IMG/VR virus record: IMGVR_UViG_3300037258_000375
Location: 1-64,000 of that record
DNA from: a virus
Length of the DNA: 64,000 nucleotides
Strand: one strand, 5' to 3'
Positions 1 through 64,000 of the stretch are shown here, piece after piece. The translations under genes were made by a program, and so were the position numbers. Positions within the stretch are counted from its first letter, which is position 1. Each line of letters begins with the position of its first letter. Below the pieces are notes generated by a model. It searched no databases. It was not told the DNA's origin and saw nothing but the letters and a program-made list of their open reading frames with translations.

Positions 1-174
1 TCCCTGTCCGCCCAAGAGACCGGGAGTCAGGAAGCCTCCAGTCATGAGTTCGAAGCTCCAAGTTTGTTCATTCTGAATAGTGAGGAAGGCCTCGTTGATT
101 TTATTCTGGACAAGCCCGAGATTCGAGCCAGGGATCGCACCCAAAATTTCTTCATATAGGTTTTGGAATGGCAT
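1..174 (-). CDS. Partial phage virion (head-tail) protein, N-terminus
   Basis: A reading frame opens at an ATG at 174 and runs off the left edge after 58 codons without a stop. It begins MPFQNLYEEI and contains NEQTWSF. Short phage head-tail or tail proteins often start with this kind of helical segment followed by a W-S-F motif, and the gene lies downstream of the capsid cluster on the same strand. Role is inferred from position and this pattern only. A terminator after the preceding minus-strand gene implies it has its own promoter or relies on readthrough. Confidence 0.55.
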   Translation of the reverse strand, partial: MPFQNLYEEILGAIPGSNLGLVQNKINEAFLTIQNEQTWSFELMTGGFLTPGLLGGQG

Positions 175-253
175 ATTAGATCACCCCTAATAGGCTAAAA
201 TTGAGGAAATCTAAAGCGGCTATAGGCCGCATAATCTCTTTCTCGGAGAGATC

Positions 254-799
254 ATGAAGCACAACGTGCCAAGACACGCTGTTGTACAGCCGCTTGACCA
301 ATCTTACCGCATCATTCCACTCACACAGGGAAAGAACACTCTTATGAGTGCCTCTCGATACGAGTTTATCAATCAATGGAATTGGTTCGCTGAATTGGAT
401 AAGCGCAGCGGTGACTACTATGCATGTCGCCGCGATTATTCTGCTGGAAGCTGTAGACGTATAACGATGCATAGCATATTGCTTCAAGGCGATTTTGAAA
501 ACGTGGATCATTGGAATGGCGATACCCTCGATAATCGAGATGAGAATCTGCGCCCATCCAGCGTCAAAGAAAACTCCAGAAATAGAAAAAGGCCAAAAGA
601 TAATACTTCGGGATTTAAAGGCGTATGGTGGAGAAAAGAAAAACAAAAATGGGTTGCAACGATCAGAGTAGATGGTCGGCATATCTATATCGGATCGCAC
701 GTCATCCCTACCGAGGCAGCGCGACTCTACGACCGTGCCGCAATTAAATACTTCGGCGAGTTTGCTCGTCTCAACTTCCCACGTTCCGACTACAAATAA
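254..799 (+). CDS. HNH homing endonuclease with AP2 DNA-binding domain
   Basis: 181 aa. The HNH part is near residues 73-98 (H73, D85-H86, N94, N98). An AP2-like DNA-binding fold follows at about 118-176, starting GFKGVWW and including the alternating beta strands typical of phage HNH-AP2 genes. GGAGAG four bases before the ATG supports the start. It is read against the surrounding minus-strand virion genes, as expected for a free-standing homing gene that inserted between them. Its closest relative in this window is the gene at 45152. It likely cuts an intron- or gene-less allele to promote its own spread. Confidence 0.85.
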   Translation: MKHNVPRHAVVQPLDQSYRIIPLTQGKNTLMSASRYEFINQWNWFAELDKRSGDYYACRRDYSAGSCRRITMHSILLQGDFENVDHWNGDTLDNRDENLRPSSVKENSRNRKRPKDNTSGFKGVWWRKEKQKWVATIRVDGRHIYIGSHVIPTEAARLYDRAAIKYFGEFARLNFPRSDYK

Positions 800-817
800 C
801 ATCCTCGCTCCAAACCA

Positions 818-857
818 AAAACGCCTCTCTCGGAGTTCCCCCCGAAAAGAGGCGTTT
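818..857 (-). terminator. Rho-independent terminator of the capsid operon
   Basis: A perfect 10-bp stem (AAACGCCTCT / AGAGGCGTTT) encloses a 20-nt loop. Read on the minus strand it is followed by TTTTTGG, so it should stop transcription coming from the virion genes at 893-5933. On the plus strand it could also end the HNH-AP2 transcript, although the T tract there is shorter. Confidence 0.75.
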
Positions 858-892
858 GTGTGTCTCCGGGAGAAGACATCATAGGGAGGCGA

Positions 893-1240
893 TCAAAACT
901 GTCCGCCGATGCCCCCGATTTGGAAAATCTTTCCGCTTACACCCGCGCCACCAGCATACGGAAGTCCAGTTGACGCCACTATGTAAAATAGCGCCCATGA
1001 CTGCCGAACCCCGCTTGCCGCTGGTTTCGCAATCGCAATGTAGACACCAGACGTGTCCATGACGCCCCCGAATAAGACGTCGATGTAAAACGGATTCACA
1101 CTCAACGTAACCGGGTCGCCGGTCGTGGCGTTGTAGCTCGCTGGTCCCGTTCCGGTGCCCACAAAGATCGAGCGCTTGCCGACAAAATCCGGATACAGCC
1201 CAGCGATGCTACCCGGCGTATTCAACATCGTGAGTTGCAT
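893..1240 (-). CDS. Small virion protein, unknown
   Basis: 115 aa, rich in G, A, T and V with no charged clusters, as in beta-rich capsid decoration or neck proteins. It starts MQLTMLNTPG and ends in a glycine-rich GGIGGQF tail. It is the last gene of the head operon before the terminator at 818-857, nine bases after the gene at 1249. No named domain is recognised, and the virion role is inferred from neighbours and composition. Confidence 0.7.
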   Translation of the reverse strand: MQLTMLNTPGSIAGLYPDFVGKRSIFVGTGTGPASYNATTGDPVTLSVNPFYIDVLFGGVMDTSGVYIAIAKPAASGVRQSWALFYIVASTGLPYAGGAGVSGKIFQIGGIGGQF

Positions 1241-1248
1241 GAATCCTC

Positions 1249-1614
1249 CTACTGAAGTTGTTCGATGGTGACGTACAGATCGTAATGATCAAACGTTCCA
1301 CCAACGGATGCATTGATCGTCACCAGAGCATCTGTAACTCCCGCAAACGTTATAGCGGCTGGCGCGCTTGCTAAGGGCGGAGAACCCTCCGGATTATAGA
1401 GGGCTTCATAGCTATCAAATCCAACGGTTCCCACTCCAGCTTGAAGATATCCGCTAACACTGGCGCTGGAGGAAGTGGAAATATAAGCAATTGCAGTAGC
1501 ACGATACATCCCTGGCTGAGACGGTGTGAATATCGAAGTCTCAGATAAGTCCGCTGTCTGACCCAGCCACGAATTCTGATACACGATATTCGGTACATTC
1601 AGGCAGACATTCAT
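1249..1614 (-). CDS. Virion-associated beta-sandwich-like protein
   Basis: 121 aa made of alternating hydrophobic and small polar residues with little charge, suggesting a compact beta-sandwich such as a head fibre or decoration protein. The C-terminus (FDHYDLYVTIEQLQ) resembles the closing strands of C1q/TNF-like sandwich folds, but this is a shape impression, not a confirmed family. It lies between two other virion-type genes on the same strand. Confidence 0.65.
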   Translation of the reverse strand: MNVCLNVPNIVYQNSWLGQTADLSETSIFTPSQPGMYRATAIAYISTSSSASVSGYLQAGVGTVGFDSYEALYNPEGSPPLASAPAAITFAGVTDALVTINASVGGTFDHYDLYVTIEQLQ

Positions 1615-1667
1615 GATTCCCTACCAGACTGATAACAGGGCGAGCATTTCTGCCCGCCCCGATTGAG

Positions 1668-2531
1668 TTAGTCCTGGACCACTGGAGTTTCGAGGAGAAT
1701 CTTGAACGGAGTGTTTATCAATGGCGATCCGCTCAGGGTATCAAGTACGACGCCGAGATTGTAGACGCTGTACGTGGTTGTCGAAGCTACCATAAGTCCG
1801 GCTGGGCTGCTGCTTTGAGCTACGGCATTTTGTCCGGGAGTTTGAGCGGCGGTCGCGGCGGTCAGAACTGTCGCGACACCGAGTTCCTGTACAAATCCGT
1901 AATTACCCGGCGTGATCGAATTGAGGAAGATCACGGGCCGAACAGGGCCGATACCAGGAGTGCTTGCTGGTCCCAGCGCCGCAATGTCCGCGCTCGTGAC
2001 GAGGTTCATCGTGATTCCCAACTCAGCCAAGACCGTTCCTGGCGTTCCACCCGTAACGAGAGTGAAGGTTGGCGGAGAGACATAGCCGAATCCAGCATTG
2101 ATGACCGAGACACTCGTAACGGCTCCGCTGGCTCCGACCGTAACCGAAATCGATGCGCCCGATCCGCCGCCGCTTCCGGCGTTTGCCTGGACCGTGTAAG
2201 AACCCGGTGTCTGTCCCGAACCGGCAGTGAGAACGACGACCGACTTCATGGTCTGGCCCGAACGAACGTAGCCCACGGTGCCGGTCTTGACATTCGCTGC
2301 GGTCGCGCCTGAATCAACTTGCACGAAACGATAGCGGCCTGCAAACAGGAGACCATTGGCCTGATACGAACCTGCTGCGGCTTCGTCATTCGTAGCGTCG
2401 AAGTAGTCGCCGAGATTCAAGCCGCCCGAAGCGTAGGGTTGGCCCGAGATCGGATCGAACATGTACGTCGGCGAGGTCGAATTCGCGTTGTTCCATCCGG
2501 TCCAAGTCGGTAGTATCTGCTGCTGTGGCAT
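1668..2531 (-). CDS. Head decoration/fibre-like structural protein
   Basis: 287 aa. A central segment (about residues 90-170) has glycine-rich GSGG runs and the pattern VTSVSVINAGFGYVSPPTFT, like repeat modules in phage head fibre and tail spike proteins. The N-terminus names no family. Its ATG overlaps the stop of the nuclease gene upstream (TAATG at 2529-2533), so the two are translationally coupled. Probably a capsid-surface protein downstream of the major capsid gene. Confidence 0.7.
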   Translation of the reverse strand: MPQQQILPTWTGWNNANSTSPTYMFDPISGQPYASGGLNLGDYFDATNDEAAAGSYQANGLLFAGRYRFVQVDSGATAANVKTGTVGYVRSGQTMKSVVVLTAGSGQTPGSYTVQANAGSGGGSGASISVTVGASGAVTSVSVINAGFGYVSPPTFTLVTGGTPGTVLAELGITMNLVTSADIAALGPASTPGIGPVRPVIFLNSITPGNYGFVQELGVATVLTAATAAQTPGQNAVAQSSSPAGLMVASTTTYSVYNLGVVLDTLSGSPLINTPFKILLETPVVQD

Positions 2532-3127
2532 TAGAGTTTCTCCTGTTCGCTGCGCCTGCGCGGATCAATTACTAGCGCGTTTGCCGGACTCGGAAGTTCG
2601 TAACCTTTTGTCAAAGATTCAATGGAACCTACATCCAATAAGTCCCACTTATCTTCGGTGTCTGCAAGGCGTTGTACCGTAATCTGGTCGTACAGACTGC
2701 GATTGCTTGATTTACTGACGTACCCTCGCTTTGAAAACCAGATCGTCGATTTTTTCACTGACGTCGGAACAATGAAGAATCTGTTCTCGTCAATTCCCCA
2801 AAGTACGAAGTAATCAGCAACCTCAGAATATGGACGAAGCCCCGTTTTCTTGTATCGCCGTTCCGTTGAAAACCATGCTCCTCGACGAAGATCAAATAAG
2901 TAGCCGGGATTATGGCTGATGCCATCCATTCCTCGATTGTTGAGGCGTAAACTCGCGCTCTTCACCTGTAAGCGCAGTCCGTTTAATAGAACAATGTCAA
3001 CCCCAAGATCAACAGCCGGGAACATAGGAATAATTTCCCTAAGAGCTAACTGCGAAGCGACCGCCCATTCCGCCGCCTTGCACCTCAGCAAGTATTCCTG
3101 ACCCCGAACTATTGGTTCTTTCTGCAT
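2531..3127 (-). CDS. PD-(D/E)XK nuclease, homing-type
   Basis: 198 aa. The core reads PAVDLGVDIVLLNGLRLQVKS at residues 37-57, matching the pattern acidic residue - strand - (Q/E)xK of PD-(D/E)XK nucleases, with D44 and QVK at 54-56 and E20 as a likely helical acid. The closest described group is the I-Ssp6803I-like intron endonucleases. It sits between the capsid gene and a virion gene, a common landing place for homing genes, and no intron boundaries are evident around it. Activity and target are inferred. Confidence 0.65.
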   Translation of the reverse strand: MQKEPIVRGQEYLLRCKAAEWAVASQLALREIIPMFPAVDLGVDIVLLNGLRLQVKSASLRLNNRGMDGISHNPGYLFDLRRGAWFSTERRYKKTGLRPYSEVADYFVLWGIDENRFFIVPTSVKKSTIWFSKRGYVSKSSNRSLYDQITVQRLADTEDKWDLLDVGSIESLTKGYELPSPANALVIDPRRRSEQEKL

Positions 3128-3160
3128 TCAAAAACCTCAAAATTACTTAAGCTTCTCTTA

Positions 3161-4423
3161 TTAGGAAGTGAAGCCAAAGGCATACGCAGAATGTCTTGGC
3201 TGGGTGTTGTAGAGGTTCGTTCCCAGCCGCATAAAGATCGCGTCGATGCTGACGTTGTTCGGCATCGGTGCCCGACGAACGCCGAAGTTCCAGCCCTTCT
3301 TGTTGGTCGTACGGAGGAAGAAGCTCTCCGGCTCCAGGAAGTAAAGCACCTCGGACGGCTGGATCGAGGAGTTCGACGGAAGACCGGAACCGGTCGGCGA
3401 GAAGTTGACTGCTGCGCCGGTCGTCGGATTCGTGAATTGAGGCGTGATGAACGAGGGAGTCGTGGTGTTTGATCCAACACCGTCCACGAGCGTGGTGTTC
3501 GATGCTGGTCCGCCGTTCGCGCCAAGCGGAATGTAGTTCTGCGCCTGGGCCGATGGTGCGAGCGGATCGGTGTAGATGTCCACACCATTGAAGCTGAATG
3601 CATCCCAGCGGAGATCGTGCTTCGTGAGGTTCACGTCGCGGCGCTGTTGATCGAGCGCTACGCAGATTGCCTTGAAGCCAAAGACGTTGGTGATGCCGAG
3701 TGTAGGCTGACCGCCCGTGATCCTGCACTGATCCCAAAGCTGGTGCAACTGCGGCATACCGATCTGACCAGGGCTGCTCACACCGCCGCCTGTGAATACG
3801 GTAGGCTGGGTGCCCAGGTACAACGGCGTCGAGTTCAAAGCGATGCCGATGTTTCCGTTGCGCTGCTGTGCGCCGTAGTTCGTATAGCGATTGCCATACA
3901 CCGAGGGATCGATGCCGTTATTGAGGGCCTCATCCATGCCATTGCTGGCCTTGATGCGGTTATCTTGAACGGTGGAAGACGAACTTTGTCCGTGACGGAA
4001 CGCATCCATCTCCAGCATCGTGTTGATCTGCATGACGAGGTTTTCCATCCACAACTGGTACTCGTCCACGATGCGGGGGGGACCGGAGTTGATGACGCCG
4101 CCCGTCCCCGATCCGTCGTCAAGCTCCCAATCGTCCATCGGGAACCAGGACGCGTATGCCTTCGGCTGGAACTTCACGCCCGTGTTGATCTGCTGGCGAG
4201 TGACGGTTACGGTCTGGCCCGGATTTACAGCCGCACCTTGCGCACGACCGTAAAGGATACCTTCCTGCATTGCCGAGCCGCCGAGGAATGGGTCAGCTAC
4301 ACCAACACGACGCAACTTCTCTAAGAAGGGATAGCCCACGAAGAAGTTGTTGAATACGACGTCGATCCTCACAGCCTGTAGGTTTGAGGCGTCGATTTCG
4401 TTAAGAAGTGGATCGTTTGGCAT
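3161..4423 (-). CDS. Major capsid protein
   Basis: 420 aa. Size, position after a scaffold-like gene, and composition fit an HK97-fold major capsid protein. Features include an N-terminal segment leading to VFNNFFVGYPFLEKL, a long central helix with IVDEYQLWMENLVMQIN (the spine-helix style region), and a C-terminal FLRTTNKKGW followed by a beta-rich P-domain tail. No N-terminal protease is fused. Alternative: another abundant head protein, but no better capsid candidate exists in the window. Confidence 0.85.
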   Translation of the reverse strand: MPNDPLLNEIDASNLQAVRIDVVFNNFFVGYPFLEKLRRVGVADPFLGGSAMQEGILYGRAQGAAVNPGQTVTVTRQQINTGVKFQPKAYASWFPMDDWELDDGSGTGGVINSGPPRIVDEYQLWMENLVMQINTMLEMDAFRHGQSSSSTVQDNRIKASNGMDEALNNGIDPSVYGNRYTNYGAQQRNGNIGIALNSTPLYLGTQPTVFTGGGVSSPGQIGMPQLHQLWDQCRITGGQPTLGITNVFGFKAICVALDQQRRDVNLTKHDLRWDAFSFNGVDIYTDPLAPSAQAQNYIPLGANGGPASNTTLVDGVGSNTTTPSFITPQFTNPTTGAAVNFSPTGSGLPSNSSIQPSEVLYFLEPESFFLRTTNKKGWNFGVRRAPMPNNVSIDAIFMRLGTNLYNTQPRHSAYAFGFTS

Positions 4424-4457
4424 TTGCGTCTCCTATTACTTTTGCTGCGCGCAGGCA

Positions 4458-5468
4458 TTAAGCTGCCGGTTGTTCCTGCGTCGCAATACGCTCGGTGATC
4501 TGCTTGCGCGTAATCTGGTGCCGCTCGTGATTGCTGAGCTTCAAAGGATCGGGGCGATTGCCCTGCTGGACGGCGCGGTTCACTTCGCGCATCTCGGACG
4601 GAACCGTAGTGCGGACGTCCGGATTGTTGCCCGTGCGCTCCGCCCATTCCGTGCGAGCCTTCTCCAAATCGGTCTTGGCTTTGTCTTCCGACGCCTTAAG
4701 CTTTTCCCCCCACGTTTTGTCGCTATCGGCGCGTACAGCGGCGTCATGGTCTTCCTGTGCTTTGCGCTGAATCTCGTCACGCTTCCCGGCGAAGTTGTAC
4801 TTCTTGGAAACATAGTCACGATACGGAAGCTTCATGCCCTCTGCTTCGCGAGCAAGCTGCATCGGGTCATCCGGAAGGAATCCGCCGTGAAGCCTCTGAT
4901 ACTCGCCCATCGCCCAGGTCGTATCGGAAAGCGCTGAGCGCACGTCATCGATCAAGGTCGGACTTCCTGGCGTGCTTCCAGGAACATTGGCGACGTAGCG
5001 GCCATTGCTGTCACGCACTCCTGGAGGTGGCGGGGTGGATGCCACTGGCGGGGCTGGAGCGAAAGTGAAAGCAGGAGCATCGGCGGCGATAAACCCATTC
5101 GCCTTCGCGCCTTCGGCCTGCTTCTTATAGAACTCCGCTTCCGCCACTGCCCTGATCTTCTCGGATTCGATCTTCTTCCGCGTGTCGTCCCATCCGGTCA
5201 ACGCGGGAACGATGGACCCTTCATAAAATTCGCGGTTTGATCTCTCGACCAACTCTGCCTTTTCAGCACGCTCCACGGCGATCTTCTGCGCATCGGCGGC
5301 TGCTTTCTTCAACTCTTCAGACTTCGCCGTAGCATCGATGGCTACCTTCCGCTCTTGCTCGGCGGCGCTCATCACGCCGGTAAACGCGGTCGTCACTCTC
5401 GGATCGACCTTGGCGATCTCTTCGTCGGTAAAACCGGTTTGCTTCAAAATCTCAGCTATGCTCGGCAT
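4458..5468 (-). CDS. Capsid assembly scaffold-like protein
   Basis: 336 aa, strongly charged and helical (about residues 35-125 and 215-320 rich in A, E, K, R), with a proline-rich hinge (APAPPVASTPPPPG) near the middle. This helix-hinge-helix form directly upstream of the capsid gene is typical of phage scaffolding proteins, which fill the procapsid and are removed before packaging. No protease motif was seen. Starts MPSIAEILKQ. Confidence 0.7.
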   Translation of the reverse strand: MPSIAEILKQTGFTDEEIAKVDPRVTTAFTGVMSAAEQERKVAIDATAKSEELKKAAADAQKIAVERAEKAELVERSNREFYEGSIVPALTGWDDTRKKIESEKIRAVAEAEFYKKQAEGAKANGFIAADAPAFTFAPAPPVASTPPPPGVRDSNGRYVANVPGSTPGSPTLIDDVRSALSDTTWAMGEYQRLHGGFLPDDPMQLAREAEGMKLPYRDYVSKKYNFAGKRDEIQRKAQEDHDAAVRADSDKTWGEKLKASEDKAKTDLEKARTEWAERTGNNPDVRTTVPSEMREVNRAVQQGNRPDPLKLSNHERHQITRKQITERIATQEQPAA

Positions 5469-5495
5469 CTTCGTAATCTCCCGGATTCAAAGTTA

Positions 5496-5780
5496 TTAAG
5501 TTGGCTGTTGGTTGACGGGTGTGGGTTGTTGCGGAACCACAAGAGACTGCTGCATCTCATGAACCCCATCGGCAACTTTTTTTGCTCCAGAAGCAAGGCG
5601 CGGATCAGACGCAGCCATATCCTGCGCGGCTTTGTACCACTGCGCGAGGAGCATCTGTAGCTGATTCGCTGGAGCTTGAGTAGCCGACTGAGGAGCAGTC
5701 GTCGCTTGTCCATCAGGTGGAGTGCCGCCTGGGGCGGCACTCTGGCCTGGATCGGAACCGGGCATAGGGTTCGTAGCCAA
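5496..5780 (-). CDS. Small proline/glutamine-rich head-module protein
   Basis: 94 aa. The N-terminal half is low-complexity (P, G, A, Q, T), and a single predicted helix (LLAQWYKAAQDMAAS) follows, with a PQQPTPVNQQ tail. It lies 27 bases upstream of the scaffold gene, in the same operon. No family is recognised. A minor head or scaffold-associated protein is the most likely role. Confidence 0.6.
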   Translation of the reverse strand: MATNPMPGSDPGQSAAPGGTPPDGQATTAPQSATQAPANQLQMLLAQWYKAAQDMAASDPRLASGAKKVADGVHEMQQSLVVPQQPTPVNQQPT

Positions 5781-5813
5781 TGGGATTCTCCGTGAGTCGT
5801 CCGTTGGCTAGGC

Positions 5814-5933
5814 TTACGCCTTGGTGATGGTCTTCTTGCTGTGGTGCTTGCCGCCGTGGCGCTTCTTGTGGCCACCCTTGTGGTGGCTGGCCTTCATCAG
5901 GTGGGCTGCAACCTTCTTCGCGCGATGCTTCAT
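5814..5933 (-). CDS. 39-aa histidine/lysine-rich basic peptide
   Basis: A short frame of 39 codons starts at an ATG at 5933, preceded by GGAGAAACGATC. About half the residues are K, R or H (for example HHKGGHKKRH), with only one buried-type stretch, so it should be disordered and bind nucleic acid. It is the first gene after the promoter at 6052-6080. Similar tiny basic phage proteins are found inside heads or next to DNA, but the function here is not known. Confidence 0.6.
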   Translation of the reverse strand: MKHRAKKVAAHLMKASHHKGGHKKRHGGKHHSKKTITKA

Positions 5934-6051
5934 GATCGTTTCTCCTTGGTTGATTTTCCGTACAAAGAAAAACGGCAACATCCAGGCCGTCTTTCTCGGC
6001 TGGAGTCGCCGCTTTATCCCAAGGAGGGGAGCACGTATCTCGCTCTAATGA

Positions 6052-6080
6052 ACTTAGTGCCGATGTTTTCTTTTTGTCAA
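6052..6080 (-). promoter_or_regulatory. Promoter for the head gene operon
   Basis: On the minus strand TTGACA (6080-6075) is followed after 17 bases by CTAAGT (6057-6052). An A/T-rich stretch with many A runs lies upstream and could act as an UP element. It would start a transcript about 120 bases before the basic peptide gene and drive scaffold, capsid and decoration genes to the terminator at 818. Confidence 0.55.
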
Positions 6081-6120
6081 GCAATTTTTGCGAAAAACTT
6101 AAAATGCGCTACGCGTAGAG

Positions 6121-6360
6121 CTAGATCATCATCGTGTCGATACCGAGAATCTCGCGAATTTTCTTGTCGAGATCAGACGGAATTTTCGATCTTTGCTTGA
6201 CGCTAATGCCAAGAACACCACCATTGTTGTACATCCCGATTACTTCGCCAGTGCTCCTGGAAGCGCGAAGCACTTCCTGCACTTCCTTCAAATCCACAGG
6301 CGGTTCGAAAGTCACTTCGGTGACGTAGTAATTCGTCTGAGTCTTGATCCTGAGTCCCAC
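6121..6360 (-). CDS. Hypothetical protein between portal and head genes
   Basis: 79 aa from a GTG at 6360 preceded by AGGAGG; a GTG six codons earlier has no comparable site. The sequence has a beta-alpha-beta look (YYVTEVTFEPP, then an acidic helix DLKEVQEVLRAS, then VIGMYNNGGVLGISVK). No family is recognised. It closes the portal-terminase transcription unit before the promoter at 6052. Confidence 0.6.
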   Translation of the reverse strand: MGLRIKTQTNYYVTEVTFEPPVDLKEVQEVLRASRSTGEVIGMYNNGGVLGISVKQRSKIPSDLDKKIREILGIDTMMI

Positions 6361-6400
6361 ATCTCCTCCTAAACACACACGCCGGTCCCCGATCCAGGTG

Positions 6401-8500
6401 TTATCCGCTTTCGCTCACTACCGTGCGCGGTTCCCCACCCGCCGCGCCCTTCTGCTTGATGCGAGGCCCGCTCTGGCCAGTCGGCTTGCGTCCGGTTTGC
6501 CCGCCTCCGCCGCCCTTGCCGCCTTTGCCTCCACCGCCTTGACTATCATCTTGCGGAGGCTGAATGCCAAGCTGCTTCATAAACTGCTGAGCGAGAACAG
6601 CCGCTATGATCTTCAGCTTTTGCATTTCAACTTCTTCGTTGAACCACTTTTCTTTCTCTGTGTTACCCGGTGTCTCGCCCCAATTCTGAATATCCAAGTC
6701 CTTCATGACCGTGGACCAGGAGATAGGAGCGCCGCCACGTTTCAATTGCAGCATCATGAGTTGACGCTGAATCTGCGTGATCTTTAAGAGAGTATTCGGG
6801 ACGGAAGTAAGGCGTATGTTCCGCGCGAACCAGCGAGCGCGCTCAAGACGTGGATACATCGAGGATATAGTCGGGAATCCGGTACCAATCATTTCTTCCG
6901 GAAGATGACTCGGTACAAGATCGTCTGGATTGAAGTCGAACACTTCCGGCGCGACGGTCGGTCCGATGTACTCCATGATTCTTCGCACATTGAACCACTG
7001 GAGGATGAGGAACTTCATGCGGTTGCCGACAGCCTTGTTTGCTTTTTCGATTCTCGCCGCAATCCCTTTCGCGATAGGCCCGATAGACTCGATCATCTTG
7101 TCTGCCGTCTCGCTTGTGATATTCATCTTCATGTTTTGCAAGTTACCCAGGTCGAGTAAGCCAAGCTGGGTCTGCTCTGCATTGCGGATGTATTCGAGAA
7201 ACTTGAAGTGAAGTTCGGTCGGACGCACTTCTTCCGGCAAGACAGATTGCAATGTCTCTTTCGGTTTTCCATCGAGACCGATGCGCACATCTTCTTCAAA
7301 TATGTCGAAGTGCTCTACCTTCGGACCGCCAGTCTCGGTCATGTTGTAACCAAGCGGCGGATTGAGAGTGACAGTGATTACTTGATCGAGCTTGCGTTCG
7401 ATTTTGCGCTTCGTCTGCTCAATCGAGCCCACGTCATCGACTAGCGATCTGCCGAGCGGCTCCCACGCCCAATCATCCACGGTGTACTGAATGATCGGCA
7501 TCTTTGAATCCCAATCGAATGCGGGACCATCATACATCGGCTGTTCGATACCACTCGATGTGATGAGGAGCCGCAAGTTCGGATACACGCGACAATCCTC
7601 GCGCGTTGCTTGACGGAAGAACGGAAGACCGCCCTTCATCCCCGCAAAGATCATCTGGCCGACCGAAGGCACTTTGTAAAACCACGAGGTCTCCGGGTCA
7701 CCCATCGGAAGTTCTTTCCCGGTGATGTTGATCCGCATATCGCGAACGAACGTGTACCGAATCTCGCAGTAGAGATTCCCGAACGAGCGCCCCTGTTCGC
7801 CGTAACGGTACATCTCGGCGTAGTCCTGCCGCCGCGCCTGCATCCGGTTCTTGTAGCTCCACCGGCCAACAGTCTGGAGTCGCTGCTGGAAGAGAGGAAA
7901 TCTACCATGCGCCTCGGCAATCGGCAGATAGTCAAAGACCGAGACCGCGTATGCATCCTGCACGTCGTTGCTGCGCGGAATCTGGACTGGCACCACATCG
8001 AGCAGCCCGAGAGGCTCAAAGACGAGCTTGCGCTCGCCGTATCCGTACTCGTCTGCCTTGACCTTCGGCCAGAGATAGCCGATCCCCATGACCGCCGCGT
8101 ATTGCAGCACCTTCAGAATCTGGAATGGGAAATCTGATTCGAGGTATACAGCTTTCGAGACCTTTGTGAGCATCTCCGCAATGGACTTGTAGGCTGGATG
8201 ATCGGAGCCATAGCCAGCGATCTCGCGGACCTCCGCAAGGGTCTCGCAAAATTTGCGGATGTCATACTTCAGTTCGTTCGTGAGCAGTGTGGACTTGGTC
8301 TTGTCAGCGCGAAGAATCCCGTCGAAGATTCTCAGGTTCTGACTGAGATTTTTATAGCATGTCTGGTTTTCGAGGAAGCCTTCGCCTTCCTGAATCATGT
8401 CCTCAACCCAAGAAACTCTGGATTCAGGCGATGACTCAAAGGGAGGACACTGCCAAGAAATCCTCTCTACCTTTGATCTGGCTTCCAGTTGAACTGGCAC
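6401..8500 (-). CDS. Portal protein
   Basis: 699 aa, starting at a GTG. Length, position between terminase and capsid genes, and the segment WEPLGRSLVDDVGSIEQ followed by KRKIERKLDQ (helix after a glycine-rich strand) agree with phage portal proteins, which form the dodecameric ring at the capsid vertex. The C-terminus is a glycine-rich tail (GGGGKGGKGGGGG) of low complexity that is unusual and probably disordered. The weak start signal leaves the first residues uncertain. Confidence 0.8.
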   Translation of the reverse strand: MPVQLEARSKVERISWQCPPFESSPESRVSWVEDMIQEGEGFLENQTCYKNLSQNLRIFDGILRADKTKSTLLTNELKYDIRKFCETLAEVREIAGYGSDHPAYKSIAEMLTKVSKAVYLESDFPFQILKVLQYAAVMGIGYLWPKVKADEYGYGERKLVFEPLGLLDVVPVQIPRSNDVQDAYAVSVFDYLPIAEAHGRFPLFQQRLQTVGRWSYKNRMQARRQDYAEMYRYGEQGRSFGNLYCEIRYTFVRDMRINITGKELPMGDPETSWFYKVPSVGQMIFAGMKGGLPFFRQATREDCRVYPNLRLLITSSGIEQPMYDGPAFDWDSKMPIIQYTVDDWAWEPLGRSLVDDVGSIEQTKRKIERKLDQVITVTLNPPLGYNMTETGGPKVEHFDIFEEDVRIGLDGKPKETLQSVLPEEVRPTELHFKFLEYIRNAEQTQLGLLDLGNLQNMKMNITSETADKMIESIGPIAKGIAARIEKANKAVGNRMKFLILQWFNVRRIMEYIGPTVAPEVFDFNPDDLVPSHLPEEMIGTGFPTISSMYPRLERARWFARNIRLTSVPNTLLKITQIQRQLMMLQLKRGGAPISWSTVMKDLDIQNWGETPGNTEKEKWFNEEVEMQKLKIIAAVLAQQFMKQLGIQPPQDDSQGGGGKGGKGGGGGQTGRKPTGQSGPRIKQKGAAGGEPRTVVSESG

Positions 8501-8570
8501 ACTGCTTCCATTTCTCCCCCGGCTCCATCCGAATTCTGGACGGATCTTTCTCAGTCACTCTACAACAAAA

Positions 8571-8942
8571 TCAAGATTTTACCCAAAACTTCTTCTGGCG
8601 AAGCATTTCCGTGGTGTATTCGTACATATGACCGCAGCCTGGACAGAAGCAGGAAGAGCCAAGATACCAGCGGAACCGTGTCCCACATCCCCATCGCCAG
8701 CGAGCGCCTTCTAGTCGCTCCTTCATTTCCGAGGACGTAAGGAATTCCCGACCGGCGTCGCAGATTCGTTCGAGAAGCAATGGCCCAATTACACTCTTCT
8801 CGTCATACAAAGAGCGCACTGGGTTTGGGATTGTCGGCTTGTCATCGTATTCTGGCGTGGGCTGCGATTTCGTTTCCGTTGTTATCCTTCTTCTCCCGCT
8901 TCTTTTATTGTGCGCGTGATACTTCCTTCCGCCCTTTCTCAT
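8571..8942 (-). CDS. Zinc-ribbon-like hypothetical protein
   Basis: 123 aa from an ATG at 8942 that overlaps the end of the previous gene by 38 bases. The N-terminus is very basic (GGRKYHAHNKRSGRRR). The C-terminal third has WGCG and CFCPGCG spaced like a zinc ribbon. The frame continues further upstream as a 175-codon ORF, but that part overlaps another coupled gene, so the shorter start is chosen. Function unknown. Confidence 0.5.
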   Translation of the reverse strand: MRKGGRKYHAHNKRSGRRRITTETKSQPTPEYDDKPTIPNPVRSLYDEKSVIGPLLLERICDAGREFLTSSEMKERLEGARWRWGCGTRFRWYLGSSCFCPGCGHMYEYTTEMLRQKKFWVKS

Positions 8943-9162
8943 TCTCCCGGACCCCCATGAAATGCTTTTCTCCGTGGCTTGGCTCCGCGCCATAACCATG
9001 GCAAGACCGCCCATTCTTTCTCGTGACAGTCCACTCCCAAATACTTTCATCACGCCTATAGGTCGGCTCACCGTCGTATTTCTTTCTACCGATCTCACGA
9101 GCGGATGTGACTTCGTTCTCCTGGAGGACGTGACTGTGGAACACGCACTGTGTCACTTTCAC
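8905..9162 (-). CDS. Hypothetical basic small protein
   Basis: 85 aa. Its ATG overlaps the stop of the gene upstream (ATGA at 9159-9162), which argues for translation. It is polar and basic (EIGRKKYDGEPTYRRDES, then EWTVTRKNGR) with no recognised domain. It lies in the terminase-portal unit and its job is unknown. Confidence 0.5.
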   Translation of the reverse strand: MKVTQCVFHSHVLQENEVTSAREIGRKKYDGEPTYRRDESIWEWTVTRKNGRSCHGYGAEPSHGEKHFMGVRENEKGRKEVSRAQ

Positions 9163-9704
9163 AAGTCATCCTGCGCCGGTCGATCCATGGCATACGGGCC
9201 GAACTCATCGATCATCCGTTTTACAACGCCCCATCCCTCACGAACGAACCTATCCACTTCATCTTGCGAATAGCCGATGCGAATCCTTTCTTTGCCTGGA
9301 TCGATAGTATCTCCCGGAGAGCATCTCCCACACTGCATGGAAGGTATTGAGCACCAAACAATCGGGTCGGTTGGTTGGTTCACACGAGCTACCCACAGTC
9401 CCGAGTAACCAATATCTGTGAGATCGAGGTTATCCGGAACATATCCCTCCTCCAACGAACAAAGATTATTCGGAGAGATGCCATTTGCTGTGTCTCCTAT
9501 GTACCACCACCAACCTCGAAAAAACGGCTCTCGCTGCTTCCACGCATGTGAGAGCGTGCCTTGATCGAGATGCGCACCTAACTGTTCGCAAAGAACGAGC
9601 GGATACGGAGGGATGTTCGCTTTTGCGGTCGCGACGGCTTCAGCGATGTCGTCTCTCATCTGCTGTACCCATCGAACTTCCGTCTGTTCCGGGAAAAAGG
9701 GCAT
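9159..9704 (-). CDS. Hypothetical protein in the terminase-portal unit
   Basis: 181 aa, tryptophan- and cysteine-rich in its middle (EPFFRGWWWYIGDT, then SMQCGRCSPGDT), with an acidic helical C-terminus (QDEVDRFVREGWGVVKRM). The CxxC pair may bind metal. No family is recognised. It follows the gene at 9715 by ten bases and couples into 8905. Confidence 0.6.
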   Translation of the reverse strand: MPFFPEQTEVRWVQQMRDDIAEAVATAKANIPPYPLVLCEQLGAHLDQGTLSHAWKQREPFFRGWWWYIGDTANGISPNNLCSLEEGYVPDNLDLTDIGYSGLWVARVNQPTDPIVWCSIPSMQCGRCSPGDTIDPGKERIRIGYSQDEVDRFVREGWGVVKRMIDEFGPYAMDRPAQDDL

Positions 9705-9714
9705 GAACTTCTCC

Positions 9715-10521
9715 TTAGTGACCTTGCTCGTATCCTTCGTTGTGCAAGAAGCTCTCGCGCTGCGCGGCGGTTGGATCGTTTGGTCCGTCTCCGTACTTCT
9801 CCATGTACCGTCTAAGGAATTCGCGGTTCATCGGGTTCCGCGCGTTCGCCATTTGATGGTGGATATTGCCGCGAATCTGGCTCTTGATCGCTTCCTCTTT
9901 AGCTCCGCGCGTCTCGGCATATCTCTGATCTTCACTGCGTTCCTGCCGCCTCATTCTGTCGGACATGAACTCAGCTTCGTGCGTTGTTCCACATACAATT
10001 TTTTCGTGATGATCGGGAACGGGGTAGTTCTCCGGTAATCCCATCTTCAACTTACCGGTATCAGTGTCTCTCCAGTAGCAGACCTTCTTACTTAGCTGGG
10101 CGTTTCTTCTCGCGCCCTTGGGTCGTAAGTCTCCGGCTATGTCGGAAAGTTTCCCTGTAAGCGTTTGGTAGAGATAACTGACTCGGTTGCGCAATCCAGG
10201 ACCATGCATCGGGAACCATGAGGATGTCATCCAGTCGGTGGGCATCCAATGCGATACGTCCGCAAGGATGTTCTTCGTCTTTAGGAGCCACGTGCCATCG
10301 TAGCTGTACCAATTCCCATCGGAGAACCATGCAAGTTTCAATTCGTTCCCCGACCACACGATAGCTCTGTGCGTGCCCGAATCCGGCGTGTGCTTCGAGG
10401 CATCTCTCCAGGTTCTTTCCTTTTTCTTCGCAAGATCATGGGCCTTGCGATCCTCTTTCAACGCGGCTAGTTCTGCCTTGAGGAGTGAAATCCTTTCGGT
10501 CGTCATCGTTTCCAAGTTCAT
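9715..10521 (-). CDS. Hypothetical protein with DUF551-like segment
   Basis: 268 aa with GGAGAATACAA before the ATG. After an N-terminal coiled segment (residues 8-35), the part WRDASKHTPDSG to VSHWMPTDW has the layout of DUF551, in which a W-x-P-A start and an HW-P end frame a small beta fold. The C-terminal half is helical and basic with repeated R/E/Q. A second DUF551-like gene is at 18570. Function of the family is unknown. Confidence 0.6.
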   Translation of the reverse strand: MNLETMTTERISLLKAELAALKEDRKAHDLAKKKERTWRDASKHTPDSGTHRAIVWSGNELKLAWFSDGNWYSYDGTWLLKTKNILADVSHWMPTDWMTSSWFPMHGPGLRNRVSYLYQTLTGKLSDIAGDLRPKGARRNAQLSKKVCYWRDTDTGKLKMGLPENYPVPDHHEKIVCGTTHEAEFMSDRMRRQERSEDQRYAETRGAKEEAIKSQIRGNIHHQMANARNPMNREFLRRYMEKYGDGPNDPTAAQRESFLHNEGYEQGH

Positions 10522-10552
10522 TTGTATTCTCCGAATTCATCGTGCTTCATTT

Positions 10553-13507
10553 TTAGTCCCATCCGCCTACGGAAATTTGCCCTGCTTGCCGAATTTTCGG
10601 TGAATCACCTTCTTTCGCTGGTCCAGCGTAGCGCTGTTGGGCTCGATCCGCAAGAACATCCAGGTCATGGGCGCAGAAAAATGATTGAGCAGCCGCGCGT
10701 ACCCGGTCGTCGAACTGTCCACTGCGGTGGACCATCTTCGATTTGCCCGCAGCCTGCCTGCGTTCGAGCGTCTTTAATTCCTCGATCTGCCATTTCGACT
10801 TCGGAATATACCATCCCCCGTTGACAGCTTCCACAAACCGAGTCATCAAGATCGGCACGCTCCAGGTGCTCGACCACCAACCTTCTTTGTGCCCGATTTC
10901 CTCTTTGATCTTCTTAGAGTCGAATCTCTTCGGCTTGTAGTGATGATGAAATCCCATCATTTTCAATTGATGCTGACATGTTTCGCCGGGTCGTCCGACT
11001 TGCTCAATCGCGTACATCACGCCGCGATTATCGGCTACAGCGCGCCCATAGTATGCACCGATGCAAGCAGCGAATGCGACTGCCTGTGCAGCGTTCAACC
11101 GGTTGGAGGTAAACTCCGCTACCTGCTCATCGAATCCGCCGTGGTAACGATTCTTGGCGAGCGAGAGCACTGTTCTTTCCTCGTCTTCCTTGCCAAGACC
11201 GTCCGCTGTGTCGATGCCGAGAGTGTATTTATTCCAGCGCTCGGGGTGCTCGTATACCAAGAGGCGATCCATGACGTTCTCTTCGCGATCTTCCGGCAGC
11301 CAGAGAAGCGGAATCATCTCCCACTGATATTCCCGTCCGCGATGCGAATACCAATTTACTCGCGTGATCGGCTTGTCCTCATCGATCTCTTCTTCCCTCG
11401 GATAAAAAGCCTCGTCGATATCATGGCCAGTGATCGCGAATGCCTCGACCGGCGACCGTCTGACTTTTGTTTCTTCACCGGTTTTTCGGCTCACACGGAT
11501 TTCGTAGATGTTTCGTTCAAGCTCGTCGATGATCTCCGGCGAGAAGATCGAGTCATGCTTGCCGGTGAGAGCCTCGAAGTCATCGGCGGGCATCTGTGCC
11601 ATCCAGATTTTCTGTGTGTGGTTATTCACCGCTTGCCGATAGTTGAACTCCCAAAACCATTGCTGCTCGATGGGCATTGTCCAACTTCCACCGAACACTC
11701 TTTTTAGATAGTCTGTGTTCCGCACGAAGGTTTCGCACCGCAGTACGTGCTTGCGTGTTGCATCGAGACGGTCGGCCATGAAGCTACCGGGGATTGGATA
11801 CTTTCTGACCCAGTCTTCTTCTGGATAGAGATCGGTCGCTGTGAACCATGGCAGGAAGATGGGCCGGAGCCGATGCTGGCCCTTCGGATAATCTCTCTTC
11901 GCGTTGCGCCATGTATCCGCGAGCCAACCTGTGTTTCCGCCGCCCGTTCCTTCAAGCACGAGAAATAGATTACGCGAGGAATGCGTAGCGCGAAGCAAGC
12001 CTTCTTCGATGACTTTCTCCGGCTTCGGAATGTCGGCCAACTCGGAGATGTGAATCGCGGTCGGTGTCCATCCCTGGGCGATGCCGGTGGCCTGCATACC
12101 AGACTGAATCGAGAGGACGGAACCGTTATCAAACTTGCCCTTGGGCAGACGGCGAGGAATCAGCCACCAGGGCGAATGGCTATAGGTGATGTCAAGGATT
12201 CTTCCGATCAGTTCGGACTTATCCGCCTGTACCGAGGCCATAACTGCCTGTGTGTGCGGGACGAACATGAGGCGATGCATGAACTTCAGAGCGGTCTTGG
12301 TCGTGATCCCGACTTGGCGACCCTTCATGCAATTGTGAGAAACAAAGCCTTCGGCAATAAAAGTTCTTGCCGTAGTTTGAATATCAATCATGCGCTGTTT
12401 TGGTAGAAGTTCTATTTTGATTACATGCGCCCAACCAATGCCGCTCTTCTTTCCTGGGAGGCACTTACCTTCCCACCAGCGTTTGTCGATAAATCTAACT
12501 GGTCTCGTCTGACCAATGAGACGAAATACTTCATCCATTCTGCTGATGTGTAACCGCCCAACATCCTTTGATCCCAATTTTCCTTTGCCGTCTTTCGATG
12601 ACTCTCTTCTGTCCGCAGTTTCGTTGAAGTTATAACCGGCGAGAGTAAGGTACTGATGTGCGGCATCATAAACAACGTTGAATGTTTGAGTGATGCTAAT
12701 TTCAGCACCATATTTATTTGCATCGAGAGAACCTTCTCCATCAATGATACCGCCAGCCCATGCATCGGCATTTGTCGGCTCAGACCATGGCCGAGTAATA
12801 TAGCGAACTTGATCGCCAAGTTTAATATCTTCCGTTTTTTGCCATATTGGATCAACGCCACCTCGCTGTCGGCAGAGGAATTGATGCTCTCGGGAGGAAA
12901 CGAGAGTTCGTCCGTCGTCGAAAGTGATACGAACAGCCTCGCGTTCTGAGTACCATTTCGCTTCAATACGAGCCGTTCGCATCTTCCGCTCTTTTACGGT
13001 ATGACACTTGGCTCTTCCTCTATGAATTCCTTGACGGTACTCACGTTGACGAGCAGCGAATAGTGCTCGTCTCTCATCGATTGTTCGACCTTCATCTACG
13101 GCTACGACTTCTTCGCCAACCTGAAGATCGTCTATGCGCCTCCAGCGTAAATCAGCGGTGAGAACTTTGGTCTCTGGATCGAGACAGAGCATCTCAATCG
13201 ATACTTGTCTCTCATCGAACTCGGCAACGATTGAGTCGAACACCTCTTGCGACTTGCGATTGTGGAACTTGGAAATGCGGCCTTGCTCGTCGCATACGTA
13301 CGCATAACGGCTTTCGAAGTATCCGTTGTCTACGGCGCACAGAGCTTGTTCGTTCTCAATCCAGCGCCTGATCTCCTTGCCTAGGCGCTCGCTGAGCGGT
13401 CGCTTAAGCTCTACGGTCGCGGTGCGGCTGTTGCTTTCAATATCTACGAGACTCTCGATTGTTGCCTTGAATTCATCGACCTCCGCCACTGTATGAGGAG
13501 TCGGCAT
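10553..13507 (-). CDS. Terminase large subunit interrupted by an intein
   Basis: 984 aa precursor, about 699 aa after removal of the intein at residues 108-392. The extein join gives EML-CMKGRQVGITT, the adenine-binding/Walker A region of the packaging ATPase (KGRQVGITT at 395-403). IHISELADI looks like the Walker B region. The nuclease half shows LGIDTADG, then AIEQVG, then FDDRVRAAAQSF, carrying the acidic metal ligands. It cuts concatemers and pumps DNA through the portal. The frame stays open 28 codons upstream of this ATG, where GAGGAGG precedes an ATC codon, so the start is uncertain. Confidence 0.95.
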   Translation of the reverse strand: MPTPHTVAEVDEFKATIESLVDIESNSRTATVELKRPLSERLGKEIRRWIENEQALCAVDNGYFESRYAYVCDEQGRISKFHNRKSQEVFDSIVAEFDERQVSIEMLCLDPETKVLTADLRWRRIDDLQVGEEVVAVDEGRTIDERRALFAARQREYRQGIHRGRAKCHTVKERKMRTARIEAKWYSEREAVRITFDDGRTLVSSREHQFLCRQRGGVDPIWQKTEDIKLGDQVRYITRPWSEPTNADAWAGGIIDGEGSLDANKYGAEISITQTFNVVYDAAHQYLTLAGYNFNETADRRESSKDGKGKLGSKDVGRLHISRMDEVFRLIGQTRPVRFIDKRWWEGKCLPGKKSGIGWAHVIKIELLPKQRMIDIQTTARTFIAEGFVSHNCMKGRQVGITTKTALKFMHRLMFVPHTQAVMASVQADKSELIGRILDITYSHSPWWLIPRRLPKGKFDNGSVLSIQSGMQATGIAQGWTPTAIHISELADIPKPEKVIEEGLLRATHSSRNLFLVLEGTGGGNTGWLADTWRNAKRDYPKGQHRLRPIFLPWFTATDLYPEEDWVRKYPIPGSFMADRLDATRKHVLRCETFVRNTDYLKRVFGGSWTMPIEQQWFWEFNYRQAVNNHTQKIWMAQMPADDFEALTGKHDSIFSPEIIDELERNIYEIRVSRKTGEETKVRRSPVEAFAITGHDIDEAFYPREEEIDEDKPITRVNWYSHRGREYQWEMIPLLWLPEDREENVMDRLLVYEHPERWNKYTLGIDTADGLGKEDEERTVLSLAKNRYHGGFDEQVAEFTSNRLNAAQAVAFAACIGAYYGRAVADNRGVMYAIEQVGRPGETCQHQLKMMGFHHHYKPKRFDSKKIKEEIGHKEGWWSSTWSVPILMTRFVEAVNGGWYIPKSKWQIEELKTLERRQAAGKSKMVHRSGQFDDRVRAAAQSFFCAHDLDVLADRAQQRYAGPAKEGDSPKIRQAGQISVGGWD
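12332..13186 (-). mobile_element. LAGLIDADG intein inside terminase
   Basis: 285 codons coding residues 108-392 of the terminase precursor. It begins at C108 (CLDPETKVLTAD) and ends SHN before extein C393. A splicing block with SSREHQF (H208) and a C-terminal block TFIAEGFVSHN are present. The homing endonuclease domain has the motif AGGIIDGEGSL (residues 251-261). Insertion is directly before the terminase P-loop, a conserved ATPase site often used by inteins. One DOD motif is plain, and a second (near GRLHISRMDEV) is weaker. Confidence 0.92.
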
Positions 13508-13577
13508 CCAACCGTGCTTGGCTGCGAATTCATCGAGATTGGAGAGAATAATCCTTTGAGAATAGATCGCTGCCTCC

Positions 13578-13676
13578 TCAGCCAGCTTTCATCATGAGCA
13601 GGTACCAATGAGCGAGCTGGCGCGAGACAGTGCTCTCCTTGATATCCTCACACGCGATTGATCTATTTCGTTTCAT
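13578..13676 (-). CDS. Possible 32-aa ORF just before terminase
   Basis: A 32-codon frame from ATG 13676 ends at a TGA that overlaps the GAGGAGG in front of the extended terminase frame. It reads EDIKESTVSRQLAHWYLLMMKAG toward its end, which looks more like real protein than chance. It may be a tiny coupled gene or the 5' part of the terminase separated by a frameshift. Confidence 0.25.
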   Translation of the reverse strand: MKRNRSIACEDIKESTVSRQLAHWYLLMMKAG

Positions 13677-14271
13677 TGCTATTTTCCAAAAGCCTTTGCC
13701 GGATGGGCACAAGCTTATTTTGCATCGTGGTTGCCGATGGGAAGATGTTATCCAAGTTCTCTTCCATCGCGAAGGTTGGCGCTTTCTCTCCGTCGTTTTC
13801 CTCATCGGCAACGGTCGTTGAAGCGCCACCGAAGATTGCTTTGCCGATGAATGTCGGGCCTTTCGGTGAAGGCAGGAATCCAAGCCCCTGGTGGAAGGTG
13901 GCGCGATCTCGTTCACCGGCTGGCATGACCGCGTACTTGGCCGTGGCTTTCATCACGCCTGGGTAGTGACTCAGCGCGATGAACTTCACCTGATTCACAG
14001 CGGTCGATTGCATCGCGAAGAGAGTTGCTCCCAGGAAGTTGTTCGCGTCGATCTTTGCCGCGATCACAATCGCTTCCCACGGAATCCTCTCGCGATCTCC
14101 TTCCGGAATACCATCGTAGACCTTCAGGAATGCCGCGATGGTTTCATCGTCCGACGCGAAGCGCATGGCGCGCAACGCACCTTTGAGACCACCTCGGACA
14201 CTGGATCGAATGAAGGTTGTGATTGGCGGGCAACTGCTAAGTTGTTCCGGCTTGACTTGCAGCCGTTTCAC
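13663..14271 (-). CDS. Hypothetical protein upstream of terminase (small-terminase position)
   Basis: 202 aa from a GTG at 14271, placed just after the stop of the preceding gene. The frame is open further upstream to 14556, but that part overlaps the gene at 14285 and is low-complexity. The body is helical and A/R-rich (LKGALRAMRFASDDETIAAF, then WEAIVIAAKIDANNFLGA). It occupies the position of a small terminase subunit, but no helix-turn-helix is clear. The role is therefore open. Confidence 0.6.
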   Translation of the reverse strand: MKRLQVKPEQLSSCPPITTFIRSSVRGGLKGALRAMRFASDDETIAAFLKVYDGIPEGDRERIPWEAIVIAAKIDANNFLGATLFAMQSTAVNQVKFIALSHYPGVMKATAKYAVMPAGERDRATFHQGLGFLPSPKGPTFIGKAIFGGASTTVADEENDGEKAPTFAMEENLDNIFPSATTMQNKLVPIRQRLLENSNETK

Positions 14272-14284
14272 CGCATCGTTGATC

Positions 14285-14638
14285 CTATCCCGCTTGTCCG
14301 CCTGTGTGGGAACGGGGAGGCTGCTCTGGTTTTTCTTCCGGGTGATCTTTGAGCCACTCTCGTTCTCGGATGCCGACGACTGGCTCATCGTCTTCGTCGA
14401 GGTCGGAGGCCCACTGTCGAATTGGCCGCGTATCGGTTGCACCTTGGTCTTCGCGGGCTTTATCGGCTGCGTTAGGAACTCTGGACAGGACCCCGTCGCG
14501 CACTGGTCCGGCTTTTTCGGGCCAGACCCGGTTGGAGACCCTTTTGGCTTCTTCATAAATTCCCTTTGCGGCTGTTCCTAGCGAATCCAAGAAGGTCACG
14601 ACTGCGGTGACGAGTTGTTCGCCCTGTTCTTCGGTCAC
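14285..14638 (-). CDS. Hypothetical acidic protein
   Basis: 117 aa from a GTG that overlaps the TGA of the upstream gene (GTGA at 14635-14638), with GGAG eight bases before. An ATG start upstream would overlap that gene by 76 bases and is less likely. It is helical at first (LVTAVVTFLDSLGTAAKGIY) and charged and acidic later (WASDLDEDDEPV). Function unknown. Confidence 0.55.
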   Translation of the reverse strand: MTEEQGEQLVTAVVTFLDSLGTAAKGIYEEAKRVSNRVWPEKAGPVRDGVLSRVPNAADKAREDQGATDTRPIRQWASDLDEDDEPVVGIREREWLKDHPEEKPEQPPRSHTGGQAG

Positions 14639-14940
14639 TGGATCGTCTCCGTTAGAGCTTCTTTCGACCCGGTCCAGGTGGTCAGTTGATGATTGTTCTC
14701 CCGGAGCCACTGTTCAATCGGAGCTTCTGGCTGGGCCGCGAGTTTCGCTTTAGCAAGAGTCGGGTCCTTGCAATCGCGATGCTCCAACTCATAATACTCC
14801 GCGAGGAAGCCAAACCGCTTGAAGCGCACCTGTTTCCACTTGTGGTGCCTGCCTATGATCTGATGACAAGCGCGACAGACCCGATGAGTCTTTCCCTTGT
14901 CGCTTCTCATCCCGATGCGCCCCAACCAGCCTCTAGCCAT
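14635..14940 (-). CDS. Zinc-binding hypothetical protein
   Basis: 101 aa. CRACH near residue 22 and HRDC near 54 form a Cx2CH...HxxC arrangement, as in treble-clef fingers, surrounded by lysine and arginine. It may bind DNA. It starts two bases after the upstream stop and couples into the next gene via GTGA. No named family. Confidence 0.6.
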   Translation of the reverse strand: MARGWLGRIGMRSDKGKTHRVCRACHQIIGRHHKWKQVRFKRFGFLAEYYELEHRDCKDPTLAKAKLAAQPEAPIEQWLRENNHQLTTWTGSKEALTETIQ

Positions 14941-14942
14941 GC

Positions 14943-15410
14943 TTACTCTCCGAATGTATCCGATCCAGCCCCGCCGCCCGCCACGCGCGTCTTGCTCGCT
15001 CCGTACCTGCGCGGCTGCGCGCCCTTTGTGATGTCGGCTGGCTTATCCCGATCCTTGGACTCAACGTCGGGAGGGTCTTGATCGCTGCGCCTGCGGACAG
15101 CCTGCAAATCCGGCTCATGGGCGACCTTAACCTCGGTCTCCATATCGGTGATCTTGGCAACGCCCTCGGTCAATTGCTCCGGCTTCTTGCCGACCGTGAG
15201 CCCGGTAAGTTCGACGTCGGCTTGGTCGATTCCATAGCAGTGAATCTTGATGCTCGGAATCTCCGCGCTGTAACCGTTCACGTACGAGTCCGAAGATCGG
15301 AGATTGCAATCGCGCCGCAGTTTGAAAGCGATTTGTTCGCAGAGATCAATGATGATTTCCTCGCCGCTTAGGCCGGGAATATCAACAACTTCTTCGGTAT
15401 CCAATGGCAT
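14943..15410 (-). CDS. Hypothetical protein
   Basis: 155 aa from an ATG at 15410 that follows GGGAGAATAGT. The longer frame to 15497 lacks such a site and overlaps the Xre gene. The first half is acidic alpha/beta (EEVVDIPGLSGEEIIIDLCE). The second half is polar and disordered (RRRSDQDPPDVESKDRDK). Not recognised. Confidence 0.6.
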   Translation of the reverse strand: MPLDTEEVVDIPGLSGEEIIIDLCEQIAFKLRRDCNLRSSDSYVNGYSAEIPSIKIHCYGIDQADVELTGLTVGKKPEQLTEGVAKITDMETEVKVAHEPDLQAVRRRSDQDPPDVESKDRDKPADITKGAQPRRYGASKTRVAGGGAGSDTFGE

Positions 15411-15442
15411 ACTATTCTCCCTTGTGAAATTGACGTGTCGCG

Positions 15443-15685
15443 TTAGGAAGCGTTGAGGAGTTGAGCTTGTCCGTATCTCTTGAGAAGCGCTTCCCATTTG
15501 CGCAATGTCGGCGGCGTCGGTGTGACTTTCCCGGCCTTCATCATTTGAACCGTTCTGCGAGACAGGCCGAGAATGTCGGCCAGCTTGTCGTCGGTGAAGC
15601 GGTTGTCAATCATAAACTGCTTCATGATCGCGGCCCGAGCCGCCCGCTCATCGTAATCTTCGGCGGTTGGCTTCCTCCTTGCCAT
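15443..15685 (-). CDS. Xre-type helix-turn-helix protein
   Basis: 80 aa with GGGAGGG before the ATG. Residues 30-60 (FTDDKLADILGLSRRTVQMM) form a Cro/Xre helix-turn-helix, and TPPTLRKWEALLKR follows as helix 4. It is the first gene behind the promoter at 15873-15900 and is probably a small phage regulator of this region. Target sites are not identified. Confidence 0.7.
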   Translation of the reverse strand: MARRKPTAEDYDERAARAAIMKQFMIDNRFTDDKLADILGLSRRTVQMMKAGKVTPTPPTLRKWEALLKRYGQAQLLNAS

Positions 15686-15872
15686 CGCTGTCCCTCCCCA
15701 TTCTAATCTCGATTTGATTTGGTTTTTCCAGGCGGGGATTCTTCCAAACGTCCTGTGTGTAGGGGCAAAACAAGCTATGCACTCCCGGCGTCAAAAACGT
15801 CGCACATGTTCGTCTGCAAGAGGCGTCCTTCTCCGGAGTTCTATTGACCAAACGATTTTCCCTCTGCGCCAT

Positions 15873-15900
15873 AAGATACGCCGATTCTGCGCACTGTCAA
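15873..15900 (-). promoter_or_regulatory. Sigma-70-like promoter before the Xre gene
   Basis: On the minus strand TTGACA (15900-15895), a 16-base spacer and TATCTT (15878-15873) make a good consensus promoter. The predicted start lies near 15866, leaving a leader of about 180 bases before the Xre gene. No convincing gene was accepted in that leader. Confidence 0.6.
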
Positions 15901-16106
15901 GCAAGTTTCGATGCCGCCGCCTTTGCTTTCCTCGCGCGGTCTTGTTGAAGGCGACGGCGAGAATCCAAACAGAACAGGCAGAGCGTGTGCTCCTTGCGAG
16001 CGGGATTGTTGCCACAATCCTGACAGAGGCCGATGCTTTTAAGCCTTTTCTTGCGGCGTTTCAAACAGTCAATGATCTGTGCGCGTCGCTCTTCTGAGGT
16101 TTGCAT
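15897..16106 (-). CDS. Small zinc-knuckle protein
   Basis: 69 aa. CQDC at 28-31 and CLFC at 43-46 form a two-CxxC zinc finger in a basic context ([11 protein letters not shown] before it, RRLQQDRARKAKA after it). The size and basic tail suggest DNA or RNA binding. It overlaps the end of the receiver-like gene by 46 bases. Confidence 0.6.
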   Translation of the reverse strand: MQTSEERRAQIIDCLKRRKKRLKSIGLCQDCGNNPARKEHTLCLFCLDSRRRLQQDRARKAKAAASKLA

Positions 16107-16399
16107 GGTTCTCTACCGATAGGTACCCGCCTGTTGCCCTTTCCGATAAACGTTGCGATCTTCAGCTTCGCGAGGCCCTCTTGCATCGTCTTGCTGACGA
16201 TGACAGGCACTGTGAATTCGTGCGGAACCGCGTTGTACATGTAGATCGCATCGATGGGATGCTCTCGTGCCGTACGCCGTGCTTGCATCATGTCTTGGGC
16301 ACCGATGACTCGGTACCTATTCACAGATAACGCAAACATAAGACACGAGAGCCGGGATGGATTGTCTTCAATTACGAGTATCAACTTTTTGGGATGCAT
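16061..16399 (-). CDS. Degenerate receiver-like (CheY-fold) protein
   Basis: 112 aa from an ATG at 16399; the earlier ATG at 16561 would overlap the cold-shock gene. [19 protein letters not shown] matches beta1 and alpha1 of response-regulator receivers, with the acidic pair E11-D12. [13 protein letters not shown] fits beta3, but the phospho-acceptor Asp position is Y or N. It would therefore be a pseudo-receiver that cannot be phosphorylated in the usual way. Its partner is unknown. The fold call is moderate. Confidence 0.5.
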
Positions 16400-16625
16400 C
16401 TTTTGCCCCCGCTTTCTGGTCCCGGTCCAAAACGCGGACTTCAGCGGCTTGCGGACCTTTCTGACCGGCAACGATGTCGAACTCGACCGCATCGCCTTCG
16501 TTGAGGCTTTTGTAGCCTCCACTATTGATCGCCGAGTAGTGGACGAAAACATCGGGACCATCGGACCGTTTGATGAATCCGAAACCTTTTGCGTTGTTGA
16601 ACCAGCTTACTTCACCTGTGTGCAT
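16368..16625 (-). CDS. Cold-shock-domain protein (CspA family)
   Basis: 85 aa. The CSD has [17 protein letters not shown] with RNP1 (KGFGFI, 13-18) and RNP2 (VFVHYSAI, 26-33), then [17 protein letters not shown]. Such proteins bind single-stranded nucleic acid and melt mRNA structure. The last 15 residues are a charged tail beyond the usual 66-70 aa. It overlaps the receiver-like gene by 32 bases, implying co-expression. Confidence 0.95.
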
Positions 16626-16645
16626 CGTTGACTATCCTTTCTCGT

Positions 16646-17236
16646 TCATTTTTTTGGTTCTGAAGATGCCGGAGGATTGACGGTCCACTTACCGGTCGAG
16701 ATATCGTATCTGGAGTTATCCGGCCAATCATTTTCTTGCTTGACGATGGAAATCAAGCCATCGATCTCGGCCTTTTCCGCGTCCACTTGATGGACCATCG
16801 AACCGGCGCTCTGAGTGAATTGCCTTTGCATTTGCCCAAGTAGCGTCGATTTTTGGCTATTCAACTGGTCAATGCGATCCACCAAAGGCTTGAGCTTCTT
16901 GTCTTGCATCTCTTTATCGTGAAGCTCTTTCTGCGTCTGTGCGATTTGATCGTTGATCGCCCTCGATTGTTGAACAAACTGAAAGCGTACTTGCTCAACT
17001 TCGTTATTCACTACTCTAGTTTCGTCGGTGAATTTTTTCGATAGCTCCTTGAGGCGTCTCGCGGCGGGCGTGTCTTTGGTTGTCATCGAATCTGACTTCG
17101 GAGCTAATGACTCATCGCTCTTCACGGCTCCAGAAGCCGGATTGTTGGATGTCATCGAGACAGGAGTCTGCGCCACAGCCGCGCAAATTGCGACCATAAG
17201 AGCGACAACGGAAAGAATGCGCGCTACAGAAATCAT
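16646..17236 (-). CDS. Exported coiled-coil protein
   Basis: 196 aa. Residues 1-22 form a signal peptide (SVVALMVAICAAVA then QTP). Residues 55-165 are a charged helical region with long heptad-like stretches (VEQVRFQFVQQSRAINDQIA). It likely lies in the periplasm or on the cell surface. Roles such as spanin-like or envelope-acting protein are possible, but no lipobox or lysis neighbour is seen. Confidence 0.6.
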   Translation of the reverse strand: MISVARILSVVALMVAICAAVAQTPVSMTSNNPASGAVKSDESLAPKSDSMTTKDTPAARRLKELSKKFTDETRVVNNEVEQVRFQFVQQSRAINDQIAQTQKELHDKEMQDKKLKPLVDRIDQLNSQKSTLLGQMQRQFTQSAGSMVHQVDAEKAEIDGLISIVKQENDWPDNSRYDISTGKWTVNPPASSEPKK

Positions 17237-17255
17237 TGGATACTCTCCTACTTAT

Positions 17256-17507
17256 TCAATGTCGTGCAGTCCAGTTCCTCGGTACTTGGAGATTAACACG
17301 ATTCATTATCCGGCTCAGCGTATTTCTATGTACGCCCTCACGCGCTGCCGCAGCAGATCGATTGTTACCTGTCCTTGCCAATAAAGCCCTGATCCATTCC
17401 TTACGGAATATATCGAGACCCTCATGCAGACTTATGCCATCTAGTTGGCAGGCTGCAATAGCGCGCTCTACAAGTTCCTTTGTAGTTGCATTCGGATATT
17501 TGTTCAT
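17256..17507 (-). CDS. Fis-type helix-turn-helix protein
   Basis: 83 aa from the ATG at 17507, which overlaps the stop of the next gene upstream (ATGA). Residues 40-70 (FRKEWIRALLARTGNNRSAA then GVHRNTLSRIM) match the Fis/NtrC C-terminal helix-turn-helix. Without an activator domain it is probably a small DNA-bending or regulatory protein. The last gene of the small-gene operon. Confidence 0.7.
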   Translation of the reverse strand: MNKYPNATTKELVERAIAACQLDGISLHEGLDIFRKEWIRALLARTGNNRSAAAAREGVHRNTLSRIMNRVNLQVPRNWTARH

Positions 17508-17788
17508 GGTTCTACCTCCAGTTTGCCCTCCGCTTCCGCGATGGCCGCGTGGGCGTCGATGATTTCTTTCATATCGCGACCATCCTCCGATCCCGGAGGG
17601 CAACACGCGTTGAGAAGATTTTTGAGCGCCACCAGCAGATGTGGAGACGCCGCAATCAGCCTTCCGTTTGCAATGAGGGCTGTCGGCATCCCCCACTTCA
17701 GGACCTTGGCGATGGGAATCCTCGTCTCTGTGCAGACTTGCTGGTTTTTCAATTCGAAGAACCACGGTGGCGGACTAGGAGAAGACAT
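17504..17788 (-). CDS. Conserved phage protein of small-gene operon
   Basis: 94 aa. The pattern ANGRLIAASPHLLVALKNLL followed by AHAAIAEAEGK is common in short phage proteins of unknown role. It is coupled to the Fis-type gene by ATGA. Confidence 0.6.
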   Translation of the reverse strand: MSSPSPPPWFFELKNQQVCTETRIPIAKVLKWGMPTALIANGRLIAASPHLLVALKNLLNACCPPGSEDGRDMKEIIDAHAAIAEAEGKLEVEP

Positions 17789-17812
17789 GTGCTGCGAGTC
17801 CCTTTCTCTGTC

Positions 17813-18100
17813 TTATTCGACGTACCGTTCATTTGCCTGAGCTTTTGCGGGCTCAGCAGGTTTGCGCTTCATACGCACGAGCATTCCATACATCCGGATA
17901 AACTCAACCGAAAGCGTGCGCGCTTCGTCTGGTAGAACTCCTTCCCAAGCGAATTCAAACTCCTCATCACCATCGCTCGCGAGTTGAAATACGCAGATCA
18001 TCGGCAAGTCATGCTCATTGCATATCGCGGTGATCTGTTTGACGAGAGGAGCGATCTTCTCGTCGTACATTTGCTCGCGGTTATAGGCTGGGAGTCTCAT
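17813..18100 (-). CDS. Hypothetical protein
   Basis: 95 aa from the ATG at 18100, preceded by GAGGGACCGA. It overlaps the previous gene by 20 bases. Mixed alpha/beta with KIAPLVKQITAICNEHDLPM, then VFQLASDGDEEFEF. The segment resembles a small compact phage protein of no known function. Confidence 0.6.
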   Translation of the reverse strand: MRLPAYNREQMYDEKIAPLVKQITAICNEHDLPMICVFQLASDGDEEFEFAWEGVLPDEARTLSVEFIRMYGMLVRMKRKPAEPAKAQANERYVE

Positions 18101-18554
18101 TCGGTCCCTCTGCGTCTGTCGCTGGCCGTAATTCGGAAAGGCTTGCAAGAGCCCGGACATACCAGATGCCCTGGATATCAGCATCCGTGATCTGCTTCAA
18201 ATCATCTGGAGTCTGAAGTACGTTCCACCATGATTCGAGGCCCCATACGACACGATTCAAATCCGGGACCCACAATCCCGGATTCCTCCGCTGCATGATA
18301 ATCAGCTTGTTTGTCTTCGTATCGAAATATGGTGCAGCTTCGATCAGAAGGTCGCCGAGATAGACGCCAAGATAGGTGTTGGTATCGCTCGCCGGTCGCA
18401 CGGAGCACCACTTTCCAACTCCACGATCTCCGGCGACAACATGTGTCGATCCGATGCCCTCTATCGTCAGCGGAAATTCCATTTCGTCAACACTGCGATA
18501 GCGGTTCTCCGCTTCTTCGACTGCCTGTACGAGTTGTGTCAGTGGTGATTCCAT
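18081..18554 (-). CDS. Hypothetical protein
   Basis: 157 aa. Beta-rich middle (LGVYLGDLLIEAAPYFD, then KLIIMQRRNPGLWVPDL) between short helices, with a polar C-terminus that overlaps the next gene. Not recognised. Confidence 0.6.
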   Translation of the reverse strand: MESPLTQLVQAVEEAENRYRSVDEMEFPLTIEGIGSTHVVAGDRGVGKWCSVRPASDTNTYLGVYLGDLLIEAAPYFDTKTNKLIIMQRRNPGLWVPDLNRVVWGLESWWNVLQTPDDLKQITDADIQGIWYVRALASLSELRPATDAEGPNETPSL

Positions 18555-18569
18555 TTGTCGTTCCTTTCG

Positions 18570-18929
18570 TCAAACTTCCGTGGGTGGCTGCGGCATGGGC
18601 AACCAGTGAGTAATCTGGTGGACCGGAAGGAGCACGAACTCCGCCGTGTCGAAAGCGCCTTTCTTGCGTCTATCGGCGTGCGAAAAACGCGCTTTGACCC
18701 AGCGTTGATCGCCGCCGAGCACCTTCGGCCAAAATGCGAGAACTTCCTGGTCATGCGATGGCAAGGCTGTTTGAACGGAAATGGGAACCGGAATGGTGTG
18801 CTGGAGAACTTTGATCGCGGCAAGCACGTCCACCTCGCTGTGTTGGCACTTCAAAGCGAGGCATACCCGGTTGAAGAACTTGAACCACTCATGCAAGCTG
18901 CGTTCGTCTGCTTCAGATATGTGTTCCAT
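18570..18929 (-). CDS. DUF551 family protein
   Basis: 119 aa from the ATG at 18929, which shares bases with the previous stop (TAATG) and follows GGAGAAGTA. Residues 60-115 (HDQEVLAFWPKVLGG to VHQITHWLPMPQPP) carry the DUF551 ending HWLPMP. The family is common in phages and has no established function. A related segment occurs in the gene at 9715. Confidence 0.7.
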   Translation of the reverse strand: MEHISEADERSLHEWFKFFNRVCLALKCQHSEVDVLAAIKVLQHTIPVPISVQTALPSHDQEVLAFWPKVLGGDQRWVKARFSHADRRKKGAFDTAEFVLLPVHQITHWLPMPQPPTEV

Positions 18930-19132
18930 TACTTCTCCGGTATTTCTCTCCACACAGTAGACGACACTTCCAATCCACTCGCCTTATGAAGATCGGGATC
19001 GTCGGAAGTGTCCCATTGCACTACCATCCAAACTTGACCCTTACGATCTGTGACAGGACCAGCCAACAAGTCGCCTTCTTTCCCAGCATCCATCCATCCA
19101 GCTTTGATCCTCACTCTTGAGCCATCACTCAT
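18929..19132 (-). CDS. Hypothetical small protein
   Basis: 67 aa from an ATG at 19132 (MSDGSRVRIK). It looks like an SH3-type beta barrel: GSRVRIKAGWMDAGKEGDLL, then VWMVVQWDTSD. Coupled to DUF551 by TAATG. Role unknown. Confidence 0.55.
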   Translation of the reverse strand: MSDGSRVRIKAGWMDAGKEGDLLAGPVTDRKGQVWMVVQWDTSDDPDLHKASGLEVSSTVWREIPEK

Positions 19133-19145
19133 GTCGAACCTGCTC

Positions 19146-19331
19146 TTAATTCGGTTTCTGAATCCGATATTCGGTCTCACTGAAGTCTTCTACTTCCCCT
19201 TCGAATCCACACCGGCATCGGATTACATCCGTCGTTTCGAAAAAAGGAATGACTCTGCGGCATCTCGGGCATTTATAAGGGACCCTCTCGCCTTTTTCGA
19301 GATAGATGCTGCCATCTTCCAAAGTCTTCAT
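19146..19331 (-). CDS. Zinc-ribbon small protein
   Basis: 61 aa from the ATG at 19331, one base after the upstream stop codon. CPRC at residues 21-24 and CRC at 39-41 (YKCPRCRRVIPFF, then VIRCRCGFEGE) form a rubredoxin-like zinc ribbon. A longer frame to 19493 overlaps the upstream gene and is rejected. Confidence 0.6.
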   Translation of the reverse strand: MKTLEDGSIYLEKGERVPYKCPRCRRVIPFFETTDVIRCRCGFEGEVEDFSETEYRIQKPN

Positions 19332-19332
19332 G

Positions 19333-19881
19333 TTATGTCCCTGATGGTGCATCAACAGAACGAAAGTGGGTATATCCGAGAGCGACGTATGCTTCGTACG
19401 TTGGTTTCGGCCCATCATCACTGACGCAGCAGATGAACCGTTGTTTATGCTGAACCGGACCGAGCATCTCGTCACCTGTTCTCGGGAGAACACCGGGCTC
19501 GATCAACTGCCATGCGGTGCGAAGCTGCAATTGGGCGAGAGCGCCGCACATATTGTCGAGCGCGTGATTGAGTTCGTCCACCCGGCTATAAAGCGTTTGG
19601 AATAATGCGCGATCTTGTGTGGCGCGGTCGATGAGCAGCTTACACATATCGATGACCTTGATCTTGCCTTCGAAAACCGGATCGACCATGATCGCGTGCA
19701 TCTCGGCGAGAAATTCACCGATTCCAATCGCATGTCTTTCGAACTTTGCATCCGTTTCGCCAAGACGCTCGATCAGTTCGATGATACGAGAGGGACCAAG
19801 ACCAACCCAATCATGGGCAATAGCTTCTTGTGCCTTCTCGTACATATCCTGGAACTCTGGTGGAATTGGTTTGTTAGCCAT
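19333..19881 (-). CDS. Hypothetical helical protein
   Basis: 182 aa from the ATG at 19881, overlapping the previous gene by eight bases. The N-terminal 110 residues are helical (YEKAQEAIAHDW, then HALDNMCGALAQLQL). The C-terminus is a beta segment ending FRSVDAPSGT. No family. Confidence 0.6.
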   Translation of the reverse strand: MANKPIPPEFQDMYEKAQEAIAHDWVGLGPSRIIELIERLGETDAKFERHAIGIGEFLAEMHAIMVDPVFEGKIKVIDMCKLLIDRATQDRALFQTLYSRVDELNHALDNMCGALAQLQLRTAWQLIEPGVLPRTGDEMLGPVQHKQRFICCVSDDGPKPTYEAYVALGYTHFRSVDAPSGT

Positions 19882-20662
19882 CGATCGTCTCCTCGGGATA
19901 ACCAGGGCGCATAGCGCTGGCTCCGGATCGAATGTGTGCGTGCCAGTTACGGAGCGCGGCGGCGGTTGAAACACAGTGATGCTTCGCCTTTGTCATGTTG
20001 CCGTTGTCGTGCGATCCGTACGCTTTGGCTGCGAGAAACACAACTAATCCCAGCCAATCGGACGGTTTTTTTCCGGCATCTGATTCCACACCCCACCGAT
20101 TCACTTGATGCGCGGCTTCGAGCGGCACGGCTTTGTCAAAGTCCTCGATCTCCGGCGTATTGAGAAGCGCTTCGAGCATCGCTACCTTTGCTTCGGCCTG
20201 TGTGGCACGATTCTCCCACTCCTCGCAGTAAGAAGCAACTCTGGAATTGCGCGCGGCGATCTCGACGATGTTCCCGCTGTCACAAAGGAATGCGGCTGAC
20301 TGAAGCTTCTTACATTCGTCGAAAAGTTCGCACGCAACGATGCCCTGCTCTTTCGCAGCATTCGCAAGTTTGGCCACGGAAATAGCCAGTGAGCCCGCGA
20401 TGTTTTCAGTACCGCCGCCCTCGCGCATACGCACGTGGAATTTCTCCGGGATCAGATCGAGAGTCGCCTGGATATTCAACTCCGCTCGGCTGGCGCGCTG
20501 AATGAGTTCGCGGAGTTTGCCGAGCACTCTGCGATTCTCGCTCGCGCTCTCGTCGTAAGCTGGCGCGTTGAGAGCTTTGGTCACTAATGCGAAGTCCTCT
20601 TGCAGATCGTCAGCTACCTTGTTCGCATCTTCTGGCTTCACGGTGATGATTTCGTCGCTCAT
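19874..20662 (-). CDS. Helical hypothetical protein
   Basis: 262 aa from the ATG at 20662, which overlaps the upstream stop (ATGA). Mostly long amphipathic helices (LGKLRELIQRASRAELNIQA, then NRATQAEAKVAMLEALLN), suggesting coiled coils, and then a more ordered C-terminus with WLGLVVFLAAKAYG. Function unknown. Confidence 0.6.
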   Translation of the reverse strand: MSDEIITVKPEDANKVADDLQEDFALVTKALNAPAYDESASENRRVLGKLRELIQRASRAELNIQATLDLIPEKFHVRMREGGGTENIAGSLAISVAKLANAAKEQGIVACELFDECKKLQSAAFLCDSGNIVEIAARNSRVASYCEEWENRATQAEAKVAMLEALLNTPEIEDFDKAVPLEAAHQVNRWGVESDAGKKPSDWLGLVVFLAAKAYGSHDNGNMTKAKHHCVSTAAALRNWHAHIRSGASAMRPGYPEETIDG

Positions 20663-21243
20663 CGAATCTCCTGTTCTTTTTCTGCTTTCAATTCGGCCCA
20701 AATTTTGTCTACGTCGATGCGCTCTCTCCCCGGCCACCAGGAGACGGGGCCTTCGGCCTTCAGCACCACATTGAGGGCATCGATGGCGGCTCCTACCTCG
20801 TCCGATAGCTCGCCTTCATCGGGAAGATCGTCTGACCATTCGTCGCCGTCGAGAGGATGGAGGTACCGCTCTTTGCAAATCACAAGTTGCACTTCCGTAC
20901 CTTCTTCGAGATCAGCCATCCAATCGAGAAGCGATTCTCCATCGAAAAAGAATTTGTCTGTGTTGAAGTCGCAAACAGGAGTCTTCCCATCCCATTCCAC
21001 CATCGGCAGCGCGTAATATTCTGTGGAGTCCATCGTCCCTTGACAGGATCGGCAGCGGAGCCTTCCTTTGTCGATGACGGCACCACAGCCGCACTTCATG
21101 TGCGTGCATCCGCTCCAGCGAGCCCCGTGTTCACTCGATAGGTTGTCACCGTAAAACAAGCCGGTACGCGACACCCAGCCTTTGATGTCTGTGCGGTAGG
21201 TCGCAGCTTCCGGGCTATCAAACATCACGATTTTCTCGGGCAT
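20659..21243 (-). CDS. Conserved phage protein with zinc-binding N-terminus
   Basis: 194 aa. The N-terminus YRTDIKGWVSRTGLFYGD, then GCTHMKCGCGAVIDKG and RCRSC forms a recognisable phage family of unknown function with a multi-cysteine zinc site. The C-terminus is acidic, with DKIWAELKAEKE at the end. Coupled to 19874. Confidence 0.65.
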   Translation of the reverse strand: MPEKIVMFDSPEAATYRTDIKGWVSRTGLFYGDNLSSEHGARWSGCTHMKCGCGAVIDKGRLRCRSCQGTMDSTEYYALPMVEWDGKTPVCDFNTDKFFFDGESLLDWMADLEEGTEVQLVICKERYLHPLDGDEWSDDLPDEGELSDEVGAAIDALNVVLKAEGPVSWWPGRERIDVDKIWAELKAEKEQEIR

Positions 21244-21247
21244 CGAT

Positions 21248-21550
21248 TTATCCTTTCGAGTCTGCGACTGTGTAGCACAAAATGCTTTTGTAATGCTTCC
21301 GGTTTCGAGGCGGTATCCAGATCACTTTTCGGTTCCAGATCGCGCCCAGGACACGCTCAGGCCCTCCAAGAACTTCCACCGCTGTCCGGCATGTATCGCT
21401 GCATGTCAAGAGAAGCGGTAGCCCGTCATCTTCCATCAGAAACGATCCCCATGACTGCCACCCCAGTCCCCACGCTTGTTGCTTGTGACAGATCGAGCAT
21501 TCATGTGTCCTGATGGTCCGGTTCGCGGCTGGTGCTGCGTAGGTGCGCAT
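21248..21550 (-). CDS. Zinc-finger-like hypothetical protein
   Basis: 100 aa from the ATG at 21550. CSICHKQQAWGLGWQSWG carries one CxxC, and CSDTC lies about 30 residues on, giving a probable two-pair metal site. The overlap with the upstream gene is 50 bases, so the start could be later. Confidence 0.5.
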   Translation of the reverse strand: MRTYAAPAANRTIRTHECSICHKQQAWGLGWQSWGSFLMEDDGLPLLLTCSDTCRTAVEVLGGPERVLGAIWNRKVIWIPPRNRKHYKSILCYTVADSKG

Positions 21551-21683
21551 TGAGGTCTGCCAATTGTGCCGCGATTTCTTGCAGCATTTTGATTTTGAAG
21601 TGCTCCCAATCCCTCTCTGATACATGGTGGTTCAACTTGGAGGAATGCGGAATTAGTTTGCAACGAATCTGATCCCCGGTCAT
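21501..21683 (-). CDS. Hypothetical small protein
   Basis: 60 aa from the ATG at 21683; a TTG at 21704 that would overlap the upstream stop is an alternative. Helical (DWEHFKIKMLQEIAAQLADL). It overlaps the next gene by 50 bases. Not recognised. Confidence 0.45.
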   Translation of the reverse strand: MTGDQIRCKLIPHSSKLNHHVSERDWEHFKIKMLQEIAAQLADLNAHLRSTSREPDHQDT

Positions 21684-21700
21684 TGATGCCCTACTTTCTG

Positions 21701-22252
21701 TCAAACGCTCGATTCCGAATCGGTATAGAGATGAGGACGAAGCTTCTCATCGAGCTTGCGTGCTGGGCAGTCGATTTCGTGCTCCGTCCCTTCCAAATCG
21801 CCATCGCATCCGTTGTATGCGACACATAGCCTCTGATTCTCATGAAACGCATAGCGCTGTTCTAGCTGTTCCACCCGCTGGCGTGCTTTGTCGCGTTCCT
21901 TCTCGGCTTTCGATTTCGCATCCCATACGCGTTTCAGAAGACCGCTTTCTTCTTTCATCAAGACATTGAGAAGCATTGCGTCGCCTTCGGCTTCCTGGGC
22001 GGTCGTCTTCCAACACAGCGCTGAGCGAGGCTCGATCTCTATAGATGCACTGGCTTGATAAAGTGCTTGTCTCAGTCCCGCCATTACTAAATCGATGTGT
22101 GGACCGTCATAAACATCCCCACCCGTCCGCGCCGATTCGAACGCGATGAGGCTATCGATTTTCGGTATGAGCATATCGAGAAGTCCAAGAAGCTCTTCCG
22201 TCTTCTCCGCGACGTCTTCGAGTAGCTTCGGCTTGGAGTGACTGTATTTCAT
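21701..22252 (-). CDS. Coiled-coil hypothetical protein
   Basis: 183 aa from the ATG at 22252 (ATGA with the upstream stop). Helical with KLLEDVAEKTEELLGLLDML and a charged stretch KSKAEKERDKARQRVEQLEQ. A C-terminal CVAYNGCDGDL and CPARK add four cysteines. Function unknown. Confidence 0.6.
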   Translation of the reverse strand: MKYSHSKPKLLEDVAEKTEELLGLLDMLIPKIDSLIAFESARTGGDVYDGPHIDLVMAGLRQALYQASASIEIEPRSALCWKTTAQEAEGDAMLLNVLMKEESGLLKRVWDAKSKAEKERDKARQRVEQLEQRYAFHENQRLCVAYNGCDGDLEGTEHEIDCPARKLDEKLRPHLYTDSESSV

Positions 22253-22668
22253 AACCCCGCGAACTCCGTCCAACTCACATTCGGGTTGTCCCGCACCTCT
22301 TTGCGCTGCTTCTCGCTCACCATCCATTCTTTGAACGTCAATCCGCAATCGGCATCGAGCCATTCACGGTAGCGTACTTGGCTGCGACTCAGCTTCGGCG
22401 GCGCTGGACTCTCCCGCTGCATCGCGTCAATGCCTGCCTTGGTCACAGAGCAGTTGAAGTAGGGCAGCATCTCGGTCGTCTTGTGCTGTTGCATGTAGCC
22501 GAGTTCGACCAAACCCCGGCAGTCCACTTCGTCGCGGCCACCGGCACAGAAATGATTGCGGTGATAGGGAAAGAAGTCGGGATGCGCGGGCACATAGCGA
22601 TGTGCCGTCTTTCCGTACTGATCGCAGCCAAGGGCGTGCTGAATGATTTCAAGCTGGCGGTTCGTCAT
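22249..22668 (-). CDS. Conserved phage protein of unknown role
   Basis: 139 aa from the ATG at 22668. The start NRQLEIIQHALGCDQYGK followed by HRNHFCAGGRDEVDCRGL is a conserved phage arrangement in which H, C and RNHF residues recur. It may be a small metal-binding protein. The C-terminus includes SRSQVRYREWLDADCG, which resembles a helix seen in phage replication-linked proteins. Confidence 0.6.
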   Translation of the reverse strand: MTNRQLEIIQHALGCDQYGKTAHRYVPAHPDFFPYHRNHFCAGGRDEVDCRGLVELGYMQQHKTTEMLPYFNCSVTKAGIDAMQRESPAPPKLSRSQVRYREWLDADCGLTFKEWMVSEKQRKEVRDNPNVSWTEFAGL

Positions 22669-23065
22669 GTGGCATCTCACTTACTTTGAAAATCATTTTG
22701 TTCCAGCGAATAGCAAAGCGCTCTTTGGTCATCGTAACCATCTCGGCAAAATTGAAATCGCCTTGAGCGATGTAAACGCTCGTGCAGCCACTGCGCGTGT
22801 CCACACTGCTATCCCAAAAGGCGAGCGCGGTCCAGCCGTCTTTGTGATGGATGATCGCTAAACCCTGCGCCGCACACGTTCCGCGATAACATCGCTCCCC
22901 ACGCTCCGGCCTTCCGCAAGTGTGGGGCTGAAGACCGCCATCCAACTGGCCTAGCGTCCATGGGATCGATTTTTCGCCGCGATAGAGTATGTACCCTTTG
23001 TTATCGTGGAGGAAGTGTCCAGGGGCATCCCACGGTCCGAAGTAGTACATCTTGACTACACTCAT
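22649..23065 (-). CDS. Hypothetical protein
   Basis: 138 aa, with two cysteine pairs (CGRPERGERC, then CAAQG) and several W/Y residues. Begins YYFGPWDAPGHFLHDNKGY. Such openings occur in phage proteins of the same small-gene clusters. Coupled with neighbours on both sides. Confidence 0.6.
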   Translation of the reverse strand: MSVVKMYYFGPWDAPGHFLHDNKGYILYRGEKSIPWTLGQLDGGLQPHTCGRPERGERCYRGTCAAQGLAIIHHKDGWTALAFWDSSVDTRSGCTSVYIAQGDFNFAEMVTMTKERFAIRWNKMIFKVSEMPHDEPPA

Positions 23066-23394
23066 GCCGACTCCTTCTCCGCTTGCGGCGGTTCATTCAA
23101 TGCGCTCTTGATCGCGGTGACGATGCGCTTCAAATAGGTAAAATGCCCTACCGTGTGCTTTTGGAACTGAGCACCCTGAAGCCGGTTGGTAATGTAATCA
23201 ACATCGACGTAAGAGAAGAAGCTCTTGATCGTGTCTTTCTCCATCGCTCCCCAATAGGCAGTCCACGCCTCTCCATAGCAAGTGATCGTGACGCGTCCAC
23301 GCCCATCTCCGTAATCTTCCCAATACACGCTGATTGGATCGAGTGCGGGGATGCCGGAAATTTCGATGCTTTCCACATTGAGAACTTTTATCAT
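23062..23394 (-). CDS. Conserved phage protein (WxAYWGAM motif)
   Basis: 110 aa. The motif YGEAWTAYWGAMEKDTIKSF followed by DYITNRLQG is seen in many temperate and virulent phages. The function is unknown. ATGA couples it to both neighbours. Confidence 0.65.
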   Translation of the reverse strand: MIKVLNVESIEISGIPALDPISVYWEDYGDGRGRVTITCYGEAWTAYWGAMEKDTIKSFFSYVDVDYITNRLQGAQFQKHTVGHFTYLKRIVTAIKSALNEPPQAEKESA

Positions 23395-23789
23395 CCATTC
23401 ACCTCGGCAATCGGCGCTTCCACCGGTTTCTTCTCCGCTTGGGCAATCGCTGTATCCATCAACTGCATCGCATGGTCAATGCGCGCCTGATCGGCATTGG
23501 TCATATGCCGTGAGACCGAAGTCGTAATGCAGAAGGATTGGTCTTCTTTTGCTTCGTCGTGGTCGTATTGAAACAGCGCAGTGATTGCCTTGAGCGCCTC
23601 CAACATTTTCGGCGCGGCGCAGATGAGGTTGGCATTGGCTTCTTCTTCTGGAGCACCAAGACCGCCGATGACGATGCACAGTCCACCTGGAGCGTGTGGA
23701 GCGCGCACGAAGAATTGCGCGCCTGTGTAGTCGTTAAGCTTTTCCGCGAATTTGAGAACTTCCCACGGCTGTTCTGTGTGTACGCTCAT
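23391..23789 (-). CDS. Conserved small phage protein
   Basis: 132 aa from the ATG at 23789 (MSVHTEQPWEV). Contains ANANLICAAPKMLEALKAI, the short phage motif also present at 17504, then a helix ending IDHAMQLMDTAIAQAEK. Unknown function. Confidence 0.6.
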   Translation of the reverse strand: MSVHTEQPWEVLKFAEKLNDYTGAQFFVRAPHAPGGLCIVIGGLGAPEEEANANLICAAPKMLEALKAITALFQYDHDEAKEDQSFCITTSVSRHMTNADQARIDHAMQLMDTAIAQAEKKPVEAPIAEVNG

Positions 23790-23964
23790 TGGTCTCCTTC
23801 TTTGTTTCGTTTTCGCAGTTGGTGCAGATGGTTCCCTCGGGGCAGCGTGTCCACGATACTTTGATCCCAAGAACTTTTCCGAGGCCAACCAGCTTATTAC
23901 AGTGGTAGTCGCACGCGGCGACATCTTGCCCTGGCCAGTGAACGATCCAGAGTGCTAGTTTCAT
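23734..23964 (-). CDS. Zinc-binding small protein
   Basis: 76 aa from the ATG at 23964 (MKLALWIVHWPGQDV), which overlaps the upstream stop (ATGA). CDYHC, then CPEGTICTNC, supplies two cysteine pairs. The basic and polar tail overlaps the next gene. Function unknown. Confidence 0.55.
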   Translation of the reverse strand: MKLALWIVHWPGQDVAACDYHCNKLVGLGKVLGIKVSWTRCPEGTICTNCENETKKETNERTHRTAVGSSQIRGKA

Positions 23965-24308
23965 ACAGTCTCCCCGGCTGCTGCGAGCGCAGCGCGTGAT
24001 ATCTTGCACCCATAGTTTGTGCATTCCGCAAAGGTTCCATGACAATACGACGTGTTGTGCGCGTGCGCCGTCATGGCCGCTATCTTCAGCGCTTCCACTA
24101 ACTGTGCGCGGACCGCATCGACGCACTTGTTCCAGGTCTCGATGGCGGCATATTCAGACGGGCAGATGAAGGTATAGGGATGAACCTTGCAGCCGTTGTT
24201 CGAGCACCCGATCTGGTATGGAATGTCCGATCTCCCCCTAAAGGGAGTCTTATCAGACCACGTCGCATCGCCGCCACAAAAGGGACATGGCTCCAATTGA
24301 TCGTTCAT
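23961..24308 (-). CDS. Lar-like restriction-alleviation family protein
   Basis: 115 aa. The N-terminus LEPCPFCGGDATW, then IGCSNNGCKVHP, matches the CPFCGG zinc motif of the Lar family, which in the Rac prophage relieves type I restriction. In phages this motif is common and the anti-restriction role is often untested. The C-terminal half (MTAHAHNTSYCHGTF) is a separate segment. Confidence 0.55.
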   Translation of the reverse strand: MNDQLEPCPFCGGDATWSDKTPFRGRSDIPYQIGCSNNGCKVHPYTFICPSEYAAIETWNKCVDAVRAQLVEALKIAAMTAHAHNTSYCHGTFAECTNYGCKISRAALAAAGETV

Positions 24309-24332
24309 ATTTCACCTGCATCCTTGAGCGCT

Positions 24333-24554
24333 TTATTCACCTACTGTACGATGGTCGGATTCATTTTCGGCCTTTTTCTGCGGATCGCCTACCTGCATGT
24401 CTATCGGCTCCCACCAATATCTCCATACTTTTCCGCCATACTCATCTCTCCCGTATGTGGCAGAGCGGATGTAAACAATTCCGTCGTCCCCGAGAGCGTA
24501 AAGAGAATCATCACCCTCTGCGCTTGTGGCGACTGCAATCTGCGTAAATTTCAT
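24333..24554 (-). CDS. Hypothetical small protein
   Basis: 73 aa. Beta-rich: QIAVATSAEGDDSLYALGDD, then WRYWWEPIDMQ, and a polar tail. Resembles short phage proteins that end in W-P-L/I. No known role. Confidence 0.5.
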   Translation of the reverse strand: MKFTQIAVATSAEGDDSLYALGDDGIVYIRSATYGRDEYGGKVWRYWWEPIDMQVGDPQKKAENESDHRTVGE

Positions 24555-24555
24555 C

Positions 24556-24747
24556 TCACTCCCCTACGTCCTTCAGCGCCTTCCGTGCATTGACCAATGC
24601 TGCTCTCAGTGCCTGACCGTTTGGATACTGCCCTTCCAGATGCTGGGTGATCTTGTGTTCACATACGGGCGGGATACAGGACCAGAGTGCCAGCCCGCTC
24701 ACGATCATCCAAATGAGATTGAGAACGTACCTTCTGTTGTGGCTCAT
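24556..24747 (-). CDS. Small membrane protein
   Basis: 63 aa. Residues 8-26 (LNLIWMIVSGLALWSCIPP) form a membrane segment or signal anchor with cysteine, followed by a soluble helix (ALRAALVNARKALK). Its ATG overlaps the stop of the 42-aa gene upstream. Confidence 0.55.
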   Translation of the reverse strand: MSHNRRYVLNLIWMIVSGLALWSCIPPVCEHKITQHLEGQYPNGQALRAALVNARKALKDVGE

Positions 24748-24872
24748 AGTCTTCTCCCTTTCCGCTTTGCGCCCTGGCGTTTTGTCAGAAACTCGACAAG
24801 CTCACCCGCAACCCATCCGCCGAAGCACGCGCACACCACATTGAAGAGCAGCGACCAGCCGTGGTGTGTCAT
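24744..24872 (-). CDS. 42-aa membrane peptide
   Basis: A 42-codon frame whose ATG (24872) overlaps the upstream stop and whose TGA overlaps the next start, so it is coupled on both sides. It has a membrane helix at residues 6-20 (WSLLFNVVCACFGGW) and a basic tail (KRQGAKRKGRRL). A holin-like or membrane-anchoring role is possible but unproved. Confidence 0.55.
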   Translation of the reverse strand: MTHHGWSLLFNVVCACFGGWVAGELVEFLTKRQGAKRKGRRL

Positions 24873-26836
24873 CGTTCCTCGACCTCCGGATGAAGAACCT
24901 TGCGGCAGTTCTTGCACCAGTAGCCATCCACGCGCCAGAATCCCGAATGTCCCTGTCGGGTGCAGAGCGGTGCCTTCGGCGCGCCGAGACTTGCGGCGGA
25001 AGTAACTCCCGGAATTTTTTTGGCAAGCTCGGTCACTTTTTGATCGATGGCTTGAGGAGCTTGTCCACCTTGCGCATCACCGAGAGGAGCAGCGCCGCCG
25101 AGTTCATGTCCTCCGCGTCGAGATTTTTGATGAGCTTGGTTGCCGCCCTTACGCCTTTGTTGTACCCCTGGCGGCGATGCCTTTTCTTGTCGAGATGGTA
25201 AGACGGAGGTTTCGAGAACTGGCTCATCGGCATTCTCCTTCACCGGGTACACGGAACCGGGCGCAGTGGGCGTGGGCCGGTATGGTTTTTCGTTAACGGC
25301 TTCGCCGAGCAGACCGGATGGCGCTTCCAGTTGAGGTTTTTCGCCGAACCCATCCCACGGCCATTTATCGGGAGGCGTGAACTGCGGAGCTTTGACAAGG
25401 CTCGATCCGGAATCGACGACGATGGCATGAAGCGGGAACCGCCGCCGTGCTTCTTCGAGCGACATTTCCTGGGTCAAGATCATTCCTGGTTTGCTTGGGT
25501 CGATGGTCTCGGGGTTGACAGGGAACTCGTTGGGATCGGTTGTCGAGCCGGGAAAGCCGTAGACTTCCATCTCGATCCTCGGTAGATCGGTCTTGAAGGG
25601 CAGATCGGCCTTGTAGAGAATGTCTCCCACTTCGAGCCGGAGATCGACGGCATCGGAGATCGGGAGCGGCGGCGGCACAGCACCGGAATTTTTTTGAGTC
25701 ATCTCCTGAATCCTGCTAAGTATTTCGAAAGCCGCTTCCGGGACCTCGGGGATTGGCATGTTTGCCATCTCTTTTCGAACCTCGGCGGCAACGCGGTGCC
25801 CTGTGCATTCGGTGTAAAAGAAACCAGCAGTGGTCGCGTCTGAATACGCGTGCTTTTTGCAGGCGATGCAATCGGGACACTCGCTCGGCGGCATGGCCAG
25901 AATTTTTTGAGCATCACTGAAAGACGTGTGCAGGCGGATCGCGAGCCGTTCGGCGAGCAGTCCTCCGGCCCTGGCAGCGGTCGCCATCCCCGCCGCCAGC
26001 GCCCGGTCGTCCTGTGCGCCTTCACCGGTCGGTGTTTCGACGTAGATCGCCGCTTGATCGCACCACACACAAAGTCCTGGCCCACCGCAGTAAAACCGTT
26101 CACCGTTGGTGGCCATGAGCATGTGTGGGCCGCGCGGTCTCCCCACCGAATTTTTTTCTGCCACAGCACGGTCAAGCTCTCTGTGTTCCTCCTCGGTCGA
26201 GCCGGGTGGGTAGAGGGGCATCCGGAAGAGGACGTCGCGGAGTCTGCGCTGGCGGTCGGTGAGTCCGTCTTCCCGCTCTTCGATCCTCTGCGCGTTGGGG
26301 TTCTCGATCTGCGCGTCGAGCGCGGTGTCGAATTCCGCCAGATCGGCGACGTCCTCAAGCTCGGCGGCGGTGAACTCGGGAAACGCTTGGGCCGCGCGGT
26401 CTTTTTGCGCCTGCCGAACCACGTCGAGCAGGGGAGCGGCGCGCGGAACTCCCGAATTTTTTGGCTCGGAAACCTTGACACCGTGGCTCCATGGACCCCC
26501 ACGCGGGCCTTGCGCCTTCCCCGCCGAGCCGGGAAGGGTCTCGCCAGCATCTGCCTCCGCCGTTCCTGGACCCAGCGGCGTGCCGCCGCGCGCGGGCGGA
26601 ACCTCTCGCGATTTTTTTTCTCCCAGTCCAGCTTCCGTGGCATCCTCAGCAGAAGAAGGTAAACCCATCACCGCATCCACATGCTCCCGCGCATACTTCA
26701 ATCGGTCCCGCGTCGAACCCTCCGCCAACCACCGTCCCAAAATCTGAGAACGGCTCCGCTCCTCACGCCCCGCAATCAATCCCGCGAGAATCAGCGTCTG
26801 CTCGTCAATCCAAAGCGACATCAGCTTCTTTGCCAT
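24869..26836 (-). CDS. Mosaic ribbon-helix-helix / zinc protein with repeated A-tracts
   Basis: About 655 aa. The N-terminus SLWIDEQTLILAGL then RSRSQILGRWLAEG fits a ribbon-helix-helix (CopG/Arc type) domain. The middle has two cysteine clusters (FYCGGPGLCVWC, then CPDCIACKKH). The end is a zinc-ribbon-like CTRQGHSGFWRVDG then YWCKNC. Six runs of 6-8 A followed by TC or TTC lie inside the frame. It may be one protein or several read from internal starts, for example GTG at 25036. A GTG at 26902 is an earlier possible start. Confidence 0.5.
   Translation of the reverse strand: MAKKLMSLWIDEQTLILAGLIAGREERSRSQILGRWLAEGSTRDRLKYAREHVDAVMGLPSSAEDATEAGLGEKKSREVPPARGGTPLGPGTAEADAGETLPGSAGKAQGPRGGPWSHGVKVSEPKNSGVPRAAPLLDVVRQAQKDRAAQAFPEFTAAELEDVADLAEFDTALDAQIENPNAQRIEEREDGLTDRQRRLRDVLFRMPLYPPGSTEEEHRELDRAVAEKNSVGRPRGPHMLMATNGERFYCGGPGLCVWCDQAAIYVETPTGEGAQDDRALAAGMATAARAGGLLAERLAIRLHTSFSDAQKILAMPPSECPDCIACKKHAYSDATTAGFFYTECTGHRVAAEVRKEMANMPIPEVPEAAFEILSRIQEMTQKNSGAVPPPLPISDAVDLRLEVGDILYKADLPFKTDLPRIEMEVYGFPGSTTDPNEFPVNPETIDPSKPGMILTQEMSLEEARRRFPLHAIVVDSGSSLVKAPQFTPPDKWPWDGFGEKPQLEAPSGLLGEAVNEKPYRPTPTAPGSVYPVKENADEPVLETSVLPSRQEKASPPGVQQRRKGGNQAHQKSRRGGHELGGAAPLGDAQGGQAPQAIDQKVTELAKKIPGVTSAASLGAPKAPLCTRQGHSGFWRVDGYWCKNCRKVLHPEVEER
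25033..25227 (-). CDS. Nested out-of-frame ORF inside the mosaic gene
   Basis: 64 aa from an ATG at 25227 preceded by AAGGAG at seven bases. Its third codon positions are strongly G/C, whereas the long frame over the same bases is not, which suggests this frame is the one under selection here. It is basic and helical (KKRHRRQGYNKGVRAATKLI, then SALLLSV-like helix). Its stop overlaps a GTG that restarts the long frame (GTGA at 25033-25036). Confidence 0.5.
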   Translation of the reverse strand: MSQFSKPPSYHLDKKRHRRQGYNKGVRAATKLIKNLDAEDMNSAALLLSVMRKVDKLLKPSIKK

Positions 26837-26839
26837 ATC

Positions 26840-26851
26840 ATGTTGCAACAT
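26840..26851. promoter_or_regulatory. Palindrome before the ribbon-helix-helix gene
   Basis: ATGTTGCAACAT is a perfect 12-bp inverted repeat a few bases upstream of the ATG at 26836. Ribbon-helix-helix proteins commonly bind such sites and repress their own genes. A related ACAATATGGTATGTTG context surrounds it. Autoregulation is inferred. Confidence 0.4.
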
Positions 26852-26896
26852 ACCATATTGTGTTGTAAAAAGGTGGACAGAATGCGGAAGATTATG

Positions 26897-26908
26897 TTCC
26901 ACGTGGAA
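26897..26908. promoter_or_regulatory. parS-like palindrome
   Basis: TTCCACGTGGAA is a perfect 12-bp inverted repeat. With flanks it reads TGTTCCACGTGGAAAC, close to the bacterial parS consensus TGTTTCACGTGAAACA at the CACGTG core and left arm. The phage also encodes a ParB-like protein (44308). It could be a ParB target, or merely an operator of the mosaic gene. Confidence 0.4.
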
Positions 26909-28081
26909 ACTCTGCGCTCCCTTTATACCACCAAACTCTGCGCTCTATTTTTTTTTGGAGAAGGAAAGACAGGAGCGTAAAGCCGTCACTGCCTTCGAGA
27001 GGGGGTGGGGTGCCGGACAACGTTTTGCGTCCGGACACGGTCCGGAAAACGGGACTGGACACAGGGAGTCCGGATCGATGCGCTCCGCGTTGCCGATTCC
27101 GTAGAATGGGCGGCGCGGGCGCGTTTCACCCATCCGGAACCGGTCAAACACGGGCACGGGCGCGGGCGGACGCGGTCTAATCCCACAGACACGGCGGCGC
27201 GCTGGGCGCAAACTCTGCGCCCGGTTCCGTTGATAGCACTTCATTGATAACAGACGGCGGGGGAACACTTTACCCCATTGCCATCATTCGGCGTCTGGCA
27301 GTGCGGAGGAATGACACACGGGGGGAGTTTATGGGAGTTTAGGGGAGTTCGTGGGAGGAATGGGGTAGACGGCGGGCGGCGCGCTGGGCAGGGTAGACGG
27401 CGGGCGCAGGGCGGCGCGGCGGGAGATGGGAGACGGCGGCGCAGGGCGGCGCGTGTTGTGTGACGGGTGCCTGTGAGGTGAGTCTGTGTTAGGGGATTGT
27501 TCGCTGGGCGGGCGGGGGAGTCTAACGGGAATCGAACATCTATATATGTTACGTGTGTTCGGCGAACGTTCGGAGGTAGGGAGAGCAACTGCAAAAGCTT
27601 CCCTCTTCCTTTCCTGTTTGCCCAGTGCATGGGCAAAGGGAGAGAGATGGTCTGTCACGATAACGTGGAAGACCGTCTGCAAGGCACCCGTTTTCGAGAT
27701 GCCCGCCCGGACGGCCGGGGAGTCCAGCGCGCTAGCGTCCGAACCTTGGACACGCGCAACACAGTGGGAGTGGTCCCCACGTGTCGAAATGTTCGCCGAA
27801 CGTTCGTTTTCTCCGAAAATGCCGTTTTCCCCGTGGCGCGGTCCAAACACGGTCCCCCATAGGGTAGCCTAGTTTTTGACCATCGGGCGCAGGGCGGGGC
27901 ATTACGGGCGCGGCGCGGTCCTGTGAACAAACCTGTGGAAAACCTCTGTTTTGATGCCAAGCGCTTCCCCTGTTTCCACTGTCTTTGACGCACTCTAAAA
28001 GTTAAAGTGTTGAATAGATGTGGCTTGCGAGTGCCATACCATACGGGGGTATGGAGATGATACCCCCCCGTGGTAGTTTGG
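26909..28081. other. Non-coding GC-rich region with repeats and palindromes
   Basis: No convincing gene in this 1.2 kb; frames here are rich in R, P and S in all directions. It holds two AGCGCAGAGTTT copies (minus strand, 26909-26919 and 26935-26945) around a TATAAA, another at 27212-27220, GGGTAGACGGCGGGC twice (27363 and 27391), the 16-base GTTCG(G/C)CGAACGTTCG twice (27557 and 27791), and a 10-base T run at 26948. It separates a minus-strand operon from the plus-strand operons and could be an origin or control region. Confidence 0.6.
28044..28070. terminator. Strong hairpin after endonuclease VII gene
   Basis: GGGGGTAT - 7-base loop - ATACCCCC makes an 8-bp G/C stem, flanked by a second possible pairing CCATAC/GTATGG. 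It lies just past the stop of the endonuclease gene on the minus strand. There is no T tract, so it may protect or pause the transcript rather than terminate it. Confidence 0.45.
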
Positions 28082-28429
28082 CTACGCTTTATGTTCGCTT
28101 AAATAGACGATTGCCGCGCGAAGTCTTTCCGGGTTGTCGCGGGCGAATCCGAGCATAAGATTGCAAGGTTGGCAAACCATCCCGCGAACTTTTCCCGTCA
28201 CGTGGCAATGGTCTCTCACGAGTCCGAATCCGTCTACACATCCCGGCAGTGGACACTCGCTCGCATGATCGCCACAAATCGCGCAACGGTTCCCTTGTGC
28301 TTTAGAAAGTAAGTATCGTTTGGTAGGAACGAAACACCCGATACAAACCCGCTCGCGGCGGCGCGGGCGCGGCGCGGCGGTCATATAGGGAATACGGCAA
28401 ACCCGGCAGGTAATCTGTATCTCTTCCAT
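28082..28429 (-). CDS. Endonuclease VII-like Holliday junction resolvase
   Basis: 115 aa. CAICG (49-53), DHCH (73-76), TGKVRGMVC and CQPCN (86-90) make the treble-clef His-Me nuclease of the T4 endonuclease VII family, including the catalytic H in DHCH and the N after the second zinc pair. It cuts branched DNA before packaging. The extra N-terminal Cx2C (C8, C11) and C29/C32 may add a zinc site. No clear promoter of its own was seen. Confidence 0.9.
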
Positions 28430-28441
28430 GCTGGCAGTATT

Positions 28442-28756
28442 TCACCATAGCCCATTGAACGCGCCGCGCGCCGCAAGGTCTTTCATGCGGGCATTAAAGT
28501 GTCTTCCCCGTGCGCCGCAAGAGTACCGGTTCCGCTGTTCGAGATGCACCATTTCATGAAACAAGGTGAATGCCCAGTGGCGGCGCGAGTCGCGTAACCG
28601 CTCATTGATCCGGATGCCGAACGTGTCCGCCGAACTTCGGCGCGGGGGATGCGCGCGCCGCGCGCGGAACGTGTATCCCAGTCCTACAAGGCGGGCGAAT
28701 CGCAATTCGCTCACGGCGGGCAATCGCCCGCCGAAATACCGGGCAGAACTCTTCAA
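28442..28756 (-). CDS. SprT-like zinc metalloprotease-like protein
   Basis: 104 aa. The active-site HEMVH (67-71) lies in HWAFTLFHEMVHLEQRN, followed by CGARGRHFNARM, giving the HExxH...H layout of SprT/Spartan-type proteases, which act on proteins bound or crosslinked to DNA in cellular homologues. The N-terminus carries arginine-rich text and is shorter than in SprT, so this is a minimal form. It ends 12 bases before the endonuclease VII gene. Confidence 0.75.
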   Translation of the reverse strand: MKSSARYFGGRLPAVSELRFARLVGLGYTFRARRAHPPRRSSADTFGIRINERLRDSRRHWAFTLFHEMVHLEQRNRYSCGARGRHFNARMKDLAARGAFNGLW

Positions 28757-28875
28757 GGTCTGTGTCTTCCCAGCGTCGCAAGGTCCCCGTTTTCATGCGG
28801 TCGATTGTATCTGGAAGAGTCCGAACTCCGGACGGTCTCCCCCGTTCGTGTCACGTTACTACGGTAAAAGAACTC

Positions 28876-28902
28876 TTGACATGAGACGAAATAGCGCAAA
28901 GT
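28876..28902 (+). promoter_or_regulatory. Promoter of the first plus-strand operon
   Basis: TTGACA (28876-28881) followed by ATAGCGCAAAGTATT, with CAAAGT at 28897-28902. The AGCGCA(A/G)A(G/C)T core recurs in several other intergenic regions. It sits 46 bases before the gene at 28948. The spacer is short (15) if CAAAGT is taken as the -10 element. Confidence 0.6.
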
Positions 28903-28947
28903 ATTGGTGTAAGGGGGAAAACCCGAAGAAAACGGAGGACACTGACA

Positions 28948-29451
28948 ATGAACACAAGTAAACTCATTCAGACTGTATCGGAACTCGAAACATCAGAGGC
29001 AACCAGCCTCATGGAGATCAAAATGACACTCTCTGAGATCGTCACCGCTTACGAAGCAAAAGCTATTAACTCCGATGTGCTCATTGAGACGCTCTCTATC
29101 CAGAGCAGCCGTAATGGGCGCTTTAAAGTTATCGACTTGCAAGATGTCAATTGGATGGAGAGCCGGTATCGCAACGACTGCTATGCCAATCCGATGGCGG
29201 CCCTGACGCACGCGCTCCTGACCTCCGGCGCTCTCACCGTCATTGACCGCTCCAACAACTCCGTTTACGAGTGCGCGACGGTGGCGGACTGGATGCAGTA
29301 TCGCTACGAGCCAATCGTCACCACCTCTGCCTACCACAAGCTTAATCAGGCTGTGGACGCGATGCTGACCGCGATCAGCGAGGGCCATGACCGCGCCGTA
29401 ACAGGATATGCCCGTTACGCCGCTCATCAAGCATTGGCGATTTTAGGCTAA
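28948..29451 (+). CDS. Hypothetical protein opening the plus-strand operon
   Basis: 167 aa, mixed alpha/beta, with ESRYRNDCYANPMAALTHAL in the middle and a helical C-terminus. A 30-base stretch in its coding region (28987-29018) is repeated in the leaders of the next two genes. First gene after the promoter at 28876. Not recognised. Confidence 0.7.
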   Translation: MNTSKLIQTVSELETSEATSLMEIKMTLSEIVTAYEAKAINSDVLIETLSIQSSRNGRFKVIDLQDVNWMESRYRNDCYANPMAALTHALLTSGALTVIDRSNNSVYECATVADWMQYRYEPIVTTSAYHKLNQAVDAMLTAISEGHDRAVTGYARYAAHQALAILG

Positions 29452-29684
29452 GCTCCGCCGCGCCGCATCCACGGTAAGTGGAGCGTCTCGGCAAGCCAGT
29501 GAAGTAACAGCCCGCTTTTGATAGCGACCAACTTGATAGCGAACAGATATTTTGAAACATCAGAGGCAACCAGCCTCATGGGAGACATACAATGCAGATT
29601 CAACTTGCAATGGGCGCAAAAATTCACACAATCGAAGTAGAAGCCCACCACCGCAAAGGCGAAGGTTTTACGACTGTTCGCGCA
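29449..29684 (+). repeat. 236-bp direct repeat, copy 1
   Basis: Identical to 29973-30208 as far as I can see. It contains an unusual leader, the start codon and the first 31 codons of the gene at 29592. The end of the repeat lies in the codon for alanine 31. Confidence 0.9.
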
Positions 29685-29975
29685 GTGTCCGGCAAGGGCA
29701 CATGCGAAGATTTCAATGCGCTTTTCTGCTGCATGATTGCTCTCGATGCGAACGCGGAATTTGCGCCGCTCAGGATGAATATCACTAACAATTTTACGCA
29801 GCCGGGATTCACAGGGGTTTGGCTTGAGCGCAAATTCCGCTCCCGAAAGGCCGCTCAGCAATTTGTTGAGGCCACACAAGAGCGCATAGATTGCTATCGG
29901 CGTCGCGTTGCCGGGGCGTCTCAAATCACCGTACATGAACTGCTTGAGCGCCAATCCGCGTACCCTGCTGCATAA
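29592..29975 (+). CDS. Hypothetical protein, duplicated N-terminus
   Basis: 127 aa with GGGAGAC before the ATG. The N-terminal half has a beta-strand-rich start (IQLAMGAKIHTIEVEAHHRK), and the rest is helical with FRSRKAAQQFVEATQERI. Its first 31 codons and leader are repeated exactly at 30116. Unknown function. Confidence 0.65.
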   Translation: MQIQLAMGAKIHTIEVEAHHRKGEGFTTVRAVSGKGTCEDFNALFCCMIALDANAEFAPLRMNITNNFTQPGFTGVWLERKFRSRKAAQQFVEATQERIDCYRRRVAGASQITVHELLERQSAYPAA

Positions 29976-30208
29976 GCTCCGCCGCGCCGCATCCACGGTA
30001 AGTGGAGCGTCTCGGCAAGCCAGTGAAGTAACAGCCCGCTTTTGATAGCGACCAACTTGATAGCGAACAGATATTTTGAAACATCAGAGGCAACCAGCCT
30101 CATGGGAGACATACAATGCAGATTCAACTTGCAATGGGCGCAAAAATTCACACAATCGAAGTAGAAGCCCACCACCGCAAAGGCGAAGGTTTTACGACTG
30201 TTCGCGCA
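29973..30208 (+). repeat. 236-bp direct repeat, copy 2
   Basis: Second copy, 524 bases downstream of the first. It carries the same leader and the same 31 codons, but joins to a different coding tail at 30209. It looks like a recombination product with the intervening 3' part of the first gene left in between. Confidence 0.9.
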
Positions 30209-30292
30209 AGTCTCACGCAACACTTGACGGCGGACGAATGGCAGGATATCGGCGTCAATTACGACCGCGCCATGATTGACTTCGACCGCTAA
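30116..30292 (+). CDS. Chimeric gene with shared N-terminus
   Basis: 58 aa. Residues 1-31 equal those of the gene at 29592, then a new tail SLTQHLTADEWQDIGVNYDR follows. The tail is helical and acidic and has the look of a real protein C-terminus. It could be a functional fusion or the remains of a neighbouring gene that lost its own start. Confidence 0.55.
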   Translation: MQIQLAMGAKIHTIEVEAHHRKGEGFTTVRASLTQHLTADEWQDIGVNYDRAMIDFDR

Positions 30293-30329
30293 ACCGCAAC
30301 GCACCATAACCGAATCGGAGGAAACTAAA

Positions 30330-31364
30330 ATGCACGTCACACCCGCACAATTGACGGAACTGCTAACCAAGATGATTACGAAACGTCACCCCTTGCTCAT
30401 TACTGGAAAACCGGGAGCGGGAAAAACGGATATCGCGCGCCACGTGGCGGAGAACCTTTGCAAAAATGATTTTATTGTCACTCACCCCGTAGTGGAAGAC
30501 CCTACAGACCGCAAGGGAATCCCGTGGCCAGACGCGAAGACCCTTTCATGCTTGTGGCTAACAGATGACGTCACGAAGCAACTTTGCACGGCAACGCGTC
30601 CCACCACGTGGCTTATCGATGACTTAGGGCAGGCATCGCCCGCCGTGCAAGCGGTCCACATGCAATGGTTGCTTAATCGCGGAGTGAATGGGCATAAGCT
30701 AAGTGACTTCGTGACCGTTCTCGCCGCAACTAATCGCCGCGCGGATCGTGCGGGAGTCTCCGGGATTCTCGAACCGGTAAAATCGCGGTTCGTCTCCATA
30801 GTGGAACTTGAACCGGTAATCAATGACTGGTGCGCATGGGCTATTGACCACGATATTCCCGCTATGCTGATAGCTTTCTTGCGGTACCGTCCGGAATTAC
30901 TCTGCAAATTCGAAGCGAGCGCAGATTTAACAAACTCGCCCGTCCCGCGCACATGGGCGAATCTCGCCAAACTAGAAGAGTTGAATCTCTCCCCCGCCGT
31001 GGAAACAATCGCATTCGCGGGCGCAGTGGGAGAAGCGGCGGCGGGCGAGTACCTTGCATTCCGACAGATGGCGAACTCGATTGTTAACGTGGATGCGATT
31101 ATTTTGACTCCGGACACGGTCAAGATTCCCACGAAACCAAACGAACTGTATGCCACAGTTACAGCACTCGCGGGACGCGCCACAAACCAGAACTTCGCGC
31201 GCGTAGGAACGTACGCAACACGTCTTGCAGTTGAGGCAAGGCGCGGCGAGTTTGCCGTGCTGCTTCTCCGCGATGCAATTCGCCGCAACGAAAAACTCAC
31301 TTACAACGAAACATTTACTAAGCTGTCTTGCGGTCCAATCGGCGAACTTATGGCGGGGAACTAA
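30330..31364 (+). CDS. MoxR-type AAA+ ATPase
   Basis: 344 aa from the ATG at 30330, behind GGAGG; earlier in-frame ATGs lack a site. Walker A GKPGAGKT (26-33), Walker B TWLIDDLG (93-100), sensor 1 AATN (132-135) and a trans-acting-type arginine in VKSRF (153) are visible. MoxR ATPases act with VWA-domain partners as chaperone-like machines. The next two genes supply a helical protein and a VWA/metalloprotease protein, so this is likely an operon-encoded three-part complex. Confidence 0.85.
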   Translation: MHVTPAQLTELLTKMITKRHPLLITGKPGAGKTDIARHVAENLCKNDFIVTHPVVEDPTDRKGIPWPDAKTLSCLWLTDDVTKQLCTATRPTTWLIDDLGQASPAVQAVHMQWLLNRGVNGHKLSDFVTVLAATNRRADRAGVSGILEPVKSRFVSIVELEPVINDWCAWAIDHDIPAMLIAFLRYRPELLCKFEASADLTNSPVPRTWANLAKLEELNLSPAVETIAFAGAVGEAAAGEYLAFRQMANSIVNVDAIILTPDTVKIPTKPNELYATVTALAGRATNQNFARVGTYATRLAVEARRGEFAVLLLRDAIRRNEKLTYNETFTKLSCGPIGELMAGN

Positions 31365-31430
31365 TCCAAGGTCTGGATACATTGTCCGCCCGGAGCGAAC
31401 CGGGCAAGTCACGAATCGGAGGGTAGGAAA

Positions 31431-32429
31431 ATGACAGCATCTGAAATGCATTCGCGGGCGATACTCGTTAGTTTGCGCATCTCCGCTTGGAGTGCTCGCA
31501 AGTATGACCGCAAGGTCACGAACGAAACGAATCAAGCACACGGCGCGGACGCGGACGCGGGACGCTATAACAAAAACCTGCTACCGGGCGATGCGCCCAG
31601 CTACAAGGCACTCACACAGCACATTACCGCGATGCGCGCACAGCATACGGCACAAACCCTTGCGTGGTCCGATGACGGATGGAGACTGCTACCCGTGCGG
31701 AACTTCCAAAAGTACATGGACATGGTACGGCAAGGTCAACACACGTTTGACCGTCTTTTAGAGGAATTCTGGAGAGACTACCCCACACTTCGGGCGCAGG
31801 CAAAAGATAGATTGAACGGCATGTATCTGGATGCCGATTATCCGCGCGATATCCGCGACCGTTTTTCTTTTGCGATGGAACCCGCGCCCGTCCCCGCCGC
31901 TACCGATTACCGCGTTGCGCTCACACAGGACGAAATAAACACAATCGCGACACGCACAGAGGAAAGAGTCAAGCAAGCATTCGCGGACGCGCAGAAAGAC
32001 GCCGTCCAGCGTCTTTACAAGTGTGTGAGCCATATCCACGAACGGTTGACCGCTGTACGCGTCACAAAGGACCGTGCGACTAAAGCGCGCACACTGAAGA
32101 AGGATCATTATGACAAGGTCACAGGCGAATTGATTCCAGCGGGGACCGTGATACCAGGACGCGCCATTGCGGGCGGCCAAGTAAAAAATGCAACCTTCCG
32201 CGATACCCTGGTAGACAACGCGCGAGAACTCTGTGAGATTCTCCGCTATATCAACCTTGCGGATGACCCGAAGTTAGAAGAATTCCGCCGTCAAACGGAA
32301 CTTATAGCGGGCAGCACTGAAGCGGAAACACTCCGCGACAGCGACGCCGTACGGAAAGACACTGCGAACCGCGCACAATCCATCTTGGACGCAATGGCAG
32401 CTACCTACGGCGCGGCGGTGCAAGCATGA
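31431..32429 (+). CDS. Helical partner protein of the MoxR-VWA trio
   Basis: 332 aa, mostly long charged helices (for example AFADAQKDAVQRLYKCVSHI). It occupies the place of DUF3150-like coiled-coil proteins between phage MoxR and VWA genes. No catalytic motif. Its stop overlaps the VWA gene start, consistent with joint translation. The family assignment is from context. Confidence 0.6.
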   Translation: MTASEMHSRAILVSLRISAWSARKYDRKVTNETNQAHGADADAGRYNKNLLPGDAPSYKALTQHITAMRAQHTAQTLAWSDDGWRLLPVRNFQKYMDMVRQGQHTFDRLLEEFWRDYPTLRAQAKDRLNGMYLDADYPRDIRDRFSFAMEPAPVPAATDYRVALTQDEINTIATRTEERVKQAFADAQKDAVQRLYKCVSHIHERLTAVRVTKDRATKARTLKKDHYDKVTGELIPAGTVIPGRAIAGGQVKNATFRDTLVDNARELCEILRYINLADDPKLEEFRRQTELIAGSTEAETLRDSDAVRKDTANRAQSILDAMAATYGAAVQA

Positions 32430-33586
32430 ACAGCGCAGAACATAAAATGATGGCGGCGCGCACGTCTCTTGTATTGGAACAGCCTTTTTGGGGTTCGCTC
32501 ATTCTTTCACTAGAATTCCGCGCGGACCTTACTTGTAAAACTGCATGGGTAGACGGGCGAACACTCGGATACAATCCCGCGTTTATCGAATCACTCACCC
32601 ATGACCGCATTGTCGCGTTGCAAGCACATGAGGTAAGCCACTGTGCATTGGGGCATCCATGGCGGCGCGATGCGCGGGACCTTTATCACTGGAATCTCGC
32701 GTGTGACAAGGCAATCAACACAGATTTACGCGCGTCCGGATTCACTCTCCCGGAGAACGTCTTTTATGCGGAAGGGGAGGAAATAGGAAAATCGGCGGAG
32801 TGGATTTTCGCCCGCCTTGACAGAGGGAACGGGGACGCGCCGCAAGAGGACAGCGCGCAAGAGGGAGAGCAAGACGCGCAGGACGGGGACGGCGGCGCGG
32901 GTGATCCGCTGGGCGAAGTGAGAGACGCGCCGAAAACTCCGGATGCGGATGGAGACGCCCCGCCCAGCGAACAAGATTGGAAACAACGCACCATTGCGGC
33001 GGCGCAACAAGCGAAAATGCAAGGCAAGCTACCGGGGGGAATGGCGCGTCTAGTGTCGCAGGCAATGAAACCAAAAATAGACGTTCGATCTCTTTTGTTG
33101 CGCTTTTTCTCCGAACGTTCCACGGGCGATTATTCGTGGACTCGCCCGAACACACGGTACCTTTCACAAGGTCTCTACTTGCCCGCATTGGAATCGCGCG
33201 CGCTGGGCGAAGTGGCAATCATGATAGACACGTCTGGAAGCGTGGATGACGTCGCGCTGGGCTATGCGCGCAATATCGTGCAAGACGTCTTAGACGAATG
33301 CAACCCCACGGGGACCACGCTTGTATTCGCGGATGCGGACGTCAAGCACACGGAACGGGTGGAACAAGGCGCGCCGCTCACGTGGGAACCGCAAGGCGGA
33401 GGTGGTACGGATTTTTGTCCCGCACTGGAGTACATAGACAAAGATGGTCAATTCGCCTGTGTCGTATGCATCTCTGATTTGGCGGGGACCTTTCCGGACG
33501 CGCCGCCCGCCTTGCCTATCCTGTGGCTGTCTACTGAAGAAAATGCAATCGCACCATTCGGGGAAACGGTCTTCATAGACCACTAG
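32426..33586 (+). CDS. Metallopeptidase-VWA fusion protein
   Basis: 386 aa. The N-terminal part has HEVSH (68-72) in LQAHEVSHCALGHPWRR, a zinc-peptidase motif. An acidic, disordered linker (135-190) follows. The C-terminal part carries a VWA MIDAS motif MIDTSGS (266-272). Such DUF2201-type proteins pair with MoxR ATPases in phages and bacteria, where they may remodel or cut a target. The substrate is unknown. Here the trio is separated from the next gene by tandem GC hairpins. Confidence 0.75.
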   Translation: MNSAEHKMMAARTSLVLEQPFWGSLILSLEFRADLTCKTAWVDGRTLGYNPAFIESLTHDRIVALQAHEVSHCALGHPWRRDARDLYHWNLACDKAINTDLRASGFTLPENVFYAEGEEIGKSAEWIFARLDRGNGDAPQEDSAQEGEQDAQDGDGGAGDPLGEVRDAPKTPDADGDAPPSEQDWKQRTIAAAQQAKMQGKLPGGMARLVSQAMKPKIDVRSLLLRFFSERSTGDYSWTRPNTRYLSQGLYLPALESRALGEVAIMIDTSGSVDDVALGYARNIVQDVLDECNPTGTTLVFADADVKHTERVEQGAPLTWEPQGGGGTDFCPALEYIDKDGQFACVVCISDLAGTFPDAPPALPILWLSTEENAIAPFGETVFIDH

Positions 33587-33594
33587 ACACGGCG

Positions 33595-33657
33595 GCGCGC
33601 GCGTCCAGTGGCACTAGGACGCGCGCGCGCTGGGCGGGCGGGGGGAATCCCCCCGCC
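33595..33657 (+). terminator. Two tandem GC-rich hairpins
   Basis: The first is a 12-bp stem (GCGCGCGCGTCC / GGACGCGCGCGC, 33595-33606 and 33617-33628) with a 10-base loop. The second is a 9-bp stem (GGCGGGGGG / CCCCCCGCC, 33637-33645 and 33649-33657). They follow the VWA gene. No T tract is present, so they may end, pause or stabilise the transcript. Confidence 0.5.
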
Positions 33658-33662
33658 GTAAC

Positions 33663-33679
33663 CGTCCGAAGTCTGGACG
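33663..33679 (+). repeat. CGTCC-N7-GGACG hairpin repeat, copy 1
   Basis: CCGTCCGAAGTCTGGACG sits between the VWA gene and the next Shine-Dalgarno. Its 5-bp stem CGTCC/GGACG and loop GAAGTCT recur at 35491 and 42681. It may be an RNA processing or regulatory site. Confidence 0.5.
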
Positions 33680-33699
33680 CATGAGAAGAGGGAGACACT

Positions 33700-33912
33700 A
33701 TGCAGCTACCGGATTATCTTTCACCCGTGATTGTCATATCGCTTGCAGTGGGATTCGCCTTGCTTGCACTCGCGGTACATCTCATCTTGCGCGCCGAACG
33801 GCGGGCGCGCGGATGGCAGGCACTCGCCCGGTACCTTGACGCGCGCCCGTCCGCGAGCGCACCACTCACACCGGAAGAGATTGCAGAGTTGAATGCAGCA
33901 CGCTGGGATTGA
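33700..33912 (+). CDS. Small membrane protein
   Basis: 70 aa. Residues 8-30 (SPVIVISLAVGFALLALAVH) form one membrane helix, followed by a basic stretch and a helical tail with TPEEIAELNAA. No domain recognised. It is preceded by AGAGGGAG. Confidence 0.6.
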   Translation: MQLPDYLSPVIVISLAVGFALLALAVHLILRAERRARGWQALARYLDARPSASAPLTPEEIAELNAARWD

Positions 33913-34000
33913 CGCGCGTGCATTGATAGGGAACGGCGAGCAAGCCAACCGAAAATAAGCGGCGCGTGAATCCATCGCGCGCAAGATTGGAGAATACGTT

Positions 34001-34261
34001 ATGAGTAAAAGACGCGCATCTTTCGAAACCAGGCTAGCAGGGTACCCCATTTCGCTGGTCCAAACCGGTTTCGACCGCTTCACAGTCCAATACGGGCAGC
34101 AACGGATGGACAATCTGGATTACTGCCGCGCGGCTGCAAAGCTGGGCGAATCCATCATGCACGCCATAGCGTGCGAGGGGAAGCTAGACAATCGTACGAA
34201 GACGGAGGCGCGCGAACAAGGGGATACGCGCCCGGTATTCGACTTGATAGGGAACGACTGA
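34001..34261 (+). CDS. Hypothetical protein
   Basis: 86 aa. Beta-strand-rich first half (PISLVQTGFDRFTVQYGQQR), helical second half (AKLGESIMHAIAC). Polar end. Not recognised. Confidence 0.6.
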   Translation: MSKRRASFETRLAGYPISLVQTGFDRFTVQYGQQRMDNLDYCRAAAKLGESIMHAIACEGKLDNRTKTEAREQGDTRPVFDLIGND

Positions 34262-34292
34262 GCTAGCACACGAAAGAGAAAGGGATATACCG

Positions 34293-34415
34293 ATGGCGCG
34301 CAAAGGATATAAATATCACCTCACAGTTGCGGATGTGGCCAAGATTTTCGATTGCTTCCCGGATGCCGTCCTGACCCGCTCCGATCGGAGGGAAACACAA
34401 TGGAAAAGCTTATGA
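34293..34415 (+). CDS. Possible 40-aa helix-turn-helix-like peptide
   Basis: 40 codons from an ATG at 34293. It reads KYHLTVADVAKIFDCFPDAV, which could form a small helix-turn-helix. It overlaps the start of the next gene by 16 bases. Confidence 0.4.
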   Translation: MARKGYKYHLTVADVAKIFDCFPDAVLTRSDRRETQWKSL

Positions 34416-34720
34416 AACGTCTGCACTGGTACCAACTCGCTTTCGTAGTAGTGACGGTCACAATCGCCGCCATGGCTTCGCACACCACCCGCAAGATCAC
34501 GAAGCCGGTCACCGTCTACCTGCCCGACGCGAACCAAGCCACAGCGACTCTGTGTGTGTCGAATCGCACGCACACAACCGTCATCATCCCGCACGGCGTA
34601 GCCATCAAGGCGGGCCACGCCGTGAACGCGTCCGTGGTTCGTGACTTCCAGTGGGAGTTCGGCACGCCATACCCGGCCACAGATCGCGCGGACGTTGACT
34701 GTTTCGTGGTCTCGCAATAG
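34400..34720 (+). CDS. Exported or membrane-anchored protein
   Basis: 106 aa from the ATG at 34400, behind GGAGGG. Residues 10-27 (YQLAFVVVTVTIAAMASH) are a membrane anchor or signal; the rest is beta-rich. No domain recognised. Confidence 0.55.
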   Translation: MEKLMKRLHWYQLAFVVVTVTIAAMASHTTRKITKPVTVYLPDANQATATLCVSNRTHTTVIIPHGVAIKAGHAVNASVVRDFQWEFGTPYPATDRADVDCFVVSQ

Positions 34721-34727
34721 ACCCGAT

Positions 34728-34752
34728 TGATAGCGACCAACTTGATAGCGAG
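34728..34752 (+). repeat. TTGATAGCGA tandem, third copy
   Basis: TTGATAGCGACCAACTTGATAGCGA occurs here, and the same text is found in the duplicated leaders near 29517 and 30041. The ten bases TTGATAGCGA occur twice within it. Confidence 0.6.
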
Positions 34753-34774
34753 CGACAAACCGCCTGGAGGAAAT

Positions 34775-35218
34775 ATGCCTAAGACGAAGGAACAGGTACA
34801 AGGGCTCATTGCAGCCCTGCATGATGCAGGATACGAACCGCGCAGCTACAGCGGGCGCGGCATGAACGGCAAGCAATGCGTAGGTGTCTCGGCTACCAGC
34901 GCATTCGGCATCGGGGCGGCGCTTGAGGACATCACCGCGCCGGAGCCGTGCCAAGATCAACTCGGCAAGCGATACATTTTCTATTGGCCTGCGTATGAAT
35001 GGCCTGGAGTCTACGACGGCCCATGTGCGGCAGATGGTCTTTTGAGCTATCGCTACCCTTCCGCGTATGGCGGATGGATCATGATCGGCGCGCTCGACAA
35101 GGCACAAGCTTTGAGCGAAGCACGCCGCTCCACTGACAGCGAAGTGTCTCTGGCAAAGCTCGAAACTTGGAGCGAGACCGACAAGCAGTATGTGGCCGTC
35201 ACTTCTACAGACAAGTAA
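34775..35218 (+). CDS. Hypothetical protein
   Basis: 147 aa from the ATG at 34775, preceded by GGAGG. Contains a helix then glycine-rich strands (SATSAFGIGAALEDI, then YWPAYEWPGVYDGP). Not recognised. Confidence 0.6.
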   Translation: MPKTKEQVQGLIAALHDAGYEPRSYSGRGMNGKQCVGVSATSAFGIGAALEDITAPEPCQDQLGKRYIFYWPAYEWPGVYDGPCAADGLLSYRYPSAYGGWIMIGALDKAQALSEARRSTDSEVSLAKLETWSETDKQYVAVTSTDK

Positions 35219-35247
35219 TCACACACGAAGCACTCGGAGGGAAAACG

Positions 35248-35490
35248 ATGAAAACGAAACTCGTCTATAGCGCAGCGCTGCTCCTCCTCACGTTCGCATC
35301 CGCGACCGCGACAAGCCGCGCACCCGAACCAAAAACCAAGCTGCAAGTCATCTATCGCGAAGACCCGCAGCAAGGTCAATGGAACGTCTACATTTTTGGA
35401 ACGGTGTGCGAGGAGGGCAAGCTCACTCTTCATCAGCCAGCGGAGCCGCGCGTTGAACCGCTCCGCATTGAATGTGTCGAACCTCGCTAA
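35248..35490 (+). CDS. Exported small protein
   Basis: 80 aa. Residues 1-22 form a signal peptide (MKTKLVYSAALLLLTFASAT). The mature part is polar with CEEGKLTLHQP and a conserved-looking VIYREDPQQG. No domain recognised. Preceded by GGAGGG. Confidence 0.6.
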   Translation: MKTKLVYSAALLLLTFASATATSRAPEPKTKLQVIYREDPQQGQWNVYIFGTVCEEGKLTLHQPAEPRVEPLRIECVEPR

Positions 35491-35508
35491 CCGTCCGAAG
35501 CCTGGACA
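35491..35508 (+). repeat. CGTCC-N7-GGAC hairpin repeat, copy 2
   Basis: CCGTCCGAAGCCTGGACA directly follows the stop of the previous gene. It keeps the loop of copy 1 apart from one C, while one arm base is changed (A for G), shortening the stem to GTCC/GGAC. Confidence 0.45.
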
Positions 35509-35527
35509 GAAATACGGAGAGAACACC

Positions 35528-36115
35528 ATGAGCAATATCCACGAGAACTACGACAACCTAACGGAAGAGGAACGCGAGAGACTTGACGTGGCGTTCAAGG
35601 CGCTCACCAACTCACTGCGCCGAGACGGCATACTTTTCGACGGCGGAGATCAGATCGAGCGCAGCGTGGACGCCGTCGCACTCGCCATCATCAGCGCGCG
35701 GGCGCTTCAGGAGTTTGTCCGTATGGACATCGCAGTCCGCAACGCCACCGAACGTGACATGATTGTGGCCATCCCATCCTTGACCGCTGGGCTCGTCTAC
35801 CGCGTTGTCGAGCCTGGGAGCCCGCTGCCACCGCCGCCCATGGTCATCATGCAACACCACAAGACCGACTACACGAACGAACAGATCAGAGCCGTCACCA
35901 ACGCCGCCACGCAAATGCACCAATGGTGGACTCTCATCAGCGAGAAGGAGCGGCAAGAAATCGTAAAGGGCATCAAGGGCTGCCATAACTATGGAGCCAC
36001 CATCATGCTCCAAGCGATGCCGCAAGAGGGTAAGGATGCCGTCCGCATCGCATACGCAAACCACTTGCAGCATGTTCTAGAACTCGAAGCGGCACATCCA
36101 GAACACAAGGGGTGA
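35528..36115 (+). CDS. Hypothetical helical protein
   Basis: 195 aa from the ATG at 35528, behind GGAGAG. Helical ends, with a proline-rich middle (PGSPLPPPPMVIM). No family recognised. Confidence 0.6.
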   Translation: MSNIHENYDNLTEEERERLDVAFKALTNSLRRDGILFDGGDQIERSVDAVALAIISARALQEFVRMDIAVRNATERDMIVAIPSLTAGLVYRVVEPGSPLPPPPMVIMQHHKTDYTNEQIRAVTNAATQMHQWWTLISEKERQEIVKGIKGCHNYGATIMLQAMPQEGKDAVRIAYANHLQHVLELEAAHPEHKG

Positions 36116-36118
36116 ACC

Positions 36119-36322
36119 ATGGCAACGATGCGCGTAACCAACATTCGCGGTACCGCAAACTTCGTCATCACTCGCGACGACGGCCACCAATTGAGCATGG
36201 CCGAAGATAACGAGGTGATCCACTTCTCCGGACTCGTCCCCGCCGAGGATCACGGGCGCGTCTTCAACGTACAGAAGTTCCTTGCGATTGCTCTCCAGTT
36301 CGTCGCTATGGAAGAAGAGTGA
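36119..36322 (+). CDS. Hypothetical small protein
   Basis: 67 aa, beta-rich (VTNIRGTANFVITRDDGHQL, then HGRVFNVQKFLA). It starts three bases after the previous stop. Not recognised. Confidence 0.6.
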   Translation: MATMRVTNIRGTANFVITRDDGHQLSMAEDNEVIHFSGLVPAEDHGRVFNVQKFLAIALQFVAMEEE

Positions 36323-36546
36323 GGTTGATAATAGACGACGACAACCGCATCGCCCAATTCCTGCGCAAGCGTGGCTGGCAGTATGCCTACACAGTCAAGC
36401 TGGGAATGTACAAGAGAGTCATGTGGCGCTCTCCGCGCGAAGACGAACTCTACGGCCAGGGGATCGCCTACAACCTGGAGCGCGAGAACGACCGGATCGC
36501 CAAGCTCCGCGACAACGCACAACGGTTCATCGAGAAGGGACATTGA
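36319..36546 (+). CDS. Hypothetical basic protein
   Basis: 75 aa from a GTG that overlaps the upstream stop (GTGA). RIAQFLRKRGWQYAYTVKL, then DDELYG-type acidic and basic helices. Function unknown. Confidence 0.6.
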   Translation: MRLIIDDDNRIAQFLRKRGWQYAYTVKLGMYKRVMWRSPREDELYGQGIAYNLERENDRIAKLRDNAQRFIEKGH

Positions 36547-36548
36547 CC

Positions 36549-36833
36549 ATGAAAATAACAGCAGCAAGTAACCCCCGTGAGGTACTCGACATTCAGCAGG
36601 CAGCCGAGTACCTTGGCATCGCAGCAGACACACTCTACAAGTACGCTGCGGAAGGTTCCCTCCCAGCTTTCAAGCTGGGCAACCGGTGGCGCTTTCGCCT
36701 CACCCACATCAATGAGTGGATAGATCGCAAGGCATACGAGCACACCGTGTACGAATCGGAGCTTCGTTCATCGACGGAGCCGAAGCGCGAAGCTTTGATA
36801 AAGACCAATGCGAATGGTCGCGCCAAGTCCTAG
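36549..36833 (+). CDS. Excisionase/MerR-type DNA-binding protein
   Basis: 94 aa. EVLDIQQAAEYLGIAADTLY and KYAAEGSLPAFKLGNRWRFR are the helix-turn-helix of the HTH_17/excisionase family (winged helix, Tn916-type). Excisionases steer site-specific recombinases, and a serine recombinase lies at 49883, but a plain regulator is equally possible. Confidence 0.75.
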   Translation: MKITAASNPREVLDIQQAAEYLGIAADTLYKYAAEGSLPAFKLGNRWRFRLTHINEWIDRKAYEHTVYESELRSSTEPKREALIKTNANGRAKS

Positions 36834-36844
36834 GGAGGCCACCG

Positions 36845-37096
36845 ATGAGATTCCTGCATATTATCGACCACGTCCTCGGTGTCATCTTCGCTGTCTATTT
36901 CTTCGTCGTGGCCGTGATCTTTGCGGGCATGGTTCTCACGCCGACAGAAGGCTCACGCGAGGCTGACAAGGACATCCACGACAAACACATCCATTGTATG
37001 AGCGACAGGTTTGTTCTTCTCAACATCAAGCTTTATATCTCGCTGATATGTCCTATCCTCTACGTCGAACATCTTTGGAAGGATCGGGGGAAATAG
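36845..37096 (+). CDS. Small membrane protein
   Basis: 83 aa. Two hydrophobic segments (VLGVIFAVYFFVVAVIFAGM and NIKLYISLICPILY) flank a histidine- and aspartate-rich loop (DIHDKHIHC). It may be a two-helix membrane protein. Not recognised. Confidence 0.55.
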   Translation: MRFLHIIDHVLGVIFAVYFFVVAVIFAGMVLTPTEGSREADKDIHDKHIHCMSDRFVLLNIKLYISLICPILYVEHLWKDRGK

Positions 37097-37098
37097 CT

Positions 37099-38028
37099 AT
37101 GTTCGCAACCTACATGAGAGCACTGGAGAAACGCGCGGGCTGGGCACGCTGGGCAGAGGAATATGTCACCAAGCGCATGGATCACTCGAAGACGCCGAAC
37201 TATGACCACGTGATGCTTTTCTATAAAGCAAGCTTGATGCACGGGGACACGCTGTACATGAACAAGGAATTTTGCGCCCTGGTCGATCACGCCCGCGCAA
37301 CGGCCCCCGACGATCTTGTCTTTGAGGATAGCTGGATGCAGACCCCGTCCGGATTCATGTGGCTGGAGATTCCGTTCCGAGTTCCCCGGCCCGCAGAGTT
37401 TGATGACACCAGACTCCTCGACCAAGGTATAGACGTCGATCCGCACCTTCACGCTGTATCGTGGTTCAAACAGGATGGCGGCTATGTGTTTCTTACCTAT
37501 CAAGACTGGCATGATGTCCATCCGAACGCCGAAGGGTTCGGATGCTGGAGCCATTTCATCATGCGCCCCGGCGACGTCTTGGCCGAACGCATGAAGCGCT
37601 TCGAGACGACCGCGTTCGATCCGGATGCACCTGGGCATGGCGTCTATGCCAGAAGCGCTTTGAATAACAGCCTGCATGAGATGCGCTGGGTATTCACAGC
37701 AATGCACCTCATGGCGCAACGTCTCTCTATGACAGTCGAGCACCGTGCAAGCTCCATGGCTCGCGACTCAGCACGCCGCAAGAAGCTGGCCATCACTCCG
37801 TTTCTCAAGGTAGTCACTCTCCGCAGGATGGAAGCAGAGCGGCCCGCAGGCGGAGAGCACAAGCAGCATGACTGGCAATGGAAGTGGGTAGTCCTCGGTC
37901 ACTGGCGTAACCAGTGGTATGAGACCGACAAGACACACAAGCGTATCTTCATCGAGAGCTACATGAAGGGTCCGGATGACAAGCCACTCAAGATGCCCGG
38001 TCATACTCTCTTCAAAGTTCTGAGATGA
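37099..38028 (+). CDS. Conserved phage protein of unknown function
   Basis: 309 aa. The C-terminal half (WQWKWVVLGHWRNQWYETDK, then RIFIESYMKGPDDKPLKM) is a conserved pattern in tailed phages, where its role is not known. The start is chosen at the ATG at 37099 in AATAGCTATG. No catalytic motif is plain. Confidence 0.65.
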   Translation: MFATYMRALEKRAGWARWAEEYVTKRMDHSKTPNYDHVMLFYKASLMHGDTLYMNKEFCALVDHARATAPDDLVFEDSWMQTPSGFMWLEIPFRVPRPAEFDDTRLLDQGIDVDPHLHAVSWFKQDGGYVFLTYQDWHDVHPNAEGFGCWSHFIMRPGDVLAERMKRFETTAFDPDAPGHGVYARSALNNSLHEMRWVFTAMHLMAQRLSMTVEHRASSMARDSARRKKLAITPFLKVVTLRRMEAERPAGGEHKQHDWQWKWVVLGHWRNQWYETDKTHKRIFIESYMKGPDDKPLKMPGHTLFKVLR

Positions 38029-38050
38029 ACTCACTAGCGTAAAGATTTTC

Positions 38051-38080
38051 TTGACATGAACACGACAGATAGCGCAGACT
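38051..38080 (+). promoter_or_regulatory. Promoter of the second plus-strand operon
   Basis: TTGACA (38051-38056), an 18-base spacer and CAGACT (38075-38080), with ATAGCGCAGACTAAG. It is followed by the gene at 38105 after 24 bases. Confidence 0.6.
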
Positions 38081-38104
38081 AAGAAACGATCCGGGGGATG
38101 ACGC

Positions 38105-38845
38105 ATGACAAGAGTTTTATCTATTGACTGGGATTACTTCTGCGAGGAAGACCCGCTGCTTGATATAAACCACCGTGAGTGCGATCTATTTCTCGAACAG
38201 ATGTGGGCAATCCGTAAATTTCACGCCAAGATGGAAAAGGGAAAGTTCGTCCTGGTAGACGGCGTGCCAGAAATAGTCGAGAGAGACTTTACCAAGATGC
38301 TTCCCTTTCGTGGGAGCGAACGTCAAGTCCTGGACTTGCCTTGCCTGCAATCTAACTACCAGATCGGCATCGCCGAAAGCCACGTCGCCATCCTCGAAAT
38401 GCTCGGGGATAAACGCGGGCTCGACATCGTGAACATCGATGCCCATCATGACCTTGGCTATGCCGAGGCTGATGACGATTACCACTTCGAGATGCATAAC
38501 GCCGATTGTGGCAATTGGGGCGCTTACTTGATCGTTTCCAGGCGCGTGAACTCCTTCACGCAGATATACCCCGCGTGGCGCAAGAAGTTCCGCGAGCATG
38601 GTTCCAGAAACACCGGGATCGGCTGGGCCAGGAAGAAGCTCAAAACCAAGATGCGCGTCTCCAATCTCCCGCCATGCGAGGTGGTCTCGTGGGATGAGTT
38701 GGATTATGTGTTCTTGTGCCGGTCCGGATGTTGGACACCGCCTGACTATGACGAGCGCTTCAACACGTTTTGCCGGATGCTGGGCAGCGAGGCAACGTTG
38801 CCAGTCCGTGACATTTCGGCCAATCCGGAGGTAAAGATCGCATGA
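38105..38845 (+). CDS. Arginase-like / UPF0489-type metallohydrolase
   Basis: 246 aa. VLSIDWDYF at the start and NIDAHHDLGYAEADDD (about 115-130) match the D-x-H-x-D metal site of arginase-fold and UPF0489 proteins. ADCGNWGAYL and a later HNADC residue group continue the site. Substrate unknown. It leads the operon that continues to the ATG at 38842, which overlaps this stop. Confidence 0.65.
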   Translation: MTRVLSIDWDYFCEEDPLLDINHRECDLFLEQMWAIRKFHAKMEKGKFVLVDGVPEIVERDFTKMLPFRGSERQVLDLPCLQSNYQIGIAESHVAILEMLGDKRGLDIVNIDAHHDLGYAEADDDYHFEMHNADCGNWGAYLIVSRRVNSFTQIYPAWRKKFREHGSRNTGIGWARKKLKTKMRVSNLPPCEVVSWDELDYVFLCRSGCWTPPDYDERFNTFCRMLGSEATLPVRDISANPEVKIA

Positions 38846-39048
38846 GTGAAGCTAAAGCTCGTCTACAGGCTATGTGCCGCCGTCTCGCCCTCGCGCCAGT
38901 TCGCGTGTGTAAATCACTCCATCAGTGTGTGTTTTGTGGCCACCCGATCACTGTCGGCAATTCCTACAGAGATCGTGGCTATGGAGAGCGCGCGCACGTC
39001 ATTTGCTTTGAAGCCGTCAACCGTGAAGTCAATAAGGTCCGCAAGTGA
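38842..39048 (+). CDS. Zinc-binding small protein
   Basis: 68 aa, coupled to the arginase-like gene by a four-base overlap. CKSLHQCVFCGHPITVGN then RAHVICFEAV suggests two metal-ligand pairs. The function is unknown. Confidence 0.55.
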   Translation: MSEAKARLQAMCRRLALAPVRVCKSLHQCVFCGHPITVGNSYRDRGYGERAHVICFEAVNREVNKVRK

Positions 39049-39224
39049 CCTGCATGACATGCAACGGTGACAAGTGGCTGCGCCGCGAGGTTCCGCACAA
39101 GTACATGCGAGAAGTCACCGTCACAACTGCGCGCATCTGCCCGCAGTGCAAGGGGACCGGAGTTATGCCGAAGATCGCACCGCCCGATCCGAGACAGTTT
39201 GAAGCAGAGGCTATAGAAAGCTAG
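39045..39224 (+). CDS. DnaJ-type zinc-finger small protein
   Basis: 59 aa from a GTG overlapping the upstream stop. CMTCNGDKW and CPQCKGTGVM are CxxCxGxG-like zinc modules as in DnaJ, separated by about 24 residues. Similar finger pairs occur in other small genes here. Unknown function. Confidence 0.6.
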   Translation: MTCMTCNGDKWLRREVPHKYMREVTVTTARICPQCKGTGVMPKIAPPDPRQFEAEAIES

Positions 39225-39233
39225 GGGGTATCT

Positions 39234-39812
39234 ATGAGCGTGATTGGAATTATTGGCGAATTCTACAAGGACTCGGGGAATAGACTCAAGCTGAATTCCT
39301 TGACGGTTATCACCGAGACCTTGAAAGCGTACGACGGAAAGGTTCATCGCGGACGCGACGGATACGATGTCGAGTGGTCACGACACTATGGATACATGTT
39401 CCACAACAGCAGCGGAGGAGGAGCCAAGACCGTTGAAGTGAGTGGAATCTATTTCATGAGCGGAGACGTGACGGTAGAGGAATTTCCTTGCCAGTTCGTC
39501 GATCATCGTGATAGGTCGCCGTTCAACGGCAAGCGAACGAAAGCCGTCCGCAAACGCAATCGCACGCGCCGCCTGCCTGTGCTTCCGAAGGCGTTCGATA
39601 TGGACGGTTGCGCGAATCTTCTGGAGTGGCTAGAACAGCACGCCATCCAAAGCGACGCGGTCTACTGCTCTGTTTGTCGCGATTACTACCCAACCAGCGA
39701 TGAATGGAATATGTGTGAGCACATCTGGTGGTGTGAAAAAACGGGATGGTGGTCTACTCCCAGCGAACGGTGCAAATGCAAGACGCGTGAACTATGCCAA
39801 GGAGAAGAGTAG
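39234..39812 (+). CDS. Hypothetical protein with C-terminal cysteine pairs
   Basis: 192 aa. Starts MSVIGIIGEFYKDSG. Later CSVCRDYYPTSDEWNMCEHI then WWCEKTG and CKCKTRELC form a multi-cysteine tail. The middle has RKRNRTRRL. Not recognised. Confidence 0.6.
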   Translation: MSVIGIIGEFYKDSGNRLKLNSLTVITETLKAYDGKVHRGRDGYDVEWSRHYGYMFHNSSGGGAKTVEVSGIYFMSGDVTVEEFPCQFVDHRDRSPFNGKRTKAVRKRNRTRRLPVLPKAFDMDGCANLLEWLEQHAIQSDAVYCSVCRDYYPTSDEWNMCEHIWWCEKTGWWSTPSERCKCKTRELCQGEE

Positions 39813-39816
39813 CCAC

Positions 39817-40353
39817 ATGCCGAAGATTACGAGAGATGACTTGATTTGGGCCGCTGGGCTATTCGATGGAGAGGGGTGTATCAGTCTCAGTAAAAGGAGT
39901 CCTCAAGTGCTTAACAATGCAGTGAGCCATAACTATGTTCTCATCGCCAAAGTTACGATGTGTCACGAATCTACGGTCTTACGCCTCCATGATATTTTCG
40001 GCGTCGGCACTGTTCATAAACAACGCCGACAAAAGAAGCACTTCTCTCGATCTTGGGTCTGGTTCTGCAATCGTGCTGATGCTGAATTTGTGATACTCCA
40101 GATGAAGCCATGGTTATTCACTAAAGCCAGCGAAGCAGATTTGGCGGTTGAGTTTTTCTCTCTTCCACTCATGGAAAAGGGTGGAAGGTGGGGAAGTCGC
40201 CCGGTGACACCGCAGCTTGAAACAAAGCGCCATCAACTCTTCGTGAAGCTGCGCAACTGCAAATCTCGGAATGCCGCAATAGAAAGGAGAGCTAAGAATG
40301 AAAATAAAATATCAAGACATAAAACTGGGCGCTCGATCACTGGAATTGATTAA
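39817..40353 (+). CDS. LAGLIDADG homing endonuclease
   Basis: 178 aa from the ATG at 39817. WAAGLFDGEGCISLSK (about 10-25) is the LAGLIDADG motif. A second catalytic-type pattern is not obvious, so it probably acts as a dimer. It overlaps the TOPRIM gene by 56 bases, so insertion may have reshaped that start. The overlap carries the TOPRIM gene ribosome site (AGGAGAGC). Confidence 0.8.
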   Translation: MPKITRDDLIWAAGLFDGEGCISLSKRSPQVLNNAVSHNYVLIAKVTMCHESTVLRLHDIFGVGTVHKQRRQKKHFSRSWVWFCNRADAEFVILQMKPWLFTKASEADLAVEFFSLPLMEKGGRWGSRPVTPQLETKRHQLFVKLRNCKSRNAAIERRAKNENKISRHKTGRSITGID

Positions 40354-41224
40354 AATCTGCAACACGATTGTTGCCGATTATCAACGTCAGGGTTACATAC
40401 TGACACTTCGGCAGCTTTTTTATCAGCTTGTCAGCCGTGATGTGATCCCGAACAGACAAAGCGAGTACAAACGCGTCGGTTCGGTCGTCAATGACGGCAG
40501 GCTCGCCGGGTTAATCGACTGGAGCGCTTTAGAAGACCGCACACGCAACGTCAAGTCTGTGGGCCACTGGGACTCGCCGGAGGAGATCGTCGAGGCCATC
40601 TCCCGCCAGTACGCCATCGACAAGTGGGAAGGGCAACCCACGCGCCCCGAGGTGTGGATCGAGAAAGACGCCCTTGTTGGCGTTATTGAACGAACATGCA
40701 GAGATATTGACGTGTCTTACTTCTCTTGCCGTGGCTACACTTCGCAGTCGGAGATGTGGGGAGCCGCGCAGCGGTTCATCCAGAATGCGAAGCAGAAACA
40801 AGTGACACACGTCATTCACCTGGGAGATCACGACCCTTCCGGGATCGACATGAGCCGCGACATCGAAGACCGCATCCGCATGTTCATGTCGCACCATGGC
40901 TACGGTGCCAGCTTGTTTGAATTCTCGCGCATCGCGCTCAACCGCGACCAGATCGACCAGTACAATCCACCACCGAACCCAGCGAAGTCAACGGATAGCC
41001 GCTTCCAGGGATACAGCGACGAGCACGGTGACGAGTCCTGGGAGTTGGATGCCTTGGAGCCCGCTGTCTTGGACGGTTTGATACGGGACAAAATTGCTGA
41101 GTTTCGCGACGACGACCTGTATGCCGAGAGGCAGGATCAGGAAGACCGCGAAAAGAGCCAGCTTGCCAAGGTCAGCGACAAGTGGGAAACGGTTGTCGAG
41201 TTCATCGAAAACGAAGACGAATAA
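40298..41224 (+). CDS. TOPRIM-domain DNA-processing protein
   Basis: 308 aa. The TOPRIM core shows WIEKDALVGVI (glutamate at 122) and HLGDHDPSGIDMSRD (DHDPSG at 177-182). The N-terminus (TLRQLFYQLVSRDVIPN) is a helical, winged-helix-like region, as in topoisomerase VI A/Spo11-type relatives. TOPRIM proteins nick or cut DNA or act in repair. Alternative: a nuclease of the OLD or RecR type, but the layout fits topoisomerase VI-like better. Confidence 0.7.
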   Translation: MKIKYQDIKLGARSLELIKICNTIVADYQRQGYILTLRQLFYQLVSRDVIPNRQSEYKRVGSVVNDGRLAGLIDWSALEDRTRNVKSVGHWDSPEEIVEAISRQYAIDKWEGQPTRPEVWIEKDALVGVIERTCRDIDVSYFSCRGYTSQSEMWGAAQRFIQNAKQKQVTHVIHLGDHDPSGIDMSRDIEDRIRMFMSHHGYGASLFEFSRIALNRDQIDQYNPPPNPAKSTDSRFQGYSDEHGDESWELDALEPAVLDGLIRDKIAEFRDDDLYAERQDQEDREKSQLAKVSDKWETVVEFIENEDE

Positions 41225-41235
41225 TCGGAGGGTTT

Positions 41236-41670
41236 ATGAGCGAATCGAAAATGGGGGCCATCGTCCAGTATTGCGGGCACGATGGATGGTTCATCGCCGA
41301 TATCCATCGAGTGGAAAACGTGAATGTCATCTACGCTTCACGGCCTGTCACGATGGAGAATCTCAACCGTCCAGCGGAGGACTGCACGCACCACATCACA
41401 GACTTCCCGGTTGGTGGCTTCTGGAAGCCGCAGAAGGGTATCTTCGTGATCCCTGAAGCGCAGTGCAAGGCATTGTCTGGCAATGGCGCGCCCAAGCAGG
41501 GGAAGGAGTTTGTTGCATCGATCCTCCCCGAAGTGGTATGCAGCGACGAAGTCAATGGTTGGATGATCCTCGCCGCTCCGGGTGCTAAATGCGCCTTGCT
41601 ATCTGGAGCAAAAACTGAAGTGGCCGCATGGAACAGAGCCGCTCGAATGCTCGGCTGTACCGCTTATTAA
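41236..41670 (+). CDS. Hypothetical protein
   Basis: 144 aa from the ATG at 41236, behind GGAGG. Beta-rich with VQYCGHDGWFIADIHRVENV, then WKPQKGIFVIPEA. Unknown function. Confidence 0.6.
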   Translation: MSESKMGAIVQYCGHDGWFIADIHRVENVNVIYASRPVTMENLNRPAEDCTHHITDFPVGGFWKPQKGIFVIPEAQCKALSGNGAPKQGKEFVASILPEVVCSDEVNGWMILAAPGAKCALLSGAKTEVAAWNRAARMLGCTAY

Positions 41671-41679
41671 GGAGGGCCT

Positions 41680-42084
41680 ATGCCAGCGCTAGGATCAGAG
41701 TGGATCAAAGTACGACCGGAACTCGCCGCAGGCGGAGAGCATTTCACGTTTAAGACGGAGATCAGCGTGGACCGTGGGGGAATGTTCACGTTCACGATCC
41801 CGGAAGAATTGGAAGATACCGCCAGGGCGAACGCGAAGGGTAAGGTCGATGTATCGGTCGGCAAGATGCGCGTGAATTACTACATTATGACGCGGACGAA
41901 AGACCAAGGTATGGAATTCCTTCGCTCGGTCGCGCAAGATTACATCAACTGCGACGTCACTCGTGAGACAGTGATTCTCTACACGACACGTGCGAACGTA
42001 AGCTATTGGAAGAAACAAGACGGTGCCATCGTTCCGAACGGAGCCTACGATCCAAACTACAGCAAGATGGACATGGCACGGTAA
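41680..42084 (+). CDS. Hypothetical protein
   Basis: 134 aa, preceded by GGAGGG. Strands such as HFTFKTEISVDRGGMFTFTI suggest a beta-sandwich. Ends in NYSKMDMAR. Not recognised. Confidence 0.6.
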   Translation: MPALGSEWIKVRPELAAGGEHFTFKTEISVDRGGMFTFTIPEELEDTARANAKGKVDVSVGKMRVNYYIMTRTKDQGMEFLRSVAQDYINCDVTRETVILYTTRANVSYWKKQDGAIVPNGAYDPNYSKMDMAR

Positions 42085-42136
42085 GACTTCGAACGAATGG
42101 AGGTTTGATAGGGATATAACTTATTCGGTGGGCTTG

Positions 42137-42466
42137 ATGGCTCATGCGTATATCAAGGTCACGGCACACCGCAAGTCCGGGGATCAGATTGGATGGGAAC
42201 GCGCCGGGGAGAACTGCCACTCGGAGCCAGACAACTACCTGGACAAGCTCAACTCCTTCATCGGCGGTCTTTCCATAAGTGACATGGGAGAGTACCAGGA
42301 GATTCCGTACACCGAAGAAGCGGCCAAGTTCTTCTATGAGGCTATCCTCTCGATCTGCAAGCTCTCGGATCGAATCGAATCCTTCTTCGGTAATCCGGGG
42401 AACGTACAGAAAGCCATTGAGAGCCGCGCAAGCTTCATGCTCGGGGCTGGGAAGGAAAAATCATGA
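42137..42466 (+). CDS. Hypothetical protein
   Basis: 109 aa from the ATG at 42137 (MAHAYIKVTAHRK). GGAGG lies farther upstream next to TTTGATAGGGAT, so the start is uncertain. Mixed helix and strand with FIGGLSISDMGEYQEI. Its end overlaps the next gene. Confidence 0.55.
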   Translation: MAHAYIKVTAHRKSGDQIGWERAGENCHSEPDNYLDKLNSFIGGLSISDMGEYQEIPYTEEAAKFFYEAILSICKLSDRIESFFGNPGNVQKAIESRASFMLGAGKEKS

Positions 42467-42669
42467 CTACTCGCTTGAAGGGGTTCACGGTCGTACTCGA
42501 CCATGACATCCGCGATGACGACGCCGAGACAATCAAGCAAGCGATCCTCGCGCTTCGCCACGTACAAGACGTTCAACCGGTGCCGGTGGACGTCGCAGAC
42601 TTTATCATCCGCGCTCGCGTCCGGCGTGAACTATTGGAAAAAGTTCTCAAGGTCATTGAGGAGAACTAA
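42463..42669 (+). CDS. Conserved phage protein
   Basis: 68 aa. KGFTVVLDHDIRDDDAETIK, then LRHVQDVQPVPVDVADFI, is a small alpha/beta protein widespread in phage genomes and still without a known role. Coupled to both sides. Confidence 0.65.
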   Translation: MTTRLKGFTVVLDHDIRDDDAETIKQAILALRHVQDVQPVPVDVADFIIRARVRRELLEKVLKVIEEN

Positions 42670-42680
42670 GCCGGATTCAA

Positions 42681-42699
42681 CCGTCCGAACTCTGGACGG
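42681..42699 (+). repeat. CCGTCC-N7-GGACGG hairpin repeat, copy 3
   Basis: CCGTCCGAACTCTGGACGG has a 6-bp stem, and lies between the stop at 42669 and the next gene. Same layout as 33663 and 35491. Confidence 0.5.
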
Positions 42700-42735
42700 G
42701 TAACCACAACCATCAACCAAAGGGAGAAGAACATC

Positions 42736-43041
42736 ATGAGTGATATAAGAGCAGCAGTCAAAGAAGTCGAGGGGCAGATTGAGACGCGTATGCGTTTCCT
42801 CCAGGCTCTTGCGTTTCTCGAATCGCTGGGCAAGACCATCGGGATACATCTTGTGGCACAAGACATCTCGGGGCGAAAGGTCAAGTCTGCGAAGGTGAGC
42901 CATCACAAGAAGGCAGCCCAACCAGCCAAGCGCAAGCTGAGCACAGCGGGCCGCAAGGCAATCGCAGCAGCAGCAAAGAAGCGCTGGGCAAAGGTCCACG
43001 CCGCACAGCGGGCAGCAAAGAAGAAGAAGGCCGCGAAGTAA
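42736..43041 (+). CDS. Lysine-rich, histone-tail-like protein
   Basis: 101 aa. The N-terminal half is helical, and the C-terminal half is lysine and alanine rich (KKAAQPAKRKLSTAGRKAIA, then KKRWAKV). It probably binds DNA. No defined domain is seen; possible chromatin-like or nucleoid-associated role. Confidence 0.6.
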   Translation: MSDIRAAVKEVEGQIETRMRFLQALAFLESLGKTIGIHLVAQDISGRKVKSAKVSHHKKAAQPAKRKLSTAGRKAIAAAAKKRWAKVHAAQRAAKKKKAAK

Positions 43042-43100
43042 GCGGCCCTTCCTGGACTCCCTCCCCCTCACCCTCTCACACACAGAAAGGTATTCGAGCG

Positions 43101-44201
43101 ATGGCAAAGACGAAGGTACCCACGATCACGACCACTGTAGAAGCATTCGTAGCAGCGCTAAAGAACACGGTCACGGAAAGAGGCTCTGTCACCATACCCA
43201 TCCTTGGCTACGCGCGCGTACAAAACGCGACAGTGATCGGCACGACTCTCGATGTGTTCACTATCGTGAAGTTCGAGGGCAAGGGGCAGGGAGACTTCCT
43301 CATCCACCCACGTCGCGCTATCGATGTATTGAGCGGAGAAAAAGGTCCGCTTGTGATCGAATTTCACGACACAAACGAACCGAGGGGCGAGCGCAAGGTA
43401 AAGCTCAAGGTGGGCACGCTTGAGTTCACGCTTCCGACGCTGGCGGTCGAGAACTTCCCTCACATGCCGGAGCCGATAAAGACGACTCTCGCCATAGATG
43501 GTGCCGCGCTCAAGACGATGATCGACCGCACCCGCATCGCAGTCTCAGCAGACGAATCGCGCTACACGATCAACGGCACACTCCTATCAACTGAAAATGG
43601 AACTGTCACGATGGTAGCGACAGATGGGCACCGCATGAGTGTCGTAACCGCACCTGGAGAAGGAGAGCTTGAGAATGTCATTCTCTCGAAGAGCACAACG
43701 GAGTGGCTTCGCAACAACTGCCGGGGCAAGGTACAGATCGGCAGAGATACCAGTGGTAACATCATCTCCACGGATACGGGAATTGTGATATCGAAGACGC
43801 TGAGCGGCCAATTCCCGAACTATCAGGCTGTGATCCCAACAAAGTCTTCAGTCTCCGTACGCTTCTCTTCCTCCAAAACAGCCGCCGCCTTCTTGAAGCG
43901 CGCTTGCAAATGCGCGAGCCGAGAGAGCGGCACGATCAAGCTGTTTCTCGAAAAAGGAAAGCAAGAGGTAGTGATTTTGGCTGAATCGTTGGAGCGCGGA
44001 TCGGCGCGTGTTCCAGTCCCCGCAGCTATTGAAAACATGCAGACTACGGGAATGACGATTGGATTCTGCGGAGAGTTCATTCTCGATTTTCTTGCCGTGC
44101 TCCCCGACCAGGAATTCACCCTCTCTCTCACCAAGGCAGACATGGCCGGAATGTTCGAGGTGGAGAACTTCAAGTACATTGTCATGCCGATGCGCCTCTG
44201 A
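43101..44201 (+). CDS. dnaN: DNA polymerase III sliding clamp (beta)
   Basis: 366 aa, the full length of bacterial beta clamps. Three-part clamp fold: RYTINGTLLSTENGTVTMVA followed by TDGHRMSVV mark domain 2, and the final YIVMPMRL is the characteristic C-terminus used by clamp-binding proteins. The phage therefore carries its own processivity factor. The next gene begins after the promoter at 44230. Confidence 0.95.
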   Translation: MAKTKVPTITTTVEAFVAALKNTVTERGSVTIPILGYARVQNATVIGTTLDVFTIVKFEGKGQGDFLIHPRRAIDVLSGEKGPLVIEFHDTNEPRGERKVKLKVGTLEFTLPTLAVENFPHMPEPIKTTLAIDGAALKTMIDRTRIAVSADESRYTINGTLLSTENGTVTMVATDGHRMSVVTAPGEGELENVILSKSTTEWLRNNCRGKVQIGRDTSGNIISTDTGIVISKTLSGQFPNYQAVIPTKSSVSVRFSSSKTAAAFLKRACKCASRESGTIKLFLEKGKQEVVILAESLERGSARVPVPAAIENMQTTGMTIGFCGEFILDFLAVLPDQEFTLSLTKADMAGMFEVENFKYIVMPMRL

Positions 44202-44229
44202 CAATAACCTCACTTGTGTACGATTATTC

Positions 44230-44258
44230 TTGACACCGAATAAAAAGGAGCGCAGAGT
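44230..44258 (+). promoter_or_regulatory. Promoter of the ParB-like gene unit
   Basis: TTGACA (44230-44235), a 17-base spacer and CAGAGT (44253-44258) in GGAGCGCAGAGTAAC. The gene at 44308 starts 49 bases downstream. Confidence 0.6.
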
Positions 44259-44307
44259 AACAAAGAACCGCTCATGCGGGCAATCAATCTCCGGGAGGAA
44301 TAACGCT

Positions 44308-45120
44308 ATGGCAGTTGAATGGGCATCGGAAGATATAAAGCGGGCGGGGGCACTTTACGTTGCATTCCCGGAAGACATCACCATTGTCGAGGAACTCAAC
44401 GGACGGCATGATCCGACCGACATCGAGGCTCTTGCCGCTGACATCGAAGCCAACGATCAGCACACGCCGGTTGGCCTTCGCAAGAATGACGACGGGCAAC
44501 CAGTGCTTGTGTACGGTCACCGCCGCTGGGAAGCGGTCGCGTTGCTCAACAAGAAGTACCCGCATAGCAAGCGCAAGCTTGTCGGCACCTATCTGAGCGT
44601 GGATGAGAACGGCGCGTTCATCGCCGCGATCAGCGAGAACCGTTTCCGCAAGGACGTATCCCCCATAGACGACTGTGCGAATATCAACACGCTGCGCAAG
44701 CGGCTGAAGTTCGCAGATGAGGACATCGCTAAGGTCTATTTCCCCGAAGCCAAGAGCAAGGAAGAACTCGCAGCGGCTCTCCGCTTCGTGAAGCAACGCG
44801 GATCGCTCATTGAACTCGCGCCCGAGGCAGCTACCGCCGTCCGCGAGGGCAAGGTCAAGGTAACCGCTGCCGTCAGGCTCGCGAAGCTCTCCAAGAACTT
44901 GCAGCGCGAGAAGCTGAAAGAGCAGCCAGCCAAGATGAAGGCAAAGGACGTGCCCGCGCCGAAGCCGAAGCGTGAGAGCATTCCCGCGACCATGCTTCCC
45001 CTGGTGAAGAAGGCAATCAAGGACTTGCTGTTGAAAGACCTCGAAAACACGCAGTATCCCTACGTCGAGGTCAAGCGGGAGCCTATGCTTGCTCTCTACC
45101 GTCTCATCAACCCTAGCTAG
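44308..45120 (+). CDS. ParB/Srx-domain DNA-binding protein
   Basis: 270 aa from the ATG at 44308 with GGGAGG upstream. VLVYGHRRWEAVALL (GHRR, about 70-73) and ENRFRKDVSPI are the CTPase/nuclease-type ParB N-terminal motifs. A helix-turn-helix then follows in the middle (AALRFVKQRGSLIEL). No ParA gene is seen in the window. It could spread on DNA from a parS-like site; one candidate is at 26897. Confidence 0.8.
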   Translation: MAVEWASEDIKRAGALYVAFPEDITIVEELNGRHDPTDIEALAADIEANDQHTPVGLRKNDDGQPVLVYGHRRWEAVALLNKKYPHSKRKLVGTYLSVDENGAFIAAISENRFRKDVSPIDDCANINTLRKRLKFADEDIAKVYFPEAKSKEELAAALRFVKQRGSLIELAPEAATAVREGKVKVTAAVRLAKLSKNLQREKLKEQPAKMKAKDVPAPKPKRESIPATMLPLVKKAIKDLLLKDLENTQYPYVEVKREPMLALYRLINPS

Positions 45121-45151
45121 TCCGAGCTTCGGATAGGTCAAGGAGATATCG

Positions 45152-45706
45152 ATGAAGCTGAGCTATGCTGAACGCCATCGCTTCGACAAGGCCGCTCCAT
45201 TCAAGATCGATGGTGTTTACTGTAAGCTGATTCCTTTGACGAAGGGGCAGTACGCAATCGTGTGGGAATCCGATTACGAATGGTTAATGTTTTGGAACTG
45301 GTGCGCTAGATGGAACGGCCATCCCAAGACGTACTATGCCGTTCGTGGCGTACAAAAAGACGATAGACAGCAACTGATTTATATGCACCGCTTTATCAAA
45401 GGGCTTGCCCCCGGTGATTTACTCCAATGCGATCATAAAAGTCCTGGGAGCGGCTTGGATTGCCGACGCTCTAATTTACGCATTGCCTCTAACGCGCAGA
45501 ATCACTGGAATCAAGGTGTACGCAAGAATAACAAAAGTGGCTATAAAGGCGTATATCTTCGGAAAGATACAGGGAAATGGACGGCACAGATTACAGTGAA
45601 CGGACGATGCAAGACACTCGGTTCATTTCGCAGTAGACGCGTAGCTTTTCTCGCGTATTGTAAGGCAGCAGAACTTTACCATGGCGAATTCGCACGAGTC
45701 GCTTAA
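45152..45706 (+). CDS. HNH-AP2 homing endonuclease, second copy
   Basis: 184 aa. HNH near MHRFIKGLAPGDLLQCDHKS then NLRIASNAQNHWN. AP2 domain starts KSGYKGVYLRKDTGKW. Overall similar to the gene at 254. It stands between the ParB gene and an unrelated small gene, in the same direction as these. Confidence 0.85.
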   Translation: MKLSYAERHRFDKAAPFKIDGVYCKLIPLTKGQYAIVWESDYEWLMFWNWCARWNGHPKTYYAVRGVQKDDRQQLIYMHRFIKGLAPGDLLQCDHKSPGSGLDCRRSNLRIASNAQNHWNQGVRKNNKSGYKGVYLRKDTGKWTAQITVNGRCKTLGSFRSRRVAFLAYCKAAELYHGEFARVA

Positions 45707-45721
45707 GATAAGGAAAATTGC

Positions 45722-45949
45722 ATGAGTGTCAAAATCAAAGGGCATCGCCTTCTTCCCGCTGATCCACAACAACCGCGCAGAGCCACATGTGGATGTGGCG
45801 CATGGTGTAACTTAATCACCGGAGTCGGGTCCGCGCTTATTCTCAAGGCAAGGTCCGATTGGCACCTGGAGCATAAGCTCAACGTCCTCCACAGCCAGGG
45901 TAAGCTCGACGAAGAGGAGGATAAACCGATATGGGCGGACATGCGATAG
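45722..45949 (+). CDS. Hypothetical protein with CxC motif
   Basis: 75 aa. RRATCGCGAWCNLIT has three cysteines in a row of spacing Cx1Cx3C, and the remainder is helical with RSDWHLEHKLNVLHSQ. It overlaps the next start. Unknown. Confidence 0.55.
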   Translation: MSVKIKGHRLLPADPQQPRRATCGCGAWCNLITGVGSALILKARSDWHLEHKLNVLHSQGKLDEEEDKPIWADMR

Positions 45950-46230
45950 GTGCTGTGATCTTTGGGATATTTTTCCTTTCGGCTATCAGCGTTGCATTGA
46001 TCGGTCTTATTCGGCTTGACGATAAGAGCGGGCGGAGTGTTGACTGGCACAGACGCAATGGACGCTGGCGTGTACAGTATCCAAACGGCGGTGTCTCGCA
46101 ACCATTTACGCGCTCCGTGGCTAAGGATTACGCGAAGTTGTTCGGCGGTGTTGTCGTTCGAAAGGAGAAGGAACCAAATGAATCTGGACAAAGCGAACTG
46201 GAGGAAGGGTCTTCATCCGGAAGACATTGA
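45931..46230 (+). CDS. Membrane protein
   Basis: 99 aa. Residues 6-27 (GAVIFGIFFLSAISVALIGL) form a membrane segment, then an RRNGRWRVQYPNGG beta stretch. Overlaps genes on both sides. The tail is polar. Confidence 0.5.
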   Translation: MGGHAIGAVIFGIFFLSAISVALIGLIRLDDKSGRSVDWHRRNGRWRVQYPNGGVSQPFTRSVAKDYAKLFGGVVVRKEKEPNESGQSELEEGSSSGRH

Positions 46231-46381
46231 AGCGGACGGTCAGCGCTATGGCCCAGCATTCGTGTTTGGCACACGCATGTACCATTCGCATAAACCTATC
46301 AACTACACGGCAATTTTTGTCGTCTTCTTTTTCATCTCTTTCGTTCTCTCGTTTCTTGGATTCCGACTCGGCTGGTGGTAA
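46178..46381 (+). CDS. Small membrane protein
   Basis: 67 aa from the ATG at 46178. One transmembrane helix near the C-terminus (TAIFVVFFFISFVLSFLGF). It overlaps the previous gene by 53 bases. Role unknown. Confidence 0.45.
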   Translation: MNLDKANWRKGLHPEDIEADGQRYGPAFVFGTRMYHSHKPINYTAIFVVFFFISFVLSFLGFRLGWW

Positions 46382-46393
46382 TGAGGTGCTGCT

Positions 46394-46672
46394 GTGAGCA
46401 TTAAAGAAATCGTAATTCACACGTACAGTTGCCGGTGCGATTTACCAGAATGTCCGGGGAAGGGAAAGCCTTGGATCGCAACAAAAGGAGTACCGAAGCG
46501 ATGCCGGTACTGCAAGAGACTGGCCTGGAACGGCAAAGGTCGGGAGGTACGAAAGAACGCACTCCCCATCAAGTACGACGACATGACCGACGAAGAGCGT
46601 CGTGAATACAACCGCAAGAAGAAAACTGAGTCGAGAGCCAGGATAAAAAAAGAGGCTGGGGATGACGACTAA
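46394..46672 (+). CDS. Cysteine-rich small protein
   Basis: 92 aa from a GTG at 46394. CRCDLPECPGKG then PKRCRYCKRLAW gives two metal-binding clusters, followed by a basic, disordered tail (YNRKKKTESRARIKK). A DNA or RNA-binding role is plausible. Confidence 0.6.
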   Translation: MSIKEIVIHTYSCRCDLPECPGKGKPWIATKGVPKRCRYCKRLAWNGKGREVRKNALPIKYDDMTDEERREYNRKKKTESRARIKKEAGDDD

Positions 46673-46979
46673 CAAAAAGACGCTGCCTCTCCGAATCCTT
46701 GAGGCTCTAGCCGCGTTCGAAGATGGGCGCGCCGCGTACGTCCATCTCATGTGGAAGGTGTGGCCACCGAAGGATTACCCACGAGCTTATCGGCACTCAG
46801 GCAAGGGTGGTCCTCCGGGAGTGTCACGAGTTTTCAGTGGGGCTCTCAACCGGATGCGGCAACAGGGGTTGATTGCACGTACGCGATATTCCATTGGATA
46901 CGAGCAGCGATATGGACAGCCAGATGTAATCATTCTCTCCACCGGAAGAAAGGCGCTCAAAGATGATCTTCAAGCGTGA
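46662..46979 (+). CDS. Possible winged-helix DNA-binding protein
   Basis: 105 aa. LPLRILEALAAFEDGRAAYV and GVSRVFSGALNRMRQQGLIA have the repeated-helix rhythm of a winged-helix domain, and the tail RQPDV-like strand closes it. The fold call is tentative. Confidence 0.5.
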   Translation: MTTNKKTLPLRILEALAAFEDGRAAYVHLMWKVWPPKDYPRAYRHSGKGGPPGVSRVFSGALNRMRQQGLIARTRYSIGYEQRYGQPDVIILSTGRKALKDDLQA

Positions 46980-47154
46980 ACGCAGAACCTATCCAACTGT
47001 ACATTGGCAGGGCGGACGCCTGCCAGGAAGTATCCGTACGTTCTGCGGACCTCTCATCACCGACAAGACGGCGCATTCGCCCGACAAAGCAAAGGTGAAC
47101 TGCAAGCGGTGTCTCCAGTGCATGAGGCGGCACGGGCATCTTCCGACAGAATAA
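46963..47154 (+). CDS. Zinc-binding small protein
   Basis: 63 aa. CGPLITDKTAHSP then CKRCLQCMRRHG supplies CxxC pairs. Overlaps the previous gene by 17 bases. Unknown function. Confidence 0.55.
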   Translation: MIFKRERRTYPTVHWQGGRLPGSIRTFCGPLITDKTAHSPDKAKVNCKRCLQCMRRHGHLPTE

Positions 47155-47166
47155 GGAGGTCATGGG

Positions 47167-47823
47167 ATGGAATTCCCCGATCTTGAAAAATTGGACGACA
47201 TAGCGCTCATGAAAGAAGTCGTTGCTGAGAACGGCGATGCGCTCGCGGTATTATTTGACCGTTACCACAACAGGGTTCTTAGTGTAGGGCTCAGAATTCT
47301 CAAGAATCGCGAAGAAGCTGAAGAAGTAATGCAGCAGGTATTTTTAGAAGTTTGGCGTGTAGGAGCAAAGTTCGATCCCGCAAAGGGAAAGTTCTACACG
47401 TGGTTGATGCAATACGCTTATCATCGAAGTCTTAATCGGAGGCAGAGCCTTATCTCTCGACGTTTCTGGAGTCATTGCGGCTTCGACATATTCGCCGGGA
47501 TGCGTGCAGGGAGCGACGATAAGGTTAATCGGCGATTCCGCGATGGCACCTTTGAGCCGCCCGAGGAGTTAATGTTGCGGCCTCAAGGTGAGTGCAACCG
47601 GCTCGTGGAGGAAGTGCTGAAGGCATTGAATGAAGAACAGCGACATGCAATTCGCCTTGTCCACTACGAAGGCATGAGTTTGAAAGAGGCTGCTGAAGTA
47701 GCTAACACGCCTTTTCACAATATGCGTCACCATTATTACCGGGGTTTGCAAAAGATGAAAAAGCATCTTTCTATACTTGCTCAAAAAAACAAAAACTTGG
47801 ACACTCTCGGAGGAAAATCGTGA
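47167..47823 (+). CDS. ECF-type sigma factor
   Basis: 218 aa. Sigma-2-like part (residues 25-95): ALAVLFDRYHNRVLSVGLRI, then EEVMQQVFLEVWR and FYTWLMQYAYHRSLNRRQ. Sigma-4-like part: LNEEQRHAIRLVHYEGMSLK, then AAEVANTPFHNMRHHYYRG with the helix-turn-helix. An ECF-style sigma could direct the host RNA polymerase to phage promoters. No anti-sigma neighbour is visible. It overlaps the next gene by four bases. Confidence 0.85.
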   Translation: MEFPDLEKLDDIALMKEVVAENGDALAVLFDRYHNRVLSVGLRILKNREEAEEVMQQVFLEVWRVGAKFDPAKGKFYTWLMQYAYHRSLNRRQSLISRRFWSHCGFDIFAGMRAGSDDKVNRRFRDGTFEPPEELMLRPQGECNRLVEEVLKALNEEQRHAIRLVHYEGMSLKEAAEVANTPFHNMRHHYYRGLQKMKKHLSILAQKNKNLDTLGGKS

Positions 47824-48152
47824 GCGAATTTATGACCGTGGACCATCCGCGAGCTTTCGAGGGTATGACTCTCGATCCTCACAAAGAGTTGCGGATCAAG
47901 CACTATCCGGAAGAGACGCATCTATGCCCGCTCTGCAAGGGCTACGGCGGATGGCATCTCCAGTTCGACGCCTACGGTCCAGGCAAGCACTTTGACTCTA
48001 GTTGCTTCCAGTGCAACGGGTGGGGATACGTCTCGGCAAAGGATGCAGATCACATACATAAGTACGGTCCAGGCACTACGGTAGGGCACTGCCTGAATAA
48101 CTATACCTGTGAGATTTGCAATCAAGTACGCACTGTCGATTCGAGCGACTGA
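47820..48152 (+). CDS. Multi-cysteine protein, DnaJ-like zinc pattern
   Basis: 110 aa, coupled to the sigma gene. CPLCKGYGGWHL, then CFQCNGWGYV, then CEICNQV carry three CxxC units. The first two match CxxCxG zinc repeats. It could be a zinc-binding partner of the sigma factor, but this is only context. Confidence 0.55.
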   Translation: MSEFMTVDHPRAFEGMTLDPHKELRIKHYPEETHLCPLCKGYGGWHLQFDAYGPGKHFDSSCFQCNGWGYVSAKDADHIHKYGPGTTVGHCLNNYTCEICNQVRTVDSSD

Positions 48153-48153
48153 A

Positions 48154-48387
48154 ATGAAGCGGCGGGTCGTCATCGAAGTGTGGGAGTGTGAGTGCTCGCA
48201 GTGCGGGCATCCGCGAGACCGATACAAGCCTTGGTACAGTCTCGCGAAGCGTCCTCCGCAAGAATGCCCTGGTTGTGGATCGCGTGAATGGGACGGCAAG
48301 AAGATCAAGCACAAACCGGGGGCGAAGCCGAAGATCGAATTACCAAAACCAGTTCGAGTGAGAGCTACCGAGGGGGACGAATGCTAA
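48154..48387 (+). CDS. Zinc-ribbon protein
   Basis: 77 aa from the ATG at 48154. CECSQCGHPRDRYKP then CPGCGSREWDGKK has two Cx2C pairs about 22 residues apart, a standard zinc ribbon. The C-terminus is lysine- and proline-rich (HKPGAKPKIELPKPV). Possible RNA/DNA-associated role. Confidence 0.6.
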   Translation: MKRRVVIEVWECECSQCGHPRDRYKPWYSLAKRPPQECPGCGSREWDGKKIKHKPGAKPKIELPKPVRVRATEGDEC

Positions 48388-48662
48388 AGAGTGTTTTCTT
48401 GATGCTTCTATTGGTCGTTGGATGTGAAGTGACGGACGAATCCAAGGCCATTCACGTGATCGGAACAATAACAGCCGTGGAAAATGACGGCTCCTTCGAT
48501 CTGGAGAATAGCCAGTCCAAAATTATCCATTTCGATAGGTGCTGGGAACAGATCGGCCACTTTGATGTATGGAAAAATGAGCGCGTCGATCTCAATCTGC
48601 AAATCAAGGTAATGAATGGAGGACAGTGCGCCTTTATTGTTTCCTCTACTGATCTGCACTGA
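48381..48662 (+). CDS. Putative lipoprotein
   Basis: 93 aa from the ATG at 48381. LMLLLVVGCEV at residues 7-17 is a signal peptide with a lipobox-like VVGC, so C15 may carry lipid. The mature part is beta-rich. An envelope location is likely. Confidence 0.6.
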   Translation: MLKSVFLMLLLVVGCEVTDESKAIHVIGTITAVENDGSFDLENSQSKIIHFDRCWEQIGHFDVWKNERVDLNLQIKVMNGGQCAFIVSSTDLH

Positions 48663-48676
48663 AAGTGAGGATAGCT

Positions 48677-49252
48677 ATGATTAAAAGCTGGAAGCAAGAC
48701 CACGGTATAAGCAACGGCCCTGGAATCATCCTTGTCAATTCCAAGTACGTCCACAACGTCGCGGCGGCGATCCGCGCGGCGTCTTGCTTTGACGTGACTC
48801 GGCTTGTGTGGACGGGCAGCCGCGTCAATCCCGATCTACTCGACCGCCTGCCTCGCGAAGAGAGGATGAAGGGCTACAAAGACATCCTGTGGACACACGA
48901 CGTCAAGGACCGGCCCTTTGATTTATTCTCGCCTCGCGTCGTTCCGGTGTGCGTGGAGTTGCTCGAAAACTCCGAACCGCTCACAACCTTCGAACACCCT
49001 GATAACGCTGTGTACGTGTTCGGACCTGAAGATGGGGGAGTGCCGCAAGTGCTGCGCCGCTTCTGCCATCGCTTCGTTCACATTCAATCGAACCACTGCC
49101 TCAATCTTTCGGCAGCGGTGAATGTGGTTCTTCATGACAGAAAGTCTAAACGGCAGATCGCGGGCCTTGAGCCCATCTTGCCAACCGGCGAAATGCTCAA
49201 TGAACACAGAGGCCCGATGGAGATTGCCATAGCGGGATGGGATGGGTACTGA
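48677..49252 (+). CDS. SpoU/SPOUT-family RNA methyltransferase-like protein
   Basis: 191 aa from the ATG at 48677 (GAGG ATAGCT before it); a GTG at 48665 is less likely. VNSKYVHNVAAAIRAASCF at the start, YVFGPEDGGVPQ in the middle and HCLNLSAAVNVVLHDR near the end are motifs 1-3 of the SPOUT knot. Such enzymes methylate ribose or bases of tRNA or rRNA. The phage target is unknown. Confidence 0.8.
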   Translation: MIKSWKQDHGISNGPGIILVNSKYVHNVAAAIRAASCFDVTRLVWTGSRVNPDLLDRLPREERMKGYKDILWTHDVKDRPFDLFSPRVVPVCVELLENSEPLTTFEHPDNAVYVFGPEDGGVPQVLRRFCHRFVHIQSNHCLNLSAAVNVVLHDRKSKRQIAGLEPILPTGEMLNEHRGPMEIAIAGWDGY

Positions 49253-49432
49253 ATGCTGACCAAATTCTGGACGGTATGCAAACCATGCAACGGACGCGGT
49301 GAAGTCAATCCAAACTCTCCACATGCGCGCAAGCCGCCGAAGATGACCGGAGAGATTACGGATCGCACCACGAGCGTTTGTAAGAAGTGCTCCGGGTGCG
49401 GGATGCAGTGGAATATGACGAGGGGGAAATGA
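49253..49432 (+). CDS. Zinc-finger small protein
   Basis: 59 aa. CKPCNGRGEV then CKKCSGCGMQW are CxxC modules. It starts one base after the methyltransferase stop. Related in style to 39045 and 47820. Confidence 0.55.
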   Translation: MLTKFWTVCKPCNGRGEVNPNSPHARKPPKMTGEITDRTTSVCKKCSGCGMQWNMTRGK

Positions 49433-49668
49433 TGAGAACTTGGTGGATTGCTCCTGGTGACAATGAAAAAGTGATGCGCGGTGACGAGGTGATCGCTACC
49501 ATCACAACAATGAAAAGCGGGAACTATCGCTGGGACGGAATGAATATGTATCGTGAAAACTTCTTAATGAAGGACCATATCTTGGAGGACGTCAAGTATT
49601 TTTACCGCTACCCGCACCGTCGCAAAACTGTCATCACATTTAAGAGCGGCAGAAAGGTCGTGCTCTGA
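49429..49668 (+). CDS. Hypothetical protein
   Basis: 79 aa from the ATG at 49429 (ATGA with the previous stop). Small beta-rich protein (WWIAPGDNEKVMRGDEVI, then KTVITFKSGRKVVL). Not recognised. Confidence 0.6.
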   Translation: MMRTWWIAPGDNEKVMRGDEVIATITTMKSGNYRWDGMNMYRENFLMKDHILEDVKYFYRYPHRRKTVITFKSGRKVVL

Positions 49669-49886
49669 TGAGCGACCGCTGGTATAAGAATCACCGCCTG
49701 GAGTGGATCGCCGAGATGCTCCGCATTTATGGCTTCATCAACCGCGAGCACGTGATGCGGAAGTTTGGCATCTCGACACCGCAAGCTTCGAAAGACCTGA
49801 ACGACTTTCAGAAGAAGAATCCGAACGCGGTGAGTTACGATCTTAGCGTTAAGAAATTTATTGCTCGGGATGGACGGAAGATATGA
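49668..49886 (+). CDS. Winged helix-turn-helix protein
   Basis: 72 aa. EWIAEMLRIYGFINREHVMR then GISTPQASKDLNDFQ matches DeoR/MarR-like N-terminal helix-turn-helix elements. The ATG overlaps the preceding stop by one base, and it is coupled to the recombinase gene by four bases, so it may control it. Confidence 0.65.
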   Translation: MSDRWYKNHRLEWIAEMLRIYGFINREHVMRKFGISTPQASKDLNDFQKKNPNAVSYDLSVKKFIARDGRKI

Positions 49887-50581
49887 CTGCATCGAATGAA
49901 TCCGAAGTTTACCGCGCGGTCTGTTACATGCGCTGCTCAGGCGATGGCCAGATTCTCGGAGACACCTGGGAACGCCAGCGCGAGGTGATCTTCAAACACG
50001 CCTTGGCGAACGACTTTGACGTGGTTGAGGAGTTCCGAGACGAGGGTGTCACCGGCAAGATGGAACTGGAGAATCGCGCAGGGCTGTCCGCTTGTATGCA
50101 GTTCATCCAGGCGAACAGCATCAAGTTGGTCTTGGTCGAGTCCAGCGACCGGCTCGCCCGCGACATGATCGTGGCTGAGGTCATCGTGCGCGAGTTCCAG
50201 AAGATCGGCGTCAAGGTGATCGCGGCCTCGGGGGGTGTGGACCTCACCGCAGGCGACGATCTGAATCCAACCGCCAAGCTGATCCGGCAAATCCTCGCCG
50301 CAATCGCCGAGTTCGACCGCTGTGTCACCGTGCTCAAGCTGCGCGGCGCGCGCGAGCGCATCCGAAGCAAGAACGGGAAGTGTGAAGGCCAGCACGCCTT
50401 CGGCGAGAAGCCCGAAGAGCATGAGACCATGGAAGCGATTAGAAATTTCCGCGCCATCGGATGGACCTGTAAGACGATTGCCGACACCCTCAATGAGCGT
50501 TCTTTCCGGACCCGCTCCGGACGGCCTTGGCACCGATCCACGGTCGCGAAGATTCTCGCGCGTAAAGCTACCACCAACTAA
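49883..50581 (+). CDS. Serine recombinase (resolvase/invertase family)
   Basis: 232 aa. Catalytic serine in YMRCSGDGQI (S19), followed by TWERQREVI, VESSDRLARD, and a recombinase-type C-terminal DNA-binding part (RSGRPWHRSTVAKIL). It is short compared with large serine integrases. It may act as an integrase, resolvase or invertase. Its 3' end overlaps the next convergent gene by 14 bases. No attachment site was identified. Confidence 0.85.
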   Translation: MTASNESEVYRAVCYMRCSGDGQILGDTWERQREVIFKHALANDFDVVEEFRDEGVTGKMELENRAGLSACMQFIQANSIKLVLVESSDRLARDMIVAEVIVREFQKIGVKVIAASGGVDLTAGDDLNPTAKLIRQILAAIAEFDRCVTVLKLRGARERIRSKNGKCEGQHAFGEKPEEHETMEAIRNFRAIGWTCKTIADTLNERSFRTRSGRPWHRSTVAKILARKATTN

Positions 50582-51245
50582 TCTTCAGATTGCTTACCAG
50601 GATCGACCAAGGCGCGCCAGCCGGTAGACTTCCCAATTGCACCTGGACGTACACGCCCGGAGTCCAGTTGCTGGCCGTGGCGGGCATGTTGCCCAGCGAC
50701 GTCGGAACCTGGGACACCATCTTGTCGCACTCGTAGCTCACCACAGAGCAAGTCTTCGCTGTGAGGTTGAACGAGTACGCCCACTTCACTTTGTGCTGCA
50801 CGTTCGGCTTGAGCGCACCCAAGAGCAGCCCGGTCGAGGTCCAGTTCCCGATGTCGATCTGGCCGGTCGCCACGTGGCGCTGGCCGCTCAGGTTGTACTT
50901 CATCCCACCCGTGACAATCAGGAGATCGGTCTCGATCACGTTCGCGTTGGTCGGGGTACCGGCGTCGATATCCAGGCCGTACGACAGAGACACATTGCCG
51001 GTGTTGACAGGAATCTGCCGAGGCTCGGCCACGCCGTTGAGCACACCGGCCTGCGCCGGGTAAAACTCGACGGCAGGGTACGACCCAGGCTGGCTGTTTC
51101 CCGAGGTCCAGCAGAGCAGGGTGGTTTTCTTGGCGGGCACTAGACGGGACCCGTAGGCGAGAGGGGGAACGCCCCCTATCGGGGTCGCCGCAGTGTTGAC
51201 ATGGACACCCCACAAAGTGGTCGGATCGAGCCGGTCGATGAGCAT
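50568..51245 (-). CDS. Beta-rich virion-like protein
   Basis: 225 aa, mostly beta strands and turns (for example GSYPAVEFYPAQAGVL), low in charge, with ISWW at the C-terminus. The style resembles phage tail or fibre proteins. It is encoded convergently with the recombinase and overlaps its stop by 14 bases. The place far from the capsid genes is unusual. The motif AAGCGCAGAGTAAG upstream is near 51327-51339. Confidence 0.5.
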   Translation of the reverse strand: MLIDRLDPTTLWGVHVNTAATPIGGVPPLAYGSRLVPAKKTTLLCWTSGNSQPGSYPAVEFYPAQAGVLNGVAEPRQIPVNTGNVSLSYGLDIDAGTPTNANVIETDLLIVTGGMKYNLSGQRHVATGQIDIGNWTSTGLLLGALKPNVQHKVKWAYSFNLTAKTCSVVSYECDKMVSQVPTSLGNMPATASNWTPGVYVQVQLGSLPAGAPWSILVSNLKISWW

Positions 51246-51326
51246 AAAGTCTCCTGGACTTTATGATGCACCCAAATCGATCCAAAAACACCCTAAAAGC
51301 GACCGTGGAGCGGCACATGAACTGCG

Positions 51327-51339
51327 CTTACTCTGCGCT
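51327..51339 (-). promoter_or_regulatory. AGCGCAGAGTAA motif copy
   Basis: AGCGCAGAGTAAG on the minus strand, matching the core of the promoters at 44230 and 38051, about 80 bases before the gene at 51245. No TTGACA is found at the usual distance, so it may be a partial promoter or an operator. Confidence 0.4.
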
Positions 51340-51409
51340 TTTCGACCCCGTTTCGCCGAAGAGACGTGTATGTCACCTGTAAAGCTATCTACGTGTAATT
51401 TCTATCGCT

Positions 51410-51904
51410 TCACTCCGGGAACAGGCCGTACTTTGGCTCTGTGGAAAGCAGCCCGCTCGACGCTTTTCGCAACTCTTCAGTCGGAACGTCGAAAAAGCTC
51501 TGCTTTCCGGCCCACGGGATGGGGTTTCTGAGCTTGATTGGATCGCGCAGAACAAACGCATAGCGGAGCTTTCTGTCGTCTCCATATTGCCGGTAGTCGC
51601 CCCACACGATCTGCCATGGTTCCCTCGCCGGAGCGACGTCGCAAGCGGGCTGGCAACGCACGAGATCGACGGTGCCGATGATGCACCCAAAGGGTAGCTG
51701 AGACCACTTCATACCCAGCATCGTGAGCTTCGGCTCGTAGAACGCGCGAGTGCTTTTGTCCTGGTGCTTGGCCGCGTGGATCGCGATCCGGCCCCGGACG
51801 GCGGTCGGCCAGCCGCGCGTTTCGTCCGGCTTTACCATCCGGCCCTGGTCGTCTTTCTCGAAGATGACGGACGCCCACGGCTGCCATAAGCTGAGGCACT
51901 TCAT
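51410..51904 (-). CDS. ASCH-domain protein
   Basis: 164 aa. The start MKCLSLWQPWASVIF, then ETRGWPTAVRGRIAIHAAKH, carries the ASCH fold motifs, a PUA-like RNA-binding beta barrel also seen in nucleic-acid modification and coactivator proteins. Present in many phages; role unclear. Confidence 0.75.
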   Translation of the reverse strand: MKCLSLWQPWASVIFEKDDQGRMVKPDETRGWPTAVRGRIAIHAAKHQDKSTRAFYEPKLTMLGMKWSQLPFGCIIGTVDLVRCQPACDVAPAREPWQIVWGDYRQYGDDRKLRYAFVLRDPIKLRNPIPWAGKQSFFDVPTEELRKASSGLLSTEPKYGLFPE

Positions 51905-51914
51905 ATCAGGCTCC

Positions 51915-52679
51915 TCACGTTTTCCGACTCCACCGCTGGATGGGATTGATTAGCTCGATGTCGTCCGGAATTCTTTTGCCGAGGTAGAGCGCTTCGTCTG
52001 TGCGCGCATAATCCGTAATGGGGATCGGCGTACAGTGTGGAAAGGTGCCAACCGCCGCGATGATCTTAAAGTGGTTTTTGAGCGTCTCTCGCGCCTTCTC
52101 TGAAATCTGGAACCAGTCATCAACCATAACCTCTTGACCGCATCCTCGGAGGCTGTGAAGCTCCTCACTCCCGACGAAGTCAAGGCGGGCGAACTGATGG
52201 GGGCGTCCTTCGCGGAGACGGCGGCGGGCAGCTTCGGCGATGATGTTCTCTTTGTGCGGAGAGATGATCGTGATGTGGCTCTGCGTTTGACTTGCGACCT
52301 CTTCCGCGCTATCGAACAAGGCGGTGGTCTTTCCACTGCGGCGCTCGCAGTGCAGAACTGTTCCCTGCCGAAACGCGTCACGCATCATGCCGGTGCGTAT
52401 TGTCACAAGCTCAGGCGAGGGGCTTGTGCAAGATCGCATGTGATCGTCCAGCCTGTCGATGATATTGTGCGCGTACGTATGGAACCGCCGTGCATACTCC
52501 ACGAACATCTCGCGCGCAACTTCGACCGGGATCGCGTCACATCTATGCTGCGCTTGCTCCTCGTAACTGTTGAGCATCCGGTTAAAGTGTTCTTCATCTG
52601 GATCGCGGCGTCGCGAAAGAGGAAGCATCGCTGGCTCAAATTTCTCGAACGGGCTTATTGAAAAATACTCCATTTGCAA
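51915..52679 (-). CDS. P-loop ATPase (packaging/helicase-like)
   Basis: 254 aa. Walker A is ERRSGKTTALF (112-122) and EVMVDDWFQ resembles Walker B. The flanking strand-helix order fits a terminase- or helicase-like ATPase core. No nuclease half follows, so it is not a second full terminase. It stands in a small-gene block and may load or move DNA. Confidence 0.65.
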   Translation of the reverse strand: MQMEYFSISPFEKFEPAMLPLSRRRDPDEEHFNRMLNSYEEQAQHRCDAIPVEVAREMFVEYARRFHTYAHNIIDRLDDHMRSCTSPSPELVTIRTGMMRDAFRQGTVLHCERRSGKTTALFDSAEEVASQTQSHITIISPHKENIIAEAARRRLREGRPHQFARLDFVGSEELHSLRGCGQEVMVDDWFQISEKARETLKNHFKIIAAVGTFPHCTPIPITDYARTDEALYLGKRIPDDIELINPIQRWSRKT

Positions 52680-52723
52680 TTATGGAACTATCGAGGTCGC
52701 CGATTTTCAAGCAGTCCTCTTGT

Positions 52724-53260
52724 TTATGCCCCGCGCGAAACAGTGAGAGAATCAATTTCGCCGAATAGTTCATATATATCATCCCAGTCTGGTGGATCGT
52801 AATCTTCTTTCTCCTCGTTCCATTTACCGCAAAACGGATTCACGCTCACTGATGTGCAGTGCAAACCAATCCCCGGTACATCCGGATTCGACAAGAAAAG
52901 CTCTCGCAGCGCTGGCCAGTGATTGACATTATCCGATGGAATCGAAAAGTCTTCGAGAAATACCTTGATCGCGTCGGCCATGCGCGGGTAGTCCTTCTTC
53001 GCGACATAAGCACGATCAAAGGTAAGCATGAAAACGGCTTTGTGCTCCGTTTTTACGCGCGGGTCTTTCCAGAGATTCCACAAGGTGTCCCCGAGTTGCA
53101 TGTAGCCCTTGTTCGGGTGGTCATAAGACCTCGTTACGCTCAGATAGCGAGCGGCCATCAGTTCCCAAATTATCGGAGCCGACCCCCAGCTATTGCCGTA
53201 TTCATCCAGCACGTCCACCCTATCTCCTGGATAAACTGCTATAACATCCGTCTGGCTCAT
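52724..53260 (-). CDS. Hypothetical protein
   Basis: 178 aa from the ATG at 53260 (ATGA with the upstream stop). Acidic N- and C-terminal parts with YPGDRVDVLDEYGNSWGSA, later NPFCGKWNEEKEDYDPP. Not recognised. Confidence 0.6.
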   Translation of the reverse strand: MSQTDVIAVYPGDRVDVLDEYGNSWGSAPIIWELMAARYLSVTRSYDHPNKGYMQLGDTLWNLWKDPRVKTEHKAVFMLTFDRAYVAKKDYPRMADAIKVFLEDFSIPSDNVNHWPALRELFLSNPDVPGIGLHCTSVSVNPFCGKWNEEKEDYDPPDWDDIYELFGEIDSLTVSRGA

Positions 53261-53493
53261 GTCGTCATCTCCCCGAGCTTCTCCTTCGTCTCGTTGAACT
53301 GCTTTCTGTTGTAGAGCAGCAGACAAGCTATAAGCTCTCCGGTTACGAGGCTGCCAACCACATCCCCGGCAATGCCCATCGTGACCTGGGTGCCCAAGCG
53401 GCACTTCGTCGCTTGCACAACGTCTACGCCAAGGCGGATGTCCAGATTATCGTCGGCCATCTTTTTCAGTACATCGAAACTGTTCACTGGCAT
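53257..53493 (-). CDS. Hypothetical membrane-associated small protein
   Basis: 78 aa. VTMGIAGDVVGSLVTGELIA then CLLLYNRK forms a hydrophobic stretch, and the ends are polar. Possibly one membrane-embedded hairpin. Coupled to 52724 by ATGA. Confidence 0.5.
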   Translation of the reverse strand: MPVNSFDVLKKMADDNLDIRLGVDVVQATKCRLGTQVTMGIAGDVVGSLVTGELIACLLLYNRKQFNETKEKLGEMTT

Positions 53494-53505
53494 CCTATTC
53501 CTCCG

Positions 53506-53706
53506 TCAGAGCCCGAGCGTCTTCCCAGCGTACGGCTCTTTCTTGTCTTCTGACTCTTCATCGTTCACGTGAATATCTTCAAAATACGTGGCCACGCACT
53601 TGATGATTCCAATGACCAAACAGAGCGTGAAAATCGCGGCTGGGAATAACAGTTCCCAAGCGATCCGAACCTCGATATATTCACGCCAAGTGATTGCGTG
53701 ATCCAC
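53506..53706 (-). CDS. Small membrane protein
   Basis: 66 aa. LLFPAAIFTLCLVIGIIKCV (19-38) is a single membrane helix, followed by an acidic tail (DESEDKKEPYAGK). Its start overlaps the HNH gene end by 26 bases. Confidence 0.55.
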   Translation of the reverse strand: MDHAITWREYIEVRIAWELLFPAAIFTLCLVIGIIKCVATYFEDIHVNDEESEDKKEPYAGKTLGL

Positions 53707-54178
53707 TCAGACTCCTGGGCGGTGGTCGTAGCCCCGCTTTACGTTCGTCGCGAAATCTTTGTTGCTTTTGCCGCTCACACTCTCTACATCTACGTGATCC
53801 TTTTCGCGAGTCGATTATTAGATTCTCTCCCTCATAGGGATGACCGCGTGGACAGTGAGTTTTTCTGCTCTCTTTATTGTTTGTCACTAGGTCAGCATTA
53901 AGAGCCTGCTCCCGAGGAGTTGCCCACCGACAGTTTTCAGCGGTGTAATCTCCATTATTGTTTTCACGATCTAATGTCTTCCCTGGTGGTCGTTCGCCCA
54001 TGTCTGCATAAAAATTCGCGAAACTGTTCTGCCAGCGTTCACAAATCTTTATCCCACGTCCGCCATAGCGCGGGTATTTGTGGGATTTTGAATTGAGGCA
54101 TCGTTCTTTCATTGCGCGCCACGAACGATACGTCCGCGTTTCTCCCTGCTTTCGCGTGCTGTGCCCATGTTTCTTCAT
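53681..54178 (-). CDS. HNH endonuclease with zinc-finger tail
   Basis: 165 aa. The HNH core has RWQNSFANFYADMGERPPGK, then LDRENNNGDYTAENCRWATP, as in phage HNH homing proteins with YGGRGI before it. The C-terminus has THCPRGHPYEGENL and RRCRECERQK, a separate zinc unit. It is tightly fitted between two genes with four-base (ATGA) and 26-base overlaps. Confidence 0.8.
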   Translation of the reverse strand: MKKHGHSTRKQGETRTYRSWRAMKERCLNSKSHKYPRYGGRGIKICERWQNSFANFYADMGERPPGKTLDRENNNGDYTAENCRWATPREQALNADLVTNNKESRKTHCPRGHPYEGENLIIDSRKGSRRCRECERQKQQRFRDERKAGLRPPPRSLSGSRNHLA

Positions 54179-54945
54179 ATTGCCGACATCGGATCATCAA
54201 GTGTATGCTGCTGAGCGCGTTTCCAAAAGTCATGCTCATCTGCCCTGATAGCCAATAAGTCCGCCAACACTTGGTCTGATGGCGGATATACGCCCACGTG
54301 GGTGCCTTGATACCAGCCGAGACAATGGGAACACAAGGCTGCGAGAAAATGGAAATAGACCTTGTCCGCTTTTTTCTCCGGCTTCAGCGCGAGAGTGGGA
54401 AGGCCCTTGCGCAGGCAGTACATCACGCCAGAGCGCTTGCTCTTCTCCAGAAAGGCCCCGGCGAGAATGTAGCTGTCATGCTGCACTTCGTTGAGACGCC
54501 GGAGCAGTGCGCCCATGGCCTTCCACTCCGCAACGGGCTTTACCGCTCCGGCTTGGCAGATCATCGAAGTGATGTACATGTCGAGACGTTCGTTTGTGGT
54601 CACGAACTTCTCCACGATTGCGCCCTTCGAATGCTTCGCCACCGCGATTGTTTTTGGCCGCGTCGTCCAGACATTCACGACCATAGGCGAGTCGTCCTGC
54701 TCATCGACGTCCGAGGTGGAGCACACGCGCACTTCAGGAACGCCATTCATCGAGACAGGCACATCGTGACCGTGCTTGTCGGCAAGCGGGCAGCCCTTCG
54801 CAAGAACGATCTTGCGATCCTGGTCGAAGATGCTCACGATGGGCACGCCGTGGTGCCAGCCGCGCGCTTTGCAGAGTTCATGCACGCCGGATCGGAGAGA
54901 TTCCCAGGTGAGTTCTCCCTTGATGGGCAGTAGGTCTGTGGCCAT
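54175..54945 (-). CDS. Hypothetical protein
   Basis: 256 aa from the ATG at 54945. Mixed alpha/beta with VPIVSIFDQDRKIVLAKGCP, then VVNVWTTRPKTIAVAKHSK. The C-terminal part carries FLAALCSHCLGWYQGTH. The pair of cysteines and histidines could bind metal. No family recognised. Confidence 0.6.
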   Translation of the reverse strand: MATDLLPIKGELTWESLRSGVHELCKARGWHHGVPIVSIFDQDRKIVLAKGCPLADKHGHDVPVSMNGVPEVRVCSTSDVDEQDDSPMVVNVWTTRPKTIAVAKHSKGAIVEKFVTTNERLDMYITSMICQAGAVKPVAEWKAMGALLRRLNEVQHDSYILAGAFLEKSKRSGVMYCLRKGLPTLALKPEKKADKVYFHFLAALCSHCLGWYQGTHVGVYPPSDQVLADLLAIRADEHDFWKRAQQHTLDDPMSAI

Positions 54946-54946
54946 A

Positions 54947-55312
54947 CTATCCTCCACTTCGCGGCGCAATCGCCACCGTTCGTCCAGATTCCGGACTCAC
55001 TCTCCCATACGATGCCCTACGTGGCAGCCCCTTCGGCCTGCCACGGCCTTTCTTGCGAGGCACTGTCTCCACGGCTTCATCGGGAGTTTCCTGTGTGTCC
55101 AGGCGAATCATGAGCTTGTTCGTCACCGGATCGTAGCCCAACACCCTGTACGTGTGAGTCACATCGCCGATTTCCCTTTCGAGAAAGACGGCGGACCCGG
55201 ACTTGATGAGATCGCCGACGAGCTTGGCAGCTTGCTTGCGGCCATCCTCGTTCGTTGTGTCGATCTCTGAGTTGTCATCGCCGGAAAAGCTATTGAGGAT
55301 TTGGATATTCAT
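54947..55312 (-). CDS. Hypothetical protein with AT-hook-like basic tail
   Basis: 121 aa. Residues 80-100 carry PRKKGRGRPKGLPRR, an AT-hook-like motif for the minor groove of A/T DNA. The first part is acidic and helical. Its ATG overlaps the stop of the synthetase gene. Confidence 0.6.
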   Translation of the reverse strand: MNIQILNSFSGDDNSEIDTTNEDGRKQAAKLVGDLIKSGSAVFLEREIGDVTHTYRVLGYDPVTNKLMIRLDTQETPDEAVETVPRKKGRGRPKGLPRRASYGRVSPESGRTVAIAPRSGG

Positions 55313-56445
55313 ATGACCACCTCTGAGTACAACACCCGTTCTATCGCGCTCGGTCCATGTGCCGTGATGGCCACAGGCACACGTAGGTTCGCCGCCATCG
55401 AGTAGAGAAAATCAACTTCCGACTCACCGATACGTGGCAGGTAGTCTAGGTGGCTCACTGCGAGGTAATCGACACCGCCGATGATTCGGAGAGCCCGCCG
55501 CGCCATGTTGAAATCGAACTGCCCCACCCGAAACTTTCCCTGAAGCGAGCTATCGGAGTTGTGTAGCTCTGGCAAATCGAGCGCTGGGTCTTCGCTCGGG
55601 AACGGACCGGCACCGTGGCGCGTGTAATAGCTGCGCAGGCAGCCGACGCGGGTACGCTCTTTGACTTTCGCTTCATCGAGAAGTGTATTCGCATTTTCGA
55701 AGGTAGTGTTCGTCCAGGTGTTGTGCGGCGCGGTGCCGTACGTCTCATCGAGCATCACGCCCTGTGCGCCCTCAAAGACCATGCATTCTTCCGGCTTGAA
55801 GTGATCGACGATCTTGGCTGGCCAACTCTCGAAGTCGGCCATGGTCCGGCTGAGAACTGCTATGTCTTTGCTGCGATGAATGACGATGCCCAGTTCTTCC
55901 CGAAGCTTCACGATCTCATCGAGAAGCATATCCGAGATAAATGTGAGCTTACGGCGGAGCGTGACCAGATTCTGCGTGTCACCAGCGTAGGGAACATAGA
56001 GCGGGTGCTTTATCTGCATCTCTCGCGCCACACCGATGCCCATTCCGCAGCTTCCATGTCTTGCATCGCCGCGCGCCATCTCGCGAAGTTGATTGAGATG
56101 CTTATGAAACGGCGTGACCAGGAGCGCTCTCTGATCGACTGTGGTGCGGTCCCATACGTCTCCCGCCAGATTTGAAAGCTCTTCTGCCTCTCGCATCATC
56201 GACACCGGATCGATAACCATGTAGCGCGAGAGAAATGTCTTCACGTGCGGGTTCGCCAGTGTTCCCGCTCCAAACTGCGCGAAGGTGTGGTGGTCTCCCT
56301 CTGGAGTAACCACGTTGTGCGCCGCCTGAGAGCCGCCGTTATAGCGCACCACTAGATCGACCGGATATTCACGACATAATTTATCGACACATGCCCCCTT
56401 GCCTTCGTCTCCGAAGGCAAGTCCTGCCACAAGAAATGCTTTCAT
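55309..56445 (-). CDS. Adenylosuccinate synthetase family enzyme (PurZ candidate)
   Basis: 378 aa, shorter than cellular PurA (about 430). GLAFGDEGKGACVDKL is the phosphate-loop motif with the catalytic D kept (D13), GGSQAAHN has the catalytic-histidine-type position, and VFEGAQGVMLDETYGTAPH matches the PurA IMP-site core. The nucleotide-base loop reads VSHLDYL instead of TKLD, so the donor may not be GTP. Phages use PurZ relatives of this size to make 2-aminoadenine precursors; the retained D is as in the PurZ0-like type. PurA itself remains possible. Confidence 0.75.
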   Translation of the reverse strand: MKAFLVAGLAFGDEGKGACVDKLCREYPVDLVVRYNGGSQAAHNVVTPEGDHHTFAQFGAGTLANPHVKTFLSRYMVIDPVSMMREAEELSNLAGDVWDRTTVDQRALLVTPFHKHLNQLREMARGDARHGSCGMGIGVAREMQIKHPLYVPYAGDTQNLVTLRRKLTFISDMLLDEIVKLREELGIVIHRSKDIAVLSRTMADFESWPAKIVDHFKPEECMVFEGAQGVMLDETYGTAPHNTWTNTTFENANTLLDEAKVKERTRVGCLRSYYTRHGAGPFPSEDPALDLPELHNSDSSLQGKFRVGQFDFNMARRALRIIGGVDYLAVSHLDYLPRIGESEVDFLYSMAANLRVPVAITAHGPSAIERVLYSEVVI

Positions 56446-56724
56446 TTATTCCCCCAGGTTCTTTATACACACCGTAAATGCAGTGAGCGGGCGGTTCGGC
56501 CTCCCGTCCGGGCGAAGCGGATGCGTGTCGCTGATCTGACGGTAGAAGGTCATAGCCTGCGCCCCATCGTCGAATCGCTTCGCCTCGGCGAGGTTGAAGG
56601 TCGTAGTGAGATCGCCATGGCCGTCGTGACCGTTAGGGTCGTACGTTTTCACATACGACCCCTCCAGTTCGGACGGCAATGACTCAAGCCCGCCAAGCCG
56701 TTCGATTTGGATAACGGCGCTCAC
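56446..56724 (-). CDS. Hypothetical protein
   Basis: 92 aa. Beta-rich start and YVKTYDPNGHDGHGDLTTTF, then FDDGAQAMTFYRQISD. It lies in the block between the VWA gene and the synthetase. Unknown function. Confidence 0.6.
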   Translation of the reverse strand: MSAVIQIERLGGLESLPSELEGSYVKTYDPNGHDGHGDLTTTFNLAEAKRFDDGAQAMTFYRQISDTHPLRPDGRPNRPLTAFTVCIKNLGE

Positions 56725-57659
56725 AGACGTGCGGCCTTGCCTGCTCCGGACGTCGTCAGCGCAGCCGCCGCGTGCGCGCTGTGCTTCACCAGGGCATGTG
56801 CTTCGTGATCGCTCACGCCGACCGCAACCAGATCGTCAACGACCGAGTCTGCCGACTTCTCTTCACAGAGAGCGACGGTAGAGGCGATGAGTTCGCAAAT
56901 CAGGTTCGCGTGCTGCAACACAAGAACAGACTCTTCTCCGAAAAGCTTCTTGTATTGCTCAAACGAGTGCTGATAGGAACCGTGCGGCCAGATCACGAAA
57001 ATGGTAAAGTTGCGGCGTGCTTCTTCGATGATCTCTGCGATGGGGATGTCGGCCTGGATGGTATCGCCGAACACAGCGTGGACATGCTTTTTCCCCACTT
57101 GATCGAAGATCGGCTCGTCTGCGAACATGAAGAAGTATCCCTTCTTGTCACGCTTCTCCAGGCAATCGAGGCTGACCTTGCGCGCCGCCGCATAAAGCAG
57201 CAGATCGTAAGACTCGCCGTGATTAGAGCCGCCTTGGCCGACAAGCCAGATGTTCCGGATGTGCTCATCCACGCGGATATCGCTCTCGAAGTCCGAAATC
57301 TGGATGCAGTTCTTGCCGACAGAAAAGAAGTCGTCGTTCGCGGCAACGGCAACTTGCGGGTCCGGCAAATACTTATTCAAGAGGTCCATGAGGTTCGGGA
57401 GCTTCTTCTGCGCATCGACGGCGCGGTCGTAGTTCGAACCGGTTACGTCGAACGCGACCAGCACTGCATTCGATGTCGGATGCTCAGCGGAATCCCGCGA
57501 TTCAAGCTTGCCGACAGGCTTTGTGTTAATACGCATCGGGTCCAGGTTCGCATGAACCGAACTCGCGGTTGTTGTGTAGGCAAAGTCTGGCGTGCCTGAA
57601 GCACGACGACTTGAAGTTGTACTGTGATATGTACCTGAGTCCCAGCGGCCACCGCCCAT
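56721..57659 (-). CDS. VWA-domain protein
   Basis: 312 aa. LVAFDVTGSNYDRAVDAQ at 67-85 is the MIDAS region of a von Willebrand A domain (DVTGS in place of DxSxS), followed by strand-helix repeats to about residue 250 (FFMFADEPIFDQ). It stands beside the J-domain/kinase-like, TPM and PspA genes, and could bind metal-dependent partners or membranes in that module. Confidence 0.75.
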   Translation of the reverse strand: MGGGRWDSGTYHSTTSSRRASGTPDFAYTTTASSVHANLDPMRINTKPVGKLESRDSAEHPTSNAVLVAFDVTGSNYDRAVDAQKKLPNLMDLLNKYLPDPQVAVAANDDFFSVGKNCIQISDFESDIRVDEHIRNIWLVGQGGSNHGESYDLLLYAAARKVSLDCLEKRDKKGYFFMFADEPIFDQVGKKHVHAVFGDTIQADIPIAEIIEEARRNFTIFVIWPHGSYQHSFEQYKKLFGEESVLVLQHANLICELIASTVALCEEKSADSVVDDLVAVGVSDHEAHALVKHSAHAAAALTTSGAGKAARL

Positions 57660-57671
57660 GATTTCCTCCGC

Positions 57672-58715
57672 TTACGTCGGCAAGTTGAATGCGATCCACT
57701 TCGGAGAGCCGTACTCCTTAGCAGCCGCCTCTTTCCAGTCCTGCAAAACATCTCCAGCTTTCTGGTAGCGTTTCTTATAGTCAGAATCGAGGCACTTCAC
57801 AAGAATTTTTCCCAAGGCGGGCATCCACAACGATCCGCAAAGATACACCATCAACTTCGCGGCCATGTAGATGTCCGAAGCAGGGCCGATGTACTTCTTA
57901 GACAGAAGCTCTGGCGCATAATGGTCCTGCCACGCCGGAATCCAGGATGACAGTCTTGTCCGCTCTTCGTAATTGACTGAATAGCACCAGTCGATCATCC
58001 GGATGGAGTGCTTGCGTGGATCGACACCGGAGCCTCCGTCGTTATCTGGATAGAACATAACGTGTGGCGGAAGGATCGCCCCATGCACCAGCCGGAAGTG
58101 ATGTGTCCATGTCAGTACAGCCAAAATCCTCTTAAACATCCAGACGCCGGTTCGCGTGTCAACATTCTCGATCTTCACGTGAACTTGCTGCGCGGTCACG
58201 AATCCTGAGAAATTCGTGATGACGTTCGCCTCGCGCTTCATCGTTGCCTCGATCCAGAAGTTGTCGATTAGCACAGGTACGCCTTCGCGGATCGGCCCGT
58301 CAATCTTGCTCAACGCTTTGAGTGCGACGATCTCCGCCCTAAGAAGGTCGTTGTCATCGTGATTTCTCGCAACCTTGATGAGTTCCTTGCCGCCTTCCGT
58401 TGTGTAGAGATCGGCGATGTCGCCGATGCGTGGGTGCGGCTTGGCGTTGTACTTACCGATCTTCAGAGGAACGCAGTGGGGGAGCGGAAGACGCTTGCCC
58501 CAATTGCCTTTCCTTACTCGAATATCGGCCTCATTCTTCAACGCGGAGAGTTGCTGGAACACTTTCGCAGCGAGCGGCTCTGTCGGATGAAAGTCGGGGT
58601 GACAAGACCGCGCGAGCTTCCTGAAGACCACAGACGGATCATCTCCCGATCCGAATACATCCTCCGGACAGCACGCGCTCTCCAGCTTATCGTGCATCAA
58701 TTGCAATTCGCTCAT
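57672..58715 (-). CDS. J-domain fused to kinase-like domain
   Basis: 347 aa. The N-terminus has CHPDFHP (HPD at 39-41) in a short J-like helix pair. The rest resembles a protein kinase: ELIKVARN (lysine 114), LVHGAILPPH (210-218) and MIDWCYS (241-243) stand for the catalytic loop and DFG-like regions, with HG in place of HRD. It could be a kinase or pseudokinase that works with an Hsp70-like partner. The ATP-binding glycine loop is GKYNAKPHPRIGDI. Confidence 0.65.
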   Translation of the reverse strand: MSELQLMHDKLESACCPEDVFGSGDDPSVVFRKLARSCHPDFHPTEPLAAKVFQQLSALKNEADIRVRKGNWGKRLPLPHCVPLKIGKYNAKPHPRIGDIADLYTTEGGKELIKVARNHDDNDLLRAEIVALKALSKIDGPIREGVPVLIDNFWIEATMKREANVITNFSGFVTAQQVHVKIENVDTRTGVWMFKRILAVLTWTHHFRLVHGAILPPHVMFYPDNDGGSGVDPRKHSIRMIDWCYSVNYEERTRLSSWIPAWQDHYAPELLSKKYIGPASDIYMAAKLMVYLCGSLWMPALGKILVKCLDSDYKKRYQKAGDVLQDWKEAAAKEYGSPKWIAFNLPT

Positions 58716-59347
58716 GCAGCTTCGTCCATGAACTTGCGCCGGGGCAAGATCGGTCCACTTGGCTTCACGCCTAAAGGATTTTCCGTGTAGCCCTCATACC
58801 ACGGTGCGGTTGAAGGAAGCGATAGGCGAATGAACTGGCGATCCACGTCGCCAAGCTGGCGGGTCGATTCATGCACACACATCCCGTCCACCCAATAGAC
58901 CATGCCTGGAGCGAAGATGGTGCCCGGAGAGCGTAGCTCGCCCCGCAGATGCTCGCAGCTTCCCTCTTCTCCCACTTCACCGTGGAATTGCTGCGCCCAG
59001 GCGCAACAGCCCGCGTGCGAAGACACAGTGAGCATCCCAGTCGCTCTGCTCGCCCAAGGCGCACCTCCACCCCATCCGCGACCCTCCCCGCCATCTACGT
59101 GCAGTCCTGCGCGCCGATGCGTTCGTCCGAGGGCAACCGTCTTCTCATCGATGGTGAGGTAGCCGACTTTCCCCAAATGCTTCGCGTCCATCATCCGGAA
59201 AAGGCACCACGCCACATCCCAGTAATGTAAAACAAAATCGGGAAAGGTCGATACGCCCCCGAGAATAATCGGAAGCATCATGACCCGTGTGCCCGAGAAC
59301 GGCGGTAATTTAACTTCGCCGACTTCGCGAAAAGTGCTTGTAAACAT
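58712..59347 (-). CDS. Putative 2-oxoglutarate-Fe(II) oxygenase-like protein
   Basis: 211 aa from the ATG at 59347, chosen because AAGGGGGAAGG lies just before it; an ATG at 59368 is possible. HVD (83-85), H159 (in CVHEST) and R170 or R174 match the H-x-D...H...R iron and substrate ligand layout. The order of strands around PGMVYWVDGMC supports a double-stranded beta helix. Substrate unknown. Adjacent to the TPM and kinase-like genes. Confidence 0.5.
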   Translation of the reverse strand: MFTSTFREVGEVKLPPFSGTRVMMLPIILGGVSTFPDFVLHYWDVAWCLFRMMDAKHLGKVGYLTIDEKTVALGRTHRRAGLHVDGGEGRGWGGGAPWASRATGMLTVSSHAGCCAWAQQFHGEVGEEGSCEHLRGELRSPGTIFAPGMVYWVDGMCVHESTRQLGDVDRQFIRLSLPSTAPWYEGYTENPLGVKPSGPILPRRKFMDEAA

Positions 59348-59375
59348 ACCCTTCCCCCTTTTACTCATACACGAA

Positions 59376-60707
59376 CTAGAAGCTACCGCTATCGCCTCCG
59401 AAGCTACCGCTATCCCCGCCTCCGAAGTCCGATGAAGATGACGAGTCGCTGAAGCTGCTACTGCTGCTGTCGTCAAAGCCGCTCGATGACGATGAATCGC
59501 TAAAACTACTGCTACTGCTGTCATCGAAGCTGCTCGATGACGACGAGTCATTCCAACTGCTGCTCGATTCCTCTCGAACCGCGACCGGCTCCGGCTCTGG
59601 AACGAAGACGGGCTCGATGATGGGAACAATGACCGGGCTGGGGCCATAATAACCATCGTCGATGTACGCTGGCCGAGCAGGGGCCTTATTGATGATCGTC
59701 GTATTCGTCACAGACGGAGACGCTGCCGGAGCGGCCTGCGGAGGGGTTGGAGGTGTAGGGCCGGGTTTCGGAACGTCGGGATCAGGATTGCCCGCAGGAG
59801 CGGTAGAGTGGCCGTCGCCGGAATGCCTCGAAGCACTACGATCAAACCGGAACTTGCGCGAAGCTTGAGCTACTTCCGCATCGACTTTGTCGGCAATCCA
59901 CTTATAGCGCTTCCCGATCTCCTCGTACTCCTCGATGTCGAGACCTTTCGTATCCGGATTGAAGGTCTCGCTCTGGTTCAACCGGGAGAACTCCTCCGAC
60001 AATGCGTAGTTAGTGCTGTTGATGATCTTCCCCGCCGCCTCGTTCCGCCATAGCACCGCTTGTTGCTGCGCCAGGAGACGCTTGCGCCGGAAGTTAAACA
60101 GGGCGAGAATACCGATCACGCAACAACCGAGAAGGATCGCGCCAAGCAACCAATCCAGCCATCTCCAAAGTCCGGACATGTCTGTTGCTTGCTTGGTAAT
60201 AACGGTGGTGGCCGGATGTAGAGCCGCCGTTTGAAATGCTTCGATCTGCACTGCGGCTTGAGACATACCGGCAATCATGCCCCGTGTCCAGTCGCCGTCT
60301 CGGAAGGCGGGAGCCATGAACTGCGTGCGGATCACAGACGTATTGAGTGCCCGTCCGAACTCGTTCCCCACAAACAACCCCGCCGCGTGCCGCTTCGGGA
60401 ACACGAGGAACACGATCAGGTTGTTCTTCACTCCTCCGCTGGCCGATTGCCACGATGGACACTCCTTCTGTAGTGTGGCGACGTACTGCTCGGGCGTGGT
60501 CTTGGAGGTGTCATCCAAGATCACGCGCGGGTCGGCACCCTTCGCCGCGAGCATAGAAGCAGAATGAACAAGCGCATCACCCTGACCGCTCCTGAGAAGC
60601 GATGACGGGTCCGCGAAAACTGGCGAGTCGCACGAATGCGAAAACACTTGACTCCAGCCCATGGAGGCCAGAGCCACAAATATGCAGGCGATCAAAACTC
60701 GTCTCAT
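59376..60707 (-). CDS. TPM-domain membrane protein with Ser/Asp-rich tail
   Basis: 443 aa from the ATG at 60707, behind AGGAAG. Residues 1-20 form a signal peptide. The TPM/Psb32-like domain covers about 25-175 (DPRVILDDTSKTTPEQYVAT, then NNLIVFLVF). A membrane helix follows at 184-204, then a coiled linker. The last 60 residues are repeated S and D runs (DSSSSSS, FSDSSSSS). TPM domains occur in membrane stress and photosystem assembly proteins. The partner PspA-like gene is next. Confidence 0.75.
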   Translation of the reverse strand: MRRVLIACIFVALASMGWSQVFSHSCDSPVFADPSSLLRSGQGDALVHSASMLAAKGADPRVILDDTSKTTPEQYVATLQKECPSWQSASGGVKNNLIVFLVFPKRHAAGLFVGNEFGRALNTSVIRTQFMAPAFRDGDWTRGMIAGMSQAAVQIEAFQTAALHPATTVITKQATDMSGLWRWLDWLLGAILLGCCVIGILALFNFRRKRLLAQQQAVLWRNEAAGKIINSTNYALSEEFSRLNQSETFNPDTKGLDIEEYEEIGKRYKWIADKVDAEVAQASRKFRFDRSASRHSGDGHSTAPAGNPDPDVPKPGPTPPTPPQAAPAASPSVTNTTIINKAPARPAYIDDGYYGPSPVIVPIIEPVFVPEPEPVAVREESSSSWNDSSSSSSFDDSSSSSFSDSSSSSGFDDSSSSSFSDSSSSSDFGGGDSGSFGGDSGSF

Positions 60708-60757
60708 GGAACTTCCTTTCACATCGAGCATTCGAGGGAGGGTTTCCGTGTGGTCGT

Positions 60758-61417
60758 TTATTTCAGTGACGCGAGAAGGGCATCCACTTCAGGGCTGTTC
60801 GCGTTCGATGGTTGAGGCGTTGTGGTGAGTGCCCGGTCAAACTCAGCGCTGGCTACATCGTTGTGGCGGCGCATTCTTTGCTCCACATCATCGACGGATT
60901 GATTGCCATCAAAGCCAAGTGCGGCATTCGCTTGGGTCAACGCGGAAGCGGCCTGATGCTTTGCCTTCGTGTCCATATCCAGGCGTTCGAGTTCACGCAC
61001 GCGAGCAACCATCAACTGATGCTTCGCGTTCAACAAATCGGCGGACTCCTTCAGCTTGGCCACCACGGTCTGTTGGTCGGTGATGTCGGTACCCATCTTC
61101 GTGAAGTGCGTCGTCTCTTCGACGATGTTTGCGGCCTTCATCCGCGCTGCCTGAGAATTGGGATCGGCAATGAGAATGGCCTTGACTTCCTTCTTCTGTG
61201 ATTCAATTTGATTGCCGAGGTCCTGGTATTCGCGGGTGAGCGTACGCAGTCCGCCATCCTGCGCAGCGATTTCGGTATTCATCTTGCCCATCGCGTCTTC
61301 GAGATCACGGCAATACTGACGCACGGCAGATGGTGAGTTCGCGTCAATCTCTTTATCCAGCAGATCATGTGCTGCACCCAGCGTGACGACGCGAAGCTTT
61401 TGCAGAAAACCAGTCAT
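60758..61417 (-). CDS. PspA/IM30-like membrane-associated protein
   Basis: 219 aa, almost fully helical with long amphipathic stretches (KLRVVTLGAAHDLLDKEID, then QQTVVAKLKESADLLNAK). The N-terminal basic helix and the pattern LDKEIDANSPSAVRQYCRDL fit PspA/IM30 (ESCRT-III-like) proteins, which bind and remodel membranes. It precedes the TPM gene, so the two probably work together on the host membrane. Confidence 0.7.
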   Translation of the reverse strand: MTGFLQKLRVVTLGAAHDLLDKEIDANSPSAVRQYCRDLEDAMGKMNTEIAAQDGGLRTLTREYQDLGNQIESQKKEVKAILIADPNSQAARMKAANIVEETTHFTKMGTDITDQQTVVAKLKESADLLNAKHQLMVARVRELERLDMDTKAKHQAASALTQANAALGFDGNQSVDDVEQRMRRHNDVASAEFDRALTTTPQPSNANSPEVDALLASLK

Positions 61418-61457
61418 AAACTCTTCTCCTGGAGCGCCACGCAGTGGCCGGTTGCTG

Positions 61458-61736
61458 TTACAGTGCCGCTGCTAATTCGTAATCTTCCGCCAGTAGATCA
61501 CTCTGAGAGCACGCCCACGGTACGACGGTTCCCTGATAAGTCATCATGTCTACGTGCGACTGATACTGAATCTCCGTCCCTTCGGGATAGATACCCAAAA
61601 GCGGAAGTCGGTTCACCTGGAACTTAGAGCCCGGAACCAGGAACAGATACATTCCCTTCCCGTTCCAGCCAGCCCGACATACCCGCTCGCCGCTTTGCAA
61701 CTGTTCGAGTGCCCATCCTAATCCTTGCTTCTCCAT
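61458..61736 (-). CDS. DUF2829 protein (Tad2-type Thoeris inhibitor family)
   Basis: 92 aa from the ATG at 61736, behind GGAAGG. GWALEQLQSGERVCRAGWNG and KGMYLFLVPG at the start, and TVVPWACSQSDLLAEDYEL at the end, are the DUF2829 signature. The characterised member Tad2 binds the cyclic ADPR-type signal of Thoeris and blocks immunity. Not all DUF2829 proteins are proven inhibitors, so the role is a family-based inference. Confidence 0.7.
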   Translation of the reverse strand: MEKQGLGWALEQLQSGERVCRAGWNGKGMYLFLVPGSKFQVNRLPLLGIYPEGTEIQYQSHVDMMTYQGTVVPWACSQSDLLAEDYELAAAL

Positions 61737-61767
61737 TGATTTTTCCTTCCGCCACAACTGTGGCTGG

Positions 61768-62421
61768 TTATGCTGCTAGTCGAGTGCGATTTGCTATTTC
61801 AAGAAATTTCTTCTCATCGGTGCGCAGCATCAAAAGCTGCGATACCATGTTATCCGCATCCGGCATCCACTCCGACGGATGCGCACACAACCGCAAGATC
61901 GGTTTGCCCTTCTCGATCTGCTCGATGTTTTGCGACCGCTCCTTCTTGATCCGGTAGATGCGCTCGTTCACATGGGTCTCGAAATAGCCATGGTCTCGAT
62001 ACTGCCGAACCTGTTCTGGCTTGAGGATCGTAAACATCAACTGCTCGGCGCGCGCCTCCGCGATCTTTCGCTTTTCGGCTGCCTCGAAACGTGCCGCTTT
62101 CTCTTCGGCTGACTCGGGCGGTTGGCATCCAAGCCCAAGAATGGAAATCATTTGGTTATGATTGTTATTCATCATCTGGCTGTACATCATCTGGCTGTAC
62201 CAGATATTGGCGTTCGAGACGGTTACATAAGACATAGATGTGCCTGTCCCCCCACCTATTGCATAGGCAGAGTCCGCACTCTTCGACGCGCCCCCGAGCA
62301 GCTTTGACCAGTTATTGCTCATTTGATCCACCATCGCTTGCGCGCCATAGGCAGTCCTCGCGCCCTTCACATCCGATCCGTTCAACGCTTTTGAAATCCA
62401 CGACTCCGATTTATATGGCAT
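61768..62421 (-). CDS. Hypothetical protein with conserved C-terminus
   Basis: 217 aa. The N-terminus is polar with NNNHNQMISILG. The C-terminal half (ERIYRIKKERSQNIEQIEK, then RLCAHPSEWMPDADNM) is a conserved phage pattern. Its start overlaps the previous gene by 11 bases. Unknown function. Confidence 0.6.
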   Translation of the reverse strand: MPYKSESWISKALNGSDVKGARTAYGAQAMVDQMSNNWSKLLGGASKSADSAYAIGGGTGTSMSYVTVSNANIWYSQMMYSQMMNNNHNQMISILGLGCQPPESAEEKAARFEAAEKRKIAEARAEQLMFTILKPEQVRQYRDHGYFETHVNERIYRIKKERSQNIEQIEKGKPILRLCAHPSEWMPDADNMVSQLLMLRTDEKKFLEIANRTRLAA

Positions 62422-62854
62422 TGTCGCTCGCCTTCATCATTCTTTTTGCTTTGTCGAGGAAGGTTTGCTCATCCTTCTTGGGAGGCCATCCGTTGGGATC
62501 GGACGGTACGAACATCTCCTGGGCCACGACAACCTGCTTGCTAGTTTGTATGCCAAGACATGTGATCTTCCGCACGAAGACGCGCCTCAGACCGCCCATC
62601 TCCTTCAACTCCTGCTCGTTGTAGAAGACGTGAAATCCGGGAGCATACGGCTTCGAGTCTAATGCGGTGATTTTTTTCCCTGGAGTGTGTTCGTCTGTGG
62701 CGGTGATCCATTTATCCAGCGGCACGTCTGCCGATTTGGCGATGGTGAACTGCTGGAAGGTCGGCTTCCTCGCGGTGCCGCCGAATTCCTTCCAGGCATC
62801 CATGATGAGGCCCGAAGGATTATCGTATGTCTCTTTGACTATGGAGAGGCACAT
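62411..62854 (-). CDS. Conserved phage hypothetical protein
   Basis: 147 aa. Starts MCLSIVKETYDNPSG, then PGFHVFYNEQELKEM and VRKITCLGIQTSKQVVVAQE. Recurs in tailed phages as a protein of unknown function. No domain recognised. Confidence 0.6.
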   Translation of the reverse strand: MCLSIVKETYDNPSGLIMDAWKEFGGTARKPTFQQFTIAKSADVPLDKWITATDEHTPGKKITALDSKPYAPGFHVFYNEQELKEMGGLRRVFVRKITCLGIQTSKQVVVAQEMFVPSDPNGWPPKKDEQTFLDKAKRMMKASDNAI

Positions 62855-62861
62855 AGCTCAA

Positions 62862-63116
62862 CTAACCCCCGATCATGCGCGCATGAAGAATTATGCGTTC
62901 GGCGGTCGGATCGAACGCATTGAGAACCTCACCCTGGTCGCCTTTTTTGCTGACCGAGTAAGCGAGGTAGCCTTTGGCTTTTAGCTCATTGAAACGCGCT
63001 TCCGCCTTGGAAACTTCGGCTGGGTTGTTGCGATCCCATTGCATCCGGGTATCGCCTGTGTCATCGAGTATGTTGAGTTCTCCCCCGTGGGCGCGGTCAA
63101 TGATTTCTAGTTCCAT
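62862..63116 (-). CDS. Hypothetical protein behind a strong promoter
   Basis: 84 aa. DIIDRAHGGELNILDDTGDT-like start, then EVSKAEARFNELKAKGYLAY, a small alpha/beta protein. It follows the promoter at 63165 by about 50 bases and begins the unit read toward 61458 and probably beyond. Confidence 0.6.
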   Translation of the reverse strand: MELEIIDRAHGGELNILDDTGDTRMQWDRNNPAEVSKAEARFNELKAKGYLAYSVSKKGDQGEVLNAFDPTAERIILHARMIGG

Positions 63117-63164
63117 TGTCTGTCTTCTCCCGAAGATTGAACGATTTACCTATAGCTTCCCAAT

Positions 63165-63193
63165 AGTCTGCGCTATCCGGGATGGGCTGTCAA
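63165..63193 (-). promoter_or_regulatory. Promoter with AGCGCAGACTA core, minus strand
   Basis: TTGACA (63193-63188), 17 bases, then CAGACT (63170-63165) in ATAGCGCAGACTATT. Very similar to the plus-strand promoters at 28876, 38051 and 44230. Confidence 0.65.
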
Positions 63194-63219
63194 GAAAAAT
63201 TGCGCCCATGATGCGGATG

Positions 63220-63690
63220 CTAGATCGCCGTCGAAATATCCTCTGGCGGTGCGATTCTACGGCTCCCTTGCAAACTATTACAAAAAGGGCAGATGGCATA
63301 ATTATGTGGCTTTCCGTCCACAACGATGCGGTCGTCTCTGCTGCCCCCGCCCATGCCACGCGATGACTCGTGCCCGAAGACCACTTCATCGAACGGCCAT
63401 TGGCCTTGACGCTTCTTGCATTCGTCTGAAATCTGGAGAGCACAGCGCTTGCCCTGCTGATCCCACCGCGTCCGCTTGCGGCTGATATATTCGTCCATGC
63501 CCTTCTTGCTGTCGAGCTTGCAGACCTCGCGGCCATCGGGATAGCGAAAGACGCCGTCTTCGCATAGGAACTTTGGCACGTGCTTCACTTGAGATGGTCT
63601 CCCGAATGCCTGTGCTTCTCTTTTCACGCCGCGAGGCTCGGGGCGTTTAGGACGCAGCGGAGTCTTTCGGCGGAGTGGCGTTCGTTTCAT
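63220..63690 (-). CDS. HNH/NinG-like recombination endonuclease-like protein
   Basis: 156 aa. MKRTPLRRKTPLRPKRPEP is the basic N-terminus of NinG/Rap-type phage proteins. CALQISDECKKRQ then GHESSRG and ICPFCNSLQGSR form a Cys/His set like an HNH zinc finger. It may cut recombination intermediates. The ninG-like assignment is moderate. Its start shares one base with the stop of the gene upstream. Confidence 0.65.
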   Translation of the reverse strand: MKRTPLRRKTPLRPKRPEPRGVKREAQAFGRPSQVKHVPKFLCEDGVFRYPDGREVCKLDSKKGMDEYISRKRTRWDQQGKRCALQISDECKKRQGQWPFDEVVFGHESSRGMGGGSRDDRIVVDGKPHNYAICPFCNSLQGSRRIAPPEDISTAI

Positions 63691-63896
63691 TAGTCTGCGA
63701 GTGTTGCAAGAACTTCATCGGGAATACTTGAATGACTGAAGCCCACACGTTCGAGCACTATGTCTTCCCGCCCGTCGTCCGGCTTGGGAGTCCACATCGC
63801 CCTCATCCCCTGCCACCATAGTCTATCGCCAACCTTCATTTCTTTGGTGTCTCTGATCCGGATTGCACATGTCTGATCTGCATACGTCGTATCCAA
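63690..63896 (-). CDS. Hypothetical protein, DxLWWQG motif
   Basis: 68 aa from a TTG at 63896. RDTKEMKVGDRLWWQGMRAM followed by WTPKPDDG is seen in short phage proteins. The frame stays open upstream into codons SLRRVPGVQC without a clear start, and an ATG-led frame at 63957 would join it only after a frameshift. So the 5' end may be broken or misread. Confidence 0.5.
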   Translation of the reverse strand: MDTTYADQTCAIRIRDTKEMKVGDRLWWQGMRAMWTPKPDDGREDIVLERVGFSHSSIPDEVLATLAD

Positions 63897-63957
63897 ACAT
63901 TGGACCCCAGGTACTCTCCGTAAGCTTCACGATGTTAATGACTACGCCGCCGACCAT
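63826..63957 (-). CDS. Possible short ORF overlapping the previous gene
   Basis: 43 codons from an ATG at 63957, downstream of an AGAGG-type site. It reads VVINIVKLTESTWGPMFGYD, a more protein-like start than the neighbouring TTG. It may be the true 5' part of the gene at 63690 separated by a frame error. The frame is also open to the right edge. An adjoining frame ends at 63977 as the tail of a gene cut by the window. Confidence 0.3.
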
Positions 63958-64000
63958 TATGTGACCTTTCCTCTTGTTAAGTGCCGACCTTCGGCCCATC

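What the first reader, a model, noticed from the sequence alone, without database searches (positions are those of the whole stretch)
30330..33586. Phage-encoded MoxR / helical / VWA-metalloprotease trio
An AAA+ ATPase, a coiled-coil protein and a protein that joins HEVSH to a VWA MIDAS form one operon with overlapping or close starts. MoxR-VWA systems remodel proteins in bacteria. The zinc motif in the VWA partner suggests ATP-driven targeted cleavage, perhaps of host or virion proteins.
Basis: partly seen in the sequence, partly recalled or inferred. Interest (0 to 1): 0.6.

Follow-up and report, generated by a model that had tools for sequence, protein, structure and literature searches.

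The report
Phage AAA+/DUF3150-like/VWA-metallopeptidase cassette
Three neighbouring phage genes encode an ATP-driven protein-remodelling ring, a helical partner and a zinc-peptidase-like co-chaperone; the same trio travels through many phages and conjugative plasmids, which suggests a general tool of mobile elements acting inside the host cell rather than a virion-building part.

Summary
30330-31364 is a MoxR/midasin-class AAA+ ATPase. 31431-32429 is a mostly helical protein. 32426-33586 joins Pfam DUF2201_N ("putative metallopeptidase") to DUF2201 (VWA-like), with HEVSH and a full MIDAS. The AAA+/VWA-metallopeptidase pair is not new: it is gp24/gp25 of N4-like phages, PHROG 1297/1314 (misnamed "HNH endonuclease"), and was described in jumbo phages in 2021, with a proposed role in virion assembly.

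What this adds. (1) The helical gene is a real third component: 59 viral loci hold all three genes, always on one strand, and 42 plasmid records and 5 metagenome-assembled bacterial contigs carry it too. (2) It is a divergent DUF3150 relative, which links the phage trio to the AAA-DUF3150-VWA trio of IncC-like plasmids. (3) HExxHxxxxH, N90/D94 and the MIDAS are invariant at about 30% identity. (4) The cassette lies with replication genes and on conjugative plasmids, which argues against a purely virion-assembly role.

Best reading: an AAA+ ring with an adaptor and a VWA/zinc-peptidase co-chaperone that remodels, probably cleaves, a target protein early in infection. Proteolysis, complex formation and the target are inferred, not shown.

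The parts
30330..31364 (+). AAA+ ATPase of the MoxR/midasin/NorQ class (PHROG 1297), 344 aa; Walker A 30405-30428, Walker B around 30612-30623
   Evidence: AAA_5 PF07728 over cut-off; PHROG 1297 E 5.8e-55; invariant G26, G29, G31, K32, N135, R153, P206, R207; family profile best matches solved midasin E 4e-37; NorQ E 1.9e-5
31431..32429 (+). Third component: mostly helical protein of 332 aa, divergent DUF3150 relative
   Evidence: viral structure match to a phage 'DUF3150 domain-containing protein', E 4.8e-16; profile-profile with plasmid DUF3150, 96.1%, E 3e-9; homologue L129 passes the PF11348 cut-off
32426..33586 (+). VWA co-chaperone with N-terminal putative metallopeptidase, 386 aa (PHROG 1314)
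32438..33190 (+). DUF2201_N putative metallopeptidase domain (PF13203), residues 5-255, with a disordered acidic linker at about residues 134-159
   Evidence: E 7.7e-54; pLDDT below 50 at 134-159
32627..32656 (+). HExxHxxxxH zinc-site motif (H68, E69, H72, H77)
   Evidence: Invariant in 61 homologues and not part of the search pattern used to collect them; also in N4 gp25 and plasmid homologues
32693..32719 (+). N90-x3-D94-xx-I97-N98 motif on the next helix; D94 is a candidate third zinc ligand (inferred)
   Evidence: Invariant in the helical-gene-anchored set A5, which was not selected for it; conserved as NxxxDxxI in N4 gp25
33212..33577 (+). VWA-like domain (PF09967 DUF2201), residues 263-384, MIDAS D268-x-S270-x-S272 ... 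T328 ... D351
   Evidence: structure search best hit NorQD complex chain G (E 2.1e-3)

Best explanation
The three genes are one cassette encoding a MoxR-class AAA+ machine carried by mobile elements. The AAA+ protein forms the ATP-driven ring. The VWA protein docks on it through its MIDAS, as ViaA, NorD and midasin-type VWA partners do, and brings a zinc-metallopeptidase domain. The DUF3150-like helical protein is the adaptor that links substrate to the ring or to the VWA subunit. Made with the replication-stage genes, the machine pulls on a specific host or phage protein and remodels it, most likely with cleavage at the HExxH site, while the element establishes or replicates. Shown by tool results: the three genes, their domain homologies, invariant active-site residues, linkage and joint inheritance, replication-region context, presence on conjugative plasmids. 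Inferred: complex formation, peptidase activity, adaptor role, target and timing.
For: Domain identity. Helical-gene-anchored search: every locus whose contig reaches far enough holds AAA+ and VWA next to it, 21 of 26 outright with the other 5 cut by contig ends. VWA-anchored search, not selected for the helical gene: AAA+ in 55 of 56 loci with enough flank, helical gene in 26 of 56. Order AAA-helical-VWA in 49 loci, AAA-VWA-helical in 5, helical-AAA-VWA in 5, always one strand. Distance matrices of the three proteins correlate at r 0.82-0.93, 0 of 2000 permutations. Catalytic and MIDAS residues invariant. Neighbouring genes are DNA polymerase, primase, exonuclease and origin-binding families; in this phage topoisomerase, clamp, ParB and sigma genes. 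Plasmid trios and the DUF3150 link.
Against: About half of the phages with the AAA+/VWA pair lack the helical gene and N4, phage G, S-TIM5, PB119 and phiFa show no match to it, so it is not obligatory. No solved structure resembles the helical protein, and no PDB match covers the zinc domain convincingly. Zinc binding is unproved and the third ligand is a guess. No functional data on any member were found in the paper library searched.
Confidence: 0.5

Rival explanations
1. [quoted passage not shown]
For: Published proposal (PMC7824862); a viral MoxR-VWA pair without a peptidase was reported there as required for tail assembly of that archaeal virus.
Against: Homologous trios sit on conjugative plasmids, some right next to type IV secretion genes. 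In phage loci the tallied neighbours are replication genes, with no head or tail family among the 25 most frequent. In N4 the pair lies with dCTP deaminase, rII-like and helicase genes, away from the virion cluster.
Confidence: 0.17
2. Metal-centre or cofactor maturation machine: the ring and VWA protein insert a metal or activate an element-encoded enzyme, and the HExxHxxxxH site carries or senses metal rather than cutting protein.
For: Many MoxR/VWA pairs load metals or activate metalloenzymes (CobS/CobT, NorQ/NorD, CoxD; established knowledge). The IncC VWA protein matches Pfam CobT just over cut-off and the phage VWA model's top structural match is the NorQD complex.
Against: No conserved metalloenzyme partner gene stands out among neighbours; the HExxH glutamate, needed for catalysis but not for metal binding as such, is invariant.
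Confidence: 0.18
3. Anti-phage or plasmid-exclusion defence module carried by mobile elements, using a triggered protease.
For: MoxR-vWA ternary systems with peptidase effectors are proposed conflict systems in multicellular bacteria (PMC7159879).
Against: PADLOC gives no hit for the helical or VWA proteins and only weak P-loop matches for the AAA+; found across N4-like phages as a conserved gene pair, unlike a variable accessory locus; no toxin-like effector recognised.
Confidence: 0.1
4. The helical gene is a passenger; only the AAA+/VWA pair is a functional unit.
For: Missing from about half of pair-bearing phages and from N4.
Against: Not found away from the pair in any locus whose contig reaches far enough; joint inheritance; a distantly related DUF3150 gene sits in the same place in plasmid trios.
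Confidence: 0.05

Closest known systems
MoxR AAA+ / vWA pair with N-terminal metallopeptidase in group 2.2 jumbo phages (Viruses 2021, PMC7824862)
   Same: Same two-component architecture: MoxR AAA+ plus vWA fused to an N-terminal metallopeptidase
   Different: That description has two components and proposes virion assembly; the third DUF3150-like gene, plasmid occurrence and replication-gene context are not in the passages read here
N4-like phage gp24 (ATPase) / gp25 (vWFA protein)
   Same: Homologous AAA+ and VWA proteins, HExxHxxxxH and MIDAS kept
   Different: No match to the helical third gene in the N4 genome; gp24 and gp25 are separated by about 170 bp
AAA-DUF3150-VWA trio of IncC-like plasmids; pCAR1 ORF101/ORF103 and ICE/plasmid relatives (PMC2642839)
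   Same: Same three gene types in the same order; HExxH at the start of the VWA protein
   Different: VWA protein is about 600 aa and CobT-like, not DUF2201; very low sequence similarity; in IncC itself the AAA gene is separated by ssb, bet and exo
NorQ-NorD, RavA-ViaA, CobS-CobT, midasin
   Same: MoxR-class AAA+ working with a MIDAS-bearing VWA partner; midasin and NorQ are among the solved matches of the AAA+ profile and NorQD is the top structural match of the VWA model
   Different: Those partners are not known (from my own knowledge, not tested) to carry this DUF2201_N domain or a DUF3150 protein

Membership tests
MoxR-class AAA+ ATPase | Walker A/B, sensor 1, arginine finger, and closest solved relatives in the MoxR/midasin clade | tested here: met
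MoxR-class AAA+ ATPase | Hexameric ring with ATPase activity | not testable with these tools
   Needs purified protein
DUF2201 VWA-like protein with DUF2201_N metallopeptidase domain | Pfam PF13203 and PF09967 over curated cut-offs, in that order | tested here: met
   183.6 bits (cut-off 23.2) and 72.6 bits (cut-off 26.4)
DUF2201 VWA-like protein with DUF2201_N metallopeptidase domain | HExxH and MIDAS residues conserved | tested here: met
Zinc metallopeptidase | Zinc binding and peptide-bond cleavage | not testable with these tools
   Motif only; third ligand (H77 or D94) unresolved
DUF3150 (PF11348) | Over the Pfam gathering score | tested here: not met
   No PF11348 match in this virus record, L002's record or MinM2; relative L128 just under cut-off, 22.1 against 24.9
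DUF3150 (PF11348) | Homology by profile comparison and linking sequences | tested here: met
   96.1% probability over 210 columns, control comparisons 0.3-0.5%; L129 scores E 3.4e-44 with the phage profile and 35.3 bits, over cut-off, with PF11348
Anti-phage defence system | Match to PADLOC models | tested here: not met

The most novel reading that the evidence does not exclude
A mobile-element-borne AAA+ protease of a type not yet characterised: a MoxR ring whose VWA co-chaperone carries the zinc peptidase in cis and whose DUF3150 adaptor selects targets, shared by tailed phages and conjugative plasmids and used to remove or reshape host factors during establishment or replication.
Probability: 0.3. 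Interest if true: 0.75.

Novelty: new variant of a known kind. Interest (0 to 1): 0.52.

Why it matters
Hundreds of sequenced phages (697 records) encode this VWA-metallopeptidase, many under the wrong name, HNH endonuclease, so a widespread phage machine is hidden by annotation. Showing that the DUF3150-like gene is a third part, and that the same three-part layout recurs on conjugative plasmids, moves the question from virion assembly to a shared host-cell function that can be tested in N4 and E. coli.

Tried and rejected
1) I first read the 220-aa 'M[AK][ST]VR[ML]' family (A7, PHROG 1965) as an alternative occupant of the middle slot. Rejected: it co-occurs with the helical gene in 18 loci, then downstream of the VWA gene, shows no profile similarity to it, and is absent from this virus record. 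2) PHROG 1314's 'HNH endonuclease' label was rejected: Pfam finds metallopeptidase plus VWA domains. 3) Defence-system matches: none useful. 4) Structure search of the helical protein in the PDB: nothing. 5) First scan of bacterial genomes with a three-sequence profile found none; a second with 18 sequences found 5 contigs, all holding AAA+ and VWA genes beside it, two of them with the AAA+ gene cut by the contig end. 6) Homology between the phage and plasmid zinc domains is suggestive only: 85.8%, E 5e-6, over 45 columns. 7) CRISPRi-ART phage screen paper: no N4 data found. 8) The E. coli phage-plasmid stretch L134 was listed but not used. Bias noted: one search's search pattern forced N90/D94/I97/N98 in loci L036-L115, so their invariance rests on A5, which was not selected for them.

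Full report
WHAT IS THERE. The window is the first 64,000 bases of a 105,298-base virus record. Three + strand ORFs lie at 30330-31364, 31431-32429 and 32426-33586. The first is an AAA+ ATPase (PF07728 over cut-off, PHROG 1297 E 5.8e-55). A profile of its family matches solved midasin (E 4e-37) far better than any other chain, with NorQ also listed, which places it in the MoxR/midasin clade. The third is DUF2201_N, 'putative metallopeptidase domain' (E 7.7e-54), followed by DUF2201, 'VWA-like' (E 4e-20). The second had no Pfam match and only one weak PHROG match below 0.001.

IS THE MOTIF MORE THAN CHANCE. In 61 aligned homologues H68, E69, H72, H77 and the MIDAS residues D268, S270, S272, T328 and D351 never vary, although mean column identity is 29%. 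None of these was in the search pattern that fetched the sequences. N90, D94, I97 and N98 were, but they are equally invariant in the 17-member set A5 found through the neighbouring gene. N4 gp25, cyanophage S-TIM5 and plasmid homologues also keep HExxHxxxxH. D94 as third zinc ligand is inference.

THE THIRD GENE BELONGS. Searching IMG/VR with the helical protein gave 27 loci. Of the 26 not duplicating L002, 21 contain AAA+ and VWA genes beside it and the other 5 are cut by contig ends. Searching independently with the VWA protein gave 80 loci. Where flanks suffice (56), AAA+ is present in 55 and the helical gene in 26. All 59 loci holding all three have them on one strand, median span 3.2 kb. 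Order is AAA-helical-VWA in 49, with two other orders in 5 each. Pairwise distances of the three proteins correlate at 0.82-0.93, as for a cassette inherited as a unit. The co-occurrence is therefore real but the helical gene is optional: N4, phage G, S-TIM5, PB119 and phiFa show no match.

WHAT THE THIRD GENE IS. AlphaFold gives long helices with short strands. The best viral structure match is a phage protein annotated DUF3150. Against five plasmid DUF3150 proteins the helical-family profile scores 96.1% (E 3e-9, 210 columns), while control comparisons give 0.3-0.5%. A linking sequence, L129, is found by both the phage profile (E 3.4e-44) and PF11348 over cut-off. The window protein itself does not reach the PF11348 threshold, so it is a divergent relative, not a formal member.

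ELSEWHERE. The same trio is on Burkholderiales plasmids: 42 plasmid records hold the helical gene. In the regions opened it is flanked by an AAA+ gene and the VWA gene, in some cases right beside virB11/virB2-4-like conjugation genes; in the Paraburkholderia record the AAA+ reading frame is broken into two hits, and in Simplicispira the ATP-binding gene lies about 3.6 kb upstream. Five metagenome-assembled bacterial contigs hold the trio. A second, distantly related layout, AAA-DUF3150-VWA with HExxH at the start of a CobT-like VWA protein, is on several plasmids. The literature notes the MoxR and VWA genes of pCAR1 and their conservation in R478, Rts1, SXT and R391 (PMC2642839); no paper in the library mentions DUF3150.

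HOW IT LIKELY WORKS. By established knowledge, MoxR AAA+ proteins act with VWA partners that contact the ring or its clients through the MIDAS. Here the VWA partner brings its own zinc-peptidase-like domain, with a flexible acidic stretch (residues about 134-159, pLDDT below 50), and the DUF3150-like protein is the natural candidate adaptor. The published proposal for the two-component jumbo-phage version is virion assembly plus processing of structural proteins (PMC7824862). Two findings argue for a host-cell role instead: plasmids carry the trio, and the 93 neighbouring phage ORFs scanned hit DNA polymerase, primase, exonuclease and origin-binding families, with no head or tail family in the 25 listed. 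In this phage the + strand block holds topoisomerase, clamp, ParB, sigma and integrase genes, while the terminase is on the other strand. Which protein is acted on is unknown. A metal-insertion role remains a serious rival.

VERDICT. Observation confirmed; interpretation partly supported. The pair is known; the three-part cassette in phages, its DUF3150 link and its spread over plasmids are the addition. New variant of a known kind.

Noticed in passing
window 29449-29684 and 29973-30208: Perfect 236-bp direct repeat just upstream of the trio, duplicating the start of the ORF at 29592-29975; looks like a recent local duplication.
   Followed up: partly
window 28442-28756 (-): Small ORF with HEMVH that looks SprT-like (by eye; only weak PHROG matches), next to an endonuclease-VII-like ORF (by eye) at 28082-28429 (-).
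   Followed up: no
window 55309-56445 (-): Adenylosuccinate synthetase gene (PF00709 E 4.6e-53; PHROG 1211, named there '2-aminooxy adenylosuccinate synthetase') that keeps GDEGKG; whether the phage makes a modified base was not tested.
   Followed up: partly
window 40298-50581 (+): Topoisomerase, clamp-like factor, ParB-like, sigma-like and integrase genes in the same strand block as the trio, suggesting a temperate phage or phage-plasmid.
   Followed up: partly
L054:5327-5986, L057:5319-5993 and 17 others (alignment A7): A second family of about 220 aa (PHROG 1965, unknown function) often sits beside the AAA+/VWA genes in other phages, between them or just downstream.
   Followed up: partly
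GenBank phage records, e.g. NC_008720.1 gp25: The VWA-metallopeptidase is widely mislabelled 'HNH endonuclease' in phage records, probably from PHROG 1314.
   Followed up: yes
window 31431-32429, residues about 212-258: The helical protein of this phage has an insertion of about 40-45 residues that its closest relatives lack.
   Followed up: no
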